DNA from: a virus
IMG/VR virus record: IMGVR_UViG_3300035663_001720
Location: 1 to 36,910 of that record
Direction: 5' to 3' (one strand)
DNA length: 36,910 nucleotides
The position numbers and the translations under genes are program-made. Below the pieces are notes generated by a model. The model worked only from the letters and a program-made list of their open reading frames with translations. It was not told where the DNA came from and searched no databases. Shown here piece by piece: positions 1 through 36,910 of this stretch (the stretch's first letter is position 1; every line of letters starts with the position of its first letter).

Positions 1-10
1 ATTCTGTAAG

Positions 11-340
11 ATGAGCTTTGAACCATTTAAAGAAGATTTAGTACCAAAATTTATGGCTAGTGGAGAGCATAAATTTTATAAATCTATTTTGGTGATGGCA
101 TTATATAAATTAATGGTTATGGAGCAGGGAAGTTATGAGGGCACTCCTCCTCATATTGAGTATATGAATTTTTGTGACAAATTTATTATTTTATATCGTC
201 GAGAAGGAAATGAAGTTTATTTAAATATTGCTAAGATGTTTCGTAAAGCGGCCCATAAAATATACCGAATCATGTTGAAAAGAAAACTAACTACTCATAA
301 CTCTAAATTTTTAACCTTGGTTGAATATGGCCGTAATTAG
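11..340 (+). CDS. Small protein of unknown function
   Basis: I do not recognise this 109-residue protein. It is mixed charged and aromatic, with a basic stretch near residues 75-95 (RKAAHKIYRIMLKRK), and has no signal peptide, clear membrane segment or cysteine motif. The ATG at 11 directly follows a possible TAA at 7-9 that would end an upstream gene in another frame, so tight coupling is likely. The reading frame is open to the window edge, so an earlier start cannot be excluded. Its 3' end overlaps the start of the next gene by 14 nt, which suggests one transcript with the adhesin-like gene. Coding status is inferred from uninterrupted reading frame, AT-rich codon use matching the neighbours, and gene spacing. 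Confidence 0.7.
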   Translation: MSFEPFKEDLVPKFMASGEHKFYKSILVMALYKLMVMEQGSYEGTPPHIEYMNFCDKFIILYRREGNEVYLNIAKMFRKAAHKIYRIMLKRKLTTHNSKFLTLVEYGRN

Positions 341-1319
341 CATTACTCTCGAAGAATCAGTTGAGCAAATAGTTTCTGGAATTCCTAGAACTATTGCTAT
401 TACCACTAATATTGCTTCCTCCATTTTTTATACGTTAGATGGTAGTACTCCCAATTTATATTCTAATATTTATACTAGTCCAATTACTATGCCTACTAGT
501 AACTTAACAGTTACACTAAAAGTTTTAGCTACTAATGGCATAGATACTAGCTCTATTATTACTGAAACATATGTAACTAATTTAGTAGAGAATACTAATG
601 CTAGATTGCCTCGTTCAGGAACTACGGCTAATGCTGGCGAGAATATTCCTAGTTTATATCCTTACGGGAATACCCCTATTCAGCCTAATGCTAATTTTGA
701 AAATCCCGCAGATGCCGGTATTACCGTCGATAATCCGGCCTTACCAGCTACTTCTACTGGATTTGATGGTGCTGGTAATCCTAATGCTTTTACTAATGAG
801 CCTTTTAATACTACTAATTATAGTATCAAGTATTCAACTACCGATTGGCAAAATAAACCCGGTTATGGCATTGGCACTTTGCCAGGACAAGTAACTATCG
901 ATATTAAGCCTCAACCCCCAGAAACTACGAATCAAAATAGTAATACTTTTGATCCTAAAGCTTTCGTTGTCTTTCAAGATGCAGCAACTGAAGACCCTAA
1001 TCTGCCGCCGTCTATTAATAGAATGCATTTTTCATCTGAAGATTCTAATATCAATCGAGATGGAAATAATTTCTTTAATAGCGGATTAGATGCACCACCG
1101 ACTAGTGGCACCTTTTTAAGGTCTCATTTTAATCCTAGAACTAATTCTATTACTTATTATTATTTAGATACGTGGAGTAATAAATGGATTATTTCCACGG
1201 CTCCGTTTAATCCAAATGGTGGATGGGATGGAAATATGGCCGGGATGGCGTTGTCGAGGCAGAGTGGGGCGGGGTTTGTATTTGAATGGCTCCCCTTCAC
1301 TCGTCGAGTACTATTCTAA
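327..1319 (+). CDS. Probable virion-associated protein with chitobiase-like beta-sandwich domain
   Basis: A 330-residue protein rich in Asn, Thr, Ser and Pro. Residues about 10-88 resemble the CHB_HEX_C / Fn3-associated beta-sandwich found at the ends of surface proteins, with the hallmark FYTLDGSTP at 34-42 followed by Y-x-x-P-I. The rest is low-complexity and aromatic-rich, without a catalytic motif, and ends in FEWLPFTRRVLF. This composition suggests an extended virion or host-contact protein, which is inference. The ATG at 327 is preferred over an in-frame TTG at 321 because ATG is the usual start here. It overlaps the upstream gene by 14 nt. The last 100 bases are G-rich with unusual codons (GGG, GCG, TCG, AGG) just before an HNH endonuclease gene. 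Confidence 0.75.
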   Translation: MAVISITLEESVEQIVSGIPRTIAITTNIASSIFYTLDGSTPNLYSNIYTSPITMPTSNLTVTLKVLATNGIDTSSIITETYVTNLVENTNARLPRSGTTANAGENIPSLYPYGNTPIQPNANFENPADAGITVDNPALPATSTGFDGAGNPNAFTNEPFNTTNYSIKYSTTDWQNKPGYGIGTLPGQVTIDIKPQPPETTNQNSNTFDPKAFVVFQDAATEDPNLPPSINRMHFSSEDSNINRDGNNFFNSGLDAPPTSGTFLRSHFNPRTNSITYYYLDTWSNKWIISTAPFNPNGGWDGNMAGMALSRQSGAGFVFEWLPFTRRVLF

Positions 1320-1324
1320 ACCTT

Positions 1325-1987
1325 ATGCTGTGCAAACTCTGTGGACTAGACAAAGAACTAAATTCTAGCAATTTTCAACAGGGCACCAATAAAAGAAATG
1401 GCATTAACCATCATTATTGGTATCGAACTTGTCGAGCGTGTAATCGAGATAAAATTCGAGATAAAAATAAAAGATTTAAAGAGAAAAATAGAAAAAAATT
1501 AGCAGATAAACAAAAATTATATCGTGCTTCTCGACAAGAACATTATTCTCAAATAGCCAAAATTTGGTATCAAAAAAACAAAGAAGACGTTAAAATCCGC
1601 ATCAAAAATAATTTGAAATTAAGACGACAAACAGATCCTCTATTTCGTTTAAAATTTAACATCTCCGCCAATATTCGTGCCTGTATTAAAAAAAATTATC
1701 AACCGGTAAAGAATTTTCTTCCATATTCTATTGCGGAACTGAAAAAACATTTAGAACAACAATTTGAACCCTGGATGAATTGGAATAATTATGGTACCTA
1801 TTCTACTTCCTGGAATGATCAGGATCCCCAAACTTGGACTTGGCAAATAGATCATATTATTCCTCATAGCACATTTAATTACACTTCACTACAAGACCCT
1901 CTCTTTCAAGATTGTTGGGCTTTAAGTAATTTACGGCCATTAAGCTCTAAAGCCAATTTATATAAAAGCAATAAAATTATTAAATAA
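1325..1987 (+). CDS. HNH homing endonuclease (free-standing)
   Basis: A 220-residue HNH-type endonuclease. An N-terminal zinc-ribbon (CKLC at 3-6 and CRAC about 30 residues later) is followed by a Lys/Arg-rich helix that probably binds DNA, then the HNH core: DHIIPHS with Asp176-His177, Asn202 in LSNLRPL, and a downstream Asn211. Such proteins nick or cut a conserved site and spread their own gene. The ATG at 1325 is chosen because the cysteine pair follows at once. An in-frame ATG at 1286 would overlap the previous gene and add 13 residues unlike the family. There is no good ribosome site, as is common for homing genes. It is a close paralogue of the HNH gene at 2852: both share HLEQQFEPWM, TWTWQ-DHIIPHS and CWALSNLRPLS. 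Confidence 0.9.
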   Translation: MLCKLCGLDKELNSSNFQQGTNKRNGINHHYWYRTCRACNRDKIRDKNKRFKEKNRKKLADKQKLYRASRQEHYSQIAKIWYQKNKEDVKIRIKNNLKLRRQTDPLFRLKFNISANIRACIKKNYQPVKNFLPYSIAELKKHLEQQFEPWMNWNNYGTYSTSWNDQDPQTWTWQIDHIIPHSTFNYTSLQDPLFQDCWALSNLRPLSSKANLYKSNKIIK

Positions 1988-2017
1988 GCTGGCAGTTTAA
2001 AAAATATCCCAAATTAA

Positions 2018-2060
2018 TTGACATTGTTGTTAGGTTATATAATAATGATAACATACAACA
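2018..2060 (+). promoter_or_regulatory. Candidate sigma70-like promoter with partial dyad
   Basis: A perfect TTGACA lies at 2018-2023. Two candidate -10 boxes follow: TATAAT at 2038-2043 with a short 14-nt spacer, and TAATAA at 2040-2045 with a 16-nt spacer. The interval 2026-2060 also contains an imperfect inverted repeat (GTTGT...ACAAC with TTAT...ATAA inside), which could be an operator. It sits in the 85-nt gap after the HNH gene and 13 nt before the nuclease start, so it would drive the nuclease. Spacing is not ideal. Confidence 0.4.
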
Positions 2061-2072
2061 GAAAAAGATATT

Positions 2073-2858
2073 ATGACTGATAATTTCAGAGTTTCCGTAT
2101 CTAAAACGAAAACTTTTTTAGATTGTAAGGCTAAGTTTAAATTCTCTTATGTTGAGAAGCTGCCGAAAAAAGATTGGGATTTCCATATTTTTGGTAAATT
2201 CTGTCACATGGTACTTGAAGAGTTTCATAAGGTTTATATTGAAGGTTCTGACGCTCCTTATCATGTAACCATGGGGCAATCATATAAGTTAGCCTTGAAA
2301 GAATTTCAGGAGAAAATGACACCTGAAATGAAAAAAGAATGTTGGGCCATTATTGATCAATATTTAAGAAAGATTTCGGCCGAAAAAAATAATGGACATC
2401 CCGCGAATGTCATTGCGGTAGAAAAAAGATTTGAACTCCAAGTAGGAGAGACCATAGTTCTCAATGGTGCCATTGACAGAATCCAATTGGATAGTGATGG
2501 AATTATTCATGTGGCAGACTATAAAACCAGTAAAAGTACCAAATATTTGAAAGATGATTTCTTTCAATTAATGACTTATGCGTATGTCATCATGTCCGAT
2601 GACCCAACTATAGAAAAAGTTAGAGCGTCTTATGTCATGTTGCGTCATGATTTTGAGTATATTACAACTGAATTCCATAAACCAGAAGTCATGGAAGTAG
2701 AAAAAAAGTATATTGATTATGTCAATCAAATGATGACAGAGAAGGAATTTAAGGCGAATCCGAGTGCATTGTGCAGATTCTGCGATTACGCCTCCTTGTG
2801 CCCGGAAGGAAAAAAAATGCTCGAACCCTCCCTTCGGTATGGCGAAGTGGCATGGTAA
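2073..2858 (+). CDS. PD-(D/E)XK nuclease, RecB/Cas4-like with iron-sulfur cysteines
   Basis: A 261-residue RecB-family exonuclease domain. The nuclease core shows GAIDRI with Asp135 and VADYKTSK with Asp149-x-Lys151, the metal-binding D...D-x-K of the PD-(D/E)XK fold. Cys18 in the N-terminal helix and Cys234, Cys237 and Cys243 near the C-terminus match the four-cysteine pattern that holds a 4Fe-4S cluster in AddB and Cas4 proteins. Likely role: 5' or 3' end resection of DNA in phage recombination or host DNA breakdown. No CRISPR array or cas genes are nearby, so a Cas4 role is not indicated. The final 100 bases, which encode the cysteine cluster, use GC-richer codons than the rest of the gene and abut an HNH endonuclease gene that overlaps the stop by 7 nt. 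Confidence 0.88.
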   Translation: MTDNFRVSVSKTKTFLDCKAKFKFSYVEKLPKKDWDFHIFGKFCHMVLEEFHKVYIEGSDAPYHVTMGQSYKLALKEFQEKMTPEMKKECWAIIDQYLRKISAEKNNGHPANVIAVEKRFELQVGETIVLNGAIDRIQLDSDGIIHVADYKTSKSTKYLKDDFFQLMTYAYVIMSDDPTIEKVRASYVMLRHDFEYITTEFHKPEVMEVEKKYIDYVNQMMTEKEFKANPSALCRFCDYASLCPEGKKMLEPSLRYGEVAW

Positions 2859-3574
2859 CGGAATATAAAAACTGTACCAAATGTAATCTTCAAAAGATAT
2901 TTCCCGATGATTTTGCTAGTGGTAAATCTTTCTGTAAACAATGTAGAAATCTTTACTTAAAAAGTAAAAGAACACCTAAATTAAAAAGCAAACAATCTTC
3001 AGCAGAAAGACTGTTAAAAATAAAAGAATGGCAACGCAATAATCCGACCAGAAGACAATTAGCGATCCAAAAATACCACGCTTCTCATCTTACAGAAGAA
3101 AAGCGTTATTATCAAGATAATAAACATAAAATCCTAACTAGGATTAAAAATTGGAAATCTTCTAACAAGGAACATACTAATGCGTGGACTAGACACTATC
3201 GTCAACAACCTATCATTAAACTAAGACACACAGTTTCTGTGTTAATTAGATTTTACTTAAAAGGAATTAAGTCTGGCTCTGTTATTAATCATCTGCCCTA
3301 TTCTATCGAAGAATTAAAACTTCATTTAGAACAACAATTCGAACCCTGGATGTCGTGGTCCAATTGGGGCGTTTATTGTCCCGAAAAATGGAACGATGAT
3401 GATCCCTCTACTTGGACTTGGCAGTTAGACCACATTATCCCACATAGTAGCTTTATGTATACTTCCATGGAAGATTCGGCTTTTCAAGAATGTTGGGCCT
3501 TAAGTAATTTAAGGCCATTATCTGCTAAAAAAAATATTATAGAAGGCGCTAGAAAAATAAGTGTTATAGAATAA
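2852..3574 (+). CDS. HNH homing endonuclease, paralogue of the 1325 gene
   Basis: A 240-residue HNH endonuclease. It has an N-terminal zinc-ribbon (NCTKCNLQK and FCKQC), a long basic DNA-binding linker, and a C-terminal HNH core with Asp193-His194 in DHIIPHS and Asn219 in LSNLRPL. The start is placed at ATG 2852, inside ATGGTAA that also carries the stop of the upstream nuclease. The longer open frame from 2771 would read through the nuclease gene in another frame and add residues unlike this family. The cysteine pair begins eight residues after the chosen start. The core is strongly similar to the 1325 protein, so one probably derives from the other or from a common source. The natural target may be the end of the upstream nuclease gene. 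Confidence 0.9.
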   Translation: MVTEYKNCTKCNLQKIFPDDFASGKSFCKQCRNLYLKSKRTPKLKSKQSSAERLLKIKEWQRNNPTRRQLAIQKYHASHLTEEKRYYQDNKHKILTRIKNWKSSNKEHTNAWTRHYRQQPIIKLRHTVSVLIRFYLKGIKSGSVINHLPYSIEELKLHLEQQFEPWMSWSNWGVYCPEKWNDDDPSTWTWQLDHIIPHSSFMYTSMEDSAFQECWALSNLRPLSAKKNIIEGARKISVIE

Positions 3575-3607
3575 ATGTTACCAGTTAATTTTAACTAAAG
3601 AGGAAAT

Positions 3608-4855
3608 ATGCACATTGAAGTAAGAGAAATTGAGCCGTGTAAATTATGCGTTCAGTATACTGCTGAACCGAGTGAAATATCAGATAAAAAAGAAGAGGTG
3701 GTTGCTCGCTTTAAAAAAGCGCCTGTCTCTGGATTTCGGACTGGAAAAGTTCCGACAGATGTTATCAAAATGCATTATCGTACCCAAATCGAAGATGCAT
3801 TGAAAGTTGCTTTAGCTGAAGAGGCATATCATAATGCTTTATTCGAAAAAAAACTTCGACCTCATGGAGCACCGAAGCTAAATTCAGCTATTTTAGTAGA
3901 TGGTAAATTTGTCTGTGAATTTGAAATGCATACTAAACCAGAATTTCAACTCATGACTTATGATGGTATGCAGATTCCTCGACCACATGAAGCCTTGACG
4001 GTGACGGAATTAACTGAAAAAATGTTACAGGAATTACGAGTCAAATATGGCGATTCTGTACCCTATGCCGATAATGAATTTGTCCAAGTTGGAGATACTG
4101 TGATTGTAGATTATGAAGGATCTATTAATGGTGAAGTATTGCCTCATTTGTCAGCCACTGGAGAAATGATTACAGTTGGCCATAGTAATTTGCCGCAATT
4201 TGATGACAATGTCTTAGGGATGTCTATTGGTGAAACTAGAGAATTTGATATTGTAGTACCGCAAAATAGCTTACCTTCTCTCAGTGGCAAAACTGTACAT
4301 TTAAAAGTAACTCTTAATATGGGTTCTAAAAATGTACCTCATCCATTAGATGATACCTTGGGTCAAAAATTAGGCAAGAAAGACCTACAAGAATTAAGAA
4401 TGGCCGTAGGCGCCACCGCGATGGCCACGGTAGAAAATAAAGTTAAGGAATCTATTAATGAAGCGGTAGCTATTAAATTAGTCGAGATGCATGAAATTAA
4501 CGTTCCTAATTGGATGGCTTTATCAGAAGCTCAATATTTAGTCCATGGTGCTAAATTAGATTGGAATGCTTTGAGAGATGAAGATAAAGATATGTATGTA
4601 GCCATGGCGGCTAAGAATGTTAAGCTATCTCTGATTCTAGATAGAATTAGAGATGATAACCCAGAGGCACAACTAACTGATCAGGAAGTATTTGATATGA
4701 TTAAGAGAAATCTAATGCAATCTAATATGCAACAACCATTAGAGCAAGTAGTGCAGCAAATGCAAAAGAGCGGCTATTTACAAGTATTGTTTGCTCGAAT
4801 TAGAGATGAGCATGCGATGGATTTTGTGACTAAAAAAGTTCAACTTATTGATTGA
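3608..4855 (+). CDS. tig: Trigger factor-like ribosome-associated chaperone
   Basis: A 415-residue protein collinear with bacterial trigger factor (E. coli about 432). The N-terminal ribosome-binding domain holds GFRTGKVP at 42-49, matching the GFRxGKxP signature that docks on ribosomal protein L23. A central FKBP-like prolyl isomerase domain follows (about 150-235: VGDTVIVDYEG, FDDNVLGMSIGETREF). The C-terminal part is helical and resembles the chaperone arms. It probably assists folding of nascent phage proteins on host ribosomes. The ribosome site AGAGGA lies just before the ATG. A near-palindrome AGTTAATTTTAACT sits 11 nt upstream of it. The next gene starts 11 nt after its stop. A cellular gene in a phage context suggests capture from a bacterium. 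Confidence 0.9.
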   Translation: MHIEVREIEPCKLCVQYTAEPSEISDKKEEVVARFKKAPVSGFRTGKVPTDVIKMHYRTQIEDALKVALAEEAYHNALFEKKLRPHGAPKLNSAILVDGKFVCEFEMHTKPEFQLMTYDGMQIPRPHEALTVTELTEKMLQELRVKYGDSVPYADNEFVQVGDTVIVDYEGSINGEVLPHLSATGEMITVGHSNLPQFDDNVLGMSIGETREFDIVVPQNSLPSLSGKTVHLKVTLNMGSKNVPHPLDDTLGQKLGKKDLQELRMAVGATAMATVENKVKESINEAVAIKLVEMHEINVPNWMALSEAQYLVHGAKLDWNALRDEDKDMYVAMAAKNVKLSLILDRIRDDNPEAQLTDQEVFDMIKRNLMQSNMQQPLEQVVQQMQKSGYLQVLFARIRDEHAMDFVTKKVQLID

Positions 4856-4866
4856 GGAGATTAAAT

Positions 4867-5187
4867 ATGAGTAAGAAAAAAGATACCCAAGCCCCTAGTT
4901 CGTTTCCAGAAAAATGGTTTAAAGTAGTTCAGGCAATGCCAGAATTTAAAGATATTGCTGATGCTGCGAGTATAGATGATTTAAAAAAAATTATCGTAGA
5001 TTGTGAAGGCAATATCTATACTATTGACCAAGATAAAGAAAATAATAGCAAATTAATTGCGGCTCAAGAGTTGGTTAAAGAGTATAAAGCACCTTATACA
5101 GATGCTATTAAGGCTCAAACGGCTAAAATTAAATATGCATTATTCTTATTAGAAGGCAAAGGTGTCGACTTAGATAATAAGGATTGA
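4867..5187 (+). CDS. Conserved-looking small protein of unknown function
   Basis: A 106-residue, mostly helical, charged protein with no cysteine or catalytic motif that I recognise. The start ATG at 4867 is preferred to an in-frame TTG at 4852, because GAGGAGA at 4854-4860 forms a strong ribosome site at the right distance and overlaps the trigger factor stop. The C-terminal half (KAQTAKIKYALFLLEGKGVD) is probably a helix with a hydrophobic face. It lies between trigger factor and a second small gene and is almost certainly co-transcribed and translationally coupled. A role with the nascent-chain chaperone is possible from context only. Confidence 0.75.
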   Translation: MSKKKDTQAPSSFPEKWFKVVQAMPEFKDIADAASIDDLKKIIVDCEGNIYTIDQDKENNSKLIAAQELVKEYKAPYTDAIKAQTAKIKYALFLLEGKGVDLDNKD

Positions 5188-5188
5188 C

Positions 5189-5473
5189 GTGAAAGTAACT
5201 AAATTTAATATCCAATCCTGCTGTGGTAAAACCGCGATTATTTTTAAAACTGATAGGCCATTATCTAAAAATCATTTGGCTTTCTTGGTTTCTCAAGGTT
5301 TTAAAGAAACTCCACATTTTACTGCCGCAGGAATACTTTATGTGGATAATTCGGACTTTATTTTGAACGGCCCGTTAGGTTCTGATAGACTAACAGTTAA
5401 GTGCAAGAGAAATGAAGCTGAATGCACCCAAAAGATCAATAATTTGGAGGTGTTACTTCAGCAGGTGGAGTAA
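5189..5473 (+). CDS. Small protein of unknown function
   Basis: A 94-residue protein starting with GTG at 5189, one base after the stop of the preceding gene; AAGGA just upstream can serve as ribosome site. It contains five cysteines, including a Cys-Cys pair near residue 11 and Cys residues in VKCKRNEAECTQK, so metal binding is possible but no standard zinc motif is visible. Predicted alternating beta and alpha segments suggest a small compact domain. I do not recognise a family. The next gene starts 3 nt after its stop, which places it in the trigger factor-protease cluster. Confidence 0.72.
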   Translation: MKVTKFNIQSCCGKTAIIFKTDRPLSKNHLAFLVSQGFKETPHFTAAGILYVDNSDFILNGPLGSDRLTVKCKRNEAECTQKINNLEVLLQQVE

Positions 5474-5476
5474 ACC

Positions 5477-6139
5477 ATGGCTAGTAGCACTAATTCCATT
5501 GTTCATGTTAGAAAAAAGTTTCATTCCTTGCATGATTTAATATCTACTTCCTACCATGAGGCAGGCCATACTATTTATGGCTTACTTCATGGTATGAATG
5601 TTGAATCGGTGCAAGTCTTTGAAAATAAGAAAACCAAAAGAATTGATGGAATTACCTATTATAATCCTCCTGAATTAGACGAAATTCAGGATGAACAATT
5701 AAAATTGGCCCTGGCTGAAAGCGAGGTTTGCCTGTGTTATGCAGGATTAATATCCGAAAAAAAGCTATTTAAATCTATTTCTGGATTAGATTCTTTCCCT
5801 ATGTTTCTAAAAAATGGCTCCTCGACTGATATCGCTGAAGCCTTATCTATTATAATTAAATTTAATTTAGCCGAACCGGGTCTTAAAAGATACCAATATA
5901 AGAAGAAATTAATTAAAAAAATTAATCAAGAGTTAACAGAACACTGGGATGCTGTGACGGCAGTGGCTCATTCCTTAAATAATAAAAAAAGAATCAACTT
6001 CTTTGAATTAAAAGAATTGTTAATTAAAAAAACTAACCATCGAGAATTTTGGAAGCAAAAGTTTAAAATTCAGGAAAAATTATATATAAATCGTACCGAC
6101 CTTGACGAAATAAAAATAAAATCTATCTTGTTACCTTAA
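5477..6139 (+). CDS. Free-standing M41 (FtsH-type) metallopeptidase-like domain
   Basis: A 220-residue protein carrying the zinc motif HEAGH at 27-31 within YHEAGHTIYGLLHG, exactly the form used by the M41 peptidases of FtsH. LCYAGLISEKKLF occupies the place of FtsH's YGGRxAEE helix. GSSTDIAEAL with Asp118 matches the GASNDI segment whose Asp is the third zinc ligand in FtsH. No AAA+ ATPase module or membrane helix is present, so the protein would be soluble and must rely on a partner or act on unfolded or peptide substrates. It sits two genes behind trigger factor, which supports a proteostasis role. The C-terminal 80 residues are Lys-rich and helical. Metallopeptidase assignment is strong; substrate is unknown. 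Confidence 0.82.
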   Translation: MASSTNSIVHVRKKFHSLHDLISTSYHEAGHTIYGLLHGMNVESVQVFENKKTKRIDGITYYNPPELDEIQDEQLKLALAESEVCLCYAGLISEKKLFKSISGLDSFPMFLKNGSSTDIAEALSIIIKFNLAEPGLKRYQYKKKLIKKINQELTEHWDAVTAVAHSLNNKKRINFFELKELLIKKTNHREFWKQKFKIQEKLYINRTDLDEIKIKSILLP

Positions 6140-6163
6140 CCGTATTCCCTGGTGCTGCATACG

Positions 6164-6200
6164 CCGACTATTCTTAGTCGGAATAACTCATTTGTGAGTT
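6164..6200 (+). promoter_or_regulatory. Two tandem short hairpins upstream of dnaE
   Basis: CCGACTA (6164-6170) pairs with TAGTCGG (6175-6181) around a TTCT loop. Three bases later AACTCA (6185-6190) pairs with TGAGTT (6195-6200) around a TTTG loop. Neither is followed by a T-run, so this is not a standard terminator. The second hairpin overlaps a candidate -35 box. It may be a regulatory or RNA-processing element in the dnaE leader. Confidence 0.4.
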
Positions 6201-6220
6201 GATATGTATAGCCTCATAAT
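6192..6220 (+). promoter_or_regulatory. Candidate sigma70-like promoter for dnaE
   Basis: TTGTGA at 6192-6197 and CATAAT at 6215-6220 are separated by 17 nt and match the sigma70 consensus at 4 of 6 and 5 of 6 positions. The dnaE ATG lies 21 nt after the -10 box, so the leader would be short. No clear Shine-Dalgarno site precedes the ATG. Assignment rests on consensus match only. Confidence 0.35.
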
Positions 6221-6241
6221 ACTTACCTATAAAGATATAAT

Positions 6242-9200
6242 ATGACTGACTTTGTCTCGTTACATAATCAGACGGATTTCTCTATTCTTGATTCTTTAAT
6301 GTCCCCCAAAGCACTCTTTAATCGAGCCAAAGAATTGGGCCAATCTGCAGTCGCAGTCACAGATCACGGCACACTAGCCGGAGCCTGGGATTCCTTAAAA
6401 GCTTCCCGAGAGACTGGCGTTAAACTTATTATGGGCTGTGAAATCTACTTTGTAGAAGATGCCCAAAATATTACCGATAAATTTAGACATTTAACCCTGT
6501 TAGCTAAAAATGCTAATGGTTATAAGAACTTACTCACTCTCAATAAAAAGGGCTTTGATCAGGGCTCTTTTATTGGCAAGAGAGTATATCCTATTGTCGA
6601 TTGGAAGTTGTTAGAACAATGTTATAACGGGCTAATTTGTCTCACTGGTTGTGGCAATGGAATCATTAGCCAATTATTAATGAATAAAAAGTTTGATGAA
6701 GTAGAAACTACTGTCCTGAAACTGAAACAGTTATTTGGAGATAATTTAGGCATTGAAATTCTTCCCAATAATATGAAGCGGGGCTCTAATATTTATAATG
6801 ATGAAATTGATCAACAATTTCTCAATATGAAGCTGATTAATTTGGGCAAAACACACAATATTAAAATTGTGCCCACCTGCAATGCTCATTATGTGAAGAA
6901 AGAAGATCATGATATTCATGATGTTTTTCTAGCTATTGGTTCTCATCAACCAAAATATTCTAATTTTAGAATTAAATATAATGTACCAGATTTTTATCTT
7001 AAATCTGCCGAAGAAGTTAAAAACTTCTTTGCTAGAAATCATGGCGAAGAATTAGCAGAAGAATGGTGTAATAATACGGTATATTTCGCCAATTTATGCG
7101 AAACTCCAGATTGGATTGACCCTAAATACTCTAATCCTTCTGGAAAAGAATTACCGATCTTCCCGGTCAAAGATGAGACAGATTATCCTGAATTTGTACA
7201 CTGGCTGGAACTTCAACCGCCAGAAGTTAAATTATTAGATATTGATAAACAATATTTGAGATTTAAATGTCAAGCCGCTTTTTCCTCTCGTATTAAGGAT
7301 TTATCTCCTGATAATATGGAAAACTATCAACAGCGCTTGTTAGAAGAGCTAGATGTTATTGAATATCATGGCTTTTCTAGCTACATGTTAATTGTGGCAG
7401 ATTATATTAATTGGGCTCGTCGTAATGAGATTGCCGTAGGAGAAGGTCGAGGCTGCCTCACGGGTGATACCCAAGTCTTAACTACTCAAGGATTTAAATT
7501 AATCAAAGACCTGTCTGTGACAGATACTGTGTTTAGTCATACTGGAAATATGAAAACTATTTCTAAATTATTTAAATTTGACGTATCCAATGAAAAATTA
7601 TTAAAGTTTAAAACACAGCAATCGTTTACGGACCTCACCATGACTTCGGATCATAAGGTGCTAATTGCTAAATCTCAAGATTTAGATAAATATTATTTTT
7701 ACCCACCTAAAAAAGTTAAAGGTAAAATTAAAAGCTTTAATCCCCACTTGGAATGGGTGCCGGCTCACCAAATAAAAGTAGGAGATTATTTCTTTACTCC
7801 TAAATTAAATCGTTCCATTGACAACTTATCAGATATTGATCTTGCTCAATACAGCGACTCAATCATAGAAAATGATTTTATTGTCAGCAAAATTTACTTT
7901 ACTAGCCCCCTCTCTTTACGCGCTTTACATAAAGTATCTCCAATCAGCTTTGAAAGTTTGAGAAAAATCAAAAATAACAAACCTATTGCTGATACACAAA
8001 TTAATTTACTTCAACAATACCTGTCTTCTACTGGGTCGTCTCTTCAAGATTTTGTCAATCATAAAAACTATAAATATAGCCGAATTCAAAGATTTATTAA
8101 AATTGATAATGATTTCGCTTATTTATTAGGCCGATGGATCGGTGATGGATCCTTTCATGGAAATAAAGGGATTTCTATCTGTTTTAATAGTAAAGATATC
8201 GTAGGTCGAGAAAAAATAAAATCCTATCTCACTAAACTAGGATTTTATGTCTGCCAAGAAAATAGAAAAAATAATAATACCTTATTAACTGTTTCTAATA
8301 AGGCTATGTATTCTTTATTTAAAGAATTATTTCCGAATTATCATAGTTCTCAAACTAAACATATGCCAAATATTTTTCGTTTATTTTCTGATGAACTAAT
8401 TCGTCATCTGTTATTAGGATTATTAGAATCAGATGGTTGTGTTAATAATTATGAAAAAATAAAAACTACTAGCCAAACTTTAGCTCTGCAAGTAAAAGAA
8501 GCGTTAAATTATTTATCACTCCCCTCCTCTATTTATACAGAAGAAAACCCGAAAAGATATCAAGTAGCTACCTCTACTGCTTTTACCATTGCTTTTAATG
8601 GAATTAAAACTAAACCTAATCCACATATCCACCGAACAAATCAAGGTTTTTATAGTAAAGTAGTTAGTATAGTGGAAACTACTGCTGATTTTGTCTATGA
8701 TTTTACTGTTCCAGATGATCATAGCTATCTTACTACCAGTGGAATAGTTCATAATAGTGTAGGAGGCTCTTTAATTGCTTTCTTACTAGGAATTCATCAA
8801 GCAGACCCGATTAAGTATGATCTGATTTTTGCTCGATTTCATAATAAGGAGAAGAGCAGCTTTCCGGATATAGACACCGACTTCGCCCCCTCAGGTCGCG
8901 AAAAAGTCCAAGCCTATGTTCGCCAAAAATATGGAGAGGAACACGTAGCCCACGTCTCTAACGTTAATACTATTACCCCCAAGGTGTATGTTCGCGATAT
9001 TGCGAGAGCCTGCGAATTAGGCGGCTCCAGAGAAGAAGCCGTTCGGATTGGTAATGATGTTGCCGATTGCATTCCATCAGATATTCATTCCATTGATGAT
9101 GCGTTAGCTAAAGTTCCATTATTTGCTGAATATTGTAAAAAATATCCAGAATTAGAAAAGTATAAAAGCATTTGCGGAAAATATCGAGCTTGGTCTACTC

Positions 9201-10228
9201 ATGCCGGAGGAATTATTATTTCTGCCCGACCACTAACCGGATTAATTCCCCTGAGACGAGATAAAGATGGTGCCCTAGCTATTGAATATGATAAAGATAA
9301 AGCAGAAGAAAACGGTCTAGTTAAAATGGATACTTTAGGTCTCTCCACTTTAGATATTATTGGAGAAACTTATCGTATTATTAAAGAACGCGGCAAAGAA
9401 GTGCCTCCCGATCAATTAGATTATGATGTTCATGATGCTCCTTCTTATGATTTGATTGCTAATGGCGATACCTTTTGCGTCTTTCAATTAGGGACTAGTG
9501 CTGGTACCGTAGACTTATGCCGTCGAATTAAACCAGATAGTATCAATGATTTAGCCAATATTAATGCCTTGGCCCGACCCTCCGCTCGTGAGATGAGAAA
9601 TGATTTCATTAAAACTAAAAATGGAGGTAAGCCGGTTGCTTTATTGCATTCTAAATTAGCTCGAGCTTTTAATAGTACTTATGGCTTCGGATTATATGAA
9701 GAATGTTTAATGTATCTGGCTCAAGATATTGCTGGTTGGAGCTTGCACTCAGCTGATAGATTAAGAAAATTAACTAAAGAAAAAGGTAAGAATCCTAAAA
9801 AGGTCCAACAATGGAAAGCAGAATTTATTGCTGATTCTGTTAAAATGGGCGTTCAAGAATTAATTGCTCAACGTATATGGAGTGAGGTAATTGAGCCTTT
9901 CCAGGGATATGGGTTCAACCGTTCCTTGTCCCTTTTTGAAATGATTGATATATATTCTAATGATGGTAGATTTATAAAGTCTAAACCTATAGGAGAAGTA
10001 AAACCAGGAGAATATGTGCGTTCACGAGATGAAGCTACTCAAAAAGAGATTTTTGTCGAAGTAAAGGCGAATCATGATCATGGTATTTTACCTTTAGTAG
10101 AGGTAGAATTAGAAACCGGCGAAACAGTCAAATGTACTATGGATCATAAGTTTAGAATTCAAGAAAATAAAGAGATGGTGCCATTATGGCAAATCTTAAG
10201 AGACAATTTATCAATAGTGTTAGGTTAA
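6242..10228 (+). CDS. dnaE: DNA polymerase III alpha (DnaE) N-terminal part, with cis intein and split-intein N half
   Basis: A 1328-residue precursor. The PHP domain is at 1-280 (VTDHGTLAG, GCEIYF); its first motif reads LHNQ where active PHP domains have LHxH. The palm carries the catalytic aspartates in FPDIDTDF (Asp876, Asp878) and VKMDTLGL (Asp1030). The conserved GRG-S-x-x-GSL motif is interrupted by a LAGLIDADG intein at 405-838. After FQGYGFNR (ending at 1227) the protein turns into an intein N half of 101 residues and stops. The missing fingers and C-terminal regions continue in DnaE-C at 11441. Removal of both inteins and joining to DnaE-C would give 1168 residues, the normal size of bacterial DnaE. 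Function: template-directed DNA synthesis of the phage genome. The stop at 10226 is therefore not a disabling mutation. Confidence 0.95.
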   Translation: MTDFVSLHNQTDFSILDSLMSPKALFNRAKELGQSAVAVTDHGTLAGAWDSLKASRETGVKLIMGCEIYFVEDAQNITDKFRHLTLLAKNANGYKNLLTLNKKGFDQGSFIGKRVYPIVDWKLLEQCYNGLICLTGCGNGIISQLLMNKKFDEVETTVLKLKQLFGDNLGIEILPNNMKRGSNIYNDEIDQQFLNMKLINLGKTHNIKIVPTCNAHYVKKEDHDIHDVFLAIGSHQPKYSNFRIKYNVPDFYLKSAEEVKNFFARNHGEELAEEWCNNTVYFANLCETPDWIDPKYSNPSGKELPIFPVKDETDYPEFVHWLELQPPEVKLLDIDKQYLRFKCQAAFSSRIKDLSPDNMENYQQRLLEELDVIEYHGFSSYMLIVADYINWARRNEIAVGEGRGCLTGDTQVLTTQGFKLIKDLSVTDTVFSHTGNMKTISKLFKFDVSNEKLLKFKTQQSFTDLTMTSDHKVLIAKSQDLDKYYFYPPKKVKGKIKSFNPHLEWVPAHQIKVGDYFFTPKLNRSIDNLSDIDLAQYSDSIIENDFIVSKIYFTSPLSLRALHKVSPISFESLRKIKNNKPIADTQINLLQQYLSSTGSSLQDFVNHKNYKYSRIQRFIKIDNDFAYLLGRWIGDGSFHGNKGISICFNSKDIVGREKIKSYLTKLGFYVCQENRKNNNTLLTVSNKAMYSLFKELFPNYHSSQTKHMPNIFRLFSDELIRHLLLGLLESDGCVNNYEKIKTTSQTLALQVKEALNYLSLPSSIYTEENPKRYQVATSTAFTIAFNGIKTKPNPHIHRTNQGFYSKVVSIVETTADFVYDFTVPDDHSYLTTSGIVHNSVGGSLIAFLLGIHQADPIKYDLIFARFHNKEKSSFPDIDTDFAPSGREKVQAYVRQKYGEEHVAHVSNVNTITPKVYVRDIARACELGGSREEAVRIGNDVADCIPSDIHSIDDALAKVPLFAEYCKKYPELEKYKSICGKYRAWSTHAGGIIISARPLTGLIPLRRDKDGALAIEYDKDKAEENGLVKMDTLGLSTLDIIGETYRIIKERGKEVPPDQLDYDVHDAPSYDLIANGDTFCVFQLGTSAGTVDLCRRIKPDSINDLANINALARPSAREMRNDFIKTKNGGKPVALLHSKLARAFNSTYGFGLYEECLMYLAQDIAGWSLHSADRLRKLTKEKGKNPKKVQQWKAEFIADSVKMGVQELIAQRIWSEVIEPFQGYGFNRSLSLFEMIDIYSNDGRFIKSKPIGEVKPGEYVRSRDEATQKEIFVEVKANHDHGILPLVEVELETGETVKCTMDHKFRIQENKEMVPLWQILRDNLSIVLG
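7454..8755 (+). mobile_element. Cis-splicing LAGLIDADG intein in DnaE
   Basis: The intein spans residues 405-838 (434 aa) of the DnaE precursor. It starts with Cys405 (CLTGDTQVLTTQGF, block A) and has TSDHKVL as block B with the T-x-x-H pattern. Two LAGLIDADG helices follow: LLGRWIGDG at 628-636 and LLGLLESDG at 724-732. Block F is VYDFTVPDDHSYLTTSGIV, and the intein ends in His837-Asn838 with Ser839 as the +1 residue. All catalytic splice residues are present, so it should splice and may still cut DNA. It interrupts the GRG|S-x-x-GSL motif just before the catalytic aspartates, a typical highly conserved insertion point. Confidence 0.95.
9923..10225 (+). mobile_element. Split intein, N-terminal half (IntN), fused to DnaE-N
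   Basis: Residues 1228-1328 of the DnaE-N precursor leave DnaE homology right after GYGFNR and read as an intein N half. Ser1228 is the first residue, block A is followed by IGEVKPGEYVRSRD, and block B is GETVKCTMDHKFRIQ with T-x-x-H. The chain stops after 101 residues, before any endonuclease or block F. Its partner IntC starts DnaE-C at 11441. Ser rather than Cys at position 1 is less common but compatible with splicing. Confidence 0.93.
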
Positions 10229-10229
10229 A

Positions 10230-11444
10230 ATGGGAAATGTCAGCAAACCAATAGATTATTATCTTCAAAAAATTCCAGAACCATTTAGATCAAATGTTTC
10301 TTTAATGGAAGACTATCAAGGTAATAGAACTAAAATATCTTTTAATTTTTCATGTGGGTGTCAGATACAAGAACAATTTAAGGTTTTTCTTAAGAGGCCG
10401 CGATTTGATTTTTGCACCTCATGTGCTAAGAAAAATAGTCAAACTTATAGTTGTCAGTATTGCTGTCAAGAATTTACTGTGCAACGACATTTGGAAAATT
10501 GTCAGCAAAAATGCCAAAATAAATATGCACAACTCATTTTGGGTACAGATTATGTAATTTGCCAGATTTGTAATTTACATGCAAGAAGTCTAGGGGCACA
10601 TGTTACTAAGAAGCACAATATATCTCATAAAGAATATCGTGAAAAATATGGAAGTTTAATTTGCACTGAGGCTTCTAAAAATTATAAAGAAAGCGGTCAA
10701 TATAATAGAGAGTGGATTACTCGTGCTCATTTAAATGGCACAGATTTAACCGAATATAGAAAAAAGTTATCTACAGCTGTTAAAGAGGCAATAATGTCAA
10801 ATCCGGAAGAACGAAAAAGACGTTCCGAGTTAATGGCTACTATTAATAAAACAGAGAATATGCGGATTAAATCTTCTAAATCGGCCAAAATAACCTCTGC
10901 TAAACCAGAAATTTTAGAAAAAAGAACTAAGCAATTACAAAAATGGAGAGAAGAAAACCCAGAGTTATTTTATAACCAATGTACCGCTCCAATGATTAAA
11001 TCATTTCAAAGTAAACCAGAAAGAATATTATTTAATTATTTCTCGCAATTAAAACCTTTTAATTTTAAAAGAAACCAATTTATAAAATCTAAGTATTTTA
11101 CTAATTTTTCTAAGAAGAAACAAGTAGATATAATTGATTTGGATAATAGAATTTATATAGAGTTTGATGGTAAAGTTCATTTTAAGCCTATTTTTGGCGA
11201 TTCTGTTCTCTTAAAAACTAAATTAAGAGATCAAGAATTAGAAAAAGTTATTACATCTAACAATTGGATTCTAATTAGAATTAGCTACGATCAATTTGTT
11301 TATACTACTAAAAATATTAATAAAATTAAACATGATGCATCTTATTTCAAACCAGAAAGCCTTCAACAAATAGAAGCAATACTTAAATCAAAGCAACCAG
11401 GTGTTTACAAAATCGGAGAGGCATATAATAGCTCAAAATCATGA
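10230..11444 (+). CDS. Vsr-like homing endonuclease inside the split-intein break
   Basis: A 404-residue endonuclease encoded between the two dnaE parts. The N-terminal third is rich in zinc motifs (CTSC, CQYCC, CQICNLHARSLGAHVTKKH), the last a zinc-finger-like DNA-binding unit. The middle is basic and repetitive, like NUMOD-type DNA-binding segments. The C-terminal domain carries the Vsr-like nuclease signature: Asp300 in KQVDIIDL and IYIEFDGKVHF with Glu311, Asp313 and His317, followed by WILIRISYDQF. This class of endonuclease is known from fractured genes with split inteins in environmental phage sequence (Dassa and co-workers). The ATG follows the IntN stop by one base, with AGG five bases upstream. 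Its stop overlaps the DnaE-C start as ATGA. It probably mobilises the whole split cassette. Confidence 0.9.
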   Translation: MGNVSKPIDYYLQKIPEPFRSNVSLMEDYQGNRTKISFNFSCGCQIQEQFKVFLKRPRFDFCTSCAKKNSQTYSCQYCCQEFTVQRHLENCQQKCQNKYAQLILGTDYVICQICNLHARSLGAHVTKKHNISHKEYREKYGSLICTEASKNYKESGQYNREWITRAHLNGTDLTEYRKKLSTAVKEAIMSNPEERKRRSELMATINKTENMRIKSSKSAKITSAKPEILEKRTKQLQKWREENPELFYNQCTAPMIKSFQSKPERILFNYFSQLKPFNFKRNQFIKSKYFTNFSKKKQVDIIDLDNRIYIEFDGKVHFKPIFGDSVLLKTKLRDQELEKVITSNNWILIRISYDQFVYTTKNINKIKHDASYFKPESLQQIEAILKSKQPGVYKIGEAYNSSKS

Positions 11445-11551
11445 CTAATATTAAAACTATTAAATACATTGGCAATCATGCTACGTGTGATTTGGAAGTA
11501 GATCATCCGGATCATCAATTCTACTTATCGAATGGAATGTTAACCTCAAAC
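11441..11551 (+). mobile_element. Split intein, C-terminal half (IntC), fused to DnaE-C
   Basis: The first 37 residues of the DnaE-C precursor form an intein C half: block F TCDLEVDHPDHQFYLSNGML and block G ending Ser36-Asn37, with Ser38 as the +1 nucleophile. The penultimate residue is Ser instead of the usual His, a variation known in active inteins. The length of 37 residues matches other natural split intein C halves. Ser38 begins SHAVLYSMTSYKTSYLKAHYP, which continues DnaE exactly where DnaE-N stopped. Confidence 0.93.
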
Positions 11552-12679
11552 TCTCATGCGGTCTTATATTCCATGACCAGTTATAAGACTTCTTATTTAA
11601 AGGCCCATTATCCGGTTGAGTTTTTATTGGCTAATTTAATGGCCGAAGTAAAATCTAATGCTCCAGATGCAGGGAGTAATATCAATAAAATTAAGAAAGA
11701 ATTAAAAGCACACAAGGTTAAGATTTCTCCTCCGGATATTAATTCGTCTAATTTGACTTATACTATTTCTGAAGGTAATAAATTATTAACCGGTTTAGAT
11801 TCTTTAAAATTCGTGGGAGACGATGCGATTAAAGATATTATTCAAAAACGTCCTTTCAAAAGCTTTTTTGATTTCATGCATCGAGTGGATTCCAAAAAAG
11901 TCAGAGCTAATAGTATTCAAGCCTTAGCGGCAGCTGGTGCCTTAGAAAAATTTGGTATCCCTAGAAAGCTTATTTTCTTATATTGTTCAGATTTTAGAAA
12001 GAAATTACAAGTTTGGTTAAAGAAACATGACCCTCAACAAGAAGAGTTTATTTATCCTTGGCCTTCGGAACCGGATTGGTCATTGTCAGAACAATATGCG
12101 TTAGAGCAATATTATTTAGGAGAATCTTTTATTTGTAAAGCGCCTGAGGCGTATGGTAAGTTTTTCAAAAGCCCTCATCATGTTATTTATGAAATTAAAA
12201 AAGCTAACAACAAAACCAAGATTTCGCCCATTAAAGGAATAGTTAAAGATTTCTTCGAATTCAAAGTTAAAAAAGAGACAAGTAGTTATTATGGTCAATC
12301 TATGGTGAAAGCTATTATTGAAGATAAAGAAGGAGACCAATGCTCTTGTACTATTTTTCCAGATCGTTGGCAATTAATACAGAAACGATTAAAAGAATTA
12401 AATAGCAAAGCTATATTTGATGTTGGCTTGGCTTTAAGTTTTTCTGGCAGTGTTAATACTTATGAAGATGAAGTTGGCATTATTTTAGAAGAATTATTAG
12501 ATATTTCTCCAATTCCAGCTTTACCTACTGATTTAAAAGCCAAGCGAGTCAATTTAAAGGAAGCTAAATTAAAAAATAAAGAGCCGGTGACTGAGGCGAA
12601 AAATGTTTTGGATGAAATTGAAGATTTATTATATGATGAGGGTCTAATTGATTTAGATACCGATCCGGATAACGATTAA
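11441..12679 (+). CDS. dnaE: DNA polymerase III alpha (DnaE) C-terminal part, with split-intein C half
   Basis: A 412-residue precursor. Residues 1-37 are IntC and 38-412 are the DnaE C-terminal part. SHAVLYSMTSYKTSYLKAHYP continues the conserved GYGFNKSHS motif of bacterial DnaE. A helical region with AAAGALEKFG is consistent with the (HhH)2 module. An OB-fold-like segment at about 245-355 (KTKISPIKGIVKDFFEFKVK, DQCSCTIFPDRW) and an acidic tail follow. Trans-splicing with DnaE-N is needed to make a full polymerase. The start ATG overlaps the upstream endonuclease stop by 4 nt and has no obvious own ribosome site, so it probably depends on translational coupling, which would tie polymerase output to translation of the endonuclease. 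Confidence 0.94.
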   Translation: MTNIKTIKYIGNHATCDLEVDHPDHQFYLSNGMLTSNSHAVLYSMTSYKTSYLKAHYPVEFLLANLMAEVKSNAPDAGSNINKIKKELKAHKVKISPPDINSSNLTYTISEGNKLLTGLDSLKFVGDDAIKDIIQKRPFKSFFDFMHRVDSKKVRANSIQALAAAGALEKFGIPRKLIFLYCSDFRKKLQVWLKKHDPQQEEFIYPWPSEPDWSLSEQYALEQYYLGESFICKAPEAYGKFFKSPHHVIYEIKKANNKTKISPIKGIVKDFFEFKVKKETSSYYGQSMVKAIIEDKEGDQCSCTIFPDRWQLIQKRLKELNSKAIFDVGLALSFSGSVNTYEDEVGIILEELLDISPIPALPTDLKAKRVNLKEAKLKNKEPVTEAKNVLDEIEDLLYDEGLIDLDTDPDND

Positions 12680-12706
12680 TTATAATAATTGCGCGGTGAT
12701 ATATTA

Positions 12707-12732
12707 CTCTAGTAATCCTAGAATAATTAGAG
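12707..12732 (+). promoter_or_regulatory. Weak hairpin in the gap after dnaE
   Basis: CTCTAGT at 12707-12713 can pair with ATTAGAG at 12726-12732, with one G-U pair and a 12-nt loop. There is no T-run after it. It lies in the 77-nt gap between DnaE-C and the next gene, before a ribosome site AAGGA. Could be a processing or operator site; evidence is only the dyad. Confidence 0.25.
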
Positions 12733-12756
12733 CGATCGTTGACCTAAGGAAAAATA

Positions 12757-13560
12757 ATGAAATGTATATCGTGTGAAATTGAAATCAATCCTAAATGGGC
12801 GCATGCTATTGATGTTAATATTTGCCCCTTTTGTGGGCAACATATTATGGAGGAGCATTTAAAAAACTTATTTGGCTCATTGCGTCAAACCATGGAAAGT
12901 TTAGTTGCTTATCCAGAAGCATTAAATGACTGGATGTTATCTAATTACTCGTATATTAAAACGGATTCGGAAGACATCATTAAATATGTACCTAAAGATC
13001 TAATTAAAAACAGTCATTATCATGCGGCTTCTGATCGAAAAGACTCTCAAAAATTCACGGTTAAAGTGGCCACCGAGCAAGGAGAGGAAGAGGTCATGGT
13101 AGAGAAGATTCAGCCAGAAGAAAAAACCAATGACTTTTTTAAGAGAGCGGAAGTAATTAAGCATAATGTGTTGCCGGCCGAAAAAACTCAGCATTTAAAA
13201 GCTTTAGCTCAACAAATTAAAAAGGCAGGATCTCAAGGACTAACGACTAGCAATCACAACATGGTATTATCTCCAGAATTAATGGAAAATGCTGATCCAG
13301 AGGCCATTGCAGAATATCAGCAATTAGTTTCTAATAATATGATTGGGTCATCCATTACTTCTAATGATTTAGATAGTGATGATTTGCCGGGAGGCGATTT
13401 TATTTTGCAAGCTAATTTAATGGCAGCGGCTACCAAAAATGGTAATAATAGAGATGGTGCTAATGCTAAAGATTTAGCCGCTTTGCAAAAAATGCAAGCT
13501 GGATTATCAGAATCCAGAAAAAATTTGCTAACTGGCGCGAAAGGGTCTTTTCGTCGATAA
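12757..13560 (+). CDS. Zinc-finger protein of unknown function
   Basis: A 267-residue protein. The N-terminus holds a likely zinc ribbon: MKCISCEIE and CPFCGQH, two CxxC pairs about 20 residues apart. The rest is mixed: a helical part to about 90, a charged region, and a C-terminal Ala/Asn/Gly-rich stretch with KDLAALQKMQAGLSESRKN. I do not recognise the family. A good ribosome site (AAGGA) precedes the ATG. It opens a run of small genes leading to RecA and SSB, so a role in DNA replication, recombination or transcription is plausible from position and the zinc ribbon, but is not shown. Confidence 0.72.
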   Translation: MKCISCEIEINPKWAHAIDVNICPFCGQHIMEEHLKNLFGSLRQTMESLVAYPEALNDWMLSNYSYIKTDSEDIIKYVPKDLIKNSHYHAASDRKDSQKFTVKVATEQGEEEVMVEKIQPEEKTNDFFKRAEVIKHNVLPAEKTQHLKALAQQIKKAGSQGLTTSNHNMVLSPELMENADPEAIAEYQQLVSNNMIGSSITSNDLDSDDLPGGDFILQANLMAAATKNGNNRDGANAKDLAALQKMQAGLSESRKNLLTGAKGSFRR

Positions 13561-13570
13561 TAGGTGAATG

Positions 13571-13936
13571 ATGTCAATTCATATTGTAAATAATAAAAAG
13601 TTAGAGATGACCGATGATGAATGGGCCATGTATCAAAAGATTGTAAAATCTTATACTACTGCTACTAATAAAGGCGAAGATCTATTTATAGATCTATTTG
13701 AAACAGATGATAATGGAATTATCATTTTTCTCAAACCTCCGTCTCGATTTAGAACCTCTTTTGAGGTATTCTTATTTTTGATGGCTTTATTTCAGCATCA
13801 ACATTTAAGATTAATGTATCAACAAGTAGGTGAAATCTCTCAGCAAATGAAAAATAAAATTCAAGAATTAAATCAATTGCAGGAAAAATTAGCTAAGAAT
13901 CTACCTCATTCGTTAGAATTAGATTCTAGAAATTAA
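13571..13936 (+). CDS. Small protein of unknown function with C-terminal coiled coil
   Basis: A 121-residue protein with no recognised family. Residues about 85-115 (QQVGEISQQMKNKIQELNQL and on) have a heptad-like Gln/Leu/Ile pattern that suggests a coiled coil, so it may form oligomers. Start choice: ATG codons occur at 13568 and 13571; the second is preferred because the AGGTGA ribosome site at 13562-13567 is better spaced from it. It lies between the zinc-finger gene and the possible UvsY-like gene with gaps of about 10 nt, so it belongs to the recombination operon by position. Confidence 0.7.
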   Translation: MSIHIVNNKKLEMTDDEWAMYQKIVKSYTTATNKGEDLFIDLFETDDNGIIIFLKPPSRFRTSFEVFLFLMALFQHQHLRLMYQQVGEISQQMKNKIQELNQLQEKLAKNLPHSLELDSRN

Positions 13937-13945
13937 GGGTTACAT

Positions 13946-14449
13946 ATGAGCCATACAGTAAGACTTGGTGATTTTTTAGGGACAGAATTAGAAGAAGATT
14001 TTATTAATTTTGATTTTACCGAAATACAGAAAGTATTAACACATTTACAAGAGACAGATGCTTTGGACTTAGTTCATGCCGAGTTTTTACAACAGCAAGC
14101 GTTGCGAGGAGCGGATATTGTTTCTGAATATCTCGGCAAGATTATTAAAACAGTTGGATATTTAGAGGCTAAAGTTAATAGAACTAAAAATAAAGTCTCT
14201 TTAGAATATAAAGCTCCGGATGGAGAGCGAACTACTTTAGACATGAAAAAATGGGCCGGAGAGTCTTCTCTAGAGGTAGAAGAGGTTCAGATTAAATTAG
14301 CCAAAGCTAAAGCTTCTAAAATTGTATTGGAAAAAAAATATGATATTCTGATTAGAAGTCATCATCACTATAAAGATATTGCTCAGGGATTAAGAAGAAC
14401 TGTCTTAGGATATAATTCTACTACTAAAATTCCCGAAGGATATGAGTAG
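13946..14449 (+). CDS. Possible recombination mediator (UvsY-like), uncertain
   Basis: A 167-residue, almost entirely helical, charged protein directly upstream of the RecA gene and overlapping its frame by 8 nt. The C-terminal part (VQIKLAKAKASKIVLEKKYD, then SHHHYKDIAQGLRR) has the look of the C-terminal helices of T4 UvsY, the mediator that loads UvsX recombinase on gp32-coated DNA. Size is near UvsY (137 aa). SSB and the recombinase lie just downstream, which is the expected company. This is inference from context, helical pattern and partial resemblance, not a firm homology. The ribosome site AAGGG precedes the ATG. Confidence 0.4.
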   Translation: MSHTVRLGDFLGTELEEDFINFDFTEIQKVLTHLQETDALDLVHAEFLQQQALRGADIVSEYLGKIIKTVGYLEAKVNRTKNKVSLEYKAPDGERTTLDMKKWAGESSLEVEEVQIKLAKAKASKIVLEKKYDILIRSHHHYKDIAQGLRRTVLGYNSTTKIPEGYE

Positions 14450-16337
14450 AATTGCTAAATTAACTGATGCTATCTTAGATGCTCGACTCCCATCTTCCAT
14501 TAAAAGAATAGATTCAGTCATTACTGCTAAAACAAAAATTACTTTTCAATGCGCACTATGTGATTATCAGTGGCTAGCTAAACCTGATAATATCTTGCAT
14601 GGCAAAGGCTGCCCAGCCTGTGCCAAGTCGCTCCCTTTATCTAATGAAATTGTAGACCAACGTTTACTAGGTCGGCCGACGCAAAGAGTCGGAGACTATA
14701 TTAATAGTCGAACTAAAATCTGGTTTAGTTGCAAAAAGTGTCATTATCAATGGTTAACCACCCCACATACTATCTTAATTGATCAATGTGATTGCCCCAA
14801 ATGTCACAAGTTAAGAAAAAACGAAACACTAATTAATGATCTATTGATTAACTTAAATATTAAGTTTGAAACTCAAAAAGATATTCGGGCTTTTAATAAT
14901 CAAGAAGTTAACAAATATTATGTTGATTTTTATGTGCCAGAGTTGCGTTTAATTATTGAATATAATGGTCATCAGCATTATGCTCCCGTTCGTTTTGGTA
15001 ATAGATCGCTAGCTAAGTCAACTCAAGCCTTTCAAAAACAACAAATTAGAGATAATTATCTTCGGTCTTTTTGCTTTAATAATAACCTGAATTTATTAGA
15101 AATTGATGGCCGACGGTATTATTCAAATAAATTAACCACGTATTTAACAAAATTACTAACTGATATAGAAGGAAGCATGAAAAATTACGATTCTTTTTTT
15201 AAAACATACTCTGACAACGAAGAACAATTAGACTTTAAAATGGCGCATGAAACGGTAGGAGAAAAGCTACCCGTTATTTCAACGGGATCATTTATTTTAG
15301 ATGATGCTTTATCTTCTGGAGGATTGCCAGAAGGCAGACTCATTCAATACTATGGCGCTCCGGGTAGTGGTAAAACCTTATTAGCCATGTTAGCTATTAA
15401 GGAAGCTCAGCAACAAAATCCTTCAGCAGACCAGGTATTTATTGATGCGGAACAGACGTTTTCGCCTACTTGGGCAGAATCTCTAGGATTAGATACTTCT
15501 CGTATTATTTTGATTCAAGGCGATACGGCAGTCAATGGTCGTAAATGTTTTGAAATGTTATTAGGGGTACCGAAAGAAGATGTGAGAACGCATACCTTAA
15601 AAGGTCAGGCTAAAGATGGTTTGTTAGATAAGGTGGCGAATAAGGAGTTTGATATTAATTTGATTGTGCTGGACTCGTTGGGCTCTATTATTCCCCCCGG
15701 AGAAGACATCTCCGCCGTTGGCAAAATGAACATCTCCCTCCTAGCCCGCTTCTTAACCACCACCTTCCGCAAGCTATCTTTAGCTCTTTCTAAAACCAAT
15801 TGCCCATTAATTATCATTAATCATAAGAAAACCAGCATGGATCCTTATGGTTCCGATCATACTTTTTCTGGTGGCAATACTTATGCTCACTTCTTGAGTG
15901 CTAACGTCTATTTTGAACCTGTCAATCGGGCTGATGCTAAAATTTTAGATGAAAAAGAAAACAAAATTGGGCAAACCATTCGAGCTACGATCGAAAAGTC
16001 TAAATTTGGTCCTTGGCCACGCAAGTGTGAATTTAAAGTAGATTTTGGTATTGGAGTCATTGATAAGCATGAAGAAATTGCCACCTTAGCTTTAGATTAT
16101 AATGTAGTGCAAAAACCCACTAGTGTGACTCATGAATATGGAGAGCGAAAATGGGTTGGTTTTGCTAAGTTTTGCGAAGCTATTCAATCTGATGGTGAGT
16201 TAGCGGCAGAATTATTAGCTAAGATTAATCATGCTCGAGATTCTAAGTTAGAAACTAAGAGATTAGAGCAAGAAGCTAAAAAAGCCGAAAGTTTAGAGAA
16301 GGCTGGAAAATCGAAAAAAGGTAAAAAAGATGACTGA
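14442..16337 (+). CDS. recA: Zinc-ribbon/Vsr-like endonuclease fused in frame to RecA recombinase
   Basis: A 631-residue frame with two modules. Residues 1-245 are a homing-type endonuclease: two zinc-ribbon repeats (CALCDYQW...CPAC; CKKCHYQW...CPKC), then a Vsr-like nuclease with Asp162 in YYVDFYVP and IIEYNGHQHY with Glu173 and His177/His179. Residues 246-631 are a full RecA/UvsX-type ATPase (386 aa; T4 UvsX is 393): STGSFILDDAL, Walker A GAPGSGKT at 305-312, FIDAEQTF, Walker B LIVLDSLGSI, and a Lys-rich acidic tail. The frame has no stop between them. ATG 15177 (Met246) has AAGGA close upstream, so RecA alone may also be made by internal initiation. RecA forms filaments on ssDNA for strand exchange. 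The start overlaps the upstream gene by 8 nt. Confidence 0.9.
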   Translation: MSRIAKLTDAILDARLPSSIKRIDSVITAKTKITFQCALCDYQWLAKPDNILHGKGCPACAKSLPLSNEIVDQRLLGRPTQRVGDYINSRTKIWFSCKKCHYQWLTTPHTILIDQCDCPKCHKLRKNETLINDLLINLNIKFETQKDIRAFNNQEVNKYYVDFYVPELRLIIEYNGHQHYAPVRFGNRSLAKSTQAFQKQQIRDNYLRSFCFNNNLNLLEIDGRRYYSNKLTTYLTKLLTDIEGSMKNYDSFFKTYSDNEEQLDFKMAHETVGEKLPVISTGSFILDDALSSGGLPEGRLIQYYGAPGSGKTLLAMLAIKEAQQQNPSADQVFIDAEQTFSPTWAESLGLDTSRIILIQGDTAVNGRKCFEMLLGVPKEDVRTHTLKGQAKDGLLDKVANKEFDINLIVLDSLGSIIPPGEDISAVGKMNISLLARFLTTTFRKLSLALSKTNCPLIIINHKKTSMDPYGSDHTFSGGNTYAHFLSANVYFEPVNRADAKILDEKENKIGQTIRATIEKSKFGPWPRKCEFKVDFGIGVIDKHEEIATLALDYNVVQKPTSVTHEYGERKWVGFAKFCEAIQSDGELAAELLAKINHARDSKLETKRLEQEAKKAESLEKAGKSKKGKKDD

Positions 16338-16671
16338 TAAAGATTTTATGATTGGAACGGTAGGTTTGCCAACCATTAACAATATCACTAAAAAGCCATG
16401 TTATCTAGTTGAATTATTAGATAACATGGGTAAACAGCCTAAAAAAATATACTTTTTATCATTAGATAAGCCAGAAACTTTGAATGGGTTTATTCAAGTA
16501 AAAGGAATTTATTCTTCTTTATTAGAAGAAGAGTTAGTGAAAAAATTTGGTGAAATTCTTTCAGTCACGCCGAAAGAGCAAATTTTAGAATTAATGATAC
16601 CCTGGCATCGGGTATATAGTATTCGAAGCTTGGTATTTAATGCCAATAAGCCGTCTAGTTTGATTAAATAA
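16330..16671 (+). CDS. Small protein of unknown function
   Basis: A 113-residue protein overlapping the end of recA by 8 nt, so its translation is probably coupled to RecA. It is beta-rich in the first half (CYLVELLDNMGKQPKKIYFL) and ends in a helix and a basic tail; no cysteine cluster or catalytic motif. The middle segment EEELVKKFGEILSVTPKEQI could be a helical pair. I do not recognise a family. Its place between the recombinase and SSB suggests a DNA recombination or replication accessory role, by context only. Confidence 0.72.
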   Translation: MTDKDFMIGTVGLPTINNITKKPCYLVELLDNMGKQPKKIYFLSLDKPETLNGFIQVKGIYSSLLEEELVKKFGEILSVTPKEQILELMIPWHRVYSIRSLVFNANKPSSLIK

Positions 16672-16715
16672 TTTAATCGTTTGTGTATTGAAAATAGTAA
16701 AAGAAAGGGAATAAA

Positions 16716-17000
16716 ATGACATTTAATAGTAATAAAAGTTCGAAAAAATCCACCTCAGAAGAGATTGTTTTTAATCGAGTTAAGACTTTAGTTACCCGTA
16801 AGAAAAATTGGCTAGGAACGATGACTGAGTTAATGTTTGCCATTAATGGTAGCGCCTTAGTGACCAGAAATCCTGCTAACTTAAGAGTAGTGTTAAATAA
16901 AGTTGTAAATCGTTTACGTAATCAAAGAATTAGTGTGAAATTTTTCCGAGAAAAAGATCGTACTAGAACTCGATTTGTACAGTTTACCATGAATAAATGA
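16716..17000 (+). CDS. Small basic protein, possible winged-helix DNA-binding domain
   Basis: A 94-residue basic protein with a strong ribosome site (AAGGGA) before its ATG. The order helix-helix-helix-strand-strand is suggested by TELMFAINGSALVTRNPANL, VVLNKVVNRLRNQRISVKFF and DRTRTRFVQFTM, a pattern usual in winged-helix domains, where RLRNQRIS would lead into the wing. It is therefore likely to bind DNA or RNA, but I know no named family for it. It lies between the RecA and SSB genes, and a candidate promoter follows it. Confidence 0.7.
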   Translation: MTFNSNKSSKKSTSEEIVFNRVKTLVTRKKNWLGTMTELMFAINGSALVTRNPANLRVVLNKVVNRLRNQRISVKFFREKDRTRTRFVQFTMNK

Positions 17001-17025
17001 TAGTAGTCACACGATACTAAAATAA

Positions 17026-17055
17026 TTGTTAATATAAAAGTACATAGTGTACAAT
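17026..17055 (+). promoter_or_regulatory. Candidate sigma70-like promoter for ssb with overlapping palindrome
   Basis: TTGTTA at 17026-17031 and TACAAT at 17050-17055 are spaced by 18 nt (4 of 6 and 5 of 6 matches to sigma70). A perfect inverted repeat GTACA-TAG-TGTAC at 17040-17052 runs into the -10 box and could be a repressor site. The SSB gene begins 37 nt downstream with a strong AGGAGA ribosome site. Confidence 0.42.
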
Positions 17056-17092
17056 AGATAAATAACAGTAGATAAAAAAGTAGGAGATACAT

Positions 17093-17803
17093 ATGACAAC
17101 CTTTGGTGAAATTAGCTGGAATGATGACGTCTTTGGCGGCGATAATAAAAAAAATGTCAATAGTAAAGATTTATTCCTTCGACTAGAGGAAGGATCTAAC
17201 GAAATTAGATTAATTACTCAACCATTTCAATATTTAGTACACAAATATAAGAAAGAAGGAGATCCTGGATTTGGACAGAAGATTTCTTGTTCAGCTATCC
17301 ATGGCAGCTGTCCCCTTTGTGAATTAGGTGATAAGGCCAAACCCAGATGGTTTCTGGGAGTAATTTCCAGAAAAACTGGAACTTATAAAATCTTAGATAT
17401 TTCTTTTGCTGTCTTTTCTCAAATTCGTAAGTTAGCGCGCAATACTCAACGATGGGGAGATCCGACCAAATATGATATTGATATTGTGGTAGATAAAAAT
17501 GGCGGAGCAACTGGATATTATTCAGTGCAACCTATTTCTAAAGAGGCTTTGTCGGCGGCAGATCAACAAATTAAAGACAATGTTGATTTAGATGATTTGA
17601 AACGCCGAGCCACTCCATTAATGCCAGATGCCGTTCAAAAGAGAATGGATAAAATCAATGGCGTTGGTGAATTTGCCACCGCAGGAGCGCCTGCGATGAA
17701 AAAGGCGGGAGCTAAACCGGTAGCTAAACCAGCAGTCGTCAGCATGACCGATGACGAAGATATGGATGATGCATTTCCGGCCTATAATAGTGATGCAGAA
17801 TGA
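17093..17803 (+). CDS. gp32-like single-stranded DNA-binding protein
   Basis: A 236-residue phage SSB of the T4 gp32 type. The DNA-binding core contains a zinc site formed by Cys66, Cys73 and Cys76 (SCSAIHGSCPLCE), with His50 or His70 as the fourth ligand, as in gp32's His-Cys3 site. Aromatic residues KPRWFLGVI and the DISFAVFSQIRKLA segment fit the OB-fold core. The tail is Ala/Pro-rich and ends in an acidic stretch (TDDEDMDDAF) that in gp32 recruits partners such as polymerase and recombinase. It coats ssDNA in replication and recombination. It has its own likely promoter, a strong ribosome site and a terminator directly behind, which suits a highly expressed protein. Confidence 0.9.
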   Translation: MTTFGEISWNDDVFGGDNKKNVNSKDLFLRLEEGSNEIRLITQPFQYLVHKYKKEGDPGFGQKISCSAIHGSCPLCELGDKAKPRWFLGVISRKTGTYKILDISFAVFSQIRKLARNTQRWGDPTKYDIDIVVDKNGGATGYYSVQPISKEALSAADQQIKDNVDLDDLKRRATPLMPDAVQKRMDKINGVGEFATAGAPAMKKAGAKPVAKPAVVSMTDDEDMDDAFPAYNSDAE

Positions 17804-17825
17804 CCTAAAAAATAGGTAGTAATTT

Positions 17826-17855
17826 AAAAGGGCAAGTAGTAACTTGCCCTTTTTT
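17826..17855 (+). terminator. Rho-independent terminator after ssb
   Basis: GGGCAAGT at 17830-17837 pairs perfectly with ACTTGCCC at 17842-17849 around an AGTA loop, with AAAA before and a T-run at 17850-17855 after. This is a classic intrinsic terminator and separates ssb from ruvC. Confidence 0.92.
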
Positions 17856-17875
17856 ATTGGATAAAAGTGAGAAAT

Positions 17876-18442
17876 ATGACTCGGATTTTAGGGATAGATT
17901 GTTCTTCTACGACCATTGGTTATGGAGTGTTAGATATTGATGCTAATAATAACATTAGTTTAGTAGCGGTCTCCTATCTTAAACCGAATAAAAAAGGCTC
18001 GATTATTGAAAGAATTGTTTCGACTAGAGATGAGATTCAAAAAATAATGAATAAATACCAGCCCGATTTAATTGGCATTGAAGATATTATACAATTTATG
18101 CAAGGCAAGAGTACGGCGAAAACGATTATTACATTGACTACTTTTAATCGTATGATTGGGCTGTGCGCCTTCGATTTTTTAAAAAAGAGCCCGAGCTTAT
18201 TTAATGTAATGACCATCCGTCACGGATTAAAATTAAATAAAACGCTGCCAAAAAAAGAAGATATTCCGGAGCTTGTGGCCCACCATTTAAAGATTACATT
18301 TCCTTACGAGCGCTCGGCCAAAGGTAAAAAAAAGGGCGCCATCAAAATTGAAAATTTTGACATGGCTGACGGTTTGGCGGTAGCGCTATATTATGCATTT
18401 ATAGTAACTGGAAAAATTAAAAGAAAAAATAAGGTATTATGA
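17876..18442 (+). CDS. ruvC: RuvC-like Holliday junction resolvase
   Basis: A 188-residue RuvC-family nuclease with RNase H-like fold. Acidic residues expected for two-metal catalysis are visible: Asp8 in LGIDCSSTTIGYGV, Glu69 in IGIEDI, and Asp162/Asp165 in FDMADGLAVALYY. It should cut four-way junctions made by RecA-driven recombination and resolve branched DNA before packaging. ATG 17876 is preferred because MTRILGID is the usual RuvC start; a GTG at 17867 would add three residues. It follows the ssb terminator, so it begins a new transcription unit or depends on read-through. Its stop overlaps the dnaJ start by 4 nt (ATGA). Confidence 0.9.
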   Translation: MTRILGIDCSSTTIGYGVLDIDANNNISLVAVSYLKPNKKGSIIERIVSTRDEIQKIMNKYQPDLIGIEDIIQFMQGKSTAKTIITLTTFNRMIGLCAFDFLKKSPSLFNVMTIRHGLKLNKTLPKKEDIPELVAHHLKITFPYERSAKGKKKGAIKIENFDMADGLAVALYYAFIVTGKIKRKNKVL

Positions 18443-19383
18443 AATTAAGTGAAGCTTATAATATTCTGGGAGTACAGCCCAATGCCGACCCTGAAGCCGT
18501 GAAGAAGCAATATAAGAAATTAACTCGAGAATTTCATCCGGACATTAACAAGGAAGCCGGAGCCGAGGAAAAGTTTAAAAAAATAAATGAAGCTTACCAA
18601 GTGGTCACCTCGGGCAAAGAAGAGGGCGCGCAAATTCCTTGGCAAGGCTTTAATCCATTTGCGAATATGGATCCTTTTGGAATGAATCAACAAGTTATTC
18701 ATCCGGCAGATCCTGTATCTTTGCATATTAATATTTCTTTTAAAGATTCTATTTTAGGATGCAAGAAAGAACTAAAGTTTAATAGAAAAATTAAATGTAC
18801 TGAGTGTCAAGGTAATGGTAAGACTGTCATCCCCAGTAATTGTACGGAATGTCAAGGTAAAGGGAGAAAAGTAGTAACTCAAGGTCATATGACTTTTGTT
18901 ACTACTTGTAATAAATGTTATGGCAAAGTAGAGACTAAAAATTGTGTGAAATGTAATTCACAAGGAACTTTGACCACTGATACGGCTATTAGTGTTAATG
19001 TTCCAGGCGGTATCCAAAATGGAAATATCTTAAGATTAAGTCATATGGGTAATTTCATTACTACTTTTGGCCCATTGGATCAATATAGTGATGCTCATTT
19101 ATCGGTGTCAGTAGAAGCCGATCCGGAGTTATCATTACATGGGACAGATGTAGTTTGTACAGTTTCTATTCCATTAGTCCAGGCTATTACTGGCACTACT
19201 AAAACAGTTAGAACTATTTTAGGATCTCAAGAGGTAATGGTGCCGGCTAAATCTAAACATAAAGATGAAATCATTCTTACTAAATTAGGGGTCAATGGAG
19301 TCGGCAATCAAAAGGTAGTATTACATGTAGACTATCCAGAATTCACTGATAGTATGATTCAAGCTTTACAGGAGGTTGTGTGA
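18439..19383 (+). CDS. dnaJ: DnaJ-type co-chaperone
   Basis: A 314-residue DnaJ homologue (E. coli about 376). The J domain at 1-60 includes AYNILGV and the essential HPD at 33-35, so it should stimulate an Hsp70. A short Gly/Phe/Pro linker follows, then the cysteine-rich zinc domain (Cys120 to about Cys172) with four CxxC units; the third and fourth have lost the full CxxCxGxG form (CNKCYGKV, CVKCNSQG). The client-binding beta domains end the protein (VPGGIQNGNILRL). No DnaK is encoded in the window, so it probably works with host DnaK. It overlaps both neighbours by 4 nt, so ruvC, dnaJ and the zinc-ribbon gene are translationally coupled. Confidence 0.93.
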   Translation: MKLSEAYNILGVQPNADPEAVKKQYKKLTREFHPDINKEAGAEEKFKKINEAYQVVTSGKEEGAQIPWQGFNPFANMDPFGMNQQVIHPADPVSLHINISFKDSILGCKKELKFNRKIKCTECQGNGKTVIPSNCTECQGKGRKVVTQGHMTFVTTCNKCYGKVETKNCVKCNSQGTLTTDTAISVNVPGGIQNGNILRLSHMGNFITTFGPLDQYSDAHLSVSVEADPELSLHGTDVVCTVSIPLVQAITGTTKTVRTILGSQEVMVPAKSKHKDEIILTKLGVNGVGNQKVVLHVDYPEFTDSMIQALQEVV

Positions 19384-19706
19384 AAGTTTCTGCGATGTGT
19401 CCTGTGTGTCAAAAAGCGCAAGAGCCTTATTTGGATCCGCGTAGTAATAAAGTATATTGTTCTTTATGCGATGCAGAAATTAAAAATATTTCACATTTTG
19501 CTAAGATTCAAATGCAAACGACTAAACAAATAAGAATTCCGACTAAGGGAATTTCTGTTAAATGCAATAAATGTAAAAATGATAGTCGGCCTCAAATAGT
19601 AGAGGCTAAAGTAGTGTGTGGAACTTGTGCCGGACCCTTAGATAATTTAACTCCTATTTTTAAAGAAATGTTAAAAGAGCTCTTGAAAAAAGAAGAGAAT
19701 GATTAA
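19380..19706 (+). CDS. Zinc-ribbon protein of unknown function
   Basis: A 108-residue protein with four CxxC pairs: CPVC near 7-10, CSLC about 20 residues later, CNKC and CGTC in the second half. This gives two zinc ribbons in tandem. The C-terminus is a charged helix (PIFKEMLKELLKKEEND). It starts with GTG at 19380, overlapping the DnaJ stop by 4 nt (GTGA), with an excellent GGAGG ribosome site at 19371-19375. The close coupling to DnaJ suggests a linked function or a split-off zinc module, but no family is recognised. Confidence 0.78.
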   Translation: MKVSAMCPVCQKAQEPYLDPRSNKVYCSLCDAEIKNISHFAKIQMQTTKQIRIPTKGISVKCNKCKNDSRPQIVEAKVVCGTCAGPLDNLTPIFKEMLKELLKKEEND

Positions 19707-19710
19707 TTCT

Positions 19711-20307
19711 ATGCAAGAAATTAAGATAGATTATTTTGGCACTAAACATTATTATTGGAATGGTCAGCGACATCGAGAAGATGGCCCTGCCGTAGAATAT
19801 GCTGATGGAACTAAGATGTGGTTTATTCATGGTTTGAAGCATCGAGAAGATAGACCAGCTGTAGAGCATGCTAATGGAGATAAAGAATGGTGGCTTCATG
19901 GCCAAAGACATCGAGTAGGTCATCCAGCTTATGAGGGTGCTGATGGATCTAAACAATGGTGGCTTCATGGAAAACGGCATCGAGAAGATGGCCCGGCTCT
20001 AGAATGTGTTAATGGAACTAAAGAGTGGCGGATTCATGATCAACTCCATCGAGCAGATGGCCCAGCCCATGAAGGCGCTGATGGAATGAAAAAATGGTGT
20101 CTTCATGGTCAATTCCATCGAGAAGATGGTCCTGCATTAGAACATGCTGATGGATCCAAATTTTGGTTTATTCATGGCCAACAACATAGAGAAAATGGCC
20201 CTGCTATAGAATACTCTAATGGAGCAAAACAATTTTGGTTACAAAATTCTTTAATTCTTTCAGAAGAAGAATATTGGAGAATACTTAAGTTGAAAGCATT
20301 ATGGTGA
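19711..20307 (+). CDS. HREDGPA-repeat protein A (7 repeats)
   Basis: First of eight tandem paralogues. It has an N-terminal cap MQEIKIDYFGTKHYYWNGQ, seven copies of a 23-residue unit of the form HREDGPAxExxxGxKxWxxHG, and the shared C-terminal tail EEYWRILKLKALW. The repeats resemble beta-hairpin repeats of the MORN type (Gly-x-x-x-Trp/Tyr core) and should stack into an elongated beta sheet. Function is unknown; protein or surface binding is inferred from architecture. Start: an in-frame ATG at 19699 exists, but all paralogues begin MQ(E/K)I, so 19711 is chosen. Three repeats are divergent (HREDRPAVEH, HRVGHPAYEG, HRADGPAHEG). It follows the zinc-ribbon gene with a 4-nt gap. Confidence 0.85.
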   Translation: MQEIKIDYFGTKHYYWNGQRHREDGPAVEYADGTKMWFIHGLKHREDRPAVEHANGDKEWWLHGQRHRVGHPAYEGADGSKQWWLHGKRHREDGPALECVNGTKEWRIHDQLHRADGPAHEGADGMKKWCLHGQFHREDGPALEHADGSKFWFIHGQQHRENGPAIEYSNGAKQFWLQNSLILSEEEYWRILKLKALW

Positions 20308-20310
20308 AAT

Positions 20311-20559
20311 ATGCAAGAAATTAAAAATTATAAAGATGGCACTTCCAAATATTATTGGAATGGCCGATTACATCGAGAAGATGGTCCAGCGATAGAATGG
20401 TCTCATGGCACTAAAGAATGGTATCTTCATGGAAAATGTCATCGAGAAGATGGTCCAGCAATAGAGTGGACTAATGGAGATAAATATTGGTACCTTCAAG
20501 GTAAACAATATTCGGAGCAAGAATATTGGAGACGAGTTAAACTAAAAGCTTTATGGTGA
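20311..20559 (+). CDS. HREDGPA-repeat protein B (2 repeats)
   Basis: An 82-residue minimal member of the family: N-cap MQEIKNYKDGTSKYYWNGRL, two repeats (HREDGPAIEWSHG and HREDGPAIEWTNG) and the tail YSEQEYWRRVKLKALW. It shows that cap and tail are kept while the repeat number varies. It starts 3 nt after the stop of protein A; the ATGGTGA that ends protein A may act as its ribosome site. Function unknown. Confidence 0.85.
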   Translation: MQEIKNYKDGTSKYYWNGRLHREDGPAIEWSHGTKEWYLHGKCHREDGPAIEWTNGDKYWYLQGKQYSEQEYWRRVKLKALW

Positions 20560-20563
20560 AGTT

Positions 20564-21016
20564 ATGCAAAAAATTAAAGAAGATCACTGGGGAAAATATT
20601 ATTATTGGAATGGTCTCTTCCATCGAGAAGATGGTCCAGCAGCAGAATTCTACAATGGAGATAAAGATTGGTATTATTATGGTCAACGTCATCGAGAAAA
20701 TGGACCAGCCAGAGAATTTGCTCATGGCCATAAAGAATGGTGGCTTCATGGTCAACGTCATCGGGAAGATGGTCCAGCCAGAGAATATTATGATGGGTCT
20801 AAAGAATGGTATCTTCATGGAAAATGTCATCGAGAAGATGGTCCAGCGGCAGAATATTCTAATGGAGACAAATTATGGTATTTTAAAGATCAGCTTCATC
20901 GAGAAAATGGTCCAGCTATAGAATGTGAAGATGGTGCTAAAAGCTGGTATCTTCAAGATAAAGAATATTCAGAAGAAGAATATTGGAGAGTAGTGAAATT
21001 AAAAGCTTTATGGTAA
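20564..21016 (+). CDS. HREDGPA-repeat protein C (5 repeats)
   Basis: A 150-residue paralogue with cap MQKIKEDHWGKYYYWNGLF, five repeats and tail YSEEEYWRVVKLKALW. Two repeats have HRENGPA in place of HREDGPA. It starts 4 nt after protein B and is the last repeat gene before the inserted primase. Like its relatives it lacks a signal peptide, membrane segment or cysteine motif, so it is probably cytoplasmic or virion-borne. Function unknown. Confidence 0.85.
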   Translation: MQKIKEDHWGKYYYWNGLFHREDGPAAEFYNGDKDWYYYGQRHRENGPAREFAHGHKEWWLHGQRHREDGPAREYYDGSKEWYLHGKCHREDGPAAEYSNGDKLWYFKDQLHRENGPAIECEDGAKSWYLQDKEYSEEEYWRVVKLKALW

Positions 21017-21025
21017 ATAGTTATT

Positions 21026-21784
21026 ATGTTTAATAAAATTATTGATGCTTGCAAATATTTGCTGACTAGCTTTCCAGAAGCTCAAACTAGCAAAGAATAT
21101 CTAGATTCAAGAATCTCCGCTAGTAGTCAAGAACTATTTGATTTTGGATTTTTCCCCAATTTAGATAATTTGCCCGTATTAATTGATTTGGTCGGAGAAG
21201 CTGAACTAATTAATAGTAATTTGCTGTATTCCAAAATTATTGAAGATTCTGGAGGGATTAGGTCTCTTAATTTTTGTTATTTTGAACATTATCCTATTAT
21301 TATGCCGTTTAAAGATCCATATGGGGAAATAGTTGGTATTGTGGGTCGAACCTTATTAAGCGAATCAGAATATAAAAACTTAGGTATACCTAAATACAAG
21401 AATACTAAGAACTTTAAAAAAGGCAATTTTTTATTCGGCTTATATGAAAATAAAGAACATATTATTAAAAATAATAGCGTTTATTTGGTAGAGGGTCAAT
21501 TTGATGTAATTAAAGCAAGAGAAAAAGGCTTTAATAATATGGTAGCCTTAGGGACTTCTAGTATGACAGATTATCAATTCTCTGTTTTAAGTCGTTATAC
21601 CGATAATATATTTTTATTATTGGATAATGATGAGGCCGGAGAAAAGGGTCGTAAATTTATTACCCATAAATATGGCAAATATGCAAATATTCAAAACTTT
21701 TACTTGCCTGATCAGTACAAGGATGTAGATGATTATTTTTCATTATCTCAAGAAGATACCTTATCGTTTGCAGTTAAAGTGTGA
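21026..21784 (+). CDS. DnaG-like primase core with TOPRIM domain
   Basis: A 252-residue primase-like protein. Residues 90-145 resemble the N-terminal subdomain of the DnaG RNA polymerase core (IIMPFKDPYGEIVGIVGRTL, GNFLFGLYENK). The TOPRIM part follows: VYLVEGQFDVIKA with Glu156 and Asp160, the Gly-containing ALGTS loop, and LLLDNDEAG with Asp200 and Asp202. Neither an N-terminal CHC2 zinc finger nor a C-terminal helicase-binding domain is present, so template recognition may depend on another phage protein. It probably makes RNA primers for the phage DnaE. It interrupts the HREDGPA array, with gaps of 9 and 12 nt to the flanking repeat genes. Confidence 0.85.
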   Translation: MFNKIIDACKYLLTSFPEAQTSKEYLDSRISASSQELFDFGFFPNLDNLPVLIDLVGEAELINSNLLYSKIIEDSGGIRSLNFCYFEHYPIIMPFKDPYGEIVGIVGRTLLSESEYKNLGIPKYKNTKNFKKGNFLFGLYENKEHIIKNNSVYLVEGQFDVIKAREKGFNNMVALGTSSMTDYQFSVLSRYTDNIFLLLDNDEAGEKGRKFITHKYGKYANIQNFYLPDQYKDVDDYFSLSQEDTLSFAVKV

Positions 21785-21796
21785 AATGGTTAACTT

Positions 21797-22315
21797 ATGC
21801 AAAAAATATTAAAAAGAAAAGGAATTATAGAATATATTTCTTACGGCAAACGTCATCGAGAAGATGGCCCGGCAGCAATATGGTTTAATGGAGATAAATC
21901 CTGGTATCTTCATGGTCATCTTCATCGAATAGATGGCCCGGCATTAGAATGGACTAATGGACATCAAGAATGGTGGCTTCATGATCAACGCCATCGAGAC
22001 GATGGGCCTGCAATTGAGTATTTAAATGGAGATAAAGAATGGTGGATTCATGGAAAGCGCCATCGAGAAGGCGCTCCAGCCATAGAAAGTTTCAGTGAGA
22101 AACGATGGTATCTTCATGGTCATCTTCATCGAGAAGATGGTCCAGCGATAGAGTTGCCTAATGGACGTAAAGAGTGGCATCTTCATGATCAATGCCATCG
22201 AGAAGATGGTCCGGCAATAGAAGATGCTTATGGAAATAAATGGTGGTACTTTCAAGGTAAAAATTATACAGAAAAAGAATATTGGAGAGTACTTAAATTG
22301 AAAGCTTTATGGTAA
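21797..22315 (+). CDS. HREDGPA-repeat protein E (6 repeats)
   Basis: A 172-residue paralogue. Its N-cap (MQKILKRKGIIEYISYGKR) is the most divergent in the family. Six repeats follow, one degenerate (HREGAPAIESFSE, which lost the Gly of the turn), then the tail YTEKEYWRVLKLKALW. It lies just after the primase gene. The family likeness across the primase shows that the primase sits within an older array or that the array duplicated around it. Function unknown. Confidence 0.85.
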   Translation: MQKILKRKGIIEYISYGKRHREDGPAAIWFNGDKSWYLHGHLHRIDGPALEWTNGHQEWWLHDQRHRDDGPAIEYLNGDKEWWIHGKRHREGAPAIESFSEKRWYLHGHLHREDGPAIELPNGRKEWHLHDQCHREDGPAIEDAYGNKWWYFQGKNYTEKEYWRVLKLKALW

Positions 22316-22318
22316 AGT

Positions 22319-22705
22319 ATGCAAGAAATTAAAAAAGAGATATGTGGCGCTAAAAAATATTATTGGAAGTATCAGCTACATCGAGAAGATGGGCCAGCCA
22401 TAGAATGGCATGATGGATCTAAAGAATGGTGGATTCATGGTCAACTTCATCGAGAAGATGGTCCGGCAGTAGAATATACTAATGGAGAGAAATTTTGGTA
22501 TCTTTATGGTAAATGCCATCGAGAAGATGGACCTGCCGTAGAATGGTTTAATGGAAATAAATATTGGTTTTTTCATGGTCAACGTCATCGAGAAGATGGC
22601 CCAGCTATAGAGCATTCTGATGGATTGAAAGCTTTTTATCTTCAAGGAAAAGACTATTCAGAAGAAGAATATTGGCGATTAGTTAAATTAAAAGGTTTGT
22701 GGTAA
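22319..22705 (+). CDS. HREDGPA-repeat protein F (4 repeats)
   Basis: A 128-residue paralogue with cap MQEIKKEICGAKKYYWKYQL, four well-kept repeats and tail YSEEEYWRLVKLKGLW. It is the same length as the next two genes, so F, G and H look like a recent triplication. It starts 3 nt after protein E. Function unknown. Confidence 0.85.
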   Translation: MQEIKKEICGAKKYYWKYQLHREDGPAIEWHDGSKEWWIHGQLHREDGPAVEYTNGEKFWYLYGKCHREDGPAVEWFNGNKYWFFHGQRHREDGPAIEHSDGLKAFYLQGKDYSEEEYWRLVKLKGLW

Positions 22706-22709
22706 CACA

Positions 22710-23096
22710 ATGCAAGAAATTAAGATAGATATATTTGGTACCAAAAAATATTATTGGAATGGTCGATTGCATCGAGAAGATGGGCCAGCGATAGAATATT
22801 CTGATGGAACTACAGTGTGGTTTCTTCATAATAAGAAACATCGAGAAGATGGTCCGGCAGTAGAAACTATTGATGGAGATATGGGTTGGTATCGTTATGG
22901 AGAATTACATCGAGAAAAAGAGCCCGCCATTATATTAAATAATGGGGAGAAATCTTGGTGGCTTCATGATCAACGGCACAGAGAGGATGGGCCCGCCGTA
23001 GAATTTGCTAATGGAGAAAAAGAGTGGTTTCTTCAAGGCACAGAATATTTAGAAGAAGAATATTGGCGCTTAGTTAAACTAAAGGGTTTGTGGTAA
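22710..23096 (+). CDS. HREDGPA-repeat protein G (4 repeats)
   Basis: A 128-residue paralogue with cap MQEIKIDIFGTKKYYWNGRL, four repeats and tail YLEEEYWRLVKLKGLW. The third repeat is altered (HREKEPAIILNNG). The tail shares the KGLW variant with protein F, while the other six genes have KALW, which groups F and G as closest relatives at their 3' ends. Function unknown. Confidence 0.85.
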   Translation: MQEIKIDIFGTKKYYWNGRLHREDGPAIEYSDGTTVWFLHNKKHREDGPAVETIDGDMGWYRYGELHREKEPAIILNNGEKSWWLHDQRHREDGPAVEFANGEKEWFLQGTEYLEEEYWRLVKLKGLW

Positions 23097-23100
23097 TAAT

Positions 23101-23487
23101 ATGCAAAAAATTAAGATAGATAAAGATGGTAATAAAAGATATTATTGGAATAATAAGTTACATCGAGAAGATGGTCCGGCCATAGAATGGTTTAATGGAC
23201 GTAAAGATTGGTACCTTCATGGTCAACGACATCGAGAAGCGGGACCAGCAGTAGAATATGAGAATGGAGATAAAGAATGGTTTATCCATGGAAAATATCA
23301 TCGAGAAGATGGCCCAGCCAGAGAATTTTTTTGGGGAGGTAAAGAATGGTTTCTTCACGGTCAACTCCATCGAGAAGATGGACCAGCCATAGAATATGCT
23401 AGTGGAGAAAAATATTGGTACCTTCAAGGCAAAGAATATACAGAAGAAGAGTATTGGCGAGTGGTTAAATTAAAAGCTTTGTGGTAA
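23101..23487 (+). CDS. HREDGPA-repeat protein H (4 repeats)
   Basis: A 128-residue paralogue with cap MQKIKIDKDGNKRYYWNNKL, four repeats and tail YTEEEYWRVVKLKALW. One repeat carries HREAGPA and one has the unusual turn FFWGG. It starts 4 nt after protein G. Function unknown. Confidence 0.85.
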   Translation: MQKIKIDKDGNKRYYWNNKLHREDGPAIEWFNGRKDWYLHGQRHREAGPAVEYENGDKEWFIHGKYHREDGPAREFFWGGKEWFLHGQLHREDGPAIEYASGEKYWYLQGKEYTEEEYWRVVKLKALW

Positions 23488-23490
23488 AGT

Positions 23491-23811
23491 ATGCAAGAAA
23501 TAAAAATAAATGAACGTGGGACTAAAAGATACTATTGGAATGATGAATTACATCGAGAAGATGGTCCGGCCATAGAGAGGAGTAATGGAGATAAAGAATG
23601 GTGGATTCATGGCAAAAGACATCGAGAAGGTGGTCCAGCAGTAGAACTGGCTGATGGATATAAAGAATGGTATCTTCATGGTCAATGTCATCGAGAAGAT
23701 GGTCCAGCCATAGAATATGCCGATGGTTATCAAGAATTTTGGCTAAATAACCGCTTTATTTCTTCAAAAGAAGAATATTGGCGGTTAGTTAAGTTGAAAG
23801 CTCTATGGTAA
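23491..23811 (+). CDS. HREDGPA-repeat protein I (3 repeats)
   Basis: A 106-residue paralogue with cap MQEIKINERGTKRYYWNDEL, three repeats and a tail with a changed approach (WLNNRFISSKEEYWRLVKLK, then ALW). The same change, WLQNSLILSEEEYW, is seen in protein A, so the first and last array members share a tail variant. It ends 13 nt before a GIY-YIG endonuclease gene. Function unknown. Confidence 0.85.
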   Translation: MQEIKINERGTKRYYWNDELHREDGPAIERSNGDKEWWIHGKRHREGGPAVELADGYKEWYLHGQCHREDGPAIEYADGYQEFWLNNRFISSKEEYWRLVKLKALW

Positions 23812-23824
23812 CATCCAAATTTCT

Positions 23825-24649
23825 ATGCTTTTTATTTACAAAATTACCAATTTAATAAATGGAAAAATTTACATTGGGCAAACTATTAATCCCTCTCGAA
23901 GATGGTCACAGCATAAATCTAATGCTAAACTCCAAAAAGGTAAGCAAATTATTACCGCCGCCATCCGTAAATATGGGCCAGACTCCTTCTCTTTCCAAAT
24001 AATTGCCACCTGCCTCTCCCAAGACCAAGCTAATTGTTCAGAAGAACTGATCATCCAACAAGAAAATAGCCGTCATCCCAATATTGGATACAATGTGGAC
24101 AAAGGTGGTATGCTGCAATCTCAAGATCCAATTATTGCGGCTAAAATTAGTCACAGCCTTAAAAAATATTATCAATCTCACGATAATTGGAATAAAGGAG
24201 GCACCCTCTCTCCTGAATGGAAAGAAAAAATATCCCAATCTCATGTAGGGAAAACTGGAACCAATACTGGAAAAACACTCCCCAATAATTGGAAATTAAA
24301 AATTTCTCAATCTCAAGCCGGTCAACCTAAACTTTCCAAAAGAAAATTTCCGCCTCAAATAGAACAAGAAATCTGTCAATTATATATTAATAATAATTCT
24401 GCCTACTCATTAGCTAAACAATTCCAATGTCACCGGACTGTCATTACCGATATTTTAATTCGTCATCATATTACTTTAAGAGTTGCTTCCAATAATAAGA
24501 GAAAGAAATTATTCTCTGCAGAGCAAGAACTAGAGATATGTCAAGAGTATCAGCAAAAAATATATTCCAGAACTGACCTGGCTATCAAATATAAGTGTAG
24601 CAAAACAACTATTAGGGATATATTAATAAGACATAGTGTTCAACTGTAA
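23825..24649 (+). CDS. GIY-YIG homing endonuclease
   Basis: A 274-residue endonuclease. The N-terminal GIY-YIG nuclease domain shows FIYKITNLINGKIYIGQT, then the conserved Arg in RRWSQH and the Glu in EELIIQQ. A linker with NUMOD3-like segments follows (SPEWKEKISQSHVGKTG, LPNNWKLKISQSQAG). Two helix-turn-helix-like units form the C-terminus and resemble each other (SLAKQFQCHRTVITDILIRH and DLAIKYKCSKTTIRDILIRH), an internal duplication of the DNA-binding part. It should cut DNA near the neighbouring sigma-like gene and spread by homing, as inferred from position. It lacks a clear ribosome site. The next gene starts 11 nt after its stop. Confidence 0.92.
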   Translation: MLFIYKITNLINGKIYIGQTINPSRRWSQHKSNAKLQKGKQIITAAIRKYGPDSFSFQIIATCLSQDQANCSEELIIQQENSRHPNIGYNVDKGGMLQSQDPIIAAKISHSLKKYYQSHDNWNKGGTLSPEWKEKISQSHVGKTGTNTGKTLPNNWKLKISQSQAGQPKLSKRKFPPQIEQEICQLYINNNSAYSLAKQFQCHRTVITDILIRHHITLRVASNNKRKKLFSAEQELEICQEYQQKIYSRTDLAIKYKCSKTTIRDILIRHSVQL

Positions 24650-24660
24650 ATGAGGTGATG

Positions 24661-25101
24661 ATGGAACCGAGAAAAAACCGAAGCGATAAGTACCAATGGA
24701 TACTCCTCGAAACCGCCTGCTCCAACGAAATGCTCGAATCCTTCTGCAACGAAGACAGCATCTCGTCTCGCTTAAACCCCTTTCAATATAATGAAAATCT
24801 AATTGATTTAGAAGATCAATTGAAGAAAGAATTTTGGAGAGTGGTAGAAACTTTGTTAACTCCTCGTCAACGTCAGGTGATTCGATTGTATGCTGATGGT
24901 TATACCCAGATGGAAATTGCTAAGATGTTAAATGTTAATCAAAGTTCAATTACGAAATCGCTGAACGGTAACGTGGATTATAAGAACGGGAAAAAGATCT
25001 ACGGTGGCGCGAGAAAGAAAATCCGCAAAATCATCGAAAACGACACCAAGATCAAAGAAATCTTACAGAAAATCGCCGAATGTCGAGATGAAAAATGGTA
25101 A
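24661..25101 (+). CDS. Sigma-70 region 4-like transcription factor
   Basis: A 146-residue protein. Residues 65-103 form a sigma region 4-type helix-turn-helix: LLTPRQRQVIRLYADGYTQM followed by EIAKMLNVNQSSITKSLNG. The N-terminal half has no clear region 2, so it is either a small divergent sigma factor or a transcriptional regulator; it may direct host RNA polymerase to phage promoters. Start codons GTG 24655, ATG 24658 and ATG 24661 are all in frame; the last fits the GAGGTG ribosome site, though the spacing is short. The first 120 and last 145 bases use C-ending codons (ATC, AAC, GAC), while the middle has the A/T-ending codons typical of the window. It is enclosed by homing endonuclease genes on both sides. 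Confidence 0.82.
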   Translation: MEPRKNRSDKYQWILLETACSNEMLESFCNEDSISSRLNPFQYNENLIDLEDQLKKEFWRVVETLLTPRQRQVIRLYADGYTQMEIAKMLNVNQSSITKSLNGNVDYKNGKKIYGGARKKIRKIIENDTKIKEILQKIAECRDEKW

Positions 25102-25107
25102 GTCACT

Positions 25108-25947
25108 GTGACACTTTGCTCTCAATGCCAAATGCCTCAAACTCAATTTGTGCCCAAGACAAAATGGTGTGCCACCTGTCATCAAAACTATAAAAAGAGA
25201 AAATATCAAGAAAATTTATCAGCCAGTAGATACTATACTAACCAAAGAAGAGCGGCAAGAATTCAATGGTTTCAACAACTTAAAGCCAATATTCCTTGTA
25301 CGGATTGTGGAAAAATATATGATCCCGTTTGTTTAGATTATGATCACGTACCAGGTCGAGGCATTAAATATAAAAATGTGTCTCGGATGGTGTTAGATAA
25401 TAGTCCGAAAGAAAAGATCTTAGAAGAAATCAAGAAATGTGAATTGGTTTGCGTGTTATGTCATAATGCGCGGACCTTTTGTCGTTTAAAAACGGCCACT
25501 GCTTATAAACCACATCAACAAAGAAATATTAATATAATTAATCAGTTCAAAGAACAACCGTGCGTTTACTGTGGTCAACAATACCCTAGCTATAATATGC
25601 AAATGGATCATATCAATCCAGCACACAAGTTATCTAATATATCACAGTTGAAAAGTAGTAAAGTAGAAATTTTGCATCAAGAATTGGCTAAATGCCAGGT
25701 GTTATGTGCTGTATGTCATCGGCTTAAATCGATTATTGAACAAAAGGCCGGAAAATATTTACTTGCCAAATCTAAAATTGCTAAAAAGAGGTTATATTTT
25801 GATGGATATGTCAAAGAGTGCGGTCGATGCCGGCAACTAAAAGAACTTAGCTGTTTTAGAAAACATCAGCACACTACTTCTGGCTATAACACTTATTGTA
25901 TAAGCTGTTTTAATGAGTACCGACGACAACGAAGAGCCAACCTGTAA
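25108..25947 (+). CDS. Homing endonuclease with two HNH domains
   Basis: A 279-residue protein with duplicated HNH modules. An N-terminal zinc ribbon (CSQCQ, CATCH) is followed by a basic helix. HNH-1 at 64-125: CTDC, Asp79-His80, and CVLCHNA. HNH-2 at 152-206: CVYC, Asp167-His168, and CAVCHRL. A C-terminal zinc ribbon (CGRCRQL, CISC) ends the protein. Each HNH unit has its own four-cysteine zinc site, so the protein might cut both strands as a monomer; that is inference. It starts with GTG at 25108, inside the palindrome GTCAC-T-GTGAC (25102-25112), 6 nt after the sigma-like gene. The following GIY-YIG gene overlaps its end by 35 nt. Confidence 0.9.
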   Translation: MTLCSQCQMPQTQFVPKTKWCATCHQNYKKRKYQENLSASRYYTNQRRAARIQWFQQLKANIPCTDCGKIYDPVCLDYDHVPGRGIKYKNVSRMVLDNSPKEKILEEIKKCELVCVLCHNARTFCRLKTATAYKPHQQRNINIINQFKEQPCVYCGQQYPSYNMQMDHINPAHKLSNISQLKSSKVEILHQELAKCQVLCAVCHRLKSIIEQKAGKYLLAKSKIAKKRLYFDGYVKECGRCRQLKELSCFRKHQHTTSGYNTYCISCFNEYRRQRRANL

Positions 25948-26791
25948 AATCTATTTGTTAACTAATGTAATCAATAATAAGATTTATATTGGTCAAACTT
26001 GGAATTCAGTTCACTCTCGAATGGGTAAAAAAGGATCAAAATATAGGAACTCTCCTTATTTGTATAAGGCTATTGTCAAATATGGGGCCCAAAATTTCAA
26101 ATATGAAATCTTGGTTAAGTGTTATGATCAAGAGACAGCGGATTATTTAGAAGAATATTATATTAAGCAATATCGAAGTCAAGATTCTCATATTGGTTAT
26201 AATTTGAAAGAAGGCGGTCGAGGAGGTAAGCATTCGTTGGAAACCAAAGAAAAGATCTCTCAATCCGTAAAGAAACAATTGGCCAATTTAACTCCAGAAG
26301 AGTTATTAGAGAGAACGGCCAAAATATCTAGTTATTGGTCTGGAAAGCAGCGAGGCCCACAAACAGAGCAATGGAAACAAGAAAATTCTGCTAAAATTAA
26401 AGCTTGGCATGCAGAACATCCACACCCTATGTTGGGGAAGAGTCATTCAGCGGAAGCAAAAGCAAAAATTAAGCGGAGTAGTTTGGGCAGAAAGTGTTCT
26501 CCGGAAGCTATTCAAAAGCGAGTGGCAAAATTAAAGATAGATCAAGAATTAGAATTATCTATTATTATGGCGTATCAGAGTGGGGATCTTATTTCTGAAA
26601 TTGAAAAAGAATATGGGGTAAGAGTATCAACTATTTACCGAGTGCTGAAGAGGAACGCTATTCCGTTAAGGGGATGTGATCAGAGTTGGGTCGGTAAGAG
26701 TCATACTCCAGAAACCTTGGAAAAGATGTCGAGAGCGAGGAAGAAGTATTGGGAGCGCCAACGAGTGATGGGGACAATTAATCAAGAATAA
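25913..26791 (+). CDS. GIY-YIG homing endonuclease (second)
   Basis: A 292-residue endonuclease. The GIY-YIG domain shows KIYLLTNVINNKIYIGQTWN, a conserved Arg in SRMGKKG, and Glu in YLEEYYIKQY. NUMOD3-like segments (SLETKEKISQSVKK, SAEAKAKIKRSSLGRK, TPETLEKMSRARKK) and a helix-turn-helix (EIEKEYGVRVSTIYRVLKRN) follow for DNA recognition. It differs enough from the 23825 protein that it is not a recent copy. The ATG at 25913 lies 35 nt inside the double-HNH gene, so it must be translated in a different frame from the same message. Together with its neighbours it forms a cluster of three endonucleases around one transcription factor gene. Confidence 0.92.
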   Translation: MSTDDNEEPTCKIYLLTNVINNKIYIGQTWNSVHSRMGKKGSKYRNSPYLYKAIVKYGAQNFKYEILVKCYDQETADYLEEYYIKQYRSQDSHIGYNLKEGGRGGKHSLETKEKISQSVKKQLANLTPEELLERTAKISSYWSGKQRGPQTEQWKQENSAKIKAWHAEHPHPMLGKSHSAEAKAKIKRSSLGRKCSPEAIQKRVAKLKIDQELELSIIMAYQSGDLISEIEKEYGVRVSTIYRVLKRNAIPLRGCDQSWVGKSHTPETLEKMSRARKKYWERQRVMGTINQE

Positions 26792-26843
26792 TATCAATAT
26801 TTGTTTATCTATAATAGGCGTATTTTATTTAATGGGAGACGTA

Positions 26844-27302
26844 ATGTCAAAATTTAGTATAGATTATTCAAGTTTAGAGAATAAAATTTATAAGAAAGCT
26901 TATAGATTGAGCGAAGTAAAAGATAAACTTGAAACTGTGGCCTTTGACATTGTTAGATTCAAGGAAGGCGATAAGGGCGCTGATTTATGGCAAGTCCAGA
27001 GTGCAGATGATGGCGAGTATATTGTGGCTTTATATCAACCAGAAGAGGACGTAAAAACGGCTTCTTGGGATGTGGTATTGAGTAAAACGGCAGGTACTTT
27101 ACATGTTTCTTATAACGGGGATCCGATTGTCAAGGTAGCAGCTAGTAAATTGGGGATTCCGGCAGCTGAGTTAGATAAGGTTCAAAGTTATTTGCCAAAT
27201 AAATTGGCTACTAATAAAAAATTAGTACAAGCATTATTGAATGAATTGCCAGAATCAACTAAAAAAGAGGTATTAAGTAAGTACCCAGAAATGTTAGCTT
27301 AA
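26844..27302 (+). CDS. Protein of unknown function
   Basis: A 152-residue protein with a beta-rich N-terminal half (LETVAFDIVRFKEGDKGADL, EYIVALYQPE) and a helical C-terminal half (KLVQALLNELPESTKKEVLS). No catalytic motif, cysteine cluster or membrane helix. The start at ATG 26844 is chosen over ATG 26832 because GGGAG at 26834-26838 is a good ribosome site for it. It opens the run of larger unknown genes up to 35440. A virion or morphogenesis role is possible from the size and order of these genes, but nothing in this sequence shows it. Confidence 0.75.
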   Translation: MSKFSIDYSSLENKIYKKAYRLSEVKDKLETVAFDIVRFKEGDKGADLWQVQSADDGEYIVALYQPEEDVKTASWDVVLSKTAGTLHVSYNGDPIVKVAASKLGIPAAELDKVQSYLPNKLATNKKLVQALLNELPESTKKEVLSKYPEMLA

Positions 27303-27324
27303 CCTTACCATATAGGCGTTGAAA

Positions 27325-28926
27325 ATGAGCGTTGATAAATTACATAAATTAGTGAGTTCTCTAAATACATCATTATTTAATAATGAGAGACTTGCCACAC
27401 CTGTATTAGCTATTAAATTAGCGCAAGCTAATGCCGCTTATCCGGAAGACCAAACCATTGGGGCGATGCATCGGATTATTGGTAAAATGGTAGATAATGA
27501 GAACGTGTTTATTAGCAAGGGAGAGTTAAAAGCTCTAGCTAATAAATTATATTCTCGTAATACTAAATTTGCCGAACTTTTTCAAGAAGAATTAGGATTA
27601 ACTTCTCCGATTGCCGAGCCAAAATATTTTCCACGAGATGAATCAACAGCCGAAGTTCGTTATGAGGTACAAGACCAGGTATTAGCTAGTGCGTTAGATA
27701 GTGTCTTTAATAATGCGCCATTAAAGATGTATTCTAAGAAATTAGCTTCACAAGCCTTACATTCAGTGGCCTCTAGTTTAGATGCTTGGAATTTAACACC
27801 TACTTCTTTAATGGTCGATGAGGGTAATGAAAAGTTTTTAGTGATTAAAGCTAATTATGAGACTCCTAAAGGGATGACCAGTTTATTTATTCCGGTAGAA
27901 ACAGTAAAGGATCAAGTATTAGAAGCTTCGGTATTTATGGGTAATGTTGGCCCGCAAGAGTTAAATCATAGTGCTATTAAATCATATTTAACGACTCAAG
28001 CCGGGACTAAATTAAAAATTAATGGATCTCAGATTTTATCGATTCTGACTACTGCTGCTTCAGAAAACAGAGAAATTAGCGATGCAGAAATTGCGTTAAC
28101 TAAATTAACTGCCTCTCGTCAAGGAGAGTCTCAATTTTTTGATAATTCGATTGTGGGACAAAAAGTGGCCGAAGCAGGACGTAAAGATATTGAATTTGCT
28201 AAATCAGATGAATTTATGTCATTTGAGAAGCAATTTACTACTCCTCAAGGCCAAGCTATTTGGCAATTTGGGGAAGAAAAAGTTAAAATTGCTCGAGAAC
28301 ATATTATTAGAGAGTTAAAGAGTTATGGTCATAAGAACCCACAAGTAGTTATTGCCAAGAGCGATAATAACTCTATTTTTTACCATGTCTCATTAGATGT
28401 GGGTCGGGTTGGATTTACGGTTCCGGTAAAAATTGCCTCGGGTAAAATTATGAAACCATCTATTATGTTATGTAATGGGGCGGTGAAATCATTTAATCAA
28501 GAGAGTATTAACGAATTATATGTCAAAAATACCAGCGATTATCGTGCCGCTGCGGGCGCCTCAACTTTCTCTGGCTTAAAGCCCAGTGAAGTATTAGATA
28601 ATTTGCGTACGGCCTTAGCTGAAACGAATTACGCTAAAGCCGAAGATGCGTTAAATGTCTTAGCTCATAGTGGAGATACCAAAGCATATGCTACTGGATT
28701 TAGCGTTTATATGAGCGCGTTAGCTAATAAAAATAATGAGCCTGTGCATAAATGCGCTCATGCCATTCACAATAAAACCAGTGAGCATCCCATTTGCAGT
28801 CAGACCGGATTACCGACTCATAAAGTTTACCAAGACAAAGATGGAAATTGCCGACCGATGTATCGTAGGGGCATGGCTGAGACCTATGAAGGCGCAATTT
28901 TTAACAACTACAAAATTTTTGGATGA
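27325..28926 (+). CDS. Large protein of unknown function, possibly virion-related
   Basis: A 533-residue mixed alpha/beta protein, Ala-rich and without enzyme motifs that I recognise. The C-terminal region has a possible metal site: HKCAHAIH and SEHPICSQTGLPTHK, then CRPMYRRGMAETYEGAIFNN. The N-terminus is helical (KLHKLVSSLNTSL). The start is ATG 27325, six bases after an in-frame TTG, with AGG eight bases upstream. The end overlaps the next gene by 4 nt. Its length and lack of enzyme signature would suit a structural or internal virion protein; this is inference. Confidence 0.8.
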   Translation: MSVDKLHKLVSSLNTSLFNNERLATPVLAIKLAQANAAYPEDQTIGAMHRIIGKMVDNENVFISKGELKALANKLYSRNTKFAELFQEELGLTSPIAEPKYFPRDESTAEVRYEVQDQVLASALDSVFNNAPLKMYSKKLASQALHSVASSLDAWNLTPTSLMVDEGNEKFLVIKANYETPKGMTSLFIPVETVKDQVLEASVFMGNVGPQELNHSAIKSYLTTQAGTKLKINGSQILSILTTAASENREISDAEIALTKLTASRQGESQFFDNSIVGQKVAEAGRKDIEFAKSDEFMSFEKQFTTPQGQAIWQFGEEKVKIAREHIIRELKSYGHKNPQVVIAKSDNNSIFYHVSLDVGRVGFTVPVKIASGKIMKPSIMLCNGAVKSFNQESINELYVKNTSDYRAAAGASTFSGLKPSEVLDNLRTALAETNYAKAEDALNVLAHSGDTKAYATGFSVYMSALANKNNEPVHKCAHAIHNKTSEHPICSQTGLPTHKVYQDKDGNCRPMYRRGMAETYEGAIFNNYKIFG

Positions 28927-29699
28927 TTATGAGAATAGTGAGACTGGCTAATTTATTAGAATTAAAGTATAATTTTACCTCTCAAGCCGGCCTTGCTGAC
29001 ATTATGGGGCAGGTAAAATCCGATTTAATTTCTGCCTATAATTTATATGTTAATAGTCAAACGGCGAAAGAGCCGGTCTTAGCTATGGTGGCTCAAATGG
29101 GAGAACCATTTACGGTATCGTTTGTTCACAATATGAATAAAATGATTGCTAATTTGGATGTATTAGCAGAATCTCCGGCGTTATTATTTAATAGTATTAA
29201 TAAGATGTTAGGGGCAATTCAAGAAGTAAAAGATGATAAAGACAAAACGGTACGTAATTTTATTCATGATTCTATTCGAGTCACGAAGCAATCGGAAAAA
29301 AATTATCGAGAATTAGTTAAATCTAAATTTGAAACTATGTTATATCGTTTGTCGCATATTTTAGAAAAGCAAGCGAAGACTTTGAAAGTCTTTTTACCTA
29401 AAGAGGTAGAATTAGCTGGTGGTGGAGTGTTACCAGAAAGAAAAGAGTTAAGTAAAGATAAGTTACGAATGTTTTTAATGACTCCGGCTGCTCAAAAATA
29501 TGGTTTACATTCGTTAGATATCTTAGAAAAAGTATTATCAGATCCAGAGTTAAAAGAAAAATTAACTACTTTAATCAATGCAGTTGATCGTGGGCATGTT
29601 CCAGCAGATGGTCCAGAAATTGCAGAAGCCACTCAAGAAATAATGGACTGGTTTAAAAGCAAACAAACTAATGCCAAACAATTTGAAGATGTGGAATGA
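28923..29699 (+). CDS. Helical protein of unknown function
   Basis: A 258-residue, strongly helical protein (for example PVLAMVAQMGEPFTVSFVHN, AETLEKQ-like charged helices, EKVLSDPELKEKLTTLINAV). No cysteines, no catalytic motif. ATG 28923 overlaps the upstream stop as ATGA, so it is translationally coupled; ATG 28929 is an alternative start. The stop at 29697 overlaps the ribosome site of the next gene. Probably an assembly or structural factor from context, which is inference. Confidence 0.77.
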   Translation: MIMRIVRLANLLELKYNFTSQAGLADIMGQVKSDLISAYNLYVNSQTAKEPVLAMVAQMGEPFTVSFVHNMNKMIANLDVLAESPALLFNSINKMLGAIQEVKDDKDKTVRNFIHDSIRVTKQSEKNYRELVKSKFETMLYRLSHILEKQAKTLKVFLPKEVELAGGGVLPERKELSKDKLRMFLMTPAAQKYGLHSLDILEKVLSDPELKEKLTTLINAVDRGHVPADGPEIAEATQEIMDWFKSKQTNAKQFEDVE

Positions 29700-29708
29700 G
29701 GAGCTATT

Positions 29709-30422
29709 ATGAGAGTTGCTGAAATATTACAGGCGATGGCGGCTTGGTTAGAGAGCCCAGATAATGAGGCATTATTATTATCTGAATATCATGAAGATAG
29801 CATGAAAATTGTGGCAGAAAATTGCATTTTGGCGGCAGCTTTGCTGAAAAATGCGGCAGAACAAGTCAATGAAATTGAGCCTCCCGCAGAATCCAAGATT
29901 ACTCCAGAAGCTATTGAGCAAACGGCCGCGTTAGCTGCTATGTTTGATGCTTCGGGCGATCCAGAATTAAAAAAACAAGCTTCAGTTTTAGATGAGTTAT
30001 TATTATCTATTGCGGCTCCACCTCATGCATATGCCGAGAGAAAAGATTTACAAGACCAACGGTTAGTAGAATTAAAGAAAAAATATGAGAATCCAACTCA
30101 AGAATTAAATGAAACCAATAAAACGGCTGATGCTGAGAAAATAATTGATAAAAGCAATATGACCAAAACTTATAAAGTGTTGGAAGCTCCCTTAAGCACT
30201 CGTTATTGCCCAGATCATCCAGGAGTGCAAATTGCCAGAGTGGGAGAGCATATGTGGCAATGTGAGCTAGATAAAAAATCTTATAATTTTGAGACTGGAT
30301 TTGAATTAACTAATGGTGCTCAAGTTCCAGGAGGCGATGTAGCTAATCAAACTCAAGTCTTAGAAATTCCGTATCATGCCATCTTCGATAGTCGCGAAGA
30401 TCGACTTGGCTATAATAAATAA
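29709..30422 (+). CDS. Protein of unknown function with C-terminal zinc-ribbon-like segment
   Basis: A 237-residue protein. The N-terminus is helical (ILQAMAAWLESPDNEALLLS, then AAALLKNAAEQVNEIEPP). The middle is charged and probably flexible. The C-terminal 75 residues contain YCPDHPGVQIARVGEHMWQC, a Cys-x2-His and later Cys that could bind zinc in a small ribbon. Family not recognised. It has a strong AGGAG ribosome site overlapping the upstream stop, and a terminator follows its stop, so it closes this operon. Confidence 0.77.
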   Translation: MRVAEILQAMAAWLESPDNEALLLSEYHEDSMKIVAENCILAAALLKNAAEQVNEIEPPAESKITPEAIEQTAALAAMFDASGDPELKKQASVLDELLLSIAAPPHAYAERKDLQDQRLVELKKKYENPTQELNETNKTADAEKIIDKSNMTKTYKVLEAPLSTRYCPDHPGVQIARVGEHMWQCELDKKSYNFETGFELTNGAQVPGGDVANQTQVLEIPYHAIFDSREDRLGYNK

Positions 30423-30445
30423 TATAATTATCATTTAAGATATAG

Positions 30446-30477
30446 ATGGTCGTGAAAACTTCACGGCCATTTTTTTA
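30446..30477 (+). terminator. Rho-independent terminator
   Basis: ATGGTCGTGAA at 30446-30456 pairs with TTCACGGCCAT at 30460-30470 with one G-U pair and an AAC loop, followed by a T-run to 30476. It ends the transcription unit that includes the 26844-30422 genes. Confidence 0.9.
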
Positions 30478-30481
30478 TGTG

Positions 30482-30489
30482 TATAAATT
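30482..30489 (+). promoter_or_regulatory. Weak candidate late-type promoter element
   Basis: TATAAATT occurs just after the terminator and 25 nt before the ATG at 30515. It resembles the TATAAATA box of T4-type late promoters, which need no -35 box. The match is short and the sequence is AT-rich, so this is only a suggestion. It is the only candidate start signal seen between the terminator and the next gene. Confidence 0.2.
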
Positions 30490-30514
30490 TGGCGATAAAA
30501 TCATATTATTCTAG

Positions 30515-31273
30515 ATGAATAAGCCGGCTTATAAAAAAATATTAGAACATCCAGATAAGGATGAAATTATTTCGAAATTGGTCATTGGTATTTCTGCCAG
30601 TGATATTCATGAATGGTTAAAAATTAAGTATAGTGCTGTGAGTGAAGCTAAATTAGTCTTATCAGAAAAACACATTAAATCTTTTAATGATAATTATTTA
30701 GATTTTTATAATGATATGTTGCAAGACGTTGCGGCTACTAAAACTGGTATGACTAATAAACCAGAAGATGAATTAAAATTAGCGGTCAGAAATAATCCAA
30801 CTTATAAAGACGCGTTACTAAAAGTAGCTAATAATGAGTTAGATATTGAACGAATTATGGCCACGATGGCGATTAATGTAGAAACTCGAATGGCTCAAGT
30901 ATTTGATGAGATGATGGAAGATCCTCGCAATATTAATACCAAAGTGGATCGATTATTTGCAGAATACGCTGATATTTTAGGTAATTTATTAGATAAATAT
31001 CATAAATGGAAAGAAAAACCAGCAGCTGATCAAGTGATTCAGCATAATGTTACTTTACAGGTTGTAGATCAGCATATTTCAGTATTTCATGATGTAATTA
31101 AAGAGGTGTTGTCTCAAATGGATTTAGAGACCTCCATGTACTTTATGGAAGTGTTTGCAGAAAAAATGGCAAAATTAAAACAACCGACCCATGAAGCTGG
31201 ACCCAGTCAAGAAATGAAATTAGCTGAAGCAAAACTATTAAATGAAACTATTAACCAAAAAGTTAATCAATGA
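30515..31273 (+). CDS. Helical protein of unknown function
   Basis: A 252-residue protein, largely helical and acidic/basic mixed. The N-terminal part (PDKDEIISKLVIGISASDIH and on) could be a small helix-turn-helix, as ISASDIHEWLKIKYS has the spacing of one, but this is weak. The rest has long amphipathic helices (ETRMAQVFDEMMEDPRN, MYFMEVFAEKMAKLKQ). In large phages such proteins can be terminase small subunits or scaffold factors; neither can be claimed here. It follows a terminator, has no strong ribosome site, and overlaps the next gene by 4 nt. Confidence 0.75.
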   Translation: MNKPAYKKILEHPDKDEIISKLVIGISASDIHEWLKIKYSAVSEAKLVLSEKHIKSFNDNYLDFYNDMLQDVAATKTGMTNKPEDELKLAVRNNPTYKDALLKVANNELDIERIMATMAINVETRMAQVFDEMMEDPRNINTKVDRLFAEYADILGNLLDKYHKWKEKPAADQVIQHNVTLQVVDQHISVFHDVIKEVLSQMDLETSMYFMEVFAEKMAKLKQPTHEAGPSQEMKLAEAKLLNETINQKVNQ

Positions 31274-33087
31274 AAACCCTGTTATCTACCTCAACATTAG
31301 ATCTTCATCCTTACCAAGATGAAGAATTAGAGCTTTCAGACGAAATGAAAGTAAAATTAGAAAAATTAATGGAATTTTTTGATGAGTATTCTATTGATTA
31401 TGATAAATTCAAGTTAGATAATATTCCTACCTTAGATTTTGGTAAGAAGGATGCTTATCCTAATAATCGAGATTATTTTAATATTCCGGGTCAACATAAT
31501 ACTCAGAAGTGGCTAGAAACGGTAAAAAATATTTATCGAAGTGAACAACAAGGTGAAAATAGAGTGCAAGCTATTCGTCGGGCCACCAATGGTTGGCATA
31601 TTATGGAAACCTTTGATTTTCTTAATTGGGTGAAGTTTTATGAGTCTGGAGATCATATGAAGTATAAATTTGCCAAATTGTGGTATGAAAATGATGATTT
31701 GGGTCCGGGTTATTTCTTACAAATTAAACAAGATGAATCGGTTCCTGAAAAACACACCTCCGGTCAAGATATTGATTTTGCTCGAGAAACTGCCGTTTCA
31801 GATACTCAAAAACGACAAACAATTGAAAAACAGCGTAATAAAATAATTGGTCGATTAGATTCTGCAGAAAAATTACTACGTTCTCCAGAAGGCAATATTT
31901 TCTCTGGCAAAGAATTCCAATCTTTATTGGAAGCCATTTATGAATTAAAGAAAAAAATTCAAATGATTAATAAGGTTAGCACCTCTACTAAATTATATGA
32001 AGATATGATTATTAGAGAAGCTAATGTGTTAAATAAACGTGGATTTTATCAAGCTGCTAATTTATTAGCCTCTTATGCTCAAACTCCGGCCGCCTCGGGA
32101 GAATCGGCGACTGGTACACCCTCCGGAACAGAGGTAGTAGCTCCAGCTTCTGCAGGAGATCCTGCTGGAGCCGGTCATCCAGGAGCCCCAGGAGGATTAC
32201 CTTCTACTGGACCCGGCATGGCTCCAGGAACCAGTGCGTCTGGGACAGTAAATACACCACCAGCTATTGAAGAATTTTTATCTGGTTTAAATAATGGGCA
32301 ATACGCTCCTAAAGATAAGCAATTATCAGAAGACTCTTTAGAGGTAGAAGATAATTTAGAAGTTAATGAAGAAGAGTTATTAGTCACTGAAGCTCAACTT
32401 GCTACTCCTAAATTAGAAGTGGATGAGCCAATTACTACTTCTCCAGCCCCGGCTCCTTTGGATCCTGCTCCAGTGGCCGCGCCTACCACTCCAGAGGCAG
32501 ATCCAGATAAACCAGTCACTAAAGAAGAGTTAGAAATTTCAGAAGAGGATATTGAAAGAGCTAAACATAGAAAATTAACTCCTAATTTTGACACTAAAGT
32601 TAATGAAGTATTCTCTAATATTACTATTGCTGATGTAGTAGTTAAATTAGAAGATTTAGCTAAAATCTTCAAAATTAGAGAAGTGCCTCGTCAATTAGGC
32701 ATTGTAGATATGATGTTAGATAGTTTAGGATTAGCCTCTTTCTTCCCCTCCTTATCAGAAGCTACTAATAAAGCTTTAGAATCTAATAATTATATTTCTA
32801 CTCGTTTAGAAGATATTTTATCTAAATTACATGGAGCCATGGCTACCAAAGAAATTGATTTGACGGGAGAAGAACCCCCTTCCAATCCAGAAGTAGATAA
32901 AATTAAAGAAAAATTAAAGCAAGATGAGAATAAAGATAAAGCCAGAAAACAAATGAGAAAACAACAGGAAATGTCGGAATTAGAAAATAAATCTAAAGAA
33001 ACTCCTGAAATAGAAATCGAAGAAGATTTATCGGTCCCTCCTGCTCCAGTAGCACCCGTGACACCACCACCCGCCGTCAAACCATAA
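31270..33087 (+). CDS. Large acidic protein with Gly/Pro-rich linker, unknown function
   Basis: A 605-residue protein. Residues 1-270 are a folded, aromatic-rich part (NRDYFNIPGQ, NGWHIMETFDFLNWVKFYES) ending in coiled-coil-like helices. Residues about 275-335 form a Gly/Pro/Ala-rich, collagen-like linker (AGDPAGAGHPGAPGGLP). Acidic low-complexity and Pro/Ala tracts follow to about 430, then a helical region (440-520) and a charged Pro-rich tail. The flexible linkers suggest an elongated virion or scaffold-type protein, which is inference. It overlaps the upstream gene by 4 nt and ends 1 nt before the next start, so it is co-translated with both. Confidence 0.78.
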   Translation: MKTLLSTSTLDLHPYQDEELELSDEMKVKLEKLMEFFDEYSIDYDKFKLDNIPTLDFGKKDAYPNNRDYFNIPGQHNTQKWLETVKNIYRSEQQGENRVQAIRRATNGWHIMETFDFLNWVKFYESGDHMKYKFAKLWYENDDLGPGYFLQIKQDESVPEKHTSGQDIDFARETAVSDTQKRQTIEKQRNKIIGRLDSAEKLLRSPEGNIFSGKEFQSLLEAIYELKKKIQMINKVSTSTKLYEDMIIREANVLNKRGFYQAANLLASYAQTPAASGESATGTPSGTEVVAPASAGDPAGAGHPGAPGGLPSTGPGMAPGTSASGTVNTPPAIEEFLSGLNNGQYAPKDKQLSEDSLEVEDNLEVNEEELLVTEAQLATPKLEVDEPITTSPAPAPLDPAPVAAPTTPEADPDKPVTKEELEISEEDIERAKHRKLTPNFDTKVNEVFSNITIADVVVKLEDLAKIFKIREVPRQLGIVDMMLDSLGLASFFPSLSEATNKALESNNYISTRLEDILSKLHGAMATKEIDLTGEEPPSNPEVDKIKEKLKQDENKDKARKQMRKQQEMSELENKSKETPEIEIEEDLSVPPAPVAPVTPPPAVKP

Positions 33088-33088
33088 C

Positions 33089-35440
33089 ATGAAATTACGT
33101 AATTTATTAGATCAAATGCAATCTATATCTAATAAAATCGGCTCGTCTCAGCCGATGATCTGTGGAGGTACGCCTCGGGATCAGTATATGGAAAGATTAG
33201 ATCATATTGCTGATCTAGATATTACTACTGGAGATAAAAAAGTACAATTTTTAGCGCAAGAATTTGGTAATGCATTAGCTAAACAATATGATGTCACGAC
33301 TAAAATTCATGAAGATGGTCACGGAACTATTTATTTAGGTGATTTTAAAATTGATTTTTCTTCCAATTTTAATATTCCTAATATTGATAATATTTTGATT
33401 AAACAAGGTATTACTAAGCCAACTAGTATGCAAAAAGAAATGTTTAGTCGAGATTTTACTTGTAATTCATTATTATTATCCTTAGATCTAAAAAATGTCA
33501 TCGATCCTACTTATCACGGATTACAAGATATTGATCAGAAAATAATTAGAACTTGTTTATCTCCAGAAATTACTTTATTAACTAATAAAAATAGAGTGGT
33601 TCGTGCTATTTATTTGGCCTCCAAATTAGATTTTAATATTGATCCCAATATTATCAGCTATGTGGCGGCACATCCAGAGTCAGTAAAAATCTCGACTCCT
33701 AAATCTTTAACAGAAAAACTAAATTCTGCTTTTGAATTTAATCCGGAACGTGCCGCTTTTTATCTGACTCAGATGAATTTGTGGAATTATGTTCCTATTA
33801 CTCCTGTTATGAGACCATTTTTTATGAAAAAAAATACCACCGTTTCTTATATTTTATCTAAATATGCTGCCATTTCATCCGTGTCAGAAGCCAAACAATT
33901 GTTTGGTTTATTGGAAAATTTTACAGAAGAAGATGTAAAAAAGAAATATAAAGAATTAGTGGTGAAAAATTATCCCGATGTTAATCCTGTTAATGGTCAT
34001 GAGAAAATGTTAGATATTACTCAAGCTAAAGAAATACTATTAAAAAGCCTGACTACTCCAGAGCCTGTATTATTAAAGGAAGAAGAACCATGGAGACATT
34101 CTTATCATACGCCTGTCTCTGAATATATGGATGATGAAAAATGGGAATATTATACCAATCCAGAAATATTTAAACAATATCAAAAAGATTTTGAAGCTGA
34201 GCAAAATTATCATCAATATGATGAGGATAGTTCAAGATTAAGAGAACAAGCAGAAGAAGATAGAATTTATAATCTCAGAGATAATATCGTCTCTATTTTA
34301 GAAAAAGTTAACCCGAATAAATTAGTAGAAGATTTTGGAGTGGATCTCGATGCCACTTCAATAAAAGAACTAGGTTTAGGTAATTTAGCCTCAAATCAAG
34401 ATGGAATAGAATTAAGTGATTTAATTTCAGCGGCTATTCTCGAGATCATCTATTATGACCATCCTAAATATTTACCTAAATTATTAGAATTAGATTATTT
34501 TAAAAATGCAGTTCGTTCAAATAATTATATGAACAAGAACATGTCAGACTTGCTAAACAAGATAGATAATGAAAATATTAATAAATTATTTTTGACCAGT
34601 AAACTTTCTCTTAAAGATTTATCTAATTATCGAGATGAGCAGGGTATTATTGATGTGTTATTAAATAATCAAAATAAAGTAGTTACTGATTTATTGCAAG
34701 CTAAAAATCCACTAGATATGGTAGTTTGGTTTAGCGCTCCAGTGTTAAAAAATGTTTCTTACATCTTGCTAGACCAAGAACAAACTAAGCCGATAGTAAA
34801 ATTATTAGATTTGGTTAAGAGACAATTAAACCAAAAAATAAAAACAGCTTATTTTCAAGGTGGGGGAGGAGTCAACGAACCCACTCCGAAAAAACGAAAA
34901 TATAAAATAGATCCGGCCGAAGTAGTCCAGCCGAGATTTGAAGAGCCGTTTTATCGTAATTATGATCTATATAATGTTCCTGGTAAATATGGTCCGGGCA
35001 CTAGAAAAAATCCTAAAAACTTAAAAGGCAAATATAAAGCTAAAAAAACTGCTCGAACTAAAGTCTTATCTAATCTCTTAAAAGTAGCCATTGACTTTCC
35101 TTCTGATAACCAAGTTAATCCAGAATTAATTACTGGTCAGCAAAATAACTTAATGGAATATCTTAATCCGGCCGGAGGATATTTAGATAAATATCTTCCT
35201 GATAATGATTTGGAAGATAAAGACCCCACCAAATTAAACTTTGGTCGAGATTATGCCGATCAACCCACAGGGCCTAAAATCGATAATATTGAAAAATTAT
35301 TAGAACAATATTTGCCGACTGATTTGTATGGATTACCAGATGGAGTCGATGTCACAGAAGAAGAATTAGACCAACCTAATGATATTAATCCATTTTATGG
35401 TACCTTAGGCCCTAATAGTTTGATTCATCAACGCTACTAA
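33089..35440 (+). CDS. Nucleotidyltransferase (CCA/poly(A) polymerase-like) with degenerate J domain
   Basis: A 783-residue multidomain protein. The head matches class II nucleotidyltransferases of the tRNA CCA-adding/poly(A) polymerase family: CGGTPRD at 25-31, the metal-binding Asp42-x-Asp44 in ADLDITTGD, and RDFTCNSLLL at 121-130 in place of RRDFTINA. A J-like domain spans about 272-320 (FTEEDVKKKYKELVVKNYPD, ITQAKEILL), but its key tripeptide is YPD (295-297), not HPD, so activation of an Hsp70 is doubtful. A long Tyr/Glu-rich and helical C-terminal part follows, with a basic segment near 640-680 and an acidic, Pro-rich tail. It might add nucleotides to RNA ends during infection. Whether it is free or virion-borne is unknown. 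It starts 1 nt after the upstream stop. Confidence 0.82.
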   Translation: MKLRNLLDQMQSISNKIGSSQPMICGGTPRDQYMERLDHIADLDITTGDKKVQFLAQEFGNALAKQYDVTTKIHEDGHGTIYLGDFKIDFSSNFNIPNIDNILIKQGITKPTSMQKEMFSRDFTCNSLLLSLDLKNVIDPTYHGLQDIDQKIIRTCLSPEITLLTNKNRVVRAIYLASKLDFNIDPNIISYVAAHPESVKISTPKSLTEKLNSAFEFNPERAAFYLTQMNLWNYVPITPVMRPFFMKKNTTVSYILSKYAAISSVSEAKQLFGLLENFTEEDVKKKYKELVVKNYPDVNPVNGHEKMLDITQAKEILLKSLTTPEPVLLKEEEPWRHSYHTPVSEYMDDEKWEYYTNPEIFKQYQKDFEAEQNYHQYDEDSSRLREQAEEDRIYNLRDNIVSILEKVNPNKLVEDFGVDLDATSIKELGLGNLASNQDGIELSDLISAAILEIIYYDHPKYLPKLLELDYFKNAVRSNNYMNKNMSDLLNKIDNENINKLFLTSKLSLKDLSNYRDEQGIIDVLLNNQNKVVTDLLQAKNPLDMVVWFSAPVLKNVSYILLDQEQTKPIVKLLDLVKRQLNQKIKTAYFQGGGGVNEPTPKKRKYKIDPAEVVQPRFEEPFYRNYDLYNVPGKYGPGTRKNPKNLKGKYKAKKTARTKVLSNLLKVAIDFPSDNQVNPELITGQQNNLMEYLNPAGGYLDKYLPDNDLEDKDPTKLNFGRDYADQPTGPKIDNIEKLLEQYLPTDLYGLPDGVDVTEEELDQPNDINPFYGTLGPNSLIHQRY

Positions 35441-35455
35441 TGTTATAGATCCAGG

Positions 35456-36565
35456 ATGAGTCAACGGTCCTCTTTAATGGCTTGGACTCAAGCCGCTCTC
35501 GCTAAACATCATAATTACTATGATTATTCTGCGGCAGTGTACCGTGGCAGTGATAGTAAAATTACTATTATTTGTCCGATTCATGGTAAATTTGAACAAA
35601 CTGCCGGATCACATTTAAAAGGTCATGGTTGTTCAGTCTGCTCGTATCAACAACGAGGCCGGCAAAAATCTTTGACCTTATCTCAATTTGTAGAAAAATC
35701 TCAATTAATCCATGGAGTTACTTATGATTATTCATTAGTAACATTTGTTAATATTTTAACAAAAGTTAAGATAATTTGTTCTATTCACGGAGAATTTGAA
35801 ATTCTACCCAAATTCCATTTAGCCGGCCATGGATGTCAGCAATGCGGAAAAATAAATAAATCTAATAAACTGCGAGCTTCTACTCAAGATTTTATTGAAA
35901 AAAGTGAGAAAATACATGATCATAAATATGATTATCATCAAGTAAATTATATAACTTCTAAGCATAAAGTAACTATTACTTGTCCACTTCACGGTAATTT
36001 TAATCAAGTAGCTGGAGATCATTTAGCTGGTTATGGTTGCCCGAAATGTTCCAAATTATACCGTCCGACTACTGCAGAATTTATTGCCAGCGCACAATTA
36101 ATTCATCAATTCAAATATGATTATAGTTTAGTCAATTATCAATCCAGTAAAATTAAAATTCCCATTATTTGTTCCGTCCATGGGACTTTTTGGCAAACAC
36201 CTCATGCTCATATTATTGGCAAATGTGGATGCCCTAATTGTAGTAATTGGAGTTCTAAAAAAGAACAAGCTTGGATTCAATCCTTAAATAATCCGAATCT
36301 TAAACTTCAACAAACTATCAAAATTAATAATCGAATCTTTAAGGTGGATGGGTTTGATCCTGCTACTAATACTATTTACGAATTTTACGGAGATTTTTGG
36401 CACGGCAATCCTCAAGTCTATTCAGCTGAAGCGGTAAATTCCATTAATAAAAAGAAATTTGGAGAGCTGTATTTAGCTACGTTGGAGAAAGAAAATATAT
36501 TGAAAAATCATTACCATTTAGTCCATATTTGGGAATATGATTGGGATTTGTTAACAAAAACCTGA
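35456..36565 (+). CDS. Zinc-repeat Vsr-like homing endonuclease
   Basis: A 369-residue endonuclease. Four zinc-binding repeats of about 60 residues cover 1-265; each has the pattern H-x(3)-YDY...I-C-x-x-HG-x-F...H-x(3)-GCxxC (for example ICPIHGKFEQ and GCSVCS). They probably read the DNA target. The nuclease domain follows with Asp298 in KVDGFD and IYEFYGDFWHGNP (Glu309, Asp313, His316), then LVHIWEYDWD, a Vsr/PD-(D/E)XK-type signature. The design parallels the module fused to RecA at 14442. The ATG at 35456 is 15 nt after the upstream stop. AGG lies too close to be a good ribosome site, as is common for homing genes, and ATG 35477 is an alternative. Confidence 0.9.
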   Translation: MSQRSSLMAWTQAALAKHHNYYDYSAAVYRGSDSKITIICPIHGKFEQTAGSHLKGHGCSVCSYQQRGRQKSLTLSQFVEKSQLIHGVTYDYSLVTFVNILTKVKIICSIHGEFEILPKFHLAGHGCQQCGKINKSNKLRASTQDFIEKSEKIHDHKYDYHQVNYITSKHKVTITCPLHGNFNQVAGDHLAGYGCPKCSKLYRPTTAEFIASAQLIHQFKYDYSLVNYQSSKIKIPIICSVHGTFWQTPHAHIIGKCGCPNCSNWSSKKEQAWIQSLNNPNLKLQQTIKINNRIFKVDGFDPATNTIYEFYGDFWHGNPQVYSAEAVNSINKKKFGELYLATLEKENILKNHYHLVHIWEYDWDLLTKT

Positions 36566-36606
36566 ATAATTTAACATATTAAAAGATAATCAATTGAGGT
36601 ACATAA

Positions 36607-36910
36607 ATGTTAAAATCTATCGCTCAAGAATTAGTAATTGTTGATCCTCCTTCGCAGGAACCGCCGTTAATGTTAGAAATGAGCGATTCCTCACCAGAAG
36701 ATGGTCTGGATCCGGTAGAAGTATATGATAATTCTATAACTAATCTTCATATTGTCATGGAATTACCTGGAGCCCCACCTGGCACTCAAGACCCTGAACC
36801 AGTCTTAGAGGTCTCGGAAGAAGAACCAGAAGAAAAACTATCTGAGAAAGAATCAGATGAAAATGATGCTAAAGCGGCTAAAAATGAAAAATGGAACTGG
36901 GCTAAACATG
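36607..36910 (+). CDS. Acidic protein, 3' end outside the window (partial)
   Basis: An open frame from ATG 36607 to the window edge, 101 codons so far. GAGG seven bases upstream of the ATG is a good ribosome site. The protein begins MLKSIAQELVIVDPPSQEPP and is very acidic and Pro-rich (ELPGAPPGTQDPEPVLEVSE), then turns into a charged Lys/Glu helix ending at NWAKH. This composition resembles the acidic tracts of the 31270 protein. Unknown function. The first part looks disordered, and a folded domain may follow beyond the edge. Confidence 0.72.
   Translation, partial: MLKSIAQELVIVDPPSQEPPLMLEMSDSSPEDGLDPVEVYDNSITNLHIVMELPGAPPGTQDPEPVLEVSEEEPEEKLSEKESDENDAKAAKNEKWNWAKH

Follow-up and report, generated by a model that had tools for sequence, protein, structure and literature searches.

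Anatomy of the broken dnaE gene

The stretch of DNA analysed here (the window) is an entire virus record of 36.9 kb, possibly a genome fragment, in which a split intein breaks the gene for the polymerase DnaE in two and an endonuclease gene occupies the gap (Table 1). The layout proposed by a sequence-only reading, with IntN closing DnaE-N, IntC opening DnaE-C in the register of the polymerase, and a 404-residue gene between them with junctions of 1 and 4 nt, agrees with these coordinates throughout. DnaE-N and DnaE-C share one reading frame, the endonuclease gene uses another and starts after a 1-nt spacer past the DnaE-N stop, and DnaE profiles match both halves. The break, YGFNR/SHAV, sits inside the conserved YGFN-SH motif, and the motifs PDIDTDF (residue 875) and KMDTLGL (residue 1028), which we take to be the catalytic motifs of DnaE, both fall within the DnaE-N half.

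Table 1. Features of the interrupted dnaE locus in the window
Feature	Position	Strand	Length	Remarks
DnaE-N	6242..10228	+	1328 aa	PHP, polymerase and finger domains, contiguous intein, C-terminal IntN
Contiguous intein (no. 2)	7454..8755	+	434 aa	LAGLIDADG domain; site GEGRG/C...HN/SVGGSL; TIGR01445, TIGR01443, PF14528
IntN	9923..10225	+	101 aa	Directly after GYGFNR; Ser1; TxxH motif (CTMDH)
Endonuclease gene (predicted Vsr fold)	10230..11444	+	404 aa	Frame differs from DnaE; homologues, predicted fold, alignment
DnaE-C	11441..12679	+	412 aa	IntC, then extein
IntC	11441..11551	+	37 aa	Ser-Asn end, then Ser+1 (TSN/SHAVLYS)
DnaE-C extein	11552..12679	+		From SHAVLYS; HHH_6 domain
ATGA overlap	11441..11444	+	4 nt	Endonuclease stop, DnaE-C start

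Removal of both inteins gives a polymerase with a computed length of 1168 aa, the product size expected from the earlier reading, which had counted the contiguous intein in its arithmetic without naming it. The ATGA overlap makes translational coupling from the endonuclease gene to DnaE-C possible. No Shine-Dalgarno-like match was found 3-13 nt upstream of the DnaE-C (IntC) start, and a search of the window at Rfam gathering scores gave no family.

Sequence class of the split intein

A profile built from 11 inteins of the family described below (IntN plus IntC) and run against solved structures matched 2keq best (E=1.3e-21), with the top 14 rows all carrying names of DnaE or DNA polymerase (III alpha) inteins and with Spl DnaX (4.5e-10) and gp41-1 (7.4e-10) lower down, which supports the original identification of a split intein. 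According to PMC4031507, class 1 inteins carry Cys, Ser or Thr at positions 1 and +1, Thr1 being allowed, together with a terminal Asn; the window intein has Ser1, Ser+1 and the terminal Asn. Over the 42 loci of the family, position 1 is Ser in 23, Cys in 16 and Thr in three, while Ser+1, the terminal Asn and a penultimate Ser occur in 42/42, a constancy that is partly a matter of selection because the loci were located with patterns and profiles built from IntC and IntN. A penultimate His, common although not universal in class 1 inteins, is the one class 1 residue replaced, and the aligned Npu intein likewise ends in Ser-Asn. The block B Thr-x-x-His (CTMDH, in IntN) and the block F Asp and His (CDLEV and DHQF, in IntC) are present at positions assigned by eye. 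Judging from these residues, IntN and IntC would splice in trans; the contiguous LAGLIDADG intein would splice in cis.

The endonuclease

A structural model of the endonuclease predicted from 22 sequences (pLDDT 83.7, pTM 0.44) has a C-terminal domain (residues 259-398) whose best re-aligned match is E. coli Vsr (1cw0, at Z 12.3 and with an rmsd of 2.7 across 118 residues), with 1vsr at Z 11.6 on re-alignment, in line with the Vsr-like assignment made from the letters. Foldseek alone returned nothing under E 0.001, placing McrBC chains first and Vsr fifth, and I-Bth0305I was absent among the fold matches listed, an absence that carries no weight. The relation to Vsr is drawn from the predicted fold, the best match in a sequence search of the PDB being to a zinc finger at E=0.016. 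Residues P263, E264, D300, D313, H317 and D334 are invariant in the alignment of the 22 sequences, and acidic and His residues of the active site may be among them.

At the sequence level, the best family is PHROG 559, whose label of HNH endonuclease was set aside since by name it does not fit the Vsr-like fold, and a ROS/MUCR zinc-finger-type match alone exceeded the Pfam cut-off. As a single query the protein found no relatives in viral_contigs and only two weak matches in GenBank phages, both to residues 104-212. In constraint it ranks last or close to last among the parts of the locus (pN/pS 0.29-0.62 in seven pairs).

A family of loci at one site

Searches with DnaE-C, with an alignment of IntC plus DnaE-C and with an IntN alignment, followed by removal of duplicates, yielded 42 distinct loci, the window counted, with both intein parts at YGFN/SH. 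A homologue of the window endonuclease occupies the gap in 25 of them (again with the window), two being damaged: in L038 it is broken in two, giving 26 open frames, and in L076 it is truncated. Four further loci carry other, more distant endonuclease-like genes in the gap (L056, L057, L089, L091), eight are split without an endonuclease across a gap of 36-122 nt, and three hold a contiguous intein (L035, L054, L086). L036 has a gap frame of 141 aa that matches nothing, and in L081 the halves lie 4.7 kb apart with other frames between. Presence is patchy: the DnaE-C search also returned nine contigs (L002-L008, L010, L012) with uninterrupted DnaE reading YGFN(V/M/L)SH. The comparison with phage DnaE that had been advised thus finds the site both occupied and empty. 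Seven intein-free relatives were analysed, L005 and L008 being omitted for having the same junctions as L004 and L007. With dozens of natural examples in several states at one site, how split genes and their inteins arose becomes a testable question.

The set was delimited by dropping same-contig or near-identical entries (L001, L026, L027, L032, L041-L044, L046, L051, L059, L065, L068, L072, L082-L084, L088), those with IntN only (L079, L085, L087, L090), L019, where an intein-like end precedes SHA in the DnaE frame and escaped the profiles, and the group L060-L075. Eight members of that group were scanned and none proved to be DnaE: seven resemble RNA polymerase beta', and L061 shows nothing but intein domains. 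Outside the 42 also stand the later loci L102, L104, L105, L106 and L136 and the contiguous inteins of Rhodococcus phages (L020, L021, L023). Weak partial endonuclease matches (L107-L129) were searched with two intein profiles only. Among bacterial and archaeal genomes the single match was a 3.2-kb contig (coverage 1.6 per its title) of a Thioploca MAG, which is taken for a phage fragment; the other DnaE match of that MAG is an open frame without stops.

Of six records searched for further polymerases, the 394-kb record of L009 and the 354-kb record of L025 show a single DnaE with neither a PolA nor a PolB match, and because of this the split polymerase is probably needed there. The records of L016 and L058 hold a PolA-like match besides DnaE.

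Polymerases in many pieces

In the 309-kb record of L016 (L094), DnaE is spread over eight frames across 13.7 kb. Five of the seven junctions carry ordinary IntN/IntC pairs, as read by eye; at junction 3/4 IntC is unusually short, and at junction 4/5 a normal pair was not found, nor was one found in L056 and L058, which break at about the same place. The extein part is 33 residues long in one piece and seven (SGAPDID) in another, with an intein half on either side in both. The polymerase domain PF07733 matches nowhere else in this record, but a PolA-like frame is present, and no Rfam family was found in L094 at E up to 0.5. Fewer pieces occur in L017 (four, with three split inteins) and L018 (three). 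No natural multi-part trans-splicing of the kind that L094 would need was found in the literature searched, by title or abstract start. If real and spliced, the eight-piece polymerase would be an extreme natural example of a protein ligated from many parts, and would supply split inteins whose pairing is natural.

Scars and possible healing of the break

Closely related loci differ in the state of the site. L033, split with an endonuclease, and L035, with a contiguous 147-aa intein and no endonuclease, are 89.8% identical in the compared polymerase, and the split appears to have been healed in L035, because split forms surround it in the intein tree. Similarly, L034, L037 and L038 have polymerases 86-88% alike, with the endonuclease broken in L038 and absent from L034 and L037. 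The last codons of the endonuclease (GIYRIGDAY-like) persist as a scar in the short gaps of L028, L037 and L055; the scar pattern was fitted after the scar had been seen in these three, L025 and L040 were recognised by eye, and the short gaps of L018, L034 and L050 gave no match. The scar codons of L025 and L028 include a GGAGA lying five bases upstream of where DnaE-C starts, and the stub may have been kept for that reason. Profile-based remnants of the endonuclease in short gaps proved to be partly an artefact, the start of the profile being IntN in another frame, and were replaced by inspection of the gaps.

An endonuclease hidden in a second frame

In L105 and L106 (contigs of 65 and 68 kb; N-exteins 74.5% and C-exteins 51.3% alike), a single open DnaE frame runs through the site with IntN and IntC inside. 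The DNA of the linker that separates IntN from IntC is, in a different frame, an endonuclease gene related to the window family (31-32% identity in the C-terminal part; E 2e-13 and 4e-16). Across the endonuclease the DnaE frame has no stop in 299 codons (L105) and none in 259 (L106), where 5000 trials of synonymous-codon shuffling gave means of 17.9 and 18.2 stops with minima of 8 and 9; the third frame has 13 and 11. Between the two loci the endonuclease is 57.6% alike versus 36.2% for the linker. In the 24 split loci counted, the window among them, DnaE-frame stops are near expectation, the lowest count being that of L058 (9 versus 7.7 expected); L036, L038, L076 and L081 were left out of the count, and L056, L089 and L091 were skipped for a stop or unreadable codon in the stretch.

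Further scans beyond L105 and L106 revealed no third case of a stop-free overlapping endonuclease. The nearest published case found is the methylase of phage ShiLan, for which PMC11855218 describes an out-of-frame HNH element; that case shares with L105 and L106 a stop-free insertion in which a different frame conceals an endonuclease, but is described there as having no detectable splicing domains, whereas L105 and L106 have both intein parts and a Vsr-like endonuclease. The novelty of the overlapping-frame form is provisional because the literature search on this point was narrow. Such a form would add a way for a homing endonuclease to inhabit an intein.

Probable mobility of the intein and endonuclease

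Over the compared polymerase stretches, identity to the window is 63-84% for the seven intein-free relatives and at most 76.5% for occupied loci. These relatives offer possible recipients, six of the seven being about 77-84% identical around the site. In the polymerase tree (48 rows, at least four changes between occupied and empty required), the window groups with the intein-free L002, L003 and L004 in a clade of four rows (99/89), and its five nearest rows are all intein-free. All seven intein-free relatives lie within one polymerase clade, which counts against the case for mobility.

Over 820 pairs from 41 loci, mean identity is 47.9% for the intein versus 35.4% for the polymerase stretch, the intein being higher in 89.9%; the inteins of L016 and L077 are 63.7% identical versus 25.4% for the polymerases, and those of L033 and L037 83.3% versus 55.1%. 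Constraint alone is insufficient to account for this, because close hosts can carry distant inteins (L036 and L081, intein 49.3% versus polymerase 72.7%; L029 and the window, 55.9% versus 76.5%). Intein and polymerase distances correlate with a Spearman coefficient of 0.49. In AU tests of groupings picked after the trees had been viewed, the intein data reject a 14-row polymerase clade (p=0.011) and leave four of five groupings unrejected (p 0.075-0.45).

Endonuclease and intein are inherited together. In partial Mantel tests on 22 loci, endonuclease relatedness tracks the intein when the polymerase is controlled for (r=0.46, p=0.0005), and does so more strongly than it tracks the polymerase when the intein is controlled for (r=0.18, p=0.007), and because of this difference the cassette of IntN, endonuclease and IntC probably moves as one unit. 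At synonymous sites, IntN is clearly below the exteins in two of seven pairs (L077-L080 and L077-L078, pS 0.53-0.54 versus 0.78-0.81), and in these same two pairs IntC is as diverged as the exteins.

Proposed mechanism and alternative explanations

We consider it very likely that a fractured-gene homing cassette has settled here in the dnaE of a bacterial virus, with the polymerase spliced in trans. The adjacent frames would yield three proteins, DnaE-N, endonuclease and DnaE-C; IntN and IntC would associate and splice along the class 1 path through Ser1, Ser+1 and the terminal Asn, and the contiguous intein would remove itself in cis to leave the 1168-aa polymerase. The endonuclease, in turn, most likely cuts intein-free dnaE of co-infecting phages at the YGFN-SH codons and drives homing, with repair of the cut gene copying the entire cassette.

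An origin of the stop and the extra frame in assembly or sequencing error, the refutation foreseen by the sequence-only reading, is a natural concern for a single metagenomic contig, but such an error, like chance, is excluded, as nearly as such a thing can be, because 42 distinct loci occupy the site; one of them (L048) was assembled from three metagenomes, L046 and L059 matching it at 99.88% (10,578 bp) and 99.91% (12,492 bp), and DnaE-frame stops across the window endonuclease are as frequent as in an ordinary gene (56 versus 57.4 expected). It is also very improbable that the halves form a non-covalent two-subunit polymerase with decayed intein relics. Splicing is read from sequence here and the eight loci without endonuclease remain split, as that explanation would have it, yet the junction residues are intact in every locus of the profile-found set, IntC has the lowest pN/pS of the compared parts in each of seven pairs (0.08-0.28), and the break sits inside a conserved motif.

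Two further alternatives concern the route by which the cassette came to its present place, and both are unlikely, though less remote. The endonuclease might target a contiguous intein and not empty dnaE, having invaded the linker of a mini-intein and split it, and might move the whole cassette only rarely; the contiguous forms at the same site, including those of the Rhodococcus phages, and the distant endonuclease-like genes in the same gap would suit such a history, whereas the shared relatedness of endonuclease and intein, and the position of the window among intein-free alleles, which requires movement of the whole unit, argue for transfer of the complete cassette. Precise deletion could instead have produced the intein-free relatives from an old, vertically inherited cassette: tree counts do not distinguish gain from loss, and the -1 residue is V, M or L in intein-free alleles versus K, R or Q in 37 of the 42 occupied ones. 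The loose tracking of polymerase distances by intein distances, together with the AU test, speaks against it.

A wider reading, which we offer tentatively and hold to be somewhat less probable than its failure, is that this one phage DnaE site displays the full life of a gene-breaking parasite whose break is reversible, that selection keeps the linker of L105 and L106 (about 260-310 residues) free of stops, that this phage family was the source of the cyanobacterial split DnaE intein, and that repeated rounds produced a polymerase of up to eight pieces in a 309-kb phage. The states within this reading are empty, split with endonuclease, split with scar, contiguous mini-intein, and contiguous with an overlapping-frame endonuclease.

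Relation to known systems

With an enzyme gene in two parts, split-intein halves and a free-standing endonuclease gene of predicted Vsr fold between them, the window locus is a real fractured dnaE carrying trans-splicing residues. Dassa and co-workers reportedly described in 2009, in a phage setting, genes fractured at split inteins and accompanied by Vsr-like (EDxHD) endonucleases, so the kind is already known and the window is a new example of it. Common to both are a conserved replication enzyme, a break at a split intein, a free-standing Vsr-like endonuclease gene and the phage setting; the window probably differs in having DnaE as host, broken at YGFN/SH, and in carrying a contiguous LAGLIDADG intein within that protein as well. 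Of the earlier suggestion that site and layout may be new, the part on the site stands, no description of a fractured DnaE at YGFN/SH having been found in the literature searched (that 2009 work set aside), while the layout turns out to be one state of a widespread family. The EDxHD/Vsr family is credited to Dassa et al. 2009 in PMC12350094.

Among solved inteins the best sequence matches are the cyanobacterial split DnaE inteins (Npu, Ssp), which share the DnaE host and the penultimate Ser. Their insertion lies between Tyr and CFNK; the window site lies four residues downstream, as had been proposed, a distance that follows from the register and from the cyanobacterial position. The split position is likewise similar, at 101/37 aa versus 102/36 aa in Npu (PMC11766414), which has Cys1/Cys+1 in contrast to Ser1/Ser+1 in the window, where, moreover, the halves are adjacent with an endonuclease gene in the gap. 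The site also offers a relative of the Npu DnaE tool that has Ser1/Ser+1. Placement of the cyanobacterial inteins by tree was dropped, the Npu fragment forming a very long branch.

Pseudomonas jumbo phage MIJ3, as described in PMC6892783, has a split PolB intein with an HNH gene between the halves; the likeness, drawn from that description, lies in a phage replicative polymerase broken at a split intein around an endonuclease gene, and the difference in its family B polymerase and HNH enzyme. In both respects MIJ3 stands apart from the DnaE and predicted Vsr fold of the window. The DnaE of Trichodesmium, in work of Liu and Yang from 2003, is said to carry several inteins, split and contiguous; it resembles the window in combining a split with a contiguous intein in one DnaE and differs in being encoded on a cyanobacterial chromosome, with no endonuclease gene known in the break.

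Contiguous and multiply split forms of dnaE

Two contigs of 65 and 68 kb (L105, L106) carry a single open DnaE frame through the YGFN|SH site, in which the intein linker is a Vsr-like endonuclease gene read in a different frame, with no stops across this linker against about 18 expected. The same site holds a contiguous mini-intein in DnaE of the Rhodococcus phages Grayson, NiceHouse and Trina, an element absent from their listed annotation.

In other records, dnaE is broken into more than two pieces (see table). The seven junctions of the eight-frame version comprise five ordinary split-intein junctions, one odd junction and one further without a normal IntN/IntC pair, and its shortest extein pieces measure only 33 and 7 residues.

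Coordinates of dnaE variants and of further features in the window
Feature	Sequence	Positions	Strand
Contiguous DnaE intein, Vsr-like endonuclease gene as linker	L105	391-4455 and 2087-3079	
Contiguous DnaE intein, Vsr-like endonuclease gene as linker	L106	529-4395 and 2207-3076	
Eight-frame DnaE	L094 (309-kb record)	1685-15433	reverse complement
Four-piece DnaE, three split inteins	L095	1202-10319	reverse complement
Three-piece DnaE	L018	3517-8508	
RecA/UvsX-like protein, N-terminal zinc-finger and DUF559/PHROG 559 endonuclease-like part, single frame	window	14442-16337	
Five more endonuclease-like genes	window	1286-1987, 23825-24649, 25108-25947, 25913-26791, 35456-36565	
Tandem frames of 69-nt repeats	window	22001-23811	

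Residues flanking the insertion site

The extein residue at position -1 is K, R or Q in 37 of the 42 occupied loci, whereas it is V, M or L among the intein-free contigs listed (n = 8), a contrast that is not independent of kinship and that may reflect either target resistance or co-conversion. Separately, intein position 1 is Thr in three of the 42 loci (L015, L028, L049).

Further endonuclease-like genes, repeats and IntC-like matches

The five additional endonuclease-like genes in the 37-kb window comprise an endonuclease VII/HNH type, two of homing-endonuclease type that match the GIY-YIG family, an HNH type and a PHROG 559 member. In the repeat frames, 87-nt copies are 62-79% alike relative to the reference copy.

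Beyond DnaE, IntC-like matches were observed in seven RNA polymerase beta'-like proteins of virus contigs (L060, L062, L063, L066, L067, L069, L070); six of these proteins contain intein or LAGLIDADG domains, and some of the frames hold several IntC-like matches each.
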